A DNA stretch of 64,000 nucleotides from Lolium rigidum (Eukaryota > Streptophyta > Magnoliopsida > Poales > Poaceae), in the NCBI RefSeq assembly GCF_022539505.1, contig NC_061511.1, forward strand, positions 30,452,620 to 30,516,619, written 5' to 3'. Below the pieces are notes generated by a model. It saw only the letters and a program-made list of their open reading frames with translations, searched no databases and was not told the origin of the DNA. The position numbers and the translations under genes are program-made. Shown here one piece after another: positions 1-64,000 of this stretch. How positions within the stretch are numbered: the stretch's first letter is position 1; each line of letters begins with the position of its first letter.

Positions 1-2
1 TC

Positions 3-992
3 AGCAAGAAGTTAGATCCGCAGCTCAGGGGACAGATGATAGCCCTGTTGAAGGAATACCCGGATTGCTTCGCATGGGATTACACGAGAGATGCCTGGTT
101 TGGACGAGAGCATCATTGAGCATCGCCTCCCCCGAAGAAAGGATTTCGGCCGTTCCAACAACGAGCACGTCGGATGAGGGCCGAGATTCTGGAAGAAGTC
201 AAGAAGGAGATTGAGAAAATGTTGGCCGCCGGATTCATCAGGCCATGCAGGTATGCTGAGTGGATCTCCAGTATAGTTCCGGTGGAGAAGAAGGACGGCC
301 GATGGCGCGTGGCCATCGATTTCCGAGATCTTAACAGAGCTACCCCAAAGGACGAATATCCGATGCCCGTGGCGGAAACATTGATAAACGCCGCTGCTGG
401 CCACAAGGTGTTGAGCTTCATGGATGGCAACGCCGGTTATAATCAGATTTTCATGGCCCCGGAAGACATACACAAGACCGCATTCAGAGTACCAGGGGCA
501 GTAGGCTTGTTCGAGTACGTGGTCATGACCTTTGGTTTGAAGAATGCTGGTGCAACATACCAGCGAGCCATGAATTATATATTTCATGATCTGATCGGCA
601 AGTTGGTGGAGATCTATATCGACGACGTGGTGGTCAAATCGGTATCCATGGAGGGGCACTTGGACGATCTACGGCGCGTCCTAGAACGGACTCGGAAATT
701 CGGGCTGAGAATGAATCCGAAGAAGTGTGCTTTTGGCGTGACTGGCTGGTCAATTCTTAGGTTTTCTCGGTTCATGAACGGGGAATTGAGATCGGCCTCG
801 AAAAGTCAGGAGGCGGTGCGCACCATGCAGCCGCCGACCACGAAAAAGGAGCTTCAACGCCTCATCGGCAAGATCAATTTCGTCCGGCGGTTCATCTCTA
901 ATCTGTCAGGACGAATCGAGCCGTTCATGGCGCTGGTGAAGACCAAGTCTGACGACGAGTTTCACTGGGGCGTAACAGCAACGGGCGTTTGA
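3..992 (+). pseudogene. Tat-A pol: reverse transcriptase domain, frameshifted
   Basis: Frame 3 is open from 174 to 992 and shows RT blocks: WRVAIDFRDLNRAT, the hydrophobic core after GHKVLSFMDGN, FGLKNAGATYQRAMN, and the catalytic box YIDD at 615-626, whose two Asp bind metal. The connection region ends with KKELQRLIGKINFVRRFI. Upstream (3-173) the frame is broken by a stop at 117-119 and by local frame changes before the RFxPFQQRARR-type motif. The frame is lost again near 968-975, where RNase H sequence continues in frame 1. It would copy element RNA into cDNA; this copy cannot make full-length pol. No conventional start is expected, since pol is made as part of a polyprotein. Confidence 0.9.
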
Positions 993-1340
993 TGAAATTA
1001 AGCGATATCTAACAACGCCGCTCGTGCTAGTTCCGCCCCAAGAAGACAGGCCATTCTACATCTACCTGTCGCGAGCTGATACGTCCATCGCTTCGATGGT
1101 GGTGCAACTTTACGACGGCGTTGAAAGAGTCGTTTTCTACCTCAGCAGAAGGATGCCGGACGCGGAGACAAGATACCCCGAGGTCGAGAAACTTTGCCTC
1201 CGCTTATTCTTCACCTGCACCAAGCTCCATCACATCCTTCCGACGGCGGAGATCATCGTCATCTCGTAAATCAGACGTCGTCAAACACATGTTGTCGGCC
1301 TCCGTTTTGAAAGGCCGACTCGGTAAATGGATGCTTGCGC
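993..1340 (+). pseudogene. Tat-A pol: first (native gypsy) RNase H domain, decayed
   Basis: Frame 1 from about 975 to 1269 reads on from RT into a gypsy-type RNase H: PFYIYLSRADTSIASMVVQLYDGVERVVFYLSRRM, then DAETRYPEVEKLCL. The catalytic start is eroded, as in Tat elements where the native domain is degenerate. The frame breaks at the stop ending at 1269, and the tail (KSDVVKHML..., then KGRLGKWMLALS) continues in another frame to about 1340. The domain would degrade RNA in RNA-DNA hybrids during reverse transcription. Confidence 0.8.
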
Positions 1341-1885
1341 TGTCGAATTTGATCTCCGTACCAGCACTGCGAAGGCAGTTAAGGGCCAAGCGTTAGCCGA
1401 TCTCATCGCTGAACGGATCAGCACCAATATAGCAGCACTATCCATTCGTGCATGGGCTATGTTCTTCGATGGATCGGTTTGTGACGACGGTTGCGGCATC
1501 GGCATTCTGCTCGTATCGCCTCGGGGGAGAATACTCCTTCTCCATCGGATTATCTACCCCTTGCACCAACAACGTAGCGAATATGAGGCAATACGTAAAG
1601 GAATGGAATTGTTATTGGAAGCTGGAGCTGAAGTCTGTAGAGCTCTTCGGAGACTCAAAGTTGGTGATTAACCAGCTCACGGAGGAATATAATTGCGAAA
1701 GTGAATCGCTGTTCCCATATTGGGTGGAATGCCGTGAGTTGATGACACAGTTCCGGTACATCAACTTCAATTGGATCCCAAGGTCCCGGAATACCGATGC
1801 CAACAATCTCGCACAAATGGCGTCAGAGCTACATAGATATAGCCGACGGAGCGGAAGTTCGGATACAATTCCTGGAACGGAATGA
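1341..1885 (+). pseudogene. Tat-A pol: second (archaeal-like) RNase H domain, frameshifted
   Basis: A second RNase H follows the first. The block AWAMFFDGSVCDDGCGIG carries the first catalytic Asp; EYEAIRKGMELLLEAGAE carries the Glu; ELFGDSKLVINQL carries the second Asp; NTDANNLAQMAS has the last Asp. These blocks fall in two frames (1327-1671 and 1448-1885), so at least one indel lies between about 1530 and 1640. Possession of an extra archaeal-type RNase H (RVT_3-like) is a published hallmark of the plant Tat lineage and is the main reason for that assignment. Confidence 0.82.
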
Positions 1886-3143
1886 TTGGAGAGCCGAGAT
1901 CTTCGATTATTTGAAAGATTCGGCTCGGGGGCACCTAAACGGGTGAGATACAGAGCCATGAAGTATGTCCTTATAGGAGATGATATGTTCTACAGGACAT
2001 TAGAAGGGTTGCTACTCAAGTGCCTAGGACCGACTGAGTCCAATCGGCTCTTACATGAGGTGCATGAAGGCGCCTGTGGAACGCATCAGTCGGCTCATAA
2101 GATGAAGTGGTTGATCGAGCGATCGGGGTTTTATTGGCCCACTATGCTTGAAGATTGCTTCAATTATTACAGGGGTGCCAAGCATGTCGGATGTTTGGAA
2201 AATTCAGATGGTGCCAAGCATCGGCGATGAACCCCATCATCAAGCCTTGGCCGTTTCGGGGTGGGGCATGGATATGATCGGCAAAATCCATCCGGCATCG
2301 TGTAAAAAACATGAATGGATTTTGGTTATCACAGATTATTTCACCAAGTGGGTGGAGGCCGTCCCTATGAAAAAAGTAACATCGGAGGACGTGATCAAGT
2401 TTGTGAAAGAACACGTCATTCATAGGTTTGGAATTCCTCGGACTATCACGACCGATGGAGGTTCGGTCTTCACTTCTAAAGAATTCAGGAAGTTCCGTGA
2501 TGACGTAGGGATTAAACTGATCCGATCATCCCCATACTATGCTCAAGCTAACGGACAGGCCGAGGCGTCCAATCAAAGCCTGATCAAGCTGATCAAGAGG
2601 AAAATTGACGAGAACCCTCGGGATTGGCATGAGAAGCTATCAGAAGCGTTATGGGCCTACCGCATGTCGTGCCACGGAGCTATAAAGACCTCGCCGTACC
2701 AGCTTGTCTATGGACAGGAGGCCGTATTGCCTTGGGAAATTACGGCTGGATCAAGACGCGTCACGTTTCGGAATGATCCGACAACGGAAGAGTATGCAGC
2801 TTTGATGAGCGACACTATTGAGGACTCAACAGAACTCAAGCTTTGGTCGTTGGAGAAGATTAAGGAGAACAAAGCCAGGGTGGCTCGTGCCTACAACAAA
2901 AAGGTTAGGCCAAAGGAGTTCCAAGTTGGTGATCTTGTGTGGGAAGCTGTGTTGCCATTGGGAACCAGGGATAAGGCATATGGCAAATGGTCTCCTAATT
3001 GGCACGGCCCGTACAAAGTGGTCCAGGCCTTGAAGGGTAATGCGTACATGCTGGAGGAATTGAGCGGCGAAAAGTTCCCCGTGGCTGTTAATGGTCAACA
3101 CCTCAAGAAATATTTCCCAAGCATGTGGGATGATGGACAGTAA
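1886..3143 (+). pseudogene. Tat-A pol: integrase
   Basis: The zinc-binding N-terminus is seen as the HEVHEGACGTHQSAHKMK block, followed by FYWPTMLEDC and a C-x2-C pair near 2176-2187, where a frameshift occurs. The catalytic core is open in 2148-3143: D63 (ITDYFTKW), D103 (TTDGGSVF) and E139 (GQAEASNQ), giving DD35E spacing. The C-terminal part has GDLVWEAVLPLG and YGKWSPNWHGPYKVV, the GPF/Y-type module, and ends at TAA 3141-3143. It would insert element cDNA into the genome. No chromodomain is visible, as expected for Tat. Confidence 0.88.
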
Positions 3144-3556
3144 GATGTGGGGGCCGATTTCAGAATCGGCCAATAAAAAAAAAAACATATATACATCGGA
3201 GCCGATGCACAGGCATCGACTTGAGAAAACGTATGGAGATTAACAGTATGCAAGTACAGCCGATGCACGGGCATCGACTTCAGAAAACAGAGCCGATACG
3301 CTGATATCGACTTTAGCAAAATAAGTTTATACAACAGCTTGGCCTCGGACAGACAAGATGAGCCGATATTTTGCCATCGGCTCCTCGTACGACAACTCCA
3401 TTCGGCAATCGACAAGGGAGCGGAATTAGTTGAGGGATTTTCTTCATTGATAAGGGGATTTCTTACAAAGAAAGAGCCGATTGCTCGGGAAGGAGAACAA
3501 AAGAAGGGTCTATCGACCAATCTACTATTGCTAGGCCTATACTAGTAGATCTTAAT
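3144..3556 (+). repeat. Tat-A 3' noncoding tract with repeated GCCGAT units
   Basis: No ORF of note. The tract is built from short imperfect repeats that contain GCCGAT or ATCGGC, for example the unit around AGCCGATGCACAGGCATCGA at about 3201-3220, again near 3259 and 3290. Similar units occur in Tat-B at 15417-16000. Confidence 0.7.
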
Positions 3557-4038
3557 CTACGGGCCGTCGCTTCCTTCGTCGTCATCCTCGGAACTCTCAT
3601 CGGCACTACTGCCGATGGGTTCCTCGTCGCTGCTTCCGTAACCCTCTACGGGAGCTTCGTCTTCGTCTTCATCGTCGCTCGTCGTCGTCGTCCCACCACA
3701 TGCGGAGGCGCTCGCCGGCGGGTAACCCTCGAGGGAGTCGTCGTCGTCGTCATCGTCTTCCTCTTCCTCTTCTTCGGAGGTGGGGCAGCCGTCCCGGGGA
3801 ACCGGTCGTCCTCGCTCTCCGACTCCGGCCTCCCGACGGCGAGGAACTGAAGATCTTCGTCCCCGCTGGTCAGGGACTGGTCGTCTTCGGACCAGACAGA
3901 GGAGGCATGGTCTTCCAGGTCCCATGCTTCTGGGGCGCGGATGTCCGGTGGCGTCTCGCGAGAGGAGGAGGACCCGAAGGAAAGTTCGGAGGAGGAGTCG
4001 TGGAAGACCGACGAAGAGGAAGAAGAAGAGGAAGACAT
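3557..4038 (-). pseudogene. Antisense acidic accessory protein of Tat-A, frameshifted
   Basis: On the minus strand an ATG at 4038 opens a protein starting MSSSSSSSS, with LTSGDEDLQFL and SESEDD, which then loses frame near 3790. The following frame carries a long Glu/Asp run and EAPVEG before a stop at 3557. The intact counterpart in Tat-B (19606-20064) has the same order: Ser-rich start, LTDGEDDLQFL, a Glu/Asp run, EAPAEG, acidic tail. Maize Grande, another Tat element, is published to carry an antisense accessory gene here that encodes a nuclear protein. Function here is unknown; a nuclear acidic protein is inference. Confidence 0.7.
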
Positions 4039-4119
4039 GGCTGTGGGAGTTTGGGGGTTTTTTGGGTGCCGATGGCCAGAACAGAGCAAGATGGTGAAAT
4101 GGCGAACTGCTTAGGGCGG

Positions 4120-4127
4120 TTAAATAA
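4120..4127 (-). promoter_or_regulatory. Candidate TATA-like box for the antisense acidic gene
   Basis: TTATTTAA on the minus strand, 82 bp upstream of the ATG at 4038. The same octamer lies 81 bp upstream of the Tat-B counterpart (20145-20152). Confidence 0.45.
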
Positions 4128-4329
4128 AGGGGGCCACGGTGAAAAAATTCAATGCCACAGCAGTTTTCGAGGAGGCAGTACTCAAAGACAACGGTCAAAT
4201 TGTGCGGAGCAAAGGTTCTGCTCTGCCATGACATGACCCGACGAAAAATGCTGCAATGGTTCTGCTCTGCCATGACATGACCCGACGAAAGAAAAACGTA
4301 ATGATTTTGGAAATATTATTTCCAAAACC

Positions 4330-4340
4330 AGGGGGGCATG
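4330..4340 (+). promoter_or_regulatory. Polypurine tract of Tat-A
   Basis: AGGGGGGCATG directly precedes the LTR start TGTTATCACC. This is the expected plus-strand primer position, matching AGGGGGCATG before 20351. Confidence 0.7.
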
Positions 4341-5514
4341 TGTTATCACCAGAATTTGACCGAGTCAGAGGTGGGCCGCAATCAATATGGGTTTAAAGGA
4401 AGTATACATGGAGAATCATGTGAATCGGCCTTTTATACCAAGTTGGGCTTAATTGCCCGTGTATCTGTAACATATTAGATCGTATCTTAGTTTAGAGATA
4501 GAATCTTAGTCGTGCACGGTTTAGTGCACGCCCACATTAGAAAGTCCCCTGGACTATAAATATGTACCTAGGGTTTATGGAATAAACAACAACTCACGTT
4601 CAACCCCAAAAACAAACCAATCTCGGCGCATCGCCAACTCCTTCGTCTCGAGGGTTTCTATCGGGTAGCGACATGCTGCCTAGATCGCATCTTGCGATCT
4701 AGGCAGCACAAGCCCCACGTTGTTCATGCGTTGCTCGTATCGAAGCGCTTTTGATGGCGAGCAACGTAGTTATCATTAGATGTGTTAGGGTTAGCATTGT
4801 TCTTCGTTTAAGCATGCTTACGTAGTGCAACCCTTGCATATCTAGCCGTCCTCACGCCTATCTCAGGTGTGGGGCGGCACCCCGCTTGATCATTGTTTAG
4901 TAGATCTGATCCGTTACGATTGCTCCTTGTTCCGCAAGGATTAGGTTAATATCTGCAATAGTTTGGCCTTACAAAGGGGGAGGATCCTGTGGCACGTAGG
5001 GTGGCGTTCGCAAGTCCTAAACGGGATGTTCCTAGGATCAACTCCATGTTGGTTTTTTGGCCTCGTTTAGGATCGGCTTACGAGCACCGTGCGTGGCCAT
5101 CTGGCCCAACCTGGAGTAGGATGATCCGATTATGTGGTGAAAACCCTAAATCGTCGTAGATCTCATTAGCTTCATCTTGATCAAGCAGGACCACCAAGTA
5201 TCCGTGCACCCCGTACGGATCATGGGTGGATCGGCTCTTTGAGCCGATTCACGGGATAACCCGAGAGCCGATCGAGGCTCGTATTTAACGTTTACATGTA
5301 TGCCCTGCAGGAAACTAAGCGAGGCAACCTCATCACCTTCCTGACCAGGTATAGGTCAGGTGGCACGCCCTTGCACTTCGCAACGCCGCGTGTGACCAGA
5401 AGAGCATTGCGGGCCGTCGCTCGGAGGGGTCTCAGCCCGCCGCAGCTCTAGGCTCCCCCCGGCTCTACAGTGTTGACAAGGCCGCTGCCCGCCGGTGGGT
5501 TTTGGCAGTCAACA
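4341..5514 (+). repeat. 3' LTR of Tat-A (1174 bp)
   Basis: Starts TGTTATCACCAGAATTTGAC and ends GGCAGTCAACA (TG...CA). A TATA box TATAAATA lies at 4555-4562. The transcribed part holds three strong inverted repeats (4675-4707, 4729-4766, 4845-4878) that recur in the Tat-B LTRs. Clearly related to, but diverged from, the Tat-B LTRs, so it is a separate older insertion. Confidence 0.92.
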
Positions 5515-7359
5515 GAGGACCACCACAAATTGTTGTACCCAGGTTGTGAAGATGGGCATAGAAAGCTGGGTAGCATATTGAAATTGCTGAAATGGAAGGC
5601 AGAGGTCGGTGTGACTGACTCGGGATTTGAGAAATTGATGATAATATTAAAGAAGCTGTTTCCAAGAAATAATGAATTGCCCGTCGAGTACATATGAAGC
5701 AAAGAAGCTTGTCTGCCCTCTAGGATTAGATGTGCGGAAGATACATGCATGCATTAATGATCGTATCCTCTACCGCGGTGAGAAGTACGAGAATTTGAAT
5801 AAATGTCCGATATGTGGTGCATTGCGGTATAAGATCAGAAAAGATGACCCTGGTGATGTTGAGGGCGAGCCACCCAGGAAGAGGGTTCCTGCGAAGGTGA
5901 TGTGGTATGCTCCAATAATACCACGGTTGAAACGTTTGTTCAGAAACAAAGAGCACGCCAAGTTGTTGCGATGGCACATGGAAGAACGTAAGAAAGACAC
6001 GATGTTGAGGCACCCCGCTGATGGTCGGCAGTGGAGAAACATCGGGAGAGAGTTCCCGGATTTTGCAGGTGAGGCAAGGAACTTATACTTTGGTCTAAGT
6101 ACAGATGACATGAATCCTTTTGGGGAGCAGAGCTGCAGTCACAGCACCTGGCCCGTGACTCTATGTATTTACAACCTTCCTCCTTGGTTGTGCATGAAGC
6201 GGAAGTTCGTTATGATGCCAGTGCTTATCCAAGGCCCAAAGCAACCGGGCAACGACATTGATGTGTACCTAAGGCCATTAGTCGATGAACTTTTGGAGTT
6301 GTGGGCCAAACCAGGTGTACGTGTGTGGGATGAGCACACGGAGCAAGAATTTGACCTACGAGCGTTGCTATTCGTAACCATCAATGATTGGCCTACTCTC
6401 GGTAACATTTCGTGACGTACGAACAAAGGATACAATGCATGCACACACTGTTTAGATGAGACTGAAAGTAAATATTTGGGAAAAAGAAGAAAAGTTGTGT
6501 ACCCGTTCAATCGTCGTTTCCTTCCGCGCAAGCATCCCTTAAGGAAAAAAGGCAAGCATTTCGATGGCGAGGCAGACCGCCGTCCGAAGCCCGTCCCCGT
6601 AGTGGTGCTGATATATTTGACATGGTAAAGGATTTAAATGTTATCTTTGGAAAGGGTCCAGGCAGTCGACCTGTTCCGAAAGACGATGACGGACACGCGC
6701 CCATGTGGAAGAAGAAATCTATTTTTTGGGAGCTAGAATATTGGAAAGTCCTGGAAGTCCGCTCTGCAATCGACGTGATGCACCTGACCAAGAATCTTTG
6801 TGTGAATATTCTAGGTTTTCTGGGCGTGTATGGAAAGACAAAAGATACACCAGAAGCACGGGAGGACCAAGAACTTCATAAAGGACGAAACGGCAATTAT
6901 CCAGGGCAGTTTGTAGGGCCTGCCAGCTACGCTCTTACCAAACAAGAGAAGGAGATCTTTTTTGAAGCCCTATTCAGTATCAAGGTTCCGTCTGGTTTGT
7001 CGTCGAATATAAAGGGGATAGTAAATATGAAGGAGAAAAAATTTCAGAACCTGAAGTCCCATGACTGTCACGTGCTTATGACACAATTGCTTCCGGTTGC
7101 ATTGAGGGGACTTCTACCAGAAAATGTTCGACTAGCCATTGTGAAGATATGTGCATTCCTCAACGCAATTTCTCGAAGGTAATGGATCCGTAAACTTTGT
7201 CAGGATTACAAGAAGATGTGGTCGAATGTCTTGTCAGCTTCGAGTTGTTGTTCCCACCATCCTTCTTCAATATTATGACGCACCTCCTCGTTCACCTAGT
7301 TGAAGAGATTAGAATTCTCGGTCCTGTATTTCTACACAATATGTTCCCCTTCGAGAGGT
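5515..7359 (+). pseudogene. CACTA (En/Spm) transposase TNP2 fragment, interrupted
   Basis: TNP2 transposases cut and rejoin CACTA transposons. The Transposase_21 region runs from LYPGCEDGHRKLG through CPLGLDVRKIHAC, CPICGALRYK, PRKRVPAKVMWYAPIIPRL, NPFGEQSCSHSTWPV and DDGHAPMWKKKSIFWELEY to IDVMHLTKNLCVN. A DUF4218-type part (HDCHVLMTQLLPVALRGLLP; IMTHLLVHLVEEI; HNMFPFERL) follows. It is dead: an extra C in 5680-5682 shifts the frame, TGA at 6413-6415 is an in-frame stop, a frameshift lies near 6590, and another plus a TAA near 7164-7200. Both ends are cut by LTR insertions (Tat-A left, C1 right). TIRs and neighbouring CACTA parts are not visible. Confidence 0.9.
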
Positions 7360-10300
7360 TGATGACCCACAAGTATAGGGGGTGTATCGCAGTATCTTCG
7401 ATAAGTAAGAGTGTCGAACCCAACGAGGAGCAGAAGGTGTTGACAAGCAGTTTCGATGAAGGATTCACTGTAAATGCTCACATACAAGTATTCGTGGGGT
7501 TTTGATGTAGCAGTTGAATAAAGTACGAGTAAGTAAAGTGCGAGAGTAACAATTGCAGCGAGTGGCCCAATCCTTTTTAGCACAAAGGACAAGCCGGTTT
7601 GTTTACTTATAATGACCAAACGTTCTCGAGGACACACGGGATTTTAGTCTAGTGCTTTCGCTACATACGGCTAATTAATCTTTATTGTTTTGATAAGTGT
7701 TGTGTGGGTGAACCTGTGCTAATGTACCGCCCTTCCTAGGACTAATACATACTTGTGATTATACCCCTTGCAAGCATCCGCAACTACAAGAAAGTAATTA
7801 AGAATAAATCTAACCACAGCCTTAAACTCGAGATCCTGCTATCCCTCCTCGCATCGATATACCAACGGGGGCTTAGGTTTCTGTCACTCCGGCAACCCCG
7901 CAATTGGCAAACGAGTACAAGATGCATTCCCCTAGGCCCATAAAGGTGAAGTGTCATGTAGTCGACGTTCACATGACACCACTAGAAGAATAACACCACA
8001 ACTTAAATATCATAACATTGAATATTACTCAACCATACTTCACTACTAACATTTAGACTTCACCCATGTCCTCGAGAACTAAACGAACTACTCACGAGAC
8101 ATTATATGAAACATGATCAGAGGTGATATGATGATGAATAACAATCTGAACATAAACCTTGGTTCAACGGTTTCACTCAATAGCATCAATAACAAGTAGA
8201 AATCAATACCGGGAGAGTTTCCCCTATCAAACAATCAAGATCAAACCCAAATTGCTATGGCGATGATGATGTCCAGCGGTGGAGACGGCGGTGATGATGG
8301 TGGAGATGATGATGATGGTGATGGAGATGATGTCCAGCTCGATGACGGTGACGATGGCGTCGATTTCCCCCTCCCGGAGGGAATTTCCCCGGCGGATCTC
8401 AGCCCGTCGGAGAGCTCTTTTCTCTCTGGTGTTCTTGTAGGATAACGTTGCATAGAAAGAAAAAAATTTCCTACCGCGAACACGCAATCCAAGCCAAGAT
8501 GCAATCTAGAAGACGGTAGCAACGAGAGGGTATCGAGTCTCACCCTTGAAGAGATTCCAAAGCCTACAAGATGAGGCTCTTGTTGCTGCGGTAGACGTTC
8601 ACTTGCCGCTTGCAAAAGCACGTAGAAGATCTTGATCACGATCGCTTACGGCGCCACGAACGGGCAGCACCTCCGTACTCGGTCACACGTTCGGTTGTTG
8701 ATGAAGACGACGTCCACCTCCCCGTTCCAGCGGGCAGCGGAAGTAGTAGCTCCTCTTGAATCCGACAGCATGACGGCGTGGTGTCGGTGGTGGTGGAGAA
8801 CTCCGGCGGAGCTTCGCTAAAGCTACGCGGGAGATATGGAGGAGAGGAGGGCGGCTAGGGTTTGGGAGGGGGTGGCCGGCCTCAAGGGGTGCGGCCAACT
8901 TGTGGCTTTGTGGTGGCCGGCCCCCTCCCCTATGCCCCTCATTATATAGGTGGAACCCCAAGAGTTGGTCTCCAAGTCTTCGAATAAGACCCGAACCAAA
9001 AACCTTCCATATGGAGGGGAAACCTAGCCAAGCTAGGACTCCCACTAGAGGTGGGAGTTCCACCTCCCATATGGGGGGTGGCCGGCCCCCTAAGGGGGAG
9101 TACACTTGGGACTCCTCCCCCACTAGAGTTGGCCGGCCATGGAGGTGGAGTCCCATGTGGACTCCACCTTCCTTGGTGGTTTCTTCCGGACTTTTCTAGA
9201 ACCTTCTAGAACCTTCCGCGTCAATTTAATTCACATAAAATGACATCCTATATATGAATCTTATTCTCCGGACCATTCCGGAACTCCTCGTGATGTCCGG
9301 GATCTCATCCGGGACTCCGAACAAATATTCGAATCTCCATTCCATATTCAAGTACTACCATTTCAACATCCAACTTTAAGTGTGTCACCCTACGGTTCGT
9401 GAACTATGCGGACATGGTTGAGTACTCACTCCGACCAATAACCAATAGCGGGATCTGGAGATCCATAATGGCTCCCACATATTCAACGATGACTTTAGTG
9501 ATCGAATGAACCATTCACATACAATACCAATTCCCTTTGTCACGCGATATTTTACTTGTCCGAGGTTTGATCTTCGGTATCACTCTATACCTTGTTCAAC
9601 CTCGTCTCCCGACAAGTATCGTTTACTCGTACCGTGGTATGTGGTCTCTTATGAACTCATTCATATGCTTGCAAGACATTAGACGACATTCCACCGAGAG
9701 GGCCCGGAGTATATCTATCCGTCATCGGGATGGAAAAATCCCACTCGTTGATCCATATGCCTCAACTCATACTTTCCGGATACTTAATCCCACCTTTATA
9801 GCCACCCATTTACGCAGTGGGTGTTTGGTGTAATCAAAGTACCTTTCCGGTATAAGTGATTTACATGATCTCATGGTCATAAGGACTAGGTAACTATGTA
9901 TCGAAAGCTTTATAGCAAATAACTTAATGACGAGATCTTATGCTACGCTTAATTGGGTGTGTCCATTACATCATTCATATAATGATATAACCTTGTTATT
10001 AATAACATCCAATGTTCATGATTATGAAACTAATCATCCATTAATCAACAAGCTAGTTTAAGAGGCATACTAGGGACTTCTTGTTGTCTACATATCACAC
10101 ATGTATTAATGTTTCGGTTAATACAATTATAGCATGATATATAAACATTTATCATAAACATAAAGATATAAATAATAACCACTTTATTATTGCCTCTAGG
10201 GCATATCTCCTTCAGTTCTCCGCCCCGCAGAGGCGGCTGTAACTCTTCGCGAGGTACCCTCTGTGGCTTAGGTCTTCGGGACGAAGGATTTAGCGAAGAA

Positions 10301-10658
10301 AAGGAGGCGAGAGGGGCTGTGGGCCCCCCTCCTCACTGGGCGGCGCGGCCAGCCCATGGGCCGCGCCGGCCTATGGTCTGGGCCCACCTCGGGTCCCCTC
10401 GGCTCCCCCTTCTGGCTTCCTTCGTCATCTGGAAAAATAGGATTTTTGGTATAATTTCCATCAGCTGTTGATCTTCCGAAATATTGCATTCTGACGGTGC
10501 TTTTTCCAGCAGAATCCTGGCTCCGGTGCTCGATCCTCCAATAATCATGAAACATGCAAAATAGATGAAATAACATAAGTATTATGTCCAAATATGAAAT
10601 ATATCAATGAATAACAGCAAATTATGATATAAAATAGTGATGCAAATTGGACGTATCA
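7360..10658 (-). repeat. 3' LTR of C1, split by a copia solo LTR
   Basis: On the minus strand it begins TGATACGTCCAATTTGCATC and ends CTTGTGGGTCATCA. Without the insert (1779 bp plus one 5-bp duplication) it is about 1515 bp; the C2 copy at 62016-63525 is 1510 bp. The GAT-rich stretch around 8256-8350 gives long plus-strand frames but is LTR sequence present in both copies, so I do not call it coding. Confidence 0.9.
8436..10214 (-). mobile_element. Solo LTR of a BARE/WIS/Angela-type Ty1/copia element (1779 bp)
   Basis: On the minus strand it begins TGAAGGAGATATGCCCTAGA and ends TGCAACGTTATCCTACA. The sequence after TG (ATATGCCCTAGAGGCAATAA) and the CCTACCGCGAACACGCAATC block near the other end are typical of this grass copia group, as is the length. 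Perfect target duplication GTTCT at 8431-8435 and 10215-10219. The matching position in C2 (63085-63089, GTTTT) is uninterrupted, an empty site. No internal region remains, so recombination between two LTRs has removed it. Confidence 0.93.
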
Positions 10659-10670
10659 ACCCCCCAAGCT
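10659..10670 (-). promoter_or_regulatory. Polypurine tract of C1
   Basis: Minus-strand AGCTTGGGGGGT abuts the LTR start TGATACG. C2 has the equivalent at 63526-63538. Confidence 0.75.
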
Positions 10671-11568
10671 TAGACTTCGCTTGTCCCCAAGCGAAACTGA
10701 ACTCGGTAAACAGGACCACATGTTTATGGAGTGAAGAGTCGATAAATAAAATACGGACAAGAAGCATCATATTCATTCACACAAGACATTCTAGTAAACA
10801 ACTTCCTCATATAACTCAACTTGAAACAAGTATAAGGTAATCACAAATAAAGGTGCATAAGAAATCATAGTCGGTGATGGCAAACTTCGTTCTTGGTCAG
10901 AGAACAATTAACAGATTATACTTATCTCATTGAGCAGCATTCTCTTGTTAAAGTTTATATGGCACAACTTGCATACTCAATCATAATAGTCTCCTCATGA
11001 TCATTGATAACTTGCAAAGCTATATTCATTCAGATAAAACTTGTACATAAACAAGGAAAAATAAAAGACATGATGAAGCAAATCACAGTATAATGGTTTG
11101 ATCACAACTACTCAAATGCTTGCTTGAGATGGAGGGAAATAGGTTTACTGACTCAACATAAAGTAAAAGACAGGCCCTTCGCAGAGGGAAGCAGGGATTA
11201 AATCATGTGCTAGAGCTTTTTCAGTTTTGAAATCATATAAAGAGAATAAAAGTAACATTTTGAGAGGTGTTTGTTGTTGTCAACGACTGGTAGCGGGTAC
11301 TCTAACCCCCTTGCCAGACAAACCTTCAAAGAGCGGCTCCCATTTTATTTTTATTTTGTGTGGCACTCCTTCCAACCTTTCTTTCACAAACCATGGCTAA
11401 CCGAATCCTCGGGTGCCTGCCAACAATCTCATACCATGAAGGAGTGCCTTTTTATTTTAGTTTTATTATGATGACACTCCCCCAACCTTTGCTTACACAA
11501 GCCATGGCTAACCGAATCCTTCGGGTGCCGTCCATCAATCACATACCATGGAGGAGTGTCTATTTAGG
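10671..11568 (-). other. C1 internal noncoding segment 1
   Basis: AT-rich retroelement interior without a supported ORF. Bases up to about 10881 match C2 at 63539-63749. It ends with two tandem stem-loop repeats (11361-11561) and the Tat-B target site TTAGG (11564-11568). Confidence 0.7.
11361..11561. repeat. Two tandem stem-loop repeat units in C1 interior
   Basis: Units of about 90 bp (11361-11449 and 11472-11561) share CCATGGCTAACCGAATCCT and CATACCATG. Each is closed by an inverted repeat: GGCACTCCTTC (11362-11372) with GAAGGAGTGCC (11438-11448), and GACACTCC (11473-11480) with GGAGTGTC (11553-11560). The second stem position is a G-C pair in unit 1 and A-T in unit 2. Confidence 0.75.
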
Positions 11569-12732
11569 TGTTATCACCAGAATTTGACCGGATCAGAGGT
11601 GGGCCGCGATCAAGATTGGGCTTGAAGAATATACATGGAAGAAATACGTGAACCGGCCTTGTACACGAAGTTTGGGCAGTTTGCCCTTGTATCTGTAAAT
11701 ATATTAGGATACGTGTCGGTTAGTTAGAGCTTGGCTCGTGCACGATTGGGATTATTCCCACGTTAGAAAGTCTACGGACTATAAATATGTATCTAGGGTT
11801 ATCAAGAAAGACAACAATCACGTTCATCACAAACCAATCTTGGCGCATCGCCGACCCCTTGTTTCGAGGGTTTCTTCCGGGTAAGCATCATGCTGCCTAG
11901 ATCGCATCTTGCGATCTAGGCAGTATACGTTTATTCGTTATCCATGCGTTGCTCGTGCTGAAGCCTTTTTGATGGCGAGCAACGTAGTTATCATAGATGT
12001 GTTAGGGTTAGCATTGCTTTACCGTGCTACATGTTTTCGTCCATGCAACCCTTAGACGTCTAGCCGTCCTTACACCTTTCTTAGGTGTAAGGGCGGCACC
12101 TTGCTTGATCATTGTTTAGCAGATCCGATCCGTTATGATCGCTCCTTGATTCTTCAAGGATTAGTTTAATATCTGCATAGTTAGGCCTTACAAACGGGTT
12201 GAATGATCCAGTGTAGCACGTAGGGTGTAGTTTGCTAACCCTAGACAAGATGTTCCGGGGATCAACTTAATGTTGGTTTTTAGGCCTTGTCTAGGGTCGG
12301 TTTATTATCACCGTGCGTGGCTGCCAGGCTCAATCACGAGTAGGACGTTCCGATTATGCGGTGAAAACCCTAGATCGTCGTAGGTCGTTTTAGCTTTGTT
12401 TTGATCAAGCAGGACCACCATGCAATCGTAAACCCTATACGAGTCATGGGTGGATCGGCTCCTTGAGCCGATTCACGGGACAACCTGAGAGCCGATCGAG
12501 GCTCGTATTTAATGTTTACGTGTATGCCATGCAGAAACTAAGCGAAGCAAATCCATCACCTTCTCGATCGGGTATAGATCAGGTGGCACGCCCTTGCACC
12601 AGCATCGGGACATGCGTACCAGGAGCTTTGCGGGCCGTCGCTCGGAGGGACCAGGGCCAGCCGCAGCCCTAGGTTGTTCCCGGCTCTTCGTGTTGCCAGC
12701 CGTTGCTCGCCGTTGAGTTTCGGACGCCAACA
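11569..12732 (+). repeat. 5' LTR of Tat-B (1164 bp)
   Basis: TGTTATCACC to GGACGCCAACA. TATAAATA at 11780-11787. Inverted repeats: 11893-11906 with 11910-11923 (14 bp, 3-nt loop), 11947-11955 with 11976-11984, and 12063-12077 with 12083-12097. The primer site should follow directly (12735 on, TTTGGGCACGCCCGGTGGGA); I could not assign its tRNA. Confidence 0.95.
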
Positions 12733-12793
12733 CATTTGGGCACGCCCGGTGGGACAGTCTTCAACATCAACTGCATCGCCATCTACATCTGAG

Positions 12794-15453
12794 ATGGCGG
12801 AAGGTACTCCAGTCACGTACGAGGATCTGCCCGAGGAGCTCAAGAAGAAGTATGACGACGTCAAAGCTATCCTCGAAGCCGACCTCATCGGCTCTTTCCA
12901 CAGGACCCGCTCACACGGCATCAGGTGGAGAGGGTTCACACCTGAAGGCGCGCTCGATGGAGTGGACCTGTCCACCCCTTCAGAAGAACGCACCAGGTCC
13001 TTGCATCAGGAGATCAATTTCATGGTAGCTCATTCGCTACACCGCCATTCTGAGAGCCTGGTGAACACTTTGGAGCGTGTCGCCCTTCGGGCGCTCCATG
13101 AAATCTTGAGGCATCAGTACTCTCCCTCAGGACCTGCTCTAGGAACTCACCAAGGAGAGCTACCACTCCAGAGCCGCCCACCGCTGCCGTTCGCGCTGGC
13201 AGCACCAGAGGTGCCGAGTACACCGGCATTCGTCGTCTACAAGATCGGTGGCGATCCTAGCGACTACCAGTTCTTGTATGAGGCGCCTAAGGAGATCCCT
13301 CACGGATACACGTGCACATACGTGCCAGACAGCAGTAACTGGGCACTCACGAACCAGGCTGCAACAGCAGGGACTTCTGGAACAGCAGGAGGAACCTCTG
13401 GATCAGATCTTGAGAAGCAGACGTGGCTAGCTAAATACGCCACTCCGACGAACGTCCAGAGCTCAACTCCTGTAGCTAGCTCAGATCTTGAGAAGCAAGC
13501 GTGGCTAGCTAAATATGCCACGCCAGCGAATCTTCAGAGCTCCACTCCTGCAGCTAGCACCGCGGATCAGATCAGCACGATTTTGAGAGACCAGTTCGGC
13601 ATGGTGCCGAAAAGGAGGGCAATCGGCTATTCCAAGCCGTACCCCAACGACTACGATTTGATCCCACTACCACCCAAATATCGGCTCCCTGAATTCTCCA
13701 AGTTTAGTGGGTCAGATGGCTCCAGCTCTATCGAGCATGTAAGCCGATATTTGGCGCAGCTGGGCACGATCTCAGCTGCAGATGCACTACGCGTGAGGTT
13801 CTTCGCACAGTCCCTCACAGGATCGGCTTTTGGGTGGTACACTTCACTGCCACCAGACTCAATCCGAACTTGGAAGCAGTTGGAAGAACAGTTCCACATG
13901 CAGTATCACTCAGAGGCTTCCGAGGCTGGCATAGCCGATCTAGCCCAAGTACGTCAGAAGCGCGGAGAAACAGTGTCAGAATACATCCAGCGCTTCAGGG
14001 CCGTTAGGAACCGATGCTATTCGGCTCGTTTGACTGAAAAAGAAGCCGTCGAGTTGGTGGTGGTGGGTCTCGCATCACCGATCAAGGATATGGCTTCCCA
14101 AGCAGACTACCCATCACTGGCGCATATGGTTCAGAAACTGTCATTATATGAACAGCGCCACCCAGAGCTGTACCAGGACAAATTCAAGCGTGCAGTAGTC
14201 CTGGTTGAGACAGAGGAAGATGAAGGGTCTGCGGGAGATCAAGAAGTAGGAGTGGCTGAATGGACTCGGGGGGCAACCCCCGTGTCCTGCAAATGGGTTA
14301 AGCCACAAGGTCCGCCCAGAGGGTTTGATTTTGACGTAACTAAAGCTGAGCAAATTTTCGACCTCTTACTTAAGGAGAAGCGACTGAAGTTACCCGAAGG
14401 CCTCAAAATCCCCACGGTACAGAGCTGAACGGAAAGCCATACTGCAAATGGCATAACACGTTCTCCCATACCACCAACGACTGCAGGGTGTGGCGTCAGC
14501 AGATCCAAATGGCGATAGAATAAGGACGTCTAATTTTCAACCAATACGCCATGAAAGTCGACACACACCCCTTCCCCGCCGTTAACACGGTGGAGTACGC
14601 TTACCCCGAAGGGTGCCAGCCAGGTTTCTCGTTGAGCATTAATATGGTCGAGCCTGGGCACCACTCTGGTAAGGACAAAGGCGAGGGCAGCCGCTCTCGT
14701 AGCAAGGACAAAGAGGAAGCCGCTCCACGCGATCGGCTCCGGCACGATGGCAAACGCTACATCACAGAGGGAGAAGTAAAGAATGTGCGATATCAACGAC
14801 CTCTCTCTGACCATCTCCTCAACAAATATGTAAGTCAGTACGACCAGCGCCGGCGGTACAACAGCGACGATGAAAGGGATCATCTAGCTAGCAGTGACGC
14901 CAGGAGATATCGTCGGCATGATCGCAATGAGGAGAGATACGAGCGCCGTGCCAAGGAAAGGTCAAGAGAACAAGACGACGTGGACAAGCACTGGGACTGT
15001 CCTTTCTTCAAACACTGCTGGGATTCAGGAATGAGCCGATTGCCTACAATCGGCAACTGCCCAGAATGTAGACAAAAGAAGAAGGATGCAACAGACGTGT
15101 CAGTGTTCAAACGTCTAGGGCCTCTCCCATCTAGGAACAAGCAAACTGAGTCCTCTCGGGAAGAAGACCTCGAGGAGTTAGAAGATGACTACGAAGAAGA
15201 AGAGGACAGGTACCACCGGCCAAGGTGGTGCCCTGATGGACTCAGCCGTTCCCAAAAGCGTAGGGTTCAGCGACTGCGTGGCTTGGAGGAAGCCGAAAGG
15301 TTGTACCTGCACACGCTAAGGAAGGCGCGGCCTGATCTGGCCGCGAAAATTCAACGAACCCTGGACGAAGAGGGTCGACCACAAAAGATGGAGTGGCGCC
15401 CCAAACAAAGGAAAGCCGATGATGAGACATCGGCTGGCACCAGTGAGATGTAA
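12794..15453 (+). pseudogene. Tat-B gag polyprotein, one frameshift and one stop
   Basis: Gag forms the particle that packages element RNA. The first ATG after the LTR and primer region is 12794 (MAEGTPVTYEDLPEEL); an in-frame ATG inside the LTR is unlikely to be used. Residues about 204-253 hold a tandem repeat, SDLEKQxWLAKYATPxNxQS twice. Residues about 262-465 are a Retrotrans_gag domain (YRLPEFSKFSGSDG, ALRVRFFAQSLTGSAFGWY, SEYIQRFRAVRNRC). The frame ends at 14428; a one-base shift restores the C-x3-H...C block CKWHNTFSHTTNDC. TAA at 14521-14523 then interrupts before an open stretch (14551-15453) with Arg/Glu-rich sequence and a Cys cluster (WDCPFFKHCW ... CPECRQKK). No protease motif is seen. 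Confidence 0.88.
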
Positions 15454-16046
15454 ACCTCTTTTGAGCAATGCAATCAAGATGGGGGCCGATTCCAGCAATC
15501 GGCCCATATTATCCTTGCCATACGTTTTGCCTGTGTTCAGCGTCGATCTAACAGGTGACGGAAAGCTAGGGTATGGGTTTACATCGGCTTGTGAGCTCGA
15601 GGAAATTGGCATTGGTCATGTTTGCAGAGCCGATGTTCAGGTATAGTACTTTGGATAAACTGCAGAGCCGATATCTGCAGTAACCTGACAGATTCGGCTC
15701 GGGGGGCACATAATCAGATAGACAGATGCTATGAACATGTGCGATACATGGGCAATAAAACATGGGCAATAAAATATTAGGGACCGATAGGAAAATCGGC
15801 CAGTAAAAAAAATGTATATACAAGTACAGCCGATGCAAAGACATCGACTTCAGAAGGTAAAGAGCCTAAAACATGGGCAATAAAATATTAGGGGCCGATA
15901 GGAAAATCGGCCAGTAAAAAAAAATGTATATACAAGTACAGCCGATGCAAAGACATCGACTTCAGAAGGTAAAGAGCCGATGCACAGTCATCGACTCTAG
16001 AGGTACAAGTTCAGCAAAACATTTGACAGTTTTATACAGAAAGGCT
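15454..16046 (+). repeat. Tat-B noncoding tract with GCCGAT units and a 111-bp tandem duplication
   Basis: No coding sequence. About 13 copies of GCCGAT/ATCGGC occur between 15417 and 15985, many as inverted pairs. A unit of about 111 bp starting ACATGGGCAATAAAATATTA is duplicated head to tail (15760-15870, 15871-15981) with only a few differences. It lies between the converging gag and PMD genes, where both 3' ends would fall. Confidence 0.8.
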
Positions 16047-19000
16047 CTACTGAAGAAACGCGCTGAGGGCGTGAAGGGCGTCAGCACGGATACGATCCAC
16101 CTCGGCGATCTCAGCCTCGTCGTCCTCGTCTTTGCCCGTCACCAGCTGACTGCTCAGGGTACGAATTTCAGCCAGATCGGTCTTCAGATCGGCTGTGAGG
16201 CCCTTTGCTTCCTCTTGAGAGCGGGCAATAAGGGCTTCCTTGTCTTGGATAAGCTGCTTGGTCACCCTGACCCTCTCTTCAAGGTTCTCCAGTTCCTTAC
16301 GCAGGGTCTCGAGTTCGGCACTATTGGCAGAAGTGTCAGTTTTGGCGTCTAAAGCAGCCTTCTTCTCGTTGAGCCGTTGACACTTGTCTGCAATATCGGC
16401 TCTCAATGGAAGCTGGGTGTGGCGAAGATTAATCCTTTGACGAGCCGACTGCACCCTTGACTTGAAGACCGACAGAGTCACAGCTGGCCAAAGCTTCACC
16501 TGCAGTGTCACAGGGAGATGGGGCTGGATATCTTCGAGGATGCCCTTGACTTCCTCGGGATTTTCAACCAGGGTCTCAATTGAGGAAGAGAGCAAATCCT
16601 TGAGACGCTGGAGTGGACCATGGACCATGCTAGGACTGGGCTCTTCACTCGCCTTGGAAGTAGCTGGTTCGAGGGATTCAGGATCGAACGTCAGCAAGCT
16701 TGAGAGATCACAACCCTGACAAGACGAACAAAAGTGGTATTAGTATACAACGAAGAAAGTGATAGAGCCAAGGAAGTGGAGTGTACCTCTCCCAAGGTAG
16801 GAGGAGCAGCCGATGTTGTGATAATCGGCTTTTCCGTGGACTTGGCTAGGTTAGCCACTTGGTCAGCCACGATCGTCGAGGTGGCTAGGTCTAGCGTGGC
16901 GGACGGCATCAGTACCTCCTCGACGTCTCCGCTAGAGGTATCATTGATCTGCAAAAGGAAGTAATTAGCCGATCCAAGTGGCAATGGGTTAGCATGAAAT
17001 ATAAACCAGGGAGATGATTACATTTGAGACCTCCTGGCTTGATGGAGAAGCTCGTGGGTCTTTGCGAGCCCTTTTGACGCATCGACGCTTCACGCGTGAC
17101 CCTGATTTGATCGGGGCTTGGGGAGCAGGAGGCTCGGGAGTCAATCTTTTCTTAGAAGCCGGCGCTGGCGAGGCCGTCTGGCTCTGTGTGGTGGACCTCT
17201 CGGAGTTGCCCGAGCTCGAATCCCTCTGGCTGGACTCATCGTCCCCGCTGGAGTTCTCTTCGGTGGAACTCTGTAGAAAGAAGTACAAGCATGTTGCAAA
17301 AGACTGGGAAGGCAGATAAATGTGGTCAAGGCACAAGTCAACTTACGTGCAAGCTTTCTTGGGCAGGAGCTTTGCGCTTCAGGGTCTTTCTGGCAGCCAC
17401 TTTCCTCACTGCCTTCCTCGCCTGAGTTGAGGCTCGGGGGCAACCGGCCCCGAAGATGCTTTACTCTTGGGAGCCGATTTCGGTGAAATCGGCTGACTCT
17501 GCATTATGACTTTCTTCAGGGGTGGCGAGCTCTGGCAGAAGAGAACCACTGGGGCTGGAGGAAGGAATTCGAAGGGGGAGCCATCGGCTTGCGTGGGCTC
17601 TGGGCCATCTTGTTGCTGCCAGGAGATGGAGTCAGGTTACAAACAATTACCATGAGCCATTGCAAGAAATTTATAAGTAATGGTACCTGGTCTGCAGGAA
17701 CGTCGTACTCGGCATCAAGTTGTCTCAGCAACGGTCCTAGAGCTCTTCTGAAGGCATGGGTCTTCCACATGGACCACCAAGTCTCGAAACCATCGGTAGT
17801 GGAGGTGAAACGGAGGTTGTGAGGAATTGGAACGGCCAGGGCATCAAAGAAGGTATAGCACCTTTGGCCAGTGAGGATGTCAGGCAGTTCAGCTCTGCTT
17901 GCTGTCAGGTGGTGTAGGAAGAAGTGTGGAGGCACCTGCCCGAGACCAAGCTGTCGGGCTACTACTACCGGTTGGTAAGACTCGTAACCAGGCTTGATGA
18001 TCCGGTTTGAGGTACTCATGCCAACTGGAAGAAAGCAAGGACGAATCATGATAGAGTACAAATGCCGGGTGCTAGCGTCATCGGCAAAGTTATCCAATCG
18101 GAAGGAGACTGGGTTCTCAAAGTTCTCCGATTCAGTATAAGGAAAGAACAGGGGTTGTCCAAGCCTTGGAAGAAAATCTTGAACCACCCTCGTCTGCTTC
18201 CTTAGGGATCGGCCTCGCTGCCCGGGAGACCATACAAAGCTTGGCCATAGCTGGTGCATCGGATCTCCTTTCCATTAGCATCTGGGAAGGTGCAGGTGGC
18301 CAAAGATGGGAAGTCTGGGATCTGGTTCTGAAAGTACAGTTGAGCCCATAACTGAATAAACCACCAGGGGCCTCCAGTTTTAACTGTCTTTTGAGAGAAC
18401 AGTTTGACAGACATCAGTTGAAGAGATCGATAGACCTCTCCAAGAAACAGTTTGCCAAGGCCAAGTTGGGTGCCTTTGGCAAGTTCATAGGCCAGGGAAA
18501 GGTAATTCTTGGTTGGGGCGAGTGATGGGCCACAGAATATGAAGTGCTCCAACCAGAAGTTCAGGAAGGCTGTGTGTTCTCTCTCTGTCATAGGGCCTTT
18601 GGTTTTCATATAACGATTAAGGTAGGCACCCCAGCTGGTACACTCTTTTTTAGAGGAAAGGGTGAAAGGAACTTTCGGCAGTTTAAATGCAGAGGGGCTT
18701 GGGGATGCAATGTCTAGGCCTGTGATCATGGCCACATCCAGCAGAGTTGGTGTCATAGGGCCATGGCCAAACATGAAGCAGTTCAGTGCATCAGACCAGA
18801 AGTAGCCGATGGTTTTCAGAATATTTTCATTCTTTTCAAGGGGAGACAATGATAATGACAAGGCATCGGCTATCCCTATGGCTTCCCAGGTGGCATAGTG
18901 GGTTTTGGACATTCTATTGTGCCATGCCACCCAACCTTCAGGAGGATTAGGCCAGGCTCGCAGGCAGTCGGCCCAGGAAGACAGATCTAAGTTCCGGTTC

Positions 19001-19251
19001 ACGAAGGGGATTCTGTTAGCCTCGCATGAAATTAAGAGAGCGGGACTCTCGGAAGAACGGGGACCGAGGCACATAGAATTTGCAAGAGAAGGATGTGGCA
19101 GCAGGATGTCTGAAACCTAAAATTAATAACGGAACAGAACATTAATTCAGGTGTTTGCTATTAATCCTAACGTTGATTCGAATGGCGAGAGGCGGTTAAG
19201 GATTACCTTCAGACCGGAGACCATGGCGTTGGTATTGGATGATTCCGCCAT
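16047..19251 (-). pseudogene. Antisense plant-mobile-domain (PMD, aminotransferase-like) gene, six exons, two 1-bp frame breaks
   Basis: Exons on the minus strand: 19251-19207, 19116-17687, 17615-17347, 17270-17022, 16948-16787, 16715-16047. All five introns (71-90 nt) have GT...AG ends and phase 0. Exons 1, 4, 5 and 6 are exact multiples of three; exons 2 and 3 are one base short, matching frame breaks seen near 18215-18225 and 17420. Exon 2 encodes a PMD (PF10536-like) region: WVAWHNRM, IGIADALSLS, GYFWSDALNCFMFGHGPMTP, TLLDVAMITGLD, TSWGAYLNRYM, GGPWWFIQLWAQLYF. Exons 3-4 add basic, NLS-like segments and a Ser/acid stretch; exon 6 has a heptad-rich coiled coil. Host PMD proteins (MAIN, MAIL1) act in transposon silencing and genome stability. 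The role here is unknown; capture of a host gene is inference. Confidence 0.82.
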
Positions 19252-19605
19252 TAGATGCGCTGTGGAGTTGGGGCGGCGCGGTCGAGATCTGAGATGCGGG
19301 TGGCCGTGAGTTGGAACTGCTCGGGCGGCGATTTGGGGATCTGAGTTTACTTTCTCAGACGGAGGTCGCAGGTTACCGTTTGGAGGGGCAACTGGGTTGG
19401 CCTTGCTCGCGTTTTATGGTAGAGGCCGATGCGATGCCATCAGCTCTTTTTTGGGGGGTTGTTTGACTTTGACTATCGGCAAAAAAAATTGATTGGGAAC
19501 ACTTATTCATTAATAAAAGGGGATTCTTACAATGAAGAGCCGATTGCTCAAGAAAGGAGGAACAAAAGAAGAGCCGATTGCTCAGGAACTACTAATCCTA
19601 CACTA

Positions 19606-20064
19606 CTAATCCTCGCTGGCTTCGTCGTCGGCATCGTAGCTGCCGTCGGCGCTTCTTCCGGAGAGTCCCTCGGCCGGAGCTTCTTCCTCCTCGTCATCAT
19701 CATCGTCCTCGCTGTCCGCCCAAGCGCGGAAGCGCTTCGCCAGCGGATACCCGATGGAGGAAGAGGAGTCATCCTCCTCCTCTTCTTCCTGTTCCTTCTC
19801 TTCTTCCTCTTCTTCTTCTTCCTCCGCCTTGTCGGAAGAGGTGGGGTTTGCCCAGGAGTGGAGGTCGTCCTCGCTCTTGCTCTCCAGCTCCCCTTCGACG
19901 AGGAACTGGAGGTCGTCCTCCCCATCGGTTAGGGGCAGGTCACCATCTGACCCGACGAGGGCCTCGGGTGGGCCATCTGGCACAAAGTCGAAGTCCCACT
20001 CCTGCTCACTCGAGGAAGAAGATTGGAAAGAAAGGCCTGATGAGACGGAGGAAGAGGAAGACAT
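19606..20064 (-). CDS. Antisense acidic accessory protein of Tat-B (152 aa)
   Basis: Intact ORF from ATG 20064 to a stop at 19606. It starts MSSSSSVSSGLSF, then has LTDGEDDLQFLVEGELESK, a long Glu run, a short basic patch (LAKRFRAW), Asp/Glu runs and EAPAEG. The extreme acidity suggests a nuclear or chromatin-binding role, but no fold is recognised. It lies between the 3' LTR and the PMD gene, transcribed the same way as PMD, with its own TATA-like box. The Tat-A copy at 3557-4038 is broken. Position and orientation match the antisense gene published for maize Grande; I cannot show homology from memory. The Glu-coding run could be mistaken for a simple repeat, but the non-repetitive flanks are shared by both elements. 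Confidence 0.72.
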   Translation of the reverse strand: MSSSSSVSSGLSFQSSSSSEQEWDFDFVPDGPPEALVGSDGDLPLTDGEDDLQFLVEGELESKSEDDLHSWANPTSSDKAEEEEEEEEEKEQEEEEEDDSSSSIGYPLAKRFRAWADSEDDDDDEEEEAPAEGLSGRSADGSYDADDEASED

Positions 20065-20144
20065 TGCTACAGGGAAAGAGGGTTTTTTTGGTGCCGATAG
20101 CTAGAACAGAGGAGGGGGATGAAGAGGCGAATCGTTCGGCACGG

Positions 20145-20152
20145 TTAAATAA
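20145..20152 (-). promoter_or_regulatory. Candidate TATA-like box for the antisense acidic gene (Tat-B)
   Basis: TTATTTAA on the minus strand, 81 bp upstream of the ATG at 20064. Same motif and spacing as in Tat-A. Confidence 0.45.
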
Positions 20153-20340
20153 GGGGGAGCATAGTGGAAATTTAATGCCATTACAGTTTCCGAGGAAGTG
20201 ATGCTAAAGCTATCAAATCTTGCAGAGAAGTTGAGAAGGCAAGGCATCATGATGAAGAATACTGCGACGGTTCTGCTCTGCCACGACATGACCCGACGAA
20301 GAAAAAGCAGAGTGATTTTGGAATTATCAATTCCAAAACC

Positions 20341-20350
20341 AGGGGGCATG
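20341..20350 (+). promoter_or_regulatory. Polypurine tract of Tat-B
   Basis: AGGGGGCATG directly before the 3' LTR. Confidence 0.7.
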
Positions 20351-21515
20351 TGTTATCACCAGAATTTGACCGGATCAGAGGTGGGCCGCGATCAAGATTG
20401 GGCTTGAAGAATATACATGGAAGAAATACGTGAACCGGCCTTGTACACAAAGTTTGGGCAGTTTGCCCTTGTATATGTAAATATATTAGGATACGTGTCG
20501 GTTAGTTAGAGCTTGGCTCGTGCACGGTTGGGATTATTCCCACGTTAGAAAGTCTACGGACTATAAATATGCATCTAGGGTTATCAAGAAAGACAACAAT
20601 CACGTTCATCACAAACCAATCTTGGCGCATCGCCGACCCCTTATTTCGAGGGTTTCTTCCGGGTAAGCATCATGCTGCCTAGATCGCATCTTGCGATCTA
20701 GGCGATATACGTTTATTCGTTATCCATGCGTTGCTCGTGCTTGAAGCCTTTTTGATGGCGAGCAACGTAGTTATCATAGATGTGTTAGGGTTAGCATTGC
20801 TTTACCGTGCTACATGTTTTCGTCCATGCAACCCTTAGACGTCTAGCCGTCCTTGCACCTTTCTTAGGTGTAAGGGCGGCACCTTGCTTGATCATTGTTT
20901 AGCAGATCCGATCCGTTATGATCGCTCCTTGATTCTTCAAGGATTAGTTTAATATCCGCATAGTTAGGCCTTACAAACGGGTTGAATGATCCAGTAGCAC
21001 GTAGGGTGTAGTTTGCTAACCCTAGACAAGATGTTCCGGGGATCAACTTAATGTTGGTTTTTAGACCTTGTCTAGGGTCGGTTTATTATCACCGTGCGTG
21101 GCTGCCAGGCTCAATCACGAGTAGGACGTTCCGATTATGCGGTGAAAACCCTAGATCGTCGTAGGTCGTTTTAGCTTTGTTTTTGATCAAGCAGGACCAC
21201 CATGCAATCGTAAACCCTGTACGAGTCATGGGTGGATCGGCTCCTTGAGCCGATTCACGGGACAACCTGAGAGCCGATCGAGGCTCGTATTTAATGTTTA
21301 CGTGTATGCCATGCAGGAAACTAAGCGAAGCAAATCCATCACCTTCCCGATCGGGTATAGATCGGGTGGCACGCCCTTGCACCAGCATCGGGACGTGCGT
21401 ACCAGGAGCTTTGCGGGCCGTCGCTCGGAGGGACCAGGGCCAGCCGCAGCCCTAGGTTGTTCCCGGCTCTTCGTGTTGCCAGCCGTTGCTCGCCGGTGAG
21501 TTTCGGACGCCAACA
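20351..21515 (+). repeat. 3' LTR of Tat-B (1165 bp)
   Basis: TGTTATCACC to GGACGCCAACA; TATAAATA at 20562-20569. The first hairpin (20677-20703) has lost its two outermost pairs compared with the 5' LTR. TTAGG follows. Confidence 0.95.
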
Positions 21516-21520
21516 TTAGG

Positions 21521-21771
21521 TTAATTAATTTGGGACTGGGAATCCCATTGCCAGCTCTTTTTGCAAAATTATTGGATAAGCGGATGAAGCCACTAGTCCA
21601 TTGGTGAAAGTTGCACAACAAGATTGAAAGATAAAACACCACATACTTCCTCATGAGCTATAAAACATTGACACAAATAAGAGATAGTAAATTTTGAATT
21701 GTTTAAAGGTAGCACACGAAGTATTTACTTGGAATGGCAGGAAATACCATGTAGTAGGTAGATATGGTGGA
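21521..21771 (-). other. C1 internal segment 2
   Basis: Short AT-rich piece between Tat-B and B1-1, continuing C1. No ORF. It ends with GTGGA, the B1-1 target site (21767-21771). Confidence 0.7.
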
Positions 21772-23346
21772 TGATACGTCTCCGACGTATCGATAATTTC
21801 TTATGTTCCATGCCACATTATTGATGATATCTACATGTTATATGCACATTTTATGTCATATTTATGCATTTTCCGGAACTAACCTATTGACGAGATGCCG
21901 AAAGGCCAGTTGCTGTTTTCTGCTGTTTTTGGTTTCAGAAATCCTAGTAAAGAAATATTCTCGGAATCGGACGAAATCAACGCCGAAGATCTTATAATCC
22001 CCGGAAGCATCTAGAACACACGAGAAGGACCAGAGGGGGGGCACTGGGCCCCCAGACCATAGGCCGGTGCGGCCCAGGCCCTGGCCGCGCCGCCCTATAG
22101 TGTCGTCGCCCCTTCGACCTTCTGACGCCGCCTCTTCGCCTATATAAAGCCCCTCGACCTAAAACCTCGATACAGAAAAGCCACGGTACGAGAAACCTTC
22201 CAGAGCCGCCGCCATCGCGAAGCCAAGATCTAGGGGACATGAGTCTCTGTTCCGGCACGCCGCCGGGATGGGGAAGTGCCCCCGGAAGGCTCCTCCATCG
22301 ACACCACCGCCATCTCCATCAACGCTGCTTGTCTCCCATGAGGAGGGAGTAGTTCTCCATCGAGGCTCGGGGCTGTACCGGTAGCTATGTGGTTCATCTC
22401 TCTCCTATGTACTTCAATACAATAATCTCATGAGCTGCCTTACATGATTGAGATTCATATGATGATGCTTGTAATCTAGATGTCATTATGCTAGTCAAGT
22501 GGGTTTTACTTATGTGATCTCCGGAGACTCCTTGTCCCACGTGTGTAAAGGTGATAGTGTGTGCACCGTGTGGGTCTCTTAGGCTATATTTCACAGAATA
22601 CTTATTCACCGTGAATGGCATAGTGAAGTGCTTATTTATATCTCATTATGATTGCAATGTGTTTGTATCACAATTTATCTATGTGCTACTCTAGTGATGT
22701 TATTAAAGTAGTTCTATGCCTCCTTTCTTAGCATGAAGGTGACAGTGTGCATGCTACGTTAGTACTTGGTTTAGTCGTGTTGATCTTTTATGCACTCTAA
22801 GGTTATTTAAATATGAACATTGAATTGTGGAGCTTGTTAACTCCAGCATTGAGGGTTCGTGTAATCCTACGCAATGGTGTTCATCATCCAACAAGAGTGT
22901 AGAGTATGCATTTATCTATTCTCGTTATGTGATCAAAGTTGAGAGTGTCCACTAGTGAAAGTCTAATCCCTAGGCCTTGTTCCTAAATATCGCTATCGCT
23001 GCTTGTTTACTTGTTTTACTACGTTACTACTCGCTGCGTTACTATCGCTTCTTTACTCGTCCTGGGCAAAGCACTTTTCTGGTGCCGTTGCTACTACTTA
23101 TTCATACCACCTGTATTTCACTATCTCTTCGCCGAACTAGTGCACCTATTAGGTGTGTTGGGGACACAAGAGACTTCTTGCTTTGTGGTTGCAGGGTTGC
23201 ATGAGAGGGATATCTTTGACCTCTTCCTCCCTGAGTTCGATAAACCTTGGGTGGTCCACTTAAGGGAAACTTGCTGTTGTTCTACAAACCTCTGCTCTTG
23301 GAGGCCCAACACTGTCTACAGGAAAAGGAGGGGGGCGTAGGCATCA
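21772..23346 (+). repeat. 5' LTR of B1-1 (1575 bp)
   Basis: TGATACGTCTCCGACGTATC to GGGGGGCGTAGGCATCA. The first 20 bases contain the palindrome GATACGTCTCCGACGTATC (one mismatch at its centre). TATATAAAG at 22141-22149 with a GC-rich leader. Confidence 0.95.
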
Positions 23347-23356
23347 AGCTATTTTC

Positions 23357-23373
23357 TGGCGCCGTTGCCGGGG
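23357..23373 (+). promoter_or_regulatory. Primer binding site of B1-1, tRNA-Asp type
   Basis: TGGCGCCGTTGCCGGGG is the exact complement of the 3' end of plant tRNA-Asp(GUC) including CCA. It begins 10 nt after the LTR. Confidence 0.85.
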
Positions 23374-23510
23374 AGGAAAGGTAAAAGGTACTCACATTCC
23401 GGACCTCGGCTACTAAGCTATTTTCCGGCGCCGTTGTAAGTACTCGAAGCTATTTCCTTTAGATCCTACAATTGCAACTTTTTGTTTCTTGTTTACACTA
23501 GTTAGGCATA

Positions 23511-24272
23511 ATGGAAAACAACAAAAATATGAGAGATCTTTATGAACTCTATCTTGAATTAGGACATGATGTGTTTGAAGAGAGAATTAAAAAACCCATG
23601 GAACTTTATATGCATGCTAATGGGAATGTTGTTAATATAAATGCTTTGAACACTATTGTTGCGAATGCTATGGAAAATTCTAAGCGTGGGGAAGCTGGTT
23701 TTGATGAGCATGATCTTTTTAGTCCCCCAAGCATTGAGGAGAAAATTTACTTTGATGATACTTTGCCTCCTATTTATGATGATTATAATGATAGTAGTCT
23801 TTTGTTGCCACCTGTTATGGAGGATAAATTTGATTATGAATACAATATGCCTCCTATATTTGATGATGAGAATAATGATGATAGCTACTCTGTTGAATTT
23901 GCTCCCACTACAACTAATAAAATTGACTATGCTTATGTGGAGAGTAATAATTTTATGCACGAGACTCATGATAAGAATGCTTTATGTGATAGTTATATTG
24001 TTGAGTTTGCTCATGTTGCTACTGAAAGTTATTATGAGAGAGGAAAATATGGTTGTAGAAATTTTCATGTTACTAAAATGCCTCTCTATGTGCTGAATTT
24101 TTTGAAGCTACACTTGTTTTATCTTCCTATGCTTGTCGCTTTGCTCTTCATGAACTTGTTTATTTACAAGATTTCTTTTCATAGAAAGCATGTTAGGCTT
24201 AAATGTGTTTTGAATTTGCCTCTTGATGCTCTCTTTTGCTTCAACTACTATTTCTTGCGAGTGCATCATTAA
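23511..24272 (+). CDS. Unknown acidic protein with hydrophobic C-terminal segment (253 aa), B1-1
   Basis: Open from ATG 23511, the first ATG in the frame, 137 bp after the primer site. It starts MENNKNMRDLYELYLELGHD. Residues about 60-170 are rich in Asp, Asn and Tyr with a repeated pattern (IYFDDTLPPIYDDYND; YEYNMPPIFDDENND). Residues about 190-215 are strongly hydrophobic (FLKLHLFYLPMLVALLFMN) and may span a membrane; a basic patch (HRKHVRLKC) follows. There is no zinc knuckle or gag signature. B1-2 carries the same ORF (55909-56667) at about 90% identity with an in-frame one-codon gap and no stops. I do not recognise a family; an env-like or gag-replacing role is speculation. Confidence 0.65.
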   Translation: MENNKNMRDLYELYLELGHDVFEERIKKPMELYMHANGNVVNINALNTIVANAMENSKRGEAGFDEHDLFSPPSIEEKIYFDDTLPPIYDDYNDSSLLLPPVMEDKFDYEYNMPPIFDDENNDDSYSVEFAPTTTNKIDYAYVESNNFMHETHDKNALCDSYIVEFAHVATESYYERGKYGCRNFHVTKMPLYVLNFLKLHLFYLPMLVALLFMNLFIYKISFHRKHVRLKCVLNLPLDALFCFNYYFLRVHH

Positions 24273-26845
24273 AACTGCTGAGCCCATCTTAATGGCTATA
24301 AAGAAAGAACTTCTTGGGAGATAACCCATGTGTTTTTTTTTACTACAGTACTTTGTTTTATATTTGAGTCTTGGAAGTTGTTTACTACTGTAGCAACCTC
24401 TCCTTATCTTAGTTTTGTTGCATTGTTGTGCCAAGTAAAGTCTTTGATAGCAAGGTTGATACTAGATTTGGATTGCTGCGCAGAAACAGATTTCTTGCTG
24501 TCACGAATTTCGACCTGCCTCTCTGTAGGTAGCTCAGAAAAATATGCCAATTTACGTGCGTGATCCTCAGATATGTATGCAACTTTCATTCAATTTGAGC
24601 ATTTTCATTTGAGCAAGTCTGGTGCCCTTTTAAAATTCGTCTTTACGGACTGTTCTGTTTTGACAGATTCTGCCTTTTATTTCGCATTGCCTCTTTTGCT
24701 GTGTTGGATGGATTTCTTTGTTCCATTACCTTCCAGTAGCTTTGGGCAATGTCCAGAAGTGTTAAGAATGATTGTGTCACCTCTGAACATGTGAGTTTTT
24801 GATTATGCACTAACCCTCTAAAGAGTTTGTTTTGAGTTTGGTGTGGAGGAAGTTTTCAAGGGTCAAGAGAGGAGGATGATATACTATGATCAAGAAGAGT
24901 GAAAGCTCTAAGCTTGGGGATGCCCCGGTGGTTCACCCCTGCATATTTCAAGAAGACTCAAGCGTCTAAGCTTGGGGATGCCCAAGGCATCCCCTTCTTC
25001 ATCGACAACATTATCAGGTTCCTCCCTTGAAACTATATTTTTATTCGGTCACATCTTATGTACTTTACTTGGAGCGTCTGTTTGCTTTTGTTTTTATTTA
25101 TGTTTGAATAAGTTCATCCTTGTGTGGGAGAGAGACACGCTCCGCTGTTGCGTATGAACACATGTGTTCTTAGCTTTACTCTTAATGTTCATGGCGAAGG
25201 TTGAAACTGCTTCGTTAATTGTTATATGGTTGGAAACGGGAAATGCTACATGTAGTAATTGGTAAAATGTCTTGGATAATGTGATACTTGGCAATTGTTG
25301 TGCTCATGTTTAAGCTCTTGCATCATATACTTTGCACCTATTAATGAAGAAATACATAGAGCTTGCTAAAATTTGGTTTGCATATTTGGTCTCTCTAAAG
25401 TCTAGATAATTTCTAGTATTGAGTTTTGAACAACAAGGAAGACGGTGTAGAGTCTTATAATGTTTACAATATGTCTTTTATGTAAGTTTTGCTGCACCAG
25501 TTCATCCTTGTGTTTGTTTCAAATAACCTTGCTAGCCTAAACCTTGTATCGAGAGGGATTACTTCTCATGCATCCAAAATCCTTAAGCCAACCACTATGC
25601 CATTTGTGTCCACCATACCTACCTACTACATGGTATTTCTCCGCCATTCCAAAGTAAATTGCTTGAGTGCTACCTTTAAATTTCCATCATTCGCCTTTGC
25701 AATATATAGCTCATGGGACAAAATAGCCTTAAAAACTATTGTGGTATTGAATATGTACTTATGCACTTTATCTCTTATTAAGTTGCTTGTTGTGCGATAA
25801 CCATGTTTTCTGGGGACGCCATCAACTCTTTGTTGAATATCATGTGAGTTGCTATGCATGTTCGTCTTGTACGAAGTAAGGGCGGTTTTCACAATCAAAT
25901 GGTTTGAGTATGCATACTGTTAGAGAAGAACATTGGGCCGCTAACTAAAGCCATGAATCATGGTGGAAGTTTCAGTTTGGACATAAAACCTCAATCTCTT
26001 ATGAGAATATTAACTGTTGTTGAATGCTTAAGCATTAAAAGAGGAGTCCATTACCTGTTGTCTATGTTGTCCCGGTATGGGTGTCTAAGTTGAAGAATGA
26101 TCAAAAGCGAGAAATCCAATGCGAACTTTCTCCTTAGACCCTTGTACGGGCGGCATAGAGGTACCCCTTTGTGACACTTGGTTGAAACATATGTTATGCA
26201 ATGATGATCGGTGTTAACCCAAGCTAATTAGGACAAGGTGCGAGCACTATTAGTACACTATGCATGAGGCTTGCAACTTGTAAGATATAATTTACATGAT
26301 ACATATGCTTTATTACTACCGTTGACAAAATTGTTTCATGTTTTCAAAATAAAAGCTCTAGCACAAATATAGCAATCGATGCTTTCCTCTTTGAAGGACC
26401 ATTCTTTTACCTTTTATGTTGAGTCAGTTCACCTATCTCTCTCCACCTCAAGAAGCAAACACTTGTGTGAACTGTGCATTGATTCCTACATATTTGCATA
26501 TTGCACTTATTATATTACTCTATGTTGACAATATCCATGAGATATACATGTTATAAGTTGAAAGCAACCGCTGAAACTTAAATCTTCCATTGTGTTGCTT
26601 CAATGCCTTTACTTTGAATTATTGCTTTATGAGTTAACTCTTATGCAAGACTTATTGATGCTTGTCTTGAAGTACTATTCATGAAAAGTCTTTGCCTTAT
26701 GATTCATTTGTTTACTCATGTCATTACCATTGTTTTGATCGCTGCATTCATTACATGTGTTTACAATAGTATGATCAAAGTTATGATGGCATGTCACTCC
26801 AGAAATTATCTTTGTTATCGTTTTACCTGCTCGGGATGAGCAGAA
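24273..26845 (+). other. B1-1 long 3' noncoding interior
   Basis: About 2.6 kb without a supported gene; short frames only. It contains GGGAGATAACCCATG near 24320 and two internal copies of the purine-tract motif CTAAGCTTGGGGATGCC (24908-24924, 24966-24982). The second forms a 9-bp stem-loop (24974-24994). Confidence 0.8.
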
Positions 26846-26861
26846 CTAAGCTTGGGGATGC
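26846..26861 (+). promoter_or_regulatory. Polypurine tract of B1-1
   Basis: CTAAGCTTGGGGATGC abuts the 3' LTR; third copy of this motif in the element. Confidence 0.75.
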
Positions 26862-28435
26862 TGATACGTCTCCGACGTATCGATAATTTCTTATGTTCCA
26901 TGCCACATTATTGATGATATCTACATGTTATATGCACATTTTATGTCATATTTATGCGTTTTCTGGAACTAACCTATTGACGAGATGCCGAAAGGCCAGT
27001 TGCTGTTTTCTGCTGTTTTTGGTTTCAGAATTCCTAGTAAAGAAATATTCTCGGAATCGGACGAAATCAACGCCGAAGATCTTATAATCCCCGGAAGCAT
27101 CCAGAACACACGAGAAGGACCAGAGGGGGGGCACTGGGCCCCCAGACCATAGGCCGGCGCGGCCCAGGCCCTGGCCGCGCCGCCCTATAGTGTCGTCGCC
27201 CCTTCGACCTTCTGACGCCGCCTCTTCGCCTATATAAAGCCCCTCGACCTAAAACCTCGATACGGAAAAGCCACGGTACGAGAAACCTTCCAGAGCCGCC
27301 GCCATCGTGAAGCCAAGATCTGGGGGACAGGAGTCTCTATTCCGGCACGCCGCCGGGACGGGGAAGTGCCCCCCGGAAGGCTCCTCCATCGACACCACCG
27401 CCATCTCCATCAACGCTGCTGTCTCCCATGAGGAGGGAGTAGTTCTCCATCGAGGCTCGGGGCTGTACCGGTAGCTATGTGGTTCATCTCTCTCCTATGT
27501 ACTTCAATACAATAATCTCATGAGCTGCCTTACATGATTGAGATTCATATGATGATGCTTGTAATCTAGATGTCATTATGCTAGTCAAGTGGGTTTTACT
27601 TATGTGATCTCCGGAGACTCCTTGTCCCACGTGTGTAAAGGTGACAAGTGTGTGCACCGTGTGGGTCTCTTAGGCTATATTTCACAGAATACTTATTCAC
27701 CGTGAATGGCATAGTGAAGTGCTTATTTATATCTCATTATGATTGCAATGTGTTTGTATCACAATTTATCTATGTGCTACTCTAGTGATGTTATTAAAGT
27801 AGTTCTATGCCTCCTTTCTTAGCATGAAGGTGACAGTGTGCATGCTACGTTAGTACTTGGTTTAGTCGTGTTGATCTTTCATGCACTCTAAGGTTATTTA
27901 AATATGAACATTGAATTGTGGAGCTTGTTAACTCCGGCATTGAGGGTTCGTGTAATCCTACGCAATGGTGTTCATCATCCAACAAGAGTGTAGAGTATGC
28001 ATTTATCTATTCTGTTATGTGATCAAAGTTGAGAGTGTCCACTAGTGAAAGTCTAATCCCTAGGCCTTGTTCCTAAATACTGCTATCGCTGCTTGTTTCC
28101 TGTTTTACTGCGTTACTACTGCTGCGTTACTACTTGCTTGTTTACTTGTCCTGGGCAAAGCACTTTTACGGTGCCGTTGCTACTACTTATTCATACCACC
28201 TGTATTTCACTATCTCTTCGTCGAACTAGTGCACCTATTAGGTATGTTGGGGACACAAGAGACTTCTTGCTTTGTGGTTGCAGGGTTGCATGAGAGGGAT
28301 ATCTTTGACCTCTTCCTCCCTGAGTTCGATAAACCTTGGGTGATCCACTTAAGGGAAACTTGCTGCTGTTCTACAAACCTCTGCTCTTGGAGGCCCAACA
28401 CTGTCTACAGGAAAAGGAGGGGGGCGTAGGCATCA
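26862..28435 (+). repeat. 3' LTR of B1-1 (1574 bp)
   Basis: Same termini as the 5' LTR; TATATAAAG at 27231. The two differ at roughly 20-25 positions by eye. GTGGA follows. Confidence 0.95.
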
Positions 28436-28440
28436 GTGGA

Positions 28441-29066
28441 CACAAATGACATAGGTTTGGGTTAAGGTTTGGATGCACGAGAAGTATTCCCTCTCAGTAC
28501 AGGTCTTTGGCTAGCAAGGTTAATTAGCAAGCATAAGAGTCGAGGGAAACAAACATATATACATGTGATAGAAATAATCATGCATCTTCCTTGTAAGCAC
28601 AAACAGTTTTAACTTCAGAATAATAAGCTATGAGCTAACAAGAAAGAAAGACAATGGAACAACCACATGTATTTCTCTTTTCTACTTAAATCTCAAAGTG
28701 TTGTTGCTATTGACCAATGCTAAGTTTGCCAAAACCAAATTGATTTATTCAATGCTCCTAAAGTGATAGCAATACTAACAACAAGATAAATCATATAATA
28801 GAGATTGCAAACTAAAATAAGATGTGCAATATGTAAATGATAAGACTTCTCATTAATATTCCATAACGATAACTCACACCAAGGGATACATAGACGACTA
28901 ACTAAAGGAGAGATACTTCCAAACTGCAACCCATCTTATATGATAACTTCCCTACTCATGATATGACACTACTTGACAGTAAAAAGTAAAAGGTAGTGAT
29001 GATGTGATACCGCGGTACTCCCCCAAGCTTGGAACAAACCAAGGGGATGCCAATACCGATGATGAA
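28441..29066 (-). other. C1 internal segment 3
   Basis: AT-rich retroelement interior with a minus-strand motif CCAAGCTTGGGGGAGTACC near 29017-29035, resembling a purine tract, just downstream of a coding end. No other gene seen. Confidence 0.65.
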
Positions 29067-29228
29067 TTACTCCTTCGGCGATGGTGGTGATGAATTCCTG
29101 ACAAGCTTCTCAACAAGCTCCTGAAGCTCATCAATCTTGTACGTGAGGTTGCGAATCATCTCCGAATTGTGCTCGACGCGGTTAAGAAGTATGTCCGACG
29201 GCGAGTCCCAACTCTTGGAGTTATTTCC
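29067..29228 (-). CDS. C-terminal fragment of a C1 protein, cut by the gap
   Basis: Minus-strand frame entering from the gap and ending at TAA 29069-29067. About 53 residues include ILLNRVEHNSEMIRNL and IDELQELVEKLV, a heptad-like coiled-coil pattern, then SSPPSPKE. No start is visible. It is followed by the purine-rich segment as in grass gypsy elements, so it may be the tail of an element-specific ORF or gag; the identity is not established. Confidence 0.5.
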   Translation of the reverse strand, partial: GNNSKSWDSPSDILLNRVEHNSEMIRNLTYKIDELQELVEKLVRNSSPPSPKE

Positions 29229-29229
29229 C

Positions 29230-29329
29230 NNNNNNNNNNNNNNNNNNNNNNNNNNNNNNNNNNNNNNNNNNNNNNNNNNNNNNNNNNNNNNNNNNNNNNN
29301 NNNNNNNNNNNNNNNNNNNNNNNNNNNNN
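29230..29329. other. Assembly gap, 100 N
   Basis: Exactly 100 N, the conventional placeholder for a gap of unknown size. C1 is cut on its left and an LTR in the opposite orientation on its right. Confidence 0.99.
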
Positions 29330-29460
29330 GTGTGCAGCTGAATTGACAACTCCGCTGTTAAGGCTTTCAAGTGTTCTTTGTCTCCCCTTGTGTCGAATCA
29401 ATAAATTGGGTTTTACTTCCCTCGAAGACTGTTGCGATCCCCTATACTTGTGGGTCATCA
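29330..29460 (+). repeat. 3' end of an LTR, family distinct from C1
   Basis: Ends GATCCCCTATACTTGTGGGTCATCA-like (last bases CTTGTGGGTCATCA). Only about the last 20 bases match the C1 LTR end; the rest (TCGAATCAATAAATTGGG) differs. The body is hidden by the gap. It appears to have entered the 5' end of the CACTA element that follows. Confidence 0.7.
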
Positions 29461-29842
29461 ACGTCGCACGACGGCGTCGGCGGGGCGAGGCACGTGGAAG
29501 CGGTGGCTACACGTCGCACGACGGCGTCGACGGGTAAGCGACACGTGTGGCACGGCGGTAAAACGTTTGATATGATGCGAGGTGCAAATAGTTATATGGA
29601 TGTCATATTCATGTTCATTGGATTTTTCTGATCAATTTTCATATATAAAACTTTTCTATTTGAGTTACCATTTAAAAGTTATTGAAATAACAGTTTTATT
29701 AAGTTAAAATAGATAAAGCAGGGTTTATTTTTAAAACAGAAAAAAACAGCTCCAGGGGCTGATCCGCGTCCAACGGCTCCAGGCCGTTGGATTCAAATGG
29801 CCGGAGCCGTTGGATGCACTTGGCGCGGATCCCCCTCCCACC
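29461..29842 (+). other. CACTA 2 left part, no gene
   Basis: The 19-bp sequence ACGTCGCACGACGGCGTCG is repeated at 29461-29479 and 29511-29529. The rest is AT-rich, then GC-rich near 29760. No ORF supported. Confidence 0.6.
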
Positions 29843-29970
29843 CCTTTTGTCGCGGGTCGTGCGACGGCCCTCGATAAAAGACCCCCCTTTTGTCGCGGGT
29901 GGTGGCACGACCCGCGATAAAAGGGGGGCCTTTTATCGCGGGCCGAGCCATGACCCGCGACAAAAGGGTC
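29843..29970. repeat. 5' subterminal hairpin repeats of CACTA 2
   Basis: Three inverted pairs of TTTTGTCGCGGGT and its complement (29844-29880, 29885-29928, 29929-29967), the last two with GATAAAAG or TTTTATCGCG variants. Such repeats are TnpA-type binding sites in En/Spm elements. Confidence 0.85.
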
Positions 29971-29974
29971 TAGG

Positions 29975-29982
29975 TATAAATA
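29975..29982 (+). promoter_or_regulatory. TATA box of CACTA 2
   Basis: TATAAATA immediately inside the 5' subterminal repeats, where a CACTA promoter is expected. Confidence 0.6.
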
Positions 29983-30391
29983 CTGGCGCCGCGGGCGGAG
30001 CCCCCACCCGCGACACACGGAGGAGCCATAACGACGACTAGAGCGCCGCCAGGCTGCCCAATTCGCGCGCCGCGCCGCCATCGTCCTCGCCTCCGGCAGC
30101 CGCCCCCGCCACCCTCTGCTCCGCCCCGGCCACCCTCTGCGCCGCCCCTCGCCGCCGTGTGCGCCGGCCCGCGCCACCCTCCGCCGCCCCCGTTGCCGCC
30201 CTCCGATCCGCCGCCCCGTGCCGCCGTCCGCCGGCCCGCGCCACCCTCCGCTGCCCCGTGCCGCCGTCGACGTCGTCCCGCAGGTAGCCGTCGACCCGCG
30301 CGGCCGCCGGTGCCGGCCGGCCGCCCCGGCCTTTTTTTTTCGTTAAGTTTTTGTAATTTCTGTTAGTTTATTTAATTAGTATTTAGTTTAA
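29983..30391 (+). other. GC- and proline-codon-rich leader of CACTA 2
   Basis: C-rich repeats (CGCCGCCC, GCGCCACCCTCCG) up to 30330, then an abrupt change to AT-rich DNA. Open frames in all directions reflect composition; probably a leader exon and intron start. Confidence 0.45.
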
Positions 30392-32130
30392 CTAGTATCG
30401 TGGCCCTCGCAAATGCGAGGGCAACATCTATAGTAAATAACGTTAAATAATTATTTTAAATTACTTAAGCCGTTTTCCCTTCCACCTGCTTCATTGCAAA
30501 GTTGTTTTAGAAAATACATACATTGGTAACGGTTATTTATCTCTATTTTTAAAATTACTACATTAATATGTTGCAAAGAAATAATAAAAGAAAATGAAAT
30601 ATCTCTTAGGAAAACCGGATGGTAGTGAATTATGATTTCTTAGTAATATTTTTATAACACAAAAAGCTGGAGCCGTGGCACCAATAAACTAAGCTGCAAT
30701 CTACATATGTTCTCTAGTGAAGATGGTCTAGAGCTATGCATATTTTCATTTTACGCGTAGCTAAATGTTGTGATCCAATCTCCTTATTGGTATCGTTGTG
30801 GCAAAACAAAGCTGCTATATATGAGATGTGTTTTTTGCTCGCATGTACAATTGGATATATCTATTATCTTTAAATAAAAATATTGAACAAACCTATTTAT
30901 GATCACCACACATGTTTTCTTTTACATAACACCTCAATGTGAGTTGAATTGATTTTTTTTTTCACTTCGTGCATTTATGTTCCCCATTTTTTTGCTCGTT
31001 CTCATCTTACACACGTTGCCCCCGACACTCATCCGCATAAGAAAACATAGTTATTTATGCATATTAATCTGTAAATTCTATAAAAAAAACTTGGTTGCAT
31101 TACTTGATATGGAGTTTTAATGAATTTCTTATAGAAAATGATGAAAAATAAATTGCAAATGTTATACAACTATGTATCCATATGATAGGATTTAGGATTG
31201 TACCATTCATCCACGTAACAAAATTTTATATATCGAATATACTTTTTAGCCTACAAATACAATCATGAAAAAATACGAATGTTTAAAATAGAGATACCAC
31301 GTTAATATGATATACTGGGAAATTTATTTTGGCTCCTGAGCTTTAGTAAGTTTGGTTTAGAAAAAAACAAAAGGTCTATTTTCTTGTCGCGAAAAATTCT
31401 GAATATAAGCATACGGCTGTATATACATTTCTAGTATGTATGAACAGTACTCTCTGTGCTAACATAAGTGTCTTAGTTTTGTCTAGATATAAATATTTTT
31501 AGATTTATTTTAATTGTATAGATACATCCATGTTTATAAAATATTAACGCGCTTATTTTAGAATGAAGAAAAAAATCTTATTTCATGATATGTAAAGCAG
31601 TAGATATTATATATTTTATTATTTCCATGCATACATACATATGTCCGGGCTTATGTTGATCTGCCCGTGACCTACTCTTCTTTTTTACTATATGGTCTGG
31701 GTGGTGTCCTGGTGATGCACGCTACAGCTAGCCTTTTTTTTTCCTTTTAAATTGGAATCGATCTGTTCCATTGCTTGACATATGGGAACTTACATATTTT
31801 TTGTTGGTTTGTGCCTAGCTAGATATCCAGATATCCATCATCTTACTATGTATGTGCCCGCCCGTCCTTTTGTTTTTTACACGCCAAATCATTTGTTTTG
31901 CTAACTCATCATACGTGACAGTTTCCTTAAAAACGTTTCCTTAAAAGACGACTCCTCATATGTGACATTCTTGACCGCTGTTAGTACCAACTCCGGTTTT
32001 ACGTAACATTTGTTATCTTTAAATCTCCACCGTAAATTATAGATCTAACAACCATAATAATTAGAATGATGTGGATTAACGTGATGTCTCTATTTTAAAC
32101 ATCCGTATTTTGCTTTTAGTATATAATAGA
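30392..32130 (-). mobile_element. Non-autonomous Helitron (1739 bp)
   Basis: On the minus strand the element begins TCTATTATATACTAAAAGC (5' TC) and ends with a hairpin (GCCCTCGCA, 2-nt loop, TGCGAGGGC; 30403-30422), 7 nt, then CTAG-3'. It lies between host A (30391) and T (32131), as Helitrons insert, without duplication. The flanks on both sides are the same TAGTTAGTATTAG low-complexity sequence, consistent with a single target. No Rep/helicase ORF. Confidence 0.82.
31449..31567. mobile_element. Possible degenerate Stowaway-type MITE
   Basis: TACTCTCTGTGCTAACATAAG followed by GTGTCTTAGTTTTGTCTAGA and, further on, GATACATCCATG and CTTATTTTAGAATG resemble grass Stowaway elements read inward from each end. 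The termini are eroded; weak call. Confidence 0.3.
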
Positions 32131-32440
32131 TTAGTATTAGTTAGTTAGTTTAGTTTAGTTAGTATTAGTATTAGTATTTAGTTTTAATTAGTATTAGTTA
32201 GTTAGTATTAGTATTAGTATTTAGATTAAATTTAGTATTAGTTAGTTAGTTTAATTTTTTGTAGTTAATTAGTTAATTCAAATTTTGTAGTTAGTTAATT
32301 CAAATTTTGTATTAATTCAAATATTGTAGTTAGTTAATTAGTTAATTAGTCATTTTTAGTATATATATAGATAATTAGTTAGTTTAAATTTTGTTGTAAA
32401 AATTTTGTAGTTAGATAATTAGTTAGTTAAAATTTACCTC
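32131..32440. repeat. TTAGTTAG/TAGTATTAG low-complexity tract
   Basis: About 300 bp of irregular TAGTTAG and AGTATTAG repeats. Confidence 0.85.
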
Positions 32441-32447
32441 ATCGAGA

Positions 32448-32790
32448 CCCCTCTCGCAAACAACCGTCGCCGACTCCCTCCCCCCTCGCAAAAACACGCG
32501 CCCTCTCCCTCTCGCAAACACGCGCCGACACCCCTCTCCCTCTCGCAAACACGCGCACTCTCCCTCTCGCAAACACGCGCCCTCTCCCTCTCGCAAACAC
32601 GTGCCGACACCCCTCTCCCTCTCGCAAACACGCGCCGACACCCCTCTCCCTCTCGCAAACACGCGCACTCTCTCTCTCTCTCTCGCAAACACGCGCCGAC
32701 ACCCCTCTCGCAAACACGCGCCGCCGAGACCCTCTCCCTCTCGCAAACACGCGTCGCCGACACCCTCTCCCTCTCGCAAACACGTGAGCA
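32448..32790. repeat. GC-rich minisatellite, CTCTCGCAAACACGCG units
   Basis: About ten to twelve imperfect units with core CCCTCTCGCAAACACGCG, alternating with CCGACACCCCTCTC. All three minus-strand frames are open across it because of the repeat, not because of a gene. Confidence 0.88.
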
Positions 32791-32872
32791 TTGTCGAGAT
32801 CCTCTACCTGACGCGCCCTCTTCTCCCTGCTCCACGCCGAGACTTCCCCTCCTTGAGCCTACCCCATCTGTG

Positions 32873-32917
32873 GTTAGGGTTAGGGTTTGGTTAGTGTTTC
32901 ATTAGGGTTAGGGTTAG
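32873..32917. repeat. Short telomere-like tract upstream of the CACTA 2 gene
   Basis: GGTTAGGGTTAGGGTTTGG and ATTAGGGTTAGGGTTAG within 45 bp. The reverse contains AAACCCTAA, the plant telo-box found near promoters. Too short to be a telomere. Confidence 0.6.
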
Positions 32918-32954
32918 AACATGTACTTATCGATTTAATTCTTTTGCAGAAACA

Positions 32955-35900
32955 ATGGATCCATTCGAACGGGACTTGGAACAGGAAGACATTTTCGCGA
33001 ACATAATCCGCGATGGTACAGAAGCCGACCGAGAAGACCGCGACTCCGGTGATGGAGAAGCCGGCGGCTCTGGTCATGGAGAAGCCGACGGCTCCGGTCA
33101 TGGAGAAGCCGACGGCTCCGGTGATGGAGAAGCCGACAGCTCCGGTCATGACGAGGTATACGATTAGTATAGAGGCATTAATGGAATTCTATATGTACAT
33201 ATGTATATAAATTAATTAATTTTTATTCTCTTAGGCCTCCGAAGATAAGTTTGAGAAACGAGGCCCGGCAAAGAAGTTGGGCAAAAAAGACCACTTCGCA
33301 ATTGAAGCTATATCACCGAAGGCCAACCGGTGGTACCCGCGAGTGTCGGAGTGACATTTAAAAATCAGTGCGGAGTTGTGGTTAGAGATCGTCTCCCGAT
33401 CACTATCAGAGAATGGAACAAGACCAAGAATGTGTCCGAAAGTCAGGTTGCCGATAGGTACAAAGACACACTTTTCGGCGACCTCATGGCACATTTCACT
33501 TTGCCAGATTTGGGATCGAAGTCTGAGAATGCTAAGCAGAGGGCGCTAGTGAAGAAATGGGATCTTAAGAAGATGGGGGAACTTTTCCGGGCGTATAAGA
33601 ACCGGTTATGGAAAGCTTATAAGACCGAGAAGAAGCCTCCATTATTCGAGAACTATCTAGCGAAGCAGGAGCATAATTGGGAAGAATTTGTGAAGTACAA
33701 AGAATCAGAGGAGGCTGTGAACCTGTCCAAGAAAAACAAGAAGAATGCAAGCGAAAAGAAATATCACCATCATACGGGGCGAGGGGGCTACGGAGTAGCC
33801 ATGCCTAAGTGGGATGCACAAGAGGCCGAGATGGAGCTGAATGGGATCACTCCGGAACCCACGCGAGAAGGATGGGACATTAGGGCTCGAAATTGGTTCC
33901 TCGCGCATGGTTGTGAGTATGACATGAAGACAGAGAACATTGTTGAAAGTGACAAGCAGGGTTAGGGTACCCAGTGGAAAATGGATTGCCGTCACGACAG
34001 ATATAAAGGCGGGAAAACTAAAGTTTGCTCCCGATAGAGAGAAAGACTCGTCGACGCTTGTCCTCGGTAATCCCGAGAAGGGAGGACGAACAAGAGGCTT
34101 CGGCCCTAGTGTTCCGTGGTCGCTTGGGATTCCGGCCGACGCGGAGACTTATAGAAGCCGAGCGAGAGCTAAACAACGCCAGCTGGAGGTGCGGAATGAC
34201 CGGATGGCCGAGTTCCAACGCCGACTTGACCAGCAGCAGCGAGGAGCTTCAGCAGCGAGCTAGCCGGGAGATAAATGAACTAAAAGGACAGCGCCCGCCG
34301 GATAATACCGCCGGCATATCTCGGCGACGAGACAGACAGCGTGGCCGACTCGGAGGCCCCTCCTACACGGATGATGATAGATGCCGGTCCCGGCGACCCC
34401 TTGGATGGAATCAAGGAGCAAACACCTTGTGATCTCCATGAGGTGTTCGGGAAGGTGTCCGTTAAGGTGGCGGTCGGCTATGTCTTACCGGCATTTGGAC
34501 CCGAAGGTGAGCCGGCAACATGGCATGGCAATCCGATTCCAGACTGGCTATGCTCGTGTCGGGGTGGATTCGGCTTGTCCCGTCGTGGGAGACATTGGAG
34601 CTCGAAATCCCTGGAGGTGATGGGGGGCTTACACTCGCAGAGGTGCTCGGGAGAAATCATTCTCTCGGGAAAAGAAGAACATCGAGCTGCCAGTGCTGGG
34701 TAGCCCCTAGTACCCGCCGTCCCAGCAGGTCACCATCACCTCCTCCGGTGTGATCGCAGGCCACCATCACCTCCTCCTACTGATCACATGTCGCCACCAT
34801 CACCCCGTGGGTACGACGTCGACCACGACATCTGTAGTCCATCTCCATCTCCAGCGCCGCCGCCTCCGCCCACTAAGACTCGAAATGCACCCAGCCGGAA
34901 GCGTTTCAAGAGTCATGTCCGCAAGATGTCGCCCCTCCCAAAAGTACCAAAGGTTCCTCCCCCCGTCCTTACGATCGTACTGAGGAGGAAAATGATGCCA
35001 TTGTTAAGAAATACAATTATGATTTTTTTCATAAGCCAAAACCTCCAGCGCCAGAGCCATACACAGAGAAGCAAATAGAATATGCTACTAGTTTTCTGAA
35101 CACACCATCGCAAGTATGACTTACACGAGAAGAAGGATGACTATACACGCACTCTTGCGAAGGTAATTGACAATAAGAAGGATGAAAAGGCTAAGGAGAA
35201 GGCCATTGCCGGCACGAGCAAATCATCAGCTAGAAGTGCAGCCGAGAAAAAGTCAAGTTCAACAAGTGCACCCCTCAAGGCCAAGCAAACGACAAAAGGC
35301 AAAAAGAGAAAGGAAGTTCCCCTCCTCGGAGATCAGCCCAAACAATCGATCCCAAGCACTCAAAGTGTTTAATGTTCCCAAGGTGTACCAGGAACATGGT
35401 GGTCTCGATATGGAAGAAGTCTGCAAGCCTAGCGGCTGCCCGTAAAGTTTCCGTGGAGGAATTGCTGCTTGCAGCAGAATGCCGCACTACCCATTGCTGA
35501 TATAGCTCCTAAATTTGTCTACGGGGCCGACTTGGTTAGCAAAGAGCAGCTGCATAAACTGCCAACACATATGCGGAATTTGCATCAGTGGTACCTTGAT
35601 GCATGCAAGGAGAACATAAGGTACATCGTGGCGAGTATACCATGGGAATATTACTGCCGAAAGGAGGAGATCCATATTGAGATGAATGAACTCTGGCAGT
35701 TATTCAATCGAGATGCCCTCGACAAATCTCTCATGAGTTGCTATTGCTTGTAAGTTGTTAACTACATATAAGTTCATTTTCATTCAGTTCATGTTCGTTT
35801 TCATTGCATATACTCATTATATCTTATGTGTTCTCTTATGCAGACTGAAGATCGGTGAATGCAAAAGTAATAATATTATCAATGTTGGGTTTATTGATCC

Positions 35901-36700
35901 AGATAAAATACATGTTGAAACGGTAAAGCATAAACGCGATGAAACGGGGGGAAACCTACTAAGGTTTTTGGGGGAGCAATATTTCGTGATTCAATATTGT
36001 TTCCTTACAACTACGAGTGAGAGTCTTAATGATCTTTTATGCACATTCAATTTTTCTTACTCGATGTTAAGTGTAATTCCCGACGTATATGCATAACATG
36101 TGCAGCTTCCACTCGGATTCTACTAGACATTCAACCCGATAAGGGAATAGTTGAAGTAAGAGACCCATCGAGTAGAGGCGTGGACGGGTTCCACGACTTG
36201 CGTAGTTGCTCCAAGTGTAATTTCCTTCATCGCCGCGCTTTATCTTTCGTGAGATATCAATTAATTTTCCACTCATTCAATCATTCTTTTGCCTGGCAGG
36301 GCTTGGCAAGCTTTGAAGAATCATCATAAGGAGATTACCTGGGCACAGAAGCTAACATTTACTCCTGTACCGTGCCCCCAGCAGCCACAAGGGACGAATC
36401 TATGTGGATGCTACGTTTGCGAGTTCATTCGCATGTTAACCACTGAGAAGCAGAACAAAAATAAATTTAAAGTAAGCAATAACATTCACAACTTCATTTA
36501 TTATCATCAATATTTCGTTATCAAGATTGATATAGTCATACTCATCTCATTTTTGTATATAGGTCGACTACATGCGGGACATACTCCAACCAAAGGAACC
36601 CCTACTAGGAATCGCCGAGGAACTGGCGGGACTTTTGGTTAGAGAAGTATTAAACAACAAAGGCTTGTTTAGTCCAAGTAGATGCTCTACCTCCAAATAG
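32955..36700 (+). pseudogene. CACTA 2 TnpA/En-Spm-type protein with C48 (Ulp1-like) protease domain, broken
   Basis: Exon 1 starts ATG 32955 (MDPFERDLEQEDIF) and ends GAG|GTATAC at 33155; exon 2 resumes after CTCTTAG near 33234. A frame shift near 33320 precedes the plant transposase (Ptta/En/Spm) motif NQCGVVVRDRLPITIREW and a Lys-rich helix region to 33965. Further shifts follow before HEVFGKVSVKVAVGY and LEIPGGDGGLTLAEV. The C48 part begins near 35469; introns start GTAAGTTG near 35750 and end at CAG near 35842 and 36102. An extra C after the catalytic-His codon (cac, near 36112) shifts the frame; the Asp (VEVRDP) and Gln/Cys box (QPQGTNLCGCYVCEFI) remain. A plausible end is the stop near 36700. 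The protein probably bound the subterminal repeats; the protease role in CACTA elements is unknown. Confidence 0.75.
33046..33150 (+). repeat. 24-bp coding minisatellite in exon 1
   Basis: Over four units of GGAGAAGCCGACGGCTCCGG plus 4 bp encode the octapeptide GHGEADGS with small changes. Copies differ by D/H and D/G substitutions. Confidence 0.9.
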
Positions 36701-36721
36701 ACGGTCGTTAGTACCGCTTGT

Positions 36722-38320
36722 TGCTTGATACGCGTACAACACGCGTCCGTTGGGAACCCCAAGAGGAAGGTGTAATGCGTACAGCGGCAAGTTTTCCCTC
36801 AGTATGAAACCAAGGTTTATCGAACCAGTAGGAGCCAAGAAGCACGTTGAAGGTTGATGGCGGCGGGACGTAGTGCGGCGCAACACCAGAGATTTCGGCG
36901 CCAACGTGGAACCTGCACAACACAACCAAAGTACTTTGCCCCAACGAAACAGCTGAGGTTGTCAATCTCACCGGCTTGCTGTAACAAAGGATTAACCGTA
37001 TTGTGTGGAAGATGATTGTTTGCGTGAAAACAATGAGAACAATGATTGCAGTAGATTGTATTTCAGTAAAGAGAATTGGACCGGGGTCCACAGCTCACTA
37101 GAGGTGTCTCTCCCATAAGATAAACAAGCATGTTGGGTGAACAAATTACAGTTGGGCAATTGACAAATAGAGAGGGCATGACCATGCACATACATATTAT
37201 GATGAGTATTGTGAGATTTAATTGGGCATTACGACAAAGTACATAGACCGCCATCCAACTGCATCTATGCCTAAAAAGTCCACCTTCAGGTTATCATCCG
37301 AACCCCTTCCAGTATTAAGTTGCAAAGCAACAGACAATTGCATTAAGTATGGTGCGTAATGTAATCAACAACTACATCCTTAGACATAGCATCAATGTTT
37401 TATCCCTAGTGGCAACAGCACATCCATAACCTTAGAGGTTCTTGTCACCCCTCCAGATTCACGGAGACATGAACCCACTATCGAGCATAAATACTCCCTC
37501 TTGGAGTTACTAGCATCAACTTGGCCCGAGCATCTACTAATAACGGAGAGCATGCAAGATCATAAACAACACATATACATAACTTTGATAATCAACATAA
37601 CAAGTATTCTCTATTCATCGGATCCCAACAAACGCAACATATAGAATTACAGATAGATGATCTTGATCATGTTAGGCAGCTCACAAGACCCGACAATGAA
37701 GCACAATGGGGAGAAGACAACCATCTAGCTACAGCTATGGACCCATAGTCCAGAGGTAGACTACTCACACATCACTCCGGAGGCGACCATGGTGGCGTAG
37801 AGTCCTCCAGGAGATGAATCCCCTCTCCGGCAGGGTGCCGGAGGCGATCTCCTGAATCCCCCGAGATGGGATTGGCGGCGGCGGCGTCTCAGTAAGGTTT
37901 TCCGTATCGTGGCTCTCGGTACTGGGGGTTTCACGACGGAGGCTTTAAGTAGGCGGAAGGACAAGTCAGGAGGGGGCACGAGGGCCCCACACCACAGGTT
38001 GGCGCGGCCAAGGGGGGGCCGCGCCGCCCTAGGGTTTGGGCACCTCGTGGCCCCACTTCGTCTCCTCTTCGGTCTTCTGGAAGCTTCGTGGCAAAATAGG
38101 ACCCTGGGCGTTGATTTCGTCCAATTCCGAGAATATTTTGTTACTAGGATTTCCGAAACCAAAAACAGCGTAAAACAAAGAATCGGCACTTTGGCATCTT
38201 GTTAATAGGTTAGTTCCAGAAAATGCACGAATATGACATAAAGTGTGCATAAAACATGTAGATAACATCAATAATGTGGCATGGAACATAAGAAATTATC
38301 GATACGTTGGAGACGTATCA
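36722..38320 (-). mobile_element. Solo LTR, family F (1599 bp)
   Basis: On the minus strand TGATACGTCTCCAACGTATC ... ACGCGTATCAAGCA, with perfect target duplication CTTGT (36717-36721, 38321-38325). Its start resembles family B LTRs but the body and end differ. It sits in the 3' untranslated part of the CACTA 2 gene. A plus-strand fragment of the family is at 42728-43719. Confidence 0.92.
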
Positions 38321-38325
38321 CTTGT

Positions 38326-38587
38326 CTGTCGATCGTGAGCTCCATGTATATATATATATATGTAAGTGAAGAATATGTAAGGGGAATCGACTTTTGCTTC
38401 CAATATTTGTTTGATCGATCTATATATATATAATGAATGAACGTGTACAACTTCTAGTAGCGTACAAATATATGCAACTTTTATTTTCGAATGAAAAAAA
38501 TGAAATAACAGGCGGTCGGTGGCGGGGGGGGGTGGTGCACCCCTCAAACCCTAAAGCGACGGCGTTGTGCGCGCGCCACGTAGAGGG
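38326..38587 (+). other. CACTA 2 region before the 3' subterminal repeats
   Basis: AT-rich, with TATATATATATA runs (38346-38360, 38422-38431) and a G run at 38523. No gene seen. Confidence 0.6.
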
Positions 38588-38795
38588 CCTTTTGTCGCGG
38601 GTGGTAATACCGTCCGCGACAAAAGGGCCCGTGCCCTGCGCGCCCCGCGGCTGCCACGTGGTGGAGCTTATGTCGCGGGTCGTAAGCGACCCGCGACAAA
38701 AGGGTGACCTTTTGTCGCGCCTCCCTTGTCGCGGCTGGCTGCCCGCGACAAAAGGGTCATACGACCCGCGACATTAGGCCTGTTTTCCACTAGTG
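38588..38795. repeat. 3' subterminal repeats and TIR of CACTA 2
   Basis: Inverted GTCGCGGGT arms (38588-38627, 38669-38704, 38709-38755, 38762-38777), then AGGCCTGTTTTCCACTAGTG ending at 38795. The outer eight bases CACTAGTG are palindromic. The bases after it are ACA (38796-38798), the candidate 3-bp duplication; the left copy cannot be checked. Confidence 0.85.
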
Positions 38796-41700
38796 ACATG
38801 TGCTTTATACAAGTTTACATAAACAAAATATGCACACACCAAAGAAGTTCTCGAAGCAGCCTGAACTCTGAACTAAGCTGGGCTTGCAAATTATTGTCAT
38901 GGTATGAAAATGATACTGATACCTACAACAGAAATCAACAACAGAATCAGAGGGATCTTCTGACAAGTAACGAAATCTATACATCTCAGTAAAGATAGAT
39001 GCATGTTCTTTGGCTATCAAAAAATATGCATGTCCATCGAGTTGAAACTCTTCTCCATCAAATTTTAACAAAGAACATTAAAATGAGAGTAAAAAATTAA
39101 ATACATCAAAATGGGAGTAAATTATTTAATACTACATCTGAATGGAGAACAAGTAAGTGCGTGTATGGTTGCCATACTCCAGAGCATCCCACGATAGCTG
39201 CTATGCTCAACTTGGTTTGCCCAAAAAAAAGTCTCCTTGATTGGTTTCGCACTTCCGCTGCTGCACAGTGGTTCCTTTGTTTCGTTCGGTGTGCAAACGA
39301 TGTTGCATTTTCTTTGACTTTGCATGTAGGACCTTGGATCTCCGGGTCCTACACGTCATCCTCTGCGTGGGTGTTCTTGTGTTTCATTGAGGAATCCATC
39401 AGATACAACCGCCCCGCATGCGACCCGTGCTCACACGTAGCAGACTAGCAGTCTCTACCTCGAGCCCCACCCCGCCTTCTCTCTCTCTCTCAAATTGTCT
39501 TGTTCTTTGTTCTCAGCTCGCCGCCGTCGTTTTTCCCCACCCCTGCTTTCCGATGCCCCCGGCTGCGCCGGCGTAGAACACGATGGAGCACGGCGTACAA
39601 GCCTCCATGGTGCCGAGCCGCGCGGCTAGGATAGCATGCAGCGGCGGCGTCGATTTTGTGCCCGTCGGTCGGTGGCGTCATCTTCTGACATGGCGCCATA
39701 GGCTTCAGCTGGCCGCCACTGCTGGAAAAGTAGTACGAGGAGGAGGGGGGAGGGTACGAGTCTCCTGCAACCGACGGATTTCTCCGTCCCCCGGAATATT
39801 CCCGCATCGAGGGGATGGACCCAAGTGGTGGCGAACAACAAGGGGTGCAGCGCATCCATGGATAGGGTGACGCCGAAGGATTCTGTCGCCGCTGCCCCTA
39901 CACCAGGCGCCGGCTCCTCCCTCCCCACCGGTGTAGGCCACCTCGTCGGCAGCTCCGTCCTCACCGGCTCAGCCGCCTAGACGAGATAAGGTGCTTCTGG
40001 CCTCCCCTCCTCCTCTCCCTCTCCCGTCACATTTTCTATGCCTTCCAGTACAATTCCCTTTCCTATTCATGCACAAATTATATTGTTCTTAATTTCAGTT
40101 ATTTGGTTGCATAGCTCATTGTTTTTACTTGTTGACAGTGGGATTGGTCGGCTACCTATCGATTGTTCGTGGTTTTTGATTGCTCTGGTTTTACCCCCAA
40201 AAAGTGTAATGCTCTTTTATTTTGATTTTCGAATTGTGTTTGATGCAAACGTGAGTTTTACTCGTACAGGGAACAAGTTGAGAGAAGACTTCTTACAATA
40301 TTGGTGAAGAACAAGGTGATCTTTTCTTCTTCTGGTATTTTCTTGTCATCCAGATTCTGGTCTTGTTGTTTCCTCGAGTCACGAGAAGTGCACACATAGG
40401 AAATATGAGAAGAGGTAGAAGCTACAATAGAACATTTATGAAGAAGAGGCCGAAGGTTTCATATTAGCTTCTTCCTTTGCATAATAAACCATAGTAAGTT
40501 CCTTTCATAGATCATGTTGTAGTTTACCCATCACCCCAAAAGAATGTGACATCAACTGCAGAATTGTGCCATTCATATTTAATCTTCAGTAGAGTATCAA
40601 TCATCCAAGATGCATTTTATGGACTTAGGTTGAACATTTTTTTTGGTTACTGGATATGTTCCATAGTAGCAATTGGATGTGTTCATATATTACTATCCTA
40701 TTACCCAATAAGTATGTTTATGCTTGATTTGTACGCATTCTGTTAATTCTCATGATTATTTTAATTTATCTTTGAGAGCAGAAAGTAATTATTGATACAG
40801 AAGTACAATATTTGTTCCCCTTTTGCTGTTTTGCACTCTGGAGCAAAATATATGGGGGGAGTCCTCATGAGCATTTTCTACTTTCTAAGATTTGGGCGAA
40901 TGTAAAAGCAAAGAATCAAAGATGTTCATCTATCTGAACGTCACCTTACTTTGATGCTCTGATCTCAAGGTACAATGGAAATACGTCCCCTATCACCCTT
41001 CCATTTTTCTTTGATTCATATCTGCAACCCTTGCTTTCTGTTGGCTTGGTCTGAGACCTGCTTGATATTGCCCATGTCAGGAAGTATTGTGCATTGGTGG
41101 TGGTCTGCTATCAAAACCAAAGTGGCATGCATGTAGAAATAGGTATCGAGAATATTATTCCTCCCCTGCAAATGTACCAACATCTAGATTTACCAACATG
41201 TCTATTTATTAACCAATTGTTTGAACAATTTTCCCAAATTACAACAATGCATATGTGTTTGTGTCTATCCGACATTACATTACCTACATGAACTTCAATT
41301 TAATTTATGCTCCAGATTTCGAATGGATTGCCCTTGTTGTATAAATTGCTTTCATTTCAGTGCATCTGCTGGGATATGTACAACAATCGAGCGAACATTG
41401 AGCCAACCATTGACACATAAAGCATCTTTTGTGTGCATCGGCCGGTGTTTGTGTTGCTTCTGAATTTTTTTCATGTGTGCATCTTTTGTCTATATAAATT
41501 GTAAAGCACGTGTAGGTGTTTGGTCCATCTTTCCATACGAACTTCTTTCATATAAGAATCATGGTCTATGTAAACTACATAAGCCGATGTCTGGTATTTC
41601 ATGGGATCCAAAACTGAATGCAAGTGTATGTTCTGTTCACGAACTCTTTCCGACAGTTCGGGTAGGCTAACATATGGGCAGTTTTGTGTAGAGGGGAAAT

Positions 41701-42727
41701 CGGAACTTGATTAAAATGCAGATTGATAGCTTTCCATGTGCCAAAGAAAAAAGTGATGCCTTGCCGTTGTGCTATGAAGGTGAGCGATTGGATCGCCACT
41801 TTCCGGCGAGGAGGCGCCCCATGGGGCGCCTCAACCACTAGTACCAAAAAAATGAGAAAAAATAGGAGAGTTACTTGTGAGTAAAGGCAATAACCACTAT
41901 GTATAGAAATAACACATGCTGCTGCGCATAAATCTATGCATAGAAAAACAAGATTCCTGGTTAATCCATATTCAGATAAGGAAAAGCCAAATTTCTTTCG
42001 TTTTTTGTAGCATGAAGAGATAAGGATAACTGTATAAATGGAAAGTTTATTTATCAACAATCAAATAATTAGCATGTTAAAATAGGTTTAAAAAAGCAAC
42101 CAGTCTCAGATATTGCTTCCTCAAAACATTAAGAAAATATCCTCCCTGGAAGTAGATGCCAGCATAGCACATATATATATACCAAAACGATAGAAGTTAA
42201 TGAAAATAATAATAAAGATCACCATAAACTGAAAACCACAATAATCTTTTCATCAATGAACAGTAATGCCGTATCTAATATCGTCACTAAACCATTTGTC
42301 GATGGATGGTTCTCTGTGAACATACAAGCACCACTAAAAATTTTGAAGTTAATATTGATTTAATTTATAGAAGATAAAACGATCGGGCTAACAATAAGTG
42401 GGCATTTTGGCATACCAAATGAAGTGCTAGTAAGGTTAATCTTGAGAGGGCAACGTGGCACGGAAAGGGCTGGGCGCTGGCCTTGCTTCTGGGCGCAGGC
42501 AATCAAAGTACCGCACGGCATACAGTTAGAATATGGCTCTTATATGTGTAAAGGGAGTTAAATACAAAAGTCGGGTTACTCTAATTGCGAGTTACCTGAG
42601 CAGAGGGAGTAGAATATTAGACAATGTTATATGAGCTTTGTACTGACAAATGCATGAAATTTGATTTTCCTAAGTATCCTTGATGAAGGTAGACCAGTAT
42701 TTTGTATGATTAACACCTATCGCATCC
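38796..42727. other. Unassigned, possibly low-copy region; no supported gene
   Basis: I recognise no transposon or protein here. A GC-rich block at about 39520-39975, preceded by a CT run (39478-39490), lies in AT-rich DNA and has open frames on both strands (39583-39870 plus; 39626-39964 minus) that match nothing I know. AT-rich sequence with GTAAG- and TTTCAG-like sites follows to 41600. It could be a promoter and leader exon of a noncoding RNA or a decayed gene. Confidence 0.4.
41811..41832. repeat. Perfect 22-bp palindrome
   Basis: The arm GAGGCGCCCCA is followed directly by its complement, with no loop. CAACCACTAG follows, resembling a DNA-transposon terminus, but no partner end was found. 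Confidence 0.75.
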
Positions 42728-43719
42728 TTGGACTATGGGTCCATAGCAGTAGCTAGATGGTTGTCTTCTCCTCATTGTGCCATCATGTTAGATCTTGTGA
42801 GCTGCCTATCATGATCAAGATCATCTATTTGTAATGATATATGTTGTGTTTGTTGGGATCCGATGAATATGGAATACTATGTCAAGTTGATTATCAATCT
42901 ATCATATATGTGTTGTTTATGATCTTGCATGCTCTCCGTTGCTAGTAGAGGTTCTGGCCAAGTTGATACTTGTAACTCCAAGAGGGGGTATTTATGATCG
43001 ATAGTGGGTTCATGCCTCCATTGAATCTGGGACAGTGACAGAAAGTTCTAAGGTTGTGGATGTGCTGTTGCCACTAGGGATAAAACATCAATGCTTTGTC
43101 TAAGGATATTTGTGTTGATTACATTACGCACCATACTTAATGCAATTGTCTCGTTGTTTGCAACTTAATACTGGAAGGGGTGCGGATGCTAACCCGAAGG
43201 TGGACTTTTTAGGCATAGATGCATGCTGGATAGCGGTCTATGTACTTTGTCGTAATGCCCTAATTAAATCTCATAGTAGTCATCATGATATGTATGTGCA
43301 TTGTTATGTCCTCTCTATTTGTCAATTGCCCAACTGTAATTTATTCACCCAACATGCTATTTCTTATTGGAGAGACAGCACTAGTGAACTGTGGACCCCG
43401 GTCCATTCTTTTACATCTGAATAAAATCTACTGCAAACATTGTTCTTTACTGTTCTTCTCAAACAAACATCATCTTCCACATTATACATTTAATCCTTTG
43501 TTTATAGCAAGCCGGTGAGATTGACAACGTGCAGGTTCAACGTTTGCGCCGGAATCCTTGGTGTTGCGCCGCACTACACTCCTCCTCCAACAACCTTCAC
43601 GTGATCCTTGACTCCTACTGGTTCGATAACCTTGGTTTCTTACTGAGGGAAAACTTTCTGCTGTACGCATCACACCTTCCTCTTGGGGTTCCCAACGGAC
43701 GTGTGCTTCACGCATATCA
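42728..43719 (+). repeat. 3' part of a family F LTR
   Basis: From GGACTATGGGTCCATAGC to CTTCACGCATATCA this matches, in reverse, the solo LTR at 36722-38320. The 5' third is missing; the junction with unrelated DNA is near 42728. Confidence 0.85.
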
Positions 43720-44123
43720 CTTCTTCACAGCGGGGGCAGCCAGGGCCCTACTATGATGATAGATCACACAATTGGGGCCCAGGCCCTAACTATCCCGGTT
43801 ACTATCTTCACCCCAAGCTTGGGGGAGTATGTTTCCTTCACCACTTCTCCATTGTGTAGTATCATGCTAGTTTTATTTATGTTTTGTTGCATTGCAGTTT
43901 TTGTTTAGTTCACCATTTGAAAAACCCAAAAAGATTTCCGTTTTCTAGATTTTGCTGTTTTGTTTTCTTTCAAACAAAAACCAAAAAGATTTCTTTTGTT
44001 TCTTTTGCATACTTGCTGCATCTTTGTTTTGTTTACAACTTCAAAACATCAAAAACACAAAATGGTTTTCGTTTTTCTTCCAAAAGAGAAAAAAAGAGTT
44101 GCAGATTTCTGCATGCTGGTCAT
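43720..44123 (+). other. LTR-retrotransposon interior fragment (left piece)
   Basis: Contains CCCCAAGCTTGGGGGAGT (43813-43829) and Phe/Lys-codon-rich, T-rich sequence typical of noncoding gypsy interiors. It ends GTCAT, the left target copy of the following LTR, and appears to resume at 48778. Confidence 0.6.
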
Positions 44124-47100
44124 TGTCGGGAAACCTGAAGGTCGGGGCTAGACAAACCCAGATTCACATCTGGCGTAAGCCTAACCTAGATCTCTAGGGC
44201 CTATAGGGTGAGAATCGGTAACACAACAGTGACTCTACGACTGAAAGCAAATATAATACAACTATTAACAAAGTTAAAATCCAAATTTATTACACGTAGA
44301 TGTCACTGACCACAATTCAACAAGCAACGGAAATCAAATTATGTTATCTAGATAACAAGACTGCAAAGAGCCTAATGGGCCATAACATAAGGCGACGTCC
44401 CAACCAATAAGTCTCTGGCTGCCGCCTGGGAACTCCGAACTACTCGTCGACGTCAAGGTAGAAGCCACCATCAGTTGGAAGGACTTTGTCAGAAACAAAG
44501 CATGCAAGGCTGAGACAAGGACTCAGCAAGACTTAGTACAACCTTTTACCAAAGCGGGTATGTGAGGCTTTATGTGGAGCTTATTTTGCAGAAAGCCAGT
44601 TTTCCTTTGTAAACAAGAGGGAGCAGAAGCTCGTCTAATCAGACCACTTTCAAAAGGGGATAAGAGGGCGATATCAACTCTAGCTCTAAAATCATCATGT
44701 TGAATCCACTGAATCTTCATCATCACCTGAACCTATCACCTAGGATCACCCCCTCGACACCCTCAGAAGGGATCCTTATTCACACATTTATATCAAGATT
44801 TATGATTAGGTTCAAGTTGTCTATGATCACAGAATCCATCACCAAGTCGTCTGTAACCGTGGACACGACTTTTCGAAAAGATTTACCCTGCAGGGGTGTA
44901 CAACTTTACCCACACGCGCCGACCGACTCTTAGTGCCACTAGATTAACACACTTCCTTGGTGTGCCCGCACAGGGTGGTCGACCAAAACCCTTCCCTTAC
45001 TTCTCATATTCCATGAGTCAAACTAACTGGGGAACTCCGTCATCGTAGGTAGCCATTCTCCGAGGCGGTCCCGGTCATTGTGCGCAGGGGATCCAATTCA
45101 ATGCCTCCAGCATCCTTCACCCTAGCCATGCCCTGTATGATGCACTTTGAAAACCTTTTTCCACCTTTACCCATGTGTATGGCAAATGGAACTCGCAATC
45201 TAATTGACTCATGGGTAAGCTAGGCACCGTGTGGCTGTACGCTCAGTCTTGGTTCCAAAGGCGAGAACTCAGGTCGTAGTATCGACGAGAACGAGTCAAA
45301 TCACCACATCCCCATGTGGCGGTCCATCCAAGCCTTTAACATGTTTATTATCATCATCCCTGGTCATACCACGTCATTCTATCAAACTAGGTTCATTCGT
45401 AGCTCTGATTCATCAACCGGACGGATCAGACTTCAACAACTAAGAATGGCTAAGCATATCATATATACAGCTCTAGCGATGCGAACAAGCTCAACCCTGT
45501 TTTGCTCGGAGCGGTGGATCAGGAACTTTGGGCTACAAAGATGGAGCATCCACACATAGGATATCTATAACTACCGATAAAACATATTTGAAGCGTATGC
45601 AATATGTAAGAACCAGAAGTAAAATCATTTCGAAACCATATATGAACCAGGTTAGGGTTGCCTTGTCCCTCGTTGTTCGGGTGCTGCTCTTCGGTGGCAT
45701 TGAACTCAGGTTCACGTTCTGTCCCAATTGAGAAGAACCAAATGCCGGAAAGGAAGAGCACAATCAAGACATGGTACAATGCAATGAACATACAATATGA
45801 TGACATGTCATATTAAAGGGGTTGGTGTAAACCCTAGGTGCATCGACTGAAATTAAAGGGGTTCAGCATCGAATCCCGACATATGAGAGGGGTCAATTAG
45901 GGTTTCCACTAAGACTTGAATTTTAGTTGGTTCAATGTTGTATGAAACATGTATAAACAACTAGGATTTGTTTTTTCTGATCATTTTGGTATATTATACA
46001 CATTTTTCTGAATTAAAATGGAATAATTATGAATTAAACAAGATTTAAACATTTTAAATCAATTTCTGAAAAATATTGGAAAATATTAAAAATCTGACAG
46101 ACCGGACCCACATGCCATAATTTTATTCTTTTCTAAAATATTTATGAAATTGTTAAAACTCTGACAGATGGGGTCCACCTATCATTATTTTTCTATTTAC
46201 ATAAAATACAAAAATGAATTACAAAAAATACATAAAATTGGAAAAACTAAATATGGCGTCATGCTGACGTCAGCATGTCCATGAGCTCACAGATGAGCTC
46301 GGGTTGAGCTCCAATCGGCCGATTTAGGCCGCAATTGAACGCACGAGCAGGGGCAAACGAGGTAGCTTGACGTGGCCGACCATTTGGTGGCGGCGCCGCT
46401 GCCAAATGGTGGCCGGAGCGTGGCCAGCGGCGATGGGCCACGGCGGTCAGGGCAGGTGCCCGACGCGGCGGAGCTAGAGGGCGAGGGGGAGCGGGCCAAG
46501 GGCATGGGGAGAACCGCCTGCTCATCATGATGCCGATGGAGGTGACGGCGGGGCCTGGGGGTGACTAGAGCGACGGCGAGCGGTGGTTGTCGGGGTTGCA
46601 GACGACGGGCGATTCCGGCAATTCCGTCATCCCCGGGAGGCGCGCGTTGGCGGGGAGGCTTCTGGTGATGAGGCGGAGCTCCCTAGACCCTCGCCGGAGT
46701 AGGGGGAGGCGAGGAACAGCGGGGTGATACGTCTCCGACGTATCGATAATTTCTTATGTTCCATGCCACATTATTGATGATATCTACATGTTTTATGCAC
46801 ATTTTATGTCATATTTATGCGTTTTCCGGAACTAACCTATTGACGAGATGCCGAAAGGCCGCTTGCTTTGTTCTCGCTGTTTTTGGTTTCAGAAATCCTA
46901 GTAAGGAAATATTTTTCGGAATCGGACGAAATCAACACCGGAGATCTTATAATTCCCGGAAGCTTCCAGAGCACCGGAGAAAAGTCAGAGGGGAGCCAGG
47001 GGCGCGCCCCCCTACTGTGTGGGCACCCCGTGGCCCCTCCGACTCCGCCTCTTCGCCTATTTAATCATCCTTGACCTAAAACCTCGACCCCGTTCGACGA

Positions 47101-48777
47101 AACCAGAGAAAACCATCCAGAGCCGCCGCCATCGCGAAACTCCAATTCGGGGGACAGAAGTCTCTGTTCCGGCACGCCGCCGGGACGGGGAATTGCCCCC
47201 GGAGCCATCTCCACCGTCGTCTCCACCGCCATCTTCACCGCCATCGCTGCCTCCATGATGAGGAGGGAGTAATTCACCCCCGAGGCTGAGGGCTCCGCTG
47301 TAGCTATGTGGTTAATCTCTCTCCCATGTACTTCAATACAATAATCTCATGAGCTGCCTTACATGATTGAGATTCATATGAGTTTTGTATCACTATTCAT
47401 CTATGTGCTACTCTAGTGATGTTATTAAAGTAGTCTATTCCTCCTGCACGGTGTAATGTGGACAGTGTGTGCATCGTGTAGTACTTGGCGTATGCTATGA
47501 TTGTGATCTCTTGTAGATAATGAAGTTAACTATTACTATGATGGTATTGATGTGATCTATTTGGTTATGTTGATCTATCTTGCACTCTAAGGTTATTTAA
47601 ATATGAACATTGAATATTGTGGAGCTTGTTAACTCCGGCATTGAGGGTTCGTGTAATCCTACACAATGGTGTTCATCATCCAACAAGAGGGTGTAGAGTA
47701 GTCCTATTATGTGATCATTGTTGAGAGTGTCCACTAGTGAAAGCAGGATCCCTGGGCCTTGCTTCCAAGCATCGAATCTTCGTTCGTTACTGTTTTGTTG
47801 AATGTTTACTCGCTGCCATATTTCATTCAGATTGCTATTATCACTCATACTCATCCATATTACTTGTATCTCACTATCTCTTCGCCGAACTAGTGCACCT
47901 ATACATCTGACAAGTGTATTAGGTGCGTTGGGGACACAAGAGACTTCTTGCTTTGTGGTTGCAGGGTTGTTTGAGAGGGATATCTTTGACCTCTTCCTCC
48001 CTGAGATCGATAAACCTTGGGTGATCCACTTAAGGGAAACTTGCTGCTGTTCTACAAACCTCTGCTCTTGGAGGCCCAACACTGTCTACAAGAATAGAAG
48101 CTCCCGTAGACATCACGGGGCACATCGATGGCCGGAGCTACTGCATGTATCTAGGGTTAGGGTTTCACGTGGGGATCGAGCGAGAAGGGGAATGTGGGGT
48201 TAGAGTTCGGGGGGGGGGGGCGGCGACATGGCTATTTATGGCCGCCGGGGGGCGGCGGCGAGCATCTCCGCGCGGCCGAGCTCACAGCTGCTGCCAGGGA
48301 GCTGCTTGCTCGAACGGAGGAAGGAGATGGACTTGGTGTTTTTGCGCCTAACCCCCTGGAAAACTGTTGGGCTGGTGGGGGTGCGGTTGGGCCACTTGGG
48401 CCGAGCTGGATTGCGGCCAGAGAGGGAAAAGAGGGGAAGGGAAGTGGGCTGAGCCCAGGGAGAGAGAAGAGAGCTCTCTCTCTCTATTTTCCTTTTTCTA
48501 GTTTTTCTTTCTCTTTTCAAAATCCAATTTCAAATTTGTTTTGAATTTTGTTTGAAATTCAAATTTGGAGAGAACAATATACACACATGGCTTATTGAAA
48601 TAACAACAAGACCATGTTTCTTAGTTTGAAAAACTTGAGAGATTTGAATGGAGAAAGAAATAGAGAAGAATTTGCACATTAGGCGTTTGATGCAAAATAT
48701 TGCCCAAATGCAAACTATAGGCATGCAATGCTCATAAACACTCCTTTATTTATATATACCAAGGTTGGGGTGTTACG
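44124..48777 (-). mobile_element. Probable large solo LTR, minus strand (about 3.26 kb without insert)
   Basis: On the minus strand it starts CGTAACACCCCAACCTTGG (the expected TG changed to CG) and ends GGTTTCCCGACA. Flanks are GTCAT (44119-44123) and GTCTT (48778-48782), a target duplication with one mismatch. The interior has no ORF of note; GC-rich segments at 46280-46720 and 48121-48470. It contains the solo LTR at 46725-48115. The family is not identified, and a small complete element is an alternative. Confidence 0.55.
46725..48115 (+). mobile_element. Solo LTR, family B subtype B2 (1391 bp)
   Basis: TGATACGTCTCCGACGTATC to GAAGCTCCCGTAGACATCA, perfect target duplication CGGGG (46720-46724, 48116-48120). 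The end differs from B1 (GGAGGGGGCGTAGACATCA) and matches the partial LTR at 63750. Confidence 0.94.
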
Positions 48778-50721
48778 GTCTTCACCGTTTTTTTTTGTTC
48801 CTAGCATGTGACTCCGATTGGGCTGATTTTTTCACAGAAGCTATAACTTTTTAGACACTACACACACACAAAATTGGCAAGAATTCCTAAGGTGTTTAAG
48901 TGAAGAAATTTGCGATTGAACATCTGCTGGAATTTATTTGCAGATTTTGTTTTCCATCACTAAAAGTGGTTAGTTTAACTTGAAAAGGATCTAAAATGAA
49001 TGCTTTACTTCTATATGGATCCGAGCCACATGAGACATCTTATTGAGATGTTTTGAGTGAACCAAGTTTAAATTTCTTAATTCTATATATGAGCTTGTTG
49101 CGCAGTTTTAGTTGGGAGAGGAAGAACAACGATGATGAAACTCTATGTGAGGATCGATAAAAGAGGTATGACACCTTTGCTATATTCATATATGCAATTT
49201 AATGATAGCAAATATTGCGCATGGTTTCATCTATACTTGGGAAAGTGATACTAGATGTCTACTATTTTTGTGTTCTCCTCTCTATTTATGATGCAAGTGA
49301 GATATTATTGAGGAATACTATTTATACATGATTGAGAGATAGTGGTTTTGAGTAAATTCTACGCATCCCATTATACTTTTTATTGTGGGCTTGGCACATA
49401 TTCAATGATGAATTATATTCCTATGTGTCTTTCAAATATGAAGGTTGATGTATGTGTGACAGTCCAACCCTTTAAATGGCGTAACTCATCGTTGAAACAT
49501 ATATAAGTAGGTTGATAGTATATTTGGTTGACCAACCATTTTATTTTAGCCTTGAACCATTGAGGCAACTTCTAGAAAAAAGTAAAAAAGAAAAAAAAAA
49601 GAGAGAGAAAGAAGAAAAATAAAGAAAAATATTTAGAGAAAAAAGTGAGAGAGGGTTAGAGAGGATGCTCTATTGTTCATGTCGTCCCTGTATGGATGGC
49701 ATGTAGTAGAGATATCTATCTCCATTGGTCCTTTGTACATGCGGCATGGAGGTACCTCATTGCGGTACTCGTGAGAGAAGAGCAATGGACCGCTAACAAA
49801 AGCCATGCCTAATCATGGTGGAAGTTTTAGCAAAGAGCATCCTCGATTAGAAGAGTGAAATAAACGAGAGATTGGAAAAAGAGAGAAAAAAATAGAGGAA
49901 ATAAGGAGAAAAGATAGAACACAATGAGTTGGTTGCTTTGAAGATAGAAAGGACTAAAACTAAGAAGTGCGCGCTAACTTGCACTTTTATGATAAAGGGA
50001 TGCACCCCTTCCACTCATAAGGTGTTAAAGCTAATAAGAGAACACCTACCTTGCCAATCCACATTACGGTCAACTAAAAATACTAGATTCTTACTCATGC
50101 ATGAGTCCTCTAGGAGAGTCTGAATGTTAAAGGACTGGAAGGATACAACATCCTCCTATTATTTGGTTTTGCAATGCAAGTATGATGAAATTACTAGTCA
50201 ACAATTGGAGGAATCAAAAGGTCTTAATATCCTTGCTCATGATTCAGTCAAATGCGATGCGAGAACTTTACTTTTTGCTACTATCAATTAATCTTGTCCA
50301 AATAGTGTTGCCATATAGTACCCAAAGTTGTTAGAATCATGATTCTGAATCGGATCGCAACCTCTATGGTAGCATCACAAACCATATGATCTTAACTTTT
50401 AGAATCATAAAATCTTAGATTTTACCTAGCAGGATCGTTGAATCATTCCGCTCAATTTGGGTCGTAAAGTCATAGAATCATATAGTAGAATTACGATTCT
50501 GATAGCTATGATAGTACCTCCTTTGCATCATGCATGGATAGAGGAACATGCACATAGTGCATATTTAGTAACACTTTGTTATTCATTTGTGAAGCTATGT
50601 AAGGAATACTTGCCATGTTAAATTGTTTATGCATGCACAAAGTTCTTGTCAAAGCTTTTTATTGCTTCTACACTGTGTTTGAGTTGCTTGAGGACAAGCA
50701 ACGAGCTAAACTTGGGGGAGT
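48778..50721 (+). other. LTR-retrotransposon interior (right piece), 3' noncoding
   Basis: AT-rich, no supported ORF. A purine-only stretch lies near 49577-49650. It ends with AAACTTGGGGGAGT, a purine tract directly before the LTR at 50722. Confidence 0.65.
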
Positions 50722-51597
50722 TGATACATCTCAAATGTATTTACTTTTCCAAGCACTTTGCTCAATAATTTCCCATAGAATCTCACCATACTTGGATGAT
50801 AACTGGTGAATCTGATGTTGTTTTTAGCAAAGTCTCCTTTTGTCAATTTTCATAGGAAATAAAATCGGGAAAAAAGACCACGGAGGTTTTTCATCAAAAG
50901 AAGGCACCTGGAGCTTTGGATCACGAGAGGGGAGCCACAAGGCCCGAATGAGGCCAGGTGGCGCGCGCTACCCAGGCCCGTTCGGCGCTCGGTCGTCGTC
51001 TCGCCTGCCCCCTTCACGTGGTGCCTTATATACCATAAAAACCTTCCCCTGGAAACACATGATGTTTCGCGAAATAGAGCGCCGCCGATACCACGATCTT
51101 CATTTCGGGGGTCAGATTAATCCTGCTCTCCACCCCGTAGAGAGGGATTTCGAGGGCGTCTTCATCATCAGCGCCACCGACATCATCACCAACCATCATT
51201 GACTCACTCCCCATCCCCATGAGTGAGTAGTTCTCTGTATGCTTAACAAGTGGATGGGTTTTGGATGAGATTGATCATGTAATCCTCCATATGTATCGAG
51301 ATTTAAGGTGTTTGTCTTGAAGATATTTATGTAGAGTGTTGGTAGACCGTTGCTATGTTTAAATGCTTGTTACTAGGGCCTGAGTGACATGATTTCCAGT
51401 ACATAACATATATTGTTTTATCATATATATGAGGTTGGTATTTATATGCAAGGTGTATTACTTGTTATTATGTTGATCCTACGAATCCCGAAGGTGATAG
51501 ATAGGGAAAAACAAGGGGAAGATGTGCTAGTTCGAGGATTATGTGTGTTCATGAATCTTAATGCTTTTTTCCGGTATATTTGAAAGGGTAGACCTTA
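50722..51597 (+). repeat. LTR of gypsy E, 5' 876 bp, truncated by gypsy D
   Basis: Begins TGATACATCTCAAATGTATT after a purine tract; TATATA near 51028 follows a GC-rich upstream part. It is interrupted at 51597 by the gypsy D 5' LTR. The remainder lies outside the window. Confidence 0.75.
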
Positions 51598-52302
51598 TGT
51601 CGGGGGGATAACCCCCGGTATGCCAAAGGCATGCCAAACCGGATGGTTTAAGCCATCAAGATACCGGTTTAAAGGTTGTTCCGGGCTAAGCACTTAAGCA
51701 TGAGACTGAGTAAAACTGTACCGGTATCCCCAGGAGGGGTATACCGGAACCAGCTAAGAAGGTACCGGAGTACCGGTACAGCCTATACTGTAGCACGTCG
51801 GCAAGACTGGTCAAAGATGCTCTCAAGAGCTAGAAGACAAAGATGACCGAAGAACTTCAGCTTTAATCGAAGCCCTGGGGCCAAAGCAGATGATGACGTA
51901 AAAGACACCGGAGGATGTCACCGTTCCTGATTAAAGGTTTACCGGTGTTATCCTGGCCAAAGTGGCTTTGTAAAGTAGTTTGTCTAGTCAAAGGTGCCAT
52001 TAGGGTTTCCTAGGGTTTCTTCCCATGTAAGCCACCCTCTCCCCTATATAAGGAGAGGGGGCACACCCTTGCGCAGGGAGATGAGTTGAGATCAGTAGAC
52101 AGGAGACAAGGTGATAATAGAGAGAGAGCACTTGTACTATACATCTTCAACCTCTGGCCAAGGCCAAGTTCATCAATAAAGATACCGGAATCCATCCGGA
52201 GTTCATCCCATCCTTACTAAAAACCCTCCCCCGAATCCTCTAGCGCACATTCGGCCCCAACTTAAGCCATCCCATGGCATCTGTCTGTTCACCACGACGA
52301 CA
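51598..52302 (+). repeat. 5' LTR of gypsy D (705 bp)
   Basis: TGTCGGGGGGATAACCCCCG to CACCACGACGACA. The start is an inverted repeat (CGGGGGGATAACCCCCG). CTATATAAGG near 52045 is the TATA region. CCGG-rich motifs (TACCGG) are frequent. Confidence 0.85.
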
Positions 52303-52304
52303 GT

Positions 52305-52321
52305 TGGCGCCCACCGTGGGG
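52305..52321 (+). promoter_or_regulatory. Primer binding site of gypsy D, tRNA-Lys type
   Basis: TGGCGCCCACCGTGGGG, complementary to the 3' end of plant tRNA-Lys(CUU) with CCA, 2 nt after the LTR. Confidence 0.8.
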
Positions 52322-52417
52322 CCAGCATCTGCGCTTGCTGGAGTACATATTCGGGCGAGCCTCCTCACCATCGCCGGCGAGCGTGTCGTTACCGCGCTCG
52401 TCAACCGCGTCCGCGAC

Positions 52418-54288
52418 ATGGACTTCATCAACGACAACATGGGCTGCTTCGCCAACGGAGGCAAGTTCTCCAAGAACGGCCGCGTCATCGAGTTTGGGAG
52501 CTTCCTCGTCTACTACGGCACTGTCCCCGAGCGCCAGTGCCTCTCGCCGGTGCTGGTGGCTCCGGACCCGCCAAGGTCTACGCTTCGCAGCGGCCACGCC
52601 GCCGACAGCGTCGAAGTGCTGGTGGTTGGCGCGGCTGACGCCGGCAAGGGAGCTGCGGCGGAAGGTGCGGGACAGACGAAGTCCACGCGCACGGCAAAGC
52701 CGCCGACCGAGCGCAACCAGGAGGTTGCCGGTGCATCCACATCGCCACCGGAGACTCCACTCCAGGCGACCATGAGCGTGCTGGCGATGCCCATCGCGCA
52801 GAACATCGATCCTTCAGCGGCTCAGGCGGAGCTTGAGGCACAGCGCCAGAAGTTGCTCTCTGGAGGCGCGGACATCATCCGGGCGCAGCGCGAGCTGAAC
52901 CTAACCCTACATGAGTATAACGCTGCCCATGGATTTGCTTCTGTTAGCGCTCAGGCTGCAAGATTACCGGAAAACCGGCTTAGAGCTCGCAATCTAGATC
53001 AGGATCTTCGTAAGGAGATTCTTGTCGGAAAAAGTACCTCTGCATCGTTGAGCATTGTAGAGAAACCTAAGTACAGTAGCCCGGATAAAACCATAAAAGC
53101 TGCTAGGGTTGCAGTAGAGCTGTGTGAATCGCTTACCGGAGACGCTTTAGCAAAACAGCAGGACCGTGTTAGGGAGTTGCTTGACATGATTGAGGAGCAA
53201 AATGTTGAGCAGCTTGCTAAGATAAACAAAGCTGCGGCTTCGAAATCTGTGCGTTCTACAAAGAATGCCGGAAGTAAATCCCAGGGGCAGGCATCATCCC
53301 CTCATCCGGACAAAAGAAAAGAAAAAGAGGTGAATGCGCAGCAAATGACTGTGTACGATCCGGTGCTTGCCGGAAAACAACAAGCCGGGCGACATGAGGC
53401 CGGTAGAAAAAACCAAGAGGCAGTACGCGGTTATGCCGGAAAGGGCTACGCCGGAAATGATTATGCCGGTAGAGAAGAAAGCGGGCAAAAATATCGCGCG
53501 ACAAGAGCAGCGTATGTGGAGAAGGAAATGCCTCCGCCAAGGTACCGGCAGGCGAGGGCCGCGGTACTGGAACGTTACGATGAAGCTGATTCAGGAACTG
53601 AAAGAGTGACAACCTACCAGAACCCTTTGGGGGAACGGTTGGGAGAAAGATGCCTACCAGACCGGGATGCGAGGCACAGGCTGGATAGGGTATACTTGTC
53701 TGAGATGATCGAGGCAGAAGGTCCTCCTGGTCCAAAGTGCTTTGGCCCACGAATCATGAGAGAGGAACCACCGGTTCGCAACTTCCAATTACCCCGTGAC
53801 ACAAAAACATATGATGGCACCACTAAGCTGGAAGACTGGCTTGCGGACTACGTGACCGCAGTTTATGTTGCTGGCGGCGGAGGAACTGTAACAGGTGGTG
53901 GAAACCGGCGCTGGGCCGTGAGAATCGTACCATCTTTCCTGGTAGGTCCAGCACGCATTTGGCTTAACAACTTGCCGGCTGGAAGTATAAATGGCTGACT
54001 GGATTTTGAGGAAGCTTTCGTAAGTAACTTCAGCAGTACATACCGGAGACCAAACAAACCGCAGTAGCTCGCTTTCTGCGTGCAGTGCTCCAATGAGACA
54101 GACCGGGATTACCTGACCCGGTGGAACTCCACAAGGAACTCCTGTGAGGGAGTAATCGAGGCACAAGCCATTGCTTGGTTTTGCAATGGGTGCAGAAGAG
54201 GGTCACCGCTGTGGCAAAAGCTACAGAGAAACATGCTGACAACTTTGGCTGAAATGATACGTGTGGCGGATAGCTACGCATTGGGAGA
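52418..54288 (+). pseudogene. Gypsy D gag, first part, two nonsense codons
   Basis: The first ATG after the primer site in the open frame is 52418; an earlier ATG (52274) lies in the LTR. An Ala-rich N-terminus, AELEAQRQKLLSGGADIIRA and a central basic region lead to the gag domain (RNFQLPRDTKTYDGTTKLED; IWLNNLPAGSING). TGA at 53996-53998 replaces a Trp codon and TAG at 54066-54068 a Gln codon; both are C-to-T type changes. The same frame then reads ETDRDYLTRWNSTRNSC, AIAWFCNG and TLAEMIRVADSYALGD, where B1-2 interrupts. Confidence 0.85.
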
Positions 54289-55744
54289 TGATACGTCTCC
54301 GACGTATCGATAATTTCTTGTGTTCCATGCCACATTATTGATGATATCTACATGTTATATGCACATTTTATGTCATATTTATGCGTTTTCTGGAACTAAC
54401 CTATTGACGAGATGCCAAAAGGCCAGTTGCTGTTTTCTGCTGTTTTTGGTTTCGAAATCCTAGTAACGAAATATTCTTGGAATTGGACGAAATCAACGCC
54501 CGGGTTCCTATTTTCACCGGAAGCATCCGGAATACCCGAGAGCCGCGCAGGGGGGCCACGGGGCCCCGGATGATAGGGTGGCGCGGCCCACCCCCGGCCG
54601 CGCGGCCCTATGGTGTCGTCGCCCCTTCGACCTTCTGACGTCGCCTCTTCGCCTATATAAAGGTCCCAGACCTAAAACCTCGATACGAAAAAGCGACGGT
54701 ACGAGAAACCATCCAGAGCCGCCGCCATCGCGAAGCCAAGATCTGGGGGACAGGACTCTCTGTTCCGGCACGCCGCCGGGCGGGGAAGTGCCCCCGGAAG
54801 GCTTCTCCATCGACACCGCTGCCATCTCCACCGCCATCTTCATCAACGCTGCTGTCTCCCATGAGGAGGGAGTAGTTCTCCATCAAGGCTCGGGGCTGTA
54901 CCGGTAGCTATGTGGTTAATCTCTCTCCTATGTACTTCAATACAATGATCTCATGAGCTGCTTTACATGATTGAGATTCATATGAGTTTTGTATCACGAT
55001 TCATCTATGTGCTACTCTAGTGATGTTATTAAAGTATTCTATTCCTCCCGCATGGTGTAAAGTGGACGAGGTGTGCATCATGTAGTACTTGGCGTAGTTT
55101 ATGATCGTGATCTCTTGTAGATTGTGAAGTTAACTATTACTATGATGGTATTGATGTGATCTATTTGGTTATGTTGATCTATCTTGCACTCTAAGGTTAT
55201 TTAAATATGAACATTGAATTGTGGAGCTTGTTAACTCCGGCATTGAGGGTTCATGTAATCCTACGCAATGGTGTTCATCATCCAACAAGAGGGTGTAGAG
55301 TATGCATTTATCTATTCTGTTATGTGATCAATGTTGAGAGTGTCCACTAGTGAAAGTATGATCCCTAGGCCTTATTCCTAAATACTGCTATCGCTACTTG
55401 TTTACTGTTTTACTGCGTTACTACTGCTGCATTACTACTGCTTGTTTACTGTCCTGGGCAAAGCACTTTTCTGGTGCCGTTGCCATTGCTCATATACATT
55501 CATACCACTTGTATTTCACTATCTCTTCGCCGAACTAGTGCACCTATTAGGTGTGTTGGGGACACAAGAGACTTCTTGCTTTGTGGTTGCATGGTTGCAT
55601 GAGAGGGATATCTTTGACCACTTCCTCCCTGAGTTCGATAAACCTTGGGTGATCCACTTAAGGGAAAACTTGCTGCTGTTCTACAAACCTCTGCTCTTGG
55701 AGGCCCAACACCGTCTACAGGAAAAGGAGGGGGCGTAGACATCA
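54289..55744 (+). repeat. 5' LTR of B1-2 (1456 bp)
   Basis: TGATACGTCTCCGACGTATC to GGGGGCGTAGACATCA; CTATATAAAGG near 54653. Confidence 0.95.
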
Positions 55745-55754
55745 AGCTATTTTC

Positions 55755-55771
55755 TTGCGCCGTTGCCGGGG
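55755..55771 (+). promoter_or_regulatory. Primer binding site of B1-2, one mismatch to tRNA-Asp
   Basis: TTGCGCCGTTGCCGGGG; the second base is T where tRNA-Asp pairing and B1-1 have G. Confidence 0.75.
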
Positions 55772-55908
55772 AGGAAAGGTAAAAGGCACTCATACTTCGG
55801 TTCCAGGTAACAGTACTTTTCTGGCGCCATTGTGTTTGTGCTCGAAGCTATTTCCTTTAGATCTTGCAATTGCAACTTTTTGTTTCTTGTTTACACTAGT
55901 TAGGCATA

Positions 55909-56667
55909 ATGGAAAACAACAAAAATATGAGAGATCTTTATGAACTTTATCTTGAATTAGGACATGATGTGTTTGAAGAGAGAATTAAAAAACCCATGGA
56001 ACTTTATATGCATGCTAATGGGAATGTTATCAATATGAATGCTTTGAACACTATTGTTTCTAATGCTATGGAAAATTCTAAGCTTGGGGAAGCTGGCTTT
56101 GATGAGCATGATCTTTTTAGTCCCCCAAGAATTGAGGAGAAAATTTTCTTTGATGATACTTTGCCTCCTATTTATGATGATTATAATGATAGTAGTCTTT
56201 TGTTGCCACCTACTATGGAGAGTGAATTTGATTATGATTACAATATGCCTCTTATATTTGATGATAATAATAATGATAGCTACTTTGTTGAATTTGCTCC
56301 CACTACAACTAATAAAATTGATTATGCTTATGTGGAGAGTAATAATTTTATGCATGAGACTCATGATAAGAATGCTTTATGTGATAGTTATATTGTTGAG
56401 TTTGCTCATGACACTACTGAAAGTTTTTATGAGAGAGGAAAATATGGTTGCAAAAATTTTCATGTTACTAAAACACCTCTCTATGTGCTGAAATTTTTGA
56501 AGCTACACTTGTTTTATCTTCCTATGCTTGTTACTTTGCTCTTCATGAACTTGTTTATTTACAAGATTCCTATGCATAGGAAGCATGTTAGACTTAAATG
56601 TGTTTTGAATTTGCTTCTTGATGCTCTCTTTTGCTTCAACTACTATTTCTTGCAAGTGCATCATTAA
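55909..56667 (+). CDS. Unknown acidic protein with hydrophobic C-terminal segment (252 aa), B1-2
   Basis: Counterpart of the B1-1 ORF at 23511. The first 40 residues are nearly identical (MENNKNMRDLYELYLELGHD...), about 25 residues differ overall, and one Asp codon is missing in the FDDNNNDSYF region. The hydrophobic segment (FLKLHLFYLPMLVTLLFMN) and the basic patch after it are kept. There are no stops or frameshifts, although the host gag is decayed and this element's primer site and LTR end have mutated. Many of the changes alter amino acids, so selection is not proven. Confidence 0.65.
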   Translation: MENNKNMRDLYELYLELGHDVFEERIKKPMELYMHANGNVINMNALNTIVSNAMENSKLGEAGFDEHDLFSPPRIEEKIFFDDTLPPIYDDYNDSSLLLPPTMESEFDYDYNMPLIFDDNNNDSYFVEFAPTTTNKIDYAYVESNNFMHETHDKNALCDSYIVEFAHDTTESFYERGKYGCKNFHVTKTPLYVLKFLKLHLFYLPMLVTLLFMNLFIYKIPMHRKHVRLKCVLNLLLDALFCFNYYFLQVHH

Positions 56668-59229
56668 AACTGTTGAGCCCATCTTAACTGCTATAAAAAA
56701 GAACTTCTTGGGAGATAACCCATGTGTTACTTTGCTACAGTACTTTGTTTTATATTTGTGTCTTGGAAGTTGTTTACTACTGTAGCAACCTCTCCTTATC
56801 TTAGTTTTGTGTTTTGTTGTGCCAAGTAAAGTCGTTGATAGCAAGGTTGATACTAGATTTGGATTACTGCGCAGAAACAGATTTCTTGTCTGTCACGTAA
56901 TCTGGGCCTAATTCTCTGTAGGTAACTCAGAAAATTATGCCAATTTATGTGAGTGATCCTCAGATATGTACGCACCTTTCATTCAATTTGGGCATTTTCA
57001 TCTGAGCAAGTCTGGTGCCACTTTAAAATTCGTCTTTACGGACTGTTCTGTTTTGACAGATTCTGCCTTTTATTTCGCATTGCTTCTTTCGCTGTGTTGG
57101 GTGGATTTCTTTGTTCCATTACCTTCCCAGTAGCTTTGGGAAATGTCCAGAAGTGTTAAGAATGATTGTGTCACCTCTGAACATGTGAATTTTTGCTTAT
57201 GCACTAACCCTCTAATGAGTTTGTTTCGAGTTTGGTGTGGAGGAAGTTTTCAAGGGTCAAGAGAGGAGGATGATATACTATGATCAAGAAGAGTGAAAGC
57301 TCTAAGCTTGGGGATGCCCCGGTGGTTCACCCCTCGCATATTTCAAGAAGACTCAAGCGTCTAAGCTTGGGGATGCCCAAGGCATCCCCTTCTTCATCGA
57401 CAACTTATCAGGTTTCTTCTCTTGAAACTACATTTTTATTCGGTCACATCTTATGTACTTTACTTGGAGCATCTGTGTGCTTTTGTTTTTGTTTTTGTTT
57501 GAATAAATGCTTGTGTGGGAGAGAGACACGCTCCGCTGGTTCATATGAACACATGTGTTCTTAGCTCTTAATTTTCATGGCGAAGGTTGAAACTGCTTCG
57601 TTAATTGTTATATGGTTGGAAACGGAAAATGCTACATGTAGTAATTGGTAAAATGTCTTGGATAATTTGATACTTGGCAATTGTTGTGCTCATGTTTAAG
57701 CTCTTGCATCATATACTTTGCACCTATTAATGAAGAAATACATAGAGCTTGCTAAAATTTGGTTTGCATATTTGGTCTCTCTAAAGTCTAGATAATTTCT
57801 AGTATTGAGTTTTGAACAACAAGGAAGACGGTGTAGAGTCTTATAATGTTTACAATATGTCTTTTATGTGAGTTTTGTCTGTACCGGTTCATCCTTGTGT
57901 TTGTTTCAAATAACCTTGCTAGCCTAAACCTTGTATCGAGAGGGAATACTTCTCGTGCATCCAAAATCCTTGAGCCAACCACTATGCCATTTGTGTCCAC
58001 CATACCTACCTACTACATGGTATTTCTCCGCCATTCCAAAGTAAATTGCTTGAGTGCTACCTTTAAATTTCCATCATTCGCCTTTGCAATATATAGCTCA
58101 TGGGACAAAATAGCCTTAAAAACTATTGTGGTATTGAATATGTACTTATGCACTTTATCTCTTATTAAGTTGCTTGTTGTGCGATAACCATGCTCCTGGG
58201 GACGCCATCAACACTTTGTTGAATATCATGTGAGTTGCTATGCATGTTCGTCTTGTCTGAAGTAAGGGCGGTTTTCACAAATCAAATGGTTTGAGTATGC
58301 ATACTGTTAGAGAAGAACATTGGGCCGCTAACTAAAGCCATGAATCATGGTGGAAGTTTCAGTTTGGACATAAAACCTCAATCTCTTATGAGAATATTAT
58401 CTGTTGTTGAATGCTTAAGCATTAAAAGAGGAGTCCATTATCTCGTTGTCTATGTTGTCCCGGTATGGGTGTCTAAGTTGAAGAATGATCAAAAGCGAGA
58501 AATCCAATGCGAACTTTCTCCTTAGACCCTTGTACAGGCGGCATAGAGGTACCCCTTTGTGACACTTGGTTGAAACATATGTTGTGCAATGATAATCCGT
58601 GTTAACCCAAGCTAATTAGGACAAGGTGCGGGCACTATTAGTATACTATGCATGAGGCTTGCAACTTGTAAGATATAACTTACATAATGCATATGCTTTA
58701 TTACTACCGTTGACAAAATTGTTTCATGTTTTCAAAATAAAAGCTCTAGCACAAATATAGCAATCGATGCTTTCCTCTTTGAAGGACCATTCTTTTACTT
58801 TTATGTTGAGTCAGTTCACCTATCTCTTTCCACCTCAAGAAGCAAACACTTGTGTGAACTGTGCATTGATTCCTACATACTTGCATATTGCACCTGTTAT
58901 ATTACTTTACATTGACAATATCCATGAGATACACATGTTATAAGTTGAAAGCAACGCTGAAACTTAATCTTCTTTTGTGTTGCTTCAATGCCTTTACTTT
59001 GAATTATTGCTTTATGAGTTAACTTTTATGCAAGACTTATTGATGCTTGTCTCAAAGTACTATTCATGAAAAGTCTTTGCTTTATGATTCAGTTGTTTAC
59101 TCATGTCATTACCATTGTCTTGGATTGCTGCATTCATTAAATATGTTTACAATATGATCAAGTTTATGATGGCATGTCACTCTAGAAATTATCTTTGTTT
59201 ATCGTTTACCTGCTCGGGACGAGCGTAAA
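56668..59229 (+). other. B1-2 long 3' noncoding interior
   Basis: Parallel to 24273-26845. CTAAGCTTGGGGATGCC occurs at 57302-57318 and 57361-57377. No gene supported. Confidence 0.8.
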
Positions 59230-59245
59230 CTAAGCTTGGGGATGC
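59230..59245 (+). promoter_or_regulatory. Polypurine tract of B1-2
   Basis: CTAAGCTTGGGGATGC abuts the 3' LTR. Confidence 0.75.
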
Positions 59246-60710
59246 CGATACGTCTCCGACGTATCGATAATTTCTTATGTTCCATGCCACATTATTGATG
59301 ATATCTACATGTTATATGCACATTTTATGTCATATTTATGCGTTTTCTGGAACTAACCTATTGACGAGATGCCAAAAGGCCAGTTGCTGTTTTCTGCTGT
59401 TTTTGGTTTGAGAAATCCTAGTAACGAAATATTCTCGGAATTGGACGAAATCAACGCCCAGGTTCCTATTTTCACCGGAAGCATCCAGAACACCCGAGAG
59501 CCGCCAGAGGGGGGCCACAGGGCCCCAGATGATAGGGTGGCGCGGCCCACCCCCTGGCCGCGCGGCCCTATGGTGTCGTCGCCCCTTCGACCTTCTGACG
59601 CCGCCTCTTCGCCTATATAAAGGTCCCAGACCTAAAACCTCGATACGAAAAAGCGACGGTACGAGAAACCATCCAGAGCCGCCGCCATCGCGAAGCCAAG
59701 ATCCGGGGGACAGGACTCTCCGTTCCGGCACGCCGCCGGGACGGGGAAGTGCCCCCGGAAGGCTTCTCCATCGACACCGCTGCCATCTCCACCGCCATCT
59801 TCATCAACGCTGCTGTCTTCCATGAGGAGGGAGTAGTTCTCCATCAAGGCTCGGGGCTGTACCGGTAGCTATGTGGTTAATCTCTCTCCTATGTACTTCA
59901 ATACAATGATCTCATGAGCTGCTTTACATGATTGAGATTCATATGAGTTTTGTATCACAATTCATCTATGTGCTACTCTAGTGATGTTATTAAAGTATTC
60001 TATTCCTCCTGCATGGTGTAAAGTGGACAGTGTGTGCATCATGTAGTACTTGGCGTAGTTTATGATCGTGATCTCTTGTAGATTGTGAAGTTAACTATTA
60101 CTGTGATGGTATTGATGTGATCTATTTGGTTATGTTGATCTATCTTGCACTCTAAGGTTATTTAAATATGAACATTGAATTGTGGAGCTTGTTAACTCCG
60201 GCATTGAGGGTTCGTGTAATCCTACGCAATGGTGTTCATCATCCAACAAGAGGGTGTAGAGTATGCATTTATCTATTCTCGTTATGTGATCAATGTTGAG
60301 AGTGTCCACTAGTGAAAGTATGATCCCTAGGCCTTGTTCCTAAATATCGCTATCGCTACTTGTTTACCTGTTTCTATCGCGTTACTATCGCTGCGTTACT
60401 CATCGCTTGTTTGTCTGTCCTGGGCAAAGCACTTTTCTGGTGCCGTTGCCATTGCTCATATACATTCATACCACTTGTATTTCACTATCTCTTCGCCGAA
60501 CTAGTGCACCTATTAGGTGTGTTGGGGACACAAGAGACTTCTTGCTTTGTGGTTGCAGGGTTGCATGAGAGGGATATCTTTGACCTCTTCCTCCCTGAGT
60601 TCGATAAACCTTGGGTGATCCACTTAAGGGAAAACTTGCTGCTGTTCTACAAACCTCTGCTCTTGGAGGCCCAACACTGTCTACAGGAAAAGGAGGGGGC
60701 GTAGACATCA
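59246..60710 (+). repeat. 3' LTR of B1-2 (1465 bp)
   Basis: Begins CGATACGTCTCCGACG: the first base is C instead of T, so the TG terminus is lost. Ends GGGGGCGTAGACATCA, then GGAGA. Confidence 0.94.
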
Positions 60711-60715
60711 GGAGA

Positions 60716-62015
60716 CCCAATGCAACCGGCAGTACAAGCCGATCCAGCGCAAACAAGCCAACCACGCCAAGATCAATACCGGGATAACCGGCACAACAAA
60801 AGAAGGGAAGATTTTCTGGATCGGAGCTACGGTCCGCAGCAAGTAGCCGCGATGCAGGATAACTCCGGCGCCAGCGGAAGCCAGAGGCAAAAAACCGGAT
60901 CGCAGCCATGGGCGGGTCCTAAAAAACAATGGGTTGAAAAGAAACCGTGGGGAGAGAAAAAGAATTGGCAGGAACATGCGAGATACACCATGGAATCGTC
61001 TATGGAACAACCATGCCGGTGGCACACTCCGAATCCGGCAAAGCCGGCAAACCATCTGACAAAAGATTGTTCTTGGACCAAGTACCTGATGTTGAAAGGT
61101 GCAGTAAAAGATGCGCAAGCACAAGGCTGTACTACGATATTGCCACCATCGCAAGACCTCTTGAGGCAACAGTTACCACCACCACCACCACTTACCGGAG
61201 CAAACGCTCTACCGGTACAGCCACATCCAAACCGGCAGCAGCACCAGCAAGTTCATCAGGTGGGAGATGGCAATGGCCAACCGCCACCGCCGGCACCTTT
61301 AGGCCGGAATATTTACCAGGATCCGGACATGTGCTGTGTTGTATTCGTTACTGAGCCAACCGACAGGCAAAGCATGCATCGTCGTTCCATGGAAGTGAAC
61401 GCATTGATGCCGGCAATTCCAAAGTACATGATGTGGTCATATCAGGAAATCACCTGGTCATTCAAGGATCACCCGAAAATAATGCCTAATCCGGGTGGCT
61501 ATGCTCTCGTTGTGGATCCTATCATGCATGGGCCAACGACTCGAGTGCGGTTCAGCAAGGTGCTGATAGACAATGGAAGCAGCATAAACATTATGTACCG
61601 GCACACCATGCGTACGCTGGGGATAACTGAAAACATGCTACAGCCAACCCACACTACGTTCCACGGAATCGTTCTGGGTTTGTCCTGCTCACCCATGGGA
61701 AAAGTCCGGATGGATGTGTCATTTGGTGGATGCGACAATTGCCGGGTGGAAAACATTATGTTCGTGGTAGTGGACTTGGACAGTCCTTACCATGCATTAC
61801 TGGGGAGACCGGCATTGGCAGCATTTATGGCCTCAACCCATACAGCGTATCTCAAGATGAAGATGCCGGCACCCTGTGGAAACTGTGGTTGGAAACTATA
61901 AGATCTCACTGGAAACTGCTTCCGCCGGATCAAACCTGGCTGAATCGCTGGTAATTGCTGAGGAAAAAAGAAGGATCCAAACTGCAGTTGCGCTGGCTCA
62001 GTCTTCACAGTTGAG
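60716..62015 (+). pseudogene. Gypsy D gag C-terminus and aspartic protease, frameshifted
   Basis: The frame continues from 54288. A basic Gln/Arg-rich region leads to a zinc-knuckle-like C-x2-H...C block (CRWHTPNPAKPANHLTKDC). The protease follows, with active-site VLIDNGSSINIMY (D-N-G in place of D-T-G/D-S-G) and the C-terminal YHALLGRPALAAFMA. An extra base near 61870 shifts the frame, ending at 61901; the next frame continues ETVVGNYKISLETASAGS to 62015, where C2 interrupts. The protease would cut the polyprotein. Confidence 0.82.
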
Positions 62016-63525
62016 TGATGACCCACAAGTATAGGGGGTGTATCGTAGTACTTTCGATAAATAAGAGTGTCGAACCCAACGAGGAGCAGAAGGTGTTGAC
62101 AAGTAGTTTCGATGAAGGATTCACTGTAAATGCTCACAGACAAGTATTCAGGGGGTTTTGATATAGCAGATAAATAAAGTATGAGTAAGTAAAATGCGAG
62201 AGTAATAATTACAGCAAGTGGCCCAATCCTTTTTAGCACAAAGGACAAGCCGGTTTTTTTACTTATAATGACCAAACGTTCTTGAGGACACACGGGAATT
62301 TAGTCTAGTGCTTTCGCTTCATATAGCTGATTAACCTTCATTGTTTTGATAAGTGTTGTGTGGGTGAACCTATGCTAATGCACCGCCCTTCCTAGGACTA
62401 ATACATACTTGTGATTATACCCCTTGCAAGCATCCGCAACTACAAGAAAGTAATTAAGATAAATCTAACCACAGACCTTAAACTCGAGATCCTGCTATCC
62501 CTCCTGCATCGATATACCAACGGGGGTTCAGGTTTCTGTCACTCCGGCAACCCCGCAATTGGCAAACGAATACAAGATGTATTCCCCTAGGCCCATAAAG
62601 GTGAAGTGTCATGTAGTCGACGTTCACATGACACCACTAGAAGAATAACACCACAACTTAAATATCAAACCATTGAATATTACCCAACATAATTCACTAC
62701 TAACATTTAGACTTCACCCATGTCCTCAAGAACTAAACGAACTACTCACGAGACATCATATGGAACATGATCAGAGATGATATGATGATGAATAACAATC
62801 TGAACATAAACCTTGGTTCAATAGTTTCACTCAATAGCATCAATAACAAGTAGTAATCAATACCGGGAGAGTTTCCCCTATCAAACAATCAAGATTCAAC
62901 CCTAGATGTTACAGCGGTGACGAGGTGCAGTGGTGGAGATGGCAGTGATGATGATGGAGATGATGGTGATGATGATCCCAATGATGTCCAGCTCGATGAC
63001 GGTGATGATGGCGTCGATTTCCCCCTCCGGGAGGGAATTTCCCCGGCAGATTTCAGCCTGCCGGAGAGCTCTTTTCTATCTGGTGTTTTCCGCCCCGCAG
63101 AGGCGGCTGTGATTCTTCGCGACTATCCTCTGGAGCTTAGGTTTTCGGGACGAAGAAGTACGCGAAGGAGAGGAGGCCAGAGGGGGCTGTGGGCCCCCTC
63201 CCCACAAGGCGGCGCGGCCAGGCCTGGGCCCACGCCGGCCTATGGGGGCCCCATGGCGGCCCTCCTCGGCTCCTCCTTTTGGCTAGCTCCGTCTTCTGGA
63301 AAAATAAGATTTTCCGTGTAATTTCCGTCAATTGTTGGTCTTCCGAAATATTGCATTCTGACGGTGCTTTTTCCAGCAGAATCCTGACTCCGGTGCGCGA
63401 TTCTCCAATAATCATGAAACATGCAAAATAGATGAAATAACATAAGTATCACCTCTAAATATGAAATATATCAATGAATAACAGTAAATTATGATATAAA
63501 ATAGTGATGCAAAATGGACGTATCA
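62016..63525 (-). repeat. 3' LTR of C2 (1510 bp)
   Basis: On the minus strand TGATACGTCCATTTTGCATC to CTTGTGGGTCATCA. It aligns end to end with the C1 LTR and lacks the copia insertion. Confidence 0.92.
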
Positions 63526-63538
63526 ACTCCCCCAAGCT
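63526..63538 (-). promoter_or_regulatory. Polypurine tract of C2
   Basis: Minus-strand AGCTTGGGGGAGT next to TGATACG. Confidence 0.75.
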
Positions 63539-63749
63539 TAGACTTCGCTTGTCCCCAAGCGAAACTGAACTCAGTAAACAAGACCACATGTTTATGGAGT
63601 GAAGAGTCGATAAATAAAATACGGACAAGAAGCATCATATCAATTCACACAAGACATTCTAGTGAACAACTTCCTCATATAATTCAACTTGAAACAAGTA
63701 GACGGTAATCACAAATAAAGGTGCATAAGAAATCATAATTGGTGATGGC
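63539..63749 (-). other. C2 interior fragment
   Basis: Matches C1 10671-10881. No gene. It ends ATGGC (63745-63749), the presumed target of the next insertion. Confidence 0.75.
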
Positions 63750-64000
63750 TGATGTCTACGGGTGCTTCTATTCTTGTAGACAGTGTTGGGCCTCCAAGAG
63801 TAGAGGTTTGTAGAACAGCAGCAAGTTTCCCTTAAGTGGATCACCCAAGGTTTATCGATCTCAGGGAGGAAGAGGTCAAAGATATCCCCATCAAGCAACC
63901 CTGCAACCACAAAGCAAGAAGTCTCTTGTGTCCCCAACACACCTAATAGGTGCACTAGTTCGGCGAAGAGATAGTGAAATACAGGTGGTATGAATGAATA
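63750..64000 (-). mobile_element. Family B2 LTR end, minus strand, cut by window end
   Basis: Reverse of the LTR end GAAGCACCCGTAGACATCA, matching the solo LTR at 46725-48115 rather than B1. The corresponding C1 site (10877-10881, ATGGC) is uninterrupted. Confidence 0.85.

Follow-up and report, generated by a model that had tools for sequence, protein, structure and literature searches.

A spliced antisense plant-mobile-domain gene under purifying selection in a non-autonomous LTR retrotransposon of Lolium rigidum

A long terminal repeat (LTR) retrotransposon of Lolium rigidum carries, on the strand opposite to its own genes, a plant-mobile-domain (PMD) gene that is real, under selection and of a kind already published. 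It lies in the window, the whole stretch of 64,000 nt that we analyzed (contig NC_061511.1 of GCF_022539505.1, positions 30452620-30516619; genome 2.44 Gb). We see about an even chance that the gene is an antisense accessory gene inherited within a modular Ty3/gypsy family, with supply of functions in trans and a VANC21-like anti-silencing activity as the proposed components of that explanation.

The element and its antisense gene

The element spans 11569-21515 and is bounded by the 5-bp target site duplication (TSD) TTAGG (left copy 11564..11568, right copy 21516-21520). Pairwise comparison of its 1.16-kb 5' LTR (11569..12732, + strand) and 3' LTR (20351..21515, +) gave 98.28% identity, with 15 mismatches and 4 gap openings, corresponding to an age of about 0.5 My at the assumed substitution rate of 1.3e-8 used for LTR dating. 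Next to the LTRs are a putative primer-site stretch (12733..12755, +), near-identical in the five elements compared, and a purine-rich tract (20341..20350, +). The sense strand encodes gag (12794..14428; Retrotrans_gag, E 1.9e-16 by profile search) and a second ORF without significant Pfam family, gag2 (14524..15453), for which dN/dS between the window and locus L032 was 0.20 and 0.13, respectively. The element had been described as pol-less, and none of the eight ORFs that we scanned with Pfam profiles contained a pol domain. With LTRs, a TSD, transposition-type ends and neither reverse transcriptase (RT) nor integrase, it is a non-autonomous LTR retrotransposon. The same eight ORFs gave no match to PF04195 (TRP28) at E up to 1, the domain of the antisense protein typical of Retand. 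Elsewhere in the window, a unit of ~5 kb recurs several times (21772-28435, 46725-48115, and 54289-60710; families D1-D8), and a short C-rich tandem array of CTCTCGCAAACACGCGC-like units occupies 32452-32721.

Junction reading on the minus strand confirmed the gene structure given in the preliminary description: six exons are separated by five introns, all of phase 0 and with GT...AG ends. From its start, the gene consists of exon 1 (19207..19251, 45 nt), intron 1 (19117..19206, 90 nt), exon 2 with the plant mobile domain (17687..19116), intron 2 (17616..17686, 71 nt), the basic exon 3 (17347..17615), intron 3 (17271..17346, 76 nt), the basic, Ser/Thr-rich exon 4 (17022..17270), intron 4 (16949..17021, 73 nt), exon 5 (16787..16948), intron 5 (16716..16786, 71 nt), and a DUF1409-related exon 6 with the stop codon (16047..16715). 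As had been stated, the lengths of exons 1, 4, 5, and 6 are divisible by three. Exons 2 and 3 had been called one base short each; the frame is indeed broken in both, but exon 2 exceeds its counterparts in three other copies in length instead of falling short of them, and the breaks may be products of decay or assembly indels. With the sense genes on one side and the 3' LTR on the other, the gene has the position of an antisense additional ORF.

The expected PMD match was obtained by profile search: PF10536 reached 83.3 bits, well over its cut-off of 34.9 bits (E 2.4e-23), in the unbroken portion of exon 2 (18205-19116), covering profile positions 1-194 of 347 before the break in the window copy and 1-346 in the relative P0001. 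DUF1409 was weak in the window's exon 6 (E 0.19) and is listed for Lolium and Oryza relatives; the exon 6 product is possibly a coiled coil. Among named proteins, those of Lolium multiflorum are the closest; there, gene models begin with MAESSN, end at FLQ or shortly past it, and use the same exon joins, for example exon 1 to exon 2, with some models skipping exons. When 26 homologous proteins were aligned, several of them lost similarity at the borders of exon 2. Oryza proteins carry PMD and many also DUF1409; P0264, given among the Oryza matches, aligned over 98% of the query at 27% identity, and exon 6 of the window matched the C-termini of several of the 20 Oryza proteins compared. One public model, P0198 (L. 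multiflorum QYE76_017487), combines the PMD protein with a gag-like region and is probably a mis-joined prediction.

Copies, selection and origin

Searching the genome with a 304-aa exon 2 query gave at least 4,000 first-look candidates, of which 130 were scored. Apart from the window's own, these copies were 91-97% identical and 19 of the 130 had an in-frame stop, a proportion to be read with a score ranking that favors intact copies. For exon 6, 150 of 5,258 candidates were scored. Exons 2 and 6 were paired on the same strand in 35 cases, the window's among them, with a span of 3,051-3,080 bp in 32 and of 3,242, 9,735, and 15,810 bp in the other three. An intron-less copy would span near 2.69 kb, and by this measure none of the 35 pairs was intron-less, which bears out the earlier proposal that antisense introns are kept through retrotransposition. 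The spans fit an explanation in which the introns, lying opposite to the genomic RNA, would not be spliced from it before reverse transcription. These pairs, together with the layouts described below, also place the gene at the same position in other copies of the element, as had been anticipated.

Three further copies, L034, L035, and L036, were read. All 15 of their intron end pairs were GT-AG, and 17 of 18 exons were multiples of three; L034 and L036 were open across all six exons, and L035 had a single frame break, in exon 5, the exceptional exon. Among these three copies, pairwise dN/dS was 0.13, 0.12, and 0.06 for exon 2 and 0.21, 0.21, and 0.18 for exon 6, and 0.17 (0.12-0.23) for the whole gene (L034-L036). 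Over exons 1 and 4-6, the window copy gave 0.49 (0.25-0.92) against L034 and 0.23 (0.14-0.34) against L036. Every pair computed thus fell below 1, the outcome of a check that the preliminary description had proposed. Differences in exon 2 fell at third codon positions in 67 of 101, 76 of 114, and 45 of 53 cases. Introns differed by 0.197, 0.205, and 0.086, several-fold more than exon 2 at its non-silent sites (0.031, 0.034, and 0.008), whose silent sites differed by 0.239, 0.282, and 0.147; relative to these, intron divergence amounted to 0.6-0.8. Because dN/dS lies far below 1, differences are in excess at third positions, and introns diverge several times faster than non-silent sites, we conclude that the antisense PMD protein is under purifying selection. 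Presence across the 130 scored copies, together with this selection, is what is expected of an antisense additional ORF.

The same measurements bear on two other explanations. The first is that open frames and splice-like sites were read by chance into repeat DNA. In its favor, the frame is broken in two exons of the window copy; the PF10536 match, the 130 scored copies, the third-position excess, and the L. multiflorum models all speak against it, and the conserved junctions and dN/dS rule it out, so that we assign it a next to negligible probability. The second holds that the antisense transcript rather than the protein matters, by pairing with sense RNA and yielding small RNAs that regulate the element. 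Such a role has been proposed for antisense ORFs generally (PMC7264820). We consider it very unlikely given the low dN/dS, the third-position excess, and the intron divergence, although both roles could coexist.

As to origin, a tree of 26 rows grouped the element PMDs with five relatives and nine Oryza proteins, and a 100/100 branch of length 1.76 separated this group from eight other PMD loci of the genome, for which the label "host" is presumptive and of which several are near-copies of each other. The suggestion of a recently captured, intron-bearing host gene gains no support from this placement. Capture by the window element would account for the introns, and host PMD genes exist; the position of the element PMDs with the Oryza PMD-DUF1409 proteins, across the long branch from the eight other loci, nevertheless makes it highly improbable. 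PMD-A clades have been assigned to Gypsy elements (Ikeda et al. 2017, PMC5418596).

A second antisense gene and a modular family

An acidic antisense gene lies in tandem 5' of the PMD gene in many copies. In the window it is an ORF for a very acidic, serine-rich protein of 152 aa without Pfam family (19606..20064, - strand), and alignment of four elements revealed a TATA-like box (20143..20152, -) as a candidate antisense promoter. TTATTTAAC stands upstream of the acidic gene start in three of the four aligned elements, the fourth having one extra T. For this ORF, 77 homologues were found at an E-value of 0.001 or below, and its dN/dS was 0.13, a value resting on 139 low-complexity codons. We scored 150 of 19,732 candidate copies in the genome; by first-look candidates the acidic gene appears to outnumber the PMD gene (19,732 versus at least 4,000). 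A listed PMD gene followed downstream on the same strand in 27 of the 150, and none was found on the opposite strand within 12 kb. The gap from the acidic gene to exon 2 was 473-492 bp in 11 of 11 cases, and the distance to the end of exon 6 was 3,992-4,051 bp in 23 of 25.

Sense modules vary from copy to copy. Around gag2 and exon 6 (40 loci scored of 13,495 candidates), gag2 was followed directly by the end of the PMD gene at 8 loci, window included, and by an extra piece and then the PMD gene at 17 (764-779 bp in 14 of these); 15 gave no gag2 match. Two copies of the extra piece, read out of the 14, contain a stretch, DTGAAVN, which we take to be retropepsin-like. This stretch lies between gag2 and the PMD gene in L039 and L040 and is missing from the window copy. 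L041, from the 15 loci without gag2 match, retains the tail of the extra piece beside otherwise unmatched DNA. The element of L036 (7.36 kb, LTRs 99.06% alike, TSD CAAGC) has only 760 bp from the 5' LTR to exon 6, no gag match, and both antisense genes open. That of L030 (TSD ACGGT) has neither a gag nor an acidic match, and its PMD gene is badly broken and holds an insert; since its LTRs are 8 mismatches and 9 gap openings apart, these breaks are explainable by decay after insertion or by assembly indels. The element of L034 has a shortened gag (L042), with about 330 bp between L042 and L034 outside the region read. In L032, gag and gag2 are present together with an acidic match, and PMD gave no match.

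RT and integrase were absent from PMD carriers wherever the 5' side was read: the window element, L036 and L030 (LTR to gene), and L034 barring the 330 bp. A sister element 6 kb to the left (1..5514, +, starting left of the window; TSD GAGGA; LTRs 98.8% alike) has ORFs for RT (9.3e-28), RNase H (5.2e-18), and integrase (2.3e-15), a shortened gag, and an antisense acidic match, and no PMD match. Its RVT_3 match, which bears on a second, archaeal-type RNase H and with it on the label "Tat" used earlier, was weak (E 0.015; 15.7 bits against a cut-off of 21.6). In all five elements compared the LTRs start with TGTTATCACC, and the elements also share the purine tract and the near-identical stretch after the 5' LTR. 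Leaving the window's neighbor aside, one of the 118 integrase copies scored among 47,448 candidates lay within 12 kb of a listed PMD gene, upstream of it and on the opposite strand. A distance of 3,025 bp separates this copy from exon 6 of L035, and the two may form one pol-bearing element or belong to two neighbors.

Possible role and comparison with known systems

Our leading guess for the PMD protein is anti-silencing. That PMD counters silencing has been suggested in print, where the function of the domain is called unknown and PMD is described as common to many retrotransposon copies and the silencing proteins MAIN and MAIL1 (PMC8616336). The preliminary description made a similar suggestion, which now gains two leads, short of proof; its alternative, help in packaging, gains none. 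First, the predicted PMD fold aligns with the structure of VANC21 (PDB 9lnj), the sole structural match found; DUF1985, the VANC family, gave no match in P0001, P0250, or P0257 at E up to 10, with HMMER filters that drop weak ones. Second, the heptamer AGCCGAT/ATCGGCT occurs 34 times in the element, is conserved between diverged copies, and is densest in the non-coding stretch 15454..16046 (6 sites, 10.1 per kb), making it a candidate binding site of the PMD protein. In the mechanism that we propose, the PMD gene would be transcribed from its own promoter inside the element; its introns would survive, as the reverse-transcribed genomic RNA is the opposite strand, on which their splice signals go unread; RT and integrase would be supplied in trans by sister elements that share the LTR ends and the purine tract; and the protein would enter the nucleus, bind element DNA at AGCCGAT, and, like VANC21, relieve silencing of or activate family members, also in trans.

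Somewhat short of an even chance, the gene is an ordinary inherited antisense gene whose selected protein serves nuclear entry, transcription control, or RNA or particle assembly, with AGCCGAT serving some host factor or a different protein of the element. Elements of this type often carry antisense ORFs whose function is unknown, and the Grande product is nuclear (PMC7264820); AGCCGAT is also present in elements without PMD. Against this, the one structural match found for the predicted fold is a DNA-binding anti-silencing protein. Returning to anti-silencing, we offer more tentatively a wider reading, which we think rather doubtful: that the PMD proteins of retrotransposons counter silencing as VANC-like factors with sequence specificity, and that one element family divides the labor, pol elements giving the copying enzymes, antisense-only elements contributing the anti-silencing protein, and a common AGCCGAT code marking the members. 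If so, MAIN and MAIL1 would share a domain with a transposon anti-silencing fold. Antisense-only elements whose genes are under selection would also point to non-autonomous elements as possible suppliers and not parasites alone. With the predicted VANC21-like fold and the strongly conserved candidate site, the question of PMD function becomes testable by one binding assay.

PMD is reported to be the extra domain seen most often in Gypsy consensuses (PMC9289625) and to occur in 57% of Ogre elements (PMC6317226). Like the PMD-A proteins of Gypsy elements (PMC5418596), the gene described here is carried by a Gypsy-type element; here, the carriers lack RT and integrase where read, five introns are conserved between copies, and selection was measured. 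Its position between sense genes and 3' LTR is that of aORF-3R (Grande gene23, RIRE2, and Retand; PMC7264820, PMC11963269), and non-autonomous carriers are reported for Retand as well. There, an antisense TRP28 (PF04195) protein is found in 97% of published Retand clusters, whereas here PMD-DUF1409 takes the place of TRP28, the gene is spliced with five predicted introns, some carriers have no sense gene, and a second antisense gene stands in tandem. VANC21 of VANDAL21 (PMC5735166; PDB 9lnj) is likewise an element-encoded accessory protein with a short motif recurring in its element, and its structure aligns with the predicted PMD fold. VANDAL21, however, is a DNA transposon, its motif is YAGTATTAY rather than AGCCGAT, and sequence similarity to the PMD protein was not found. 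RLG_Cereba and RLG_Quinta (PMC11302176) are autonomous and non-autonomous partners with common ends, as would be the case here, where a protein would come from the non-autonomous partner; GAG is contributed there, whereas some carriers here have antisense genes alone. Beyond the publications consulted go the conserved intron structure, the antisense-only carriers, the VANC21-like predicted fold, and the conserved heptamer.
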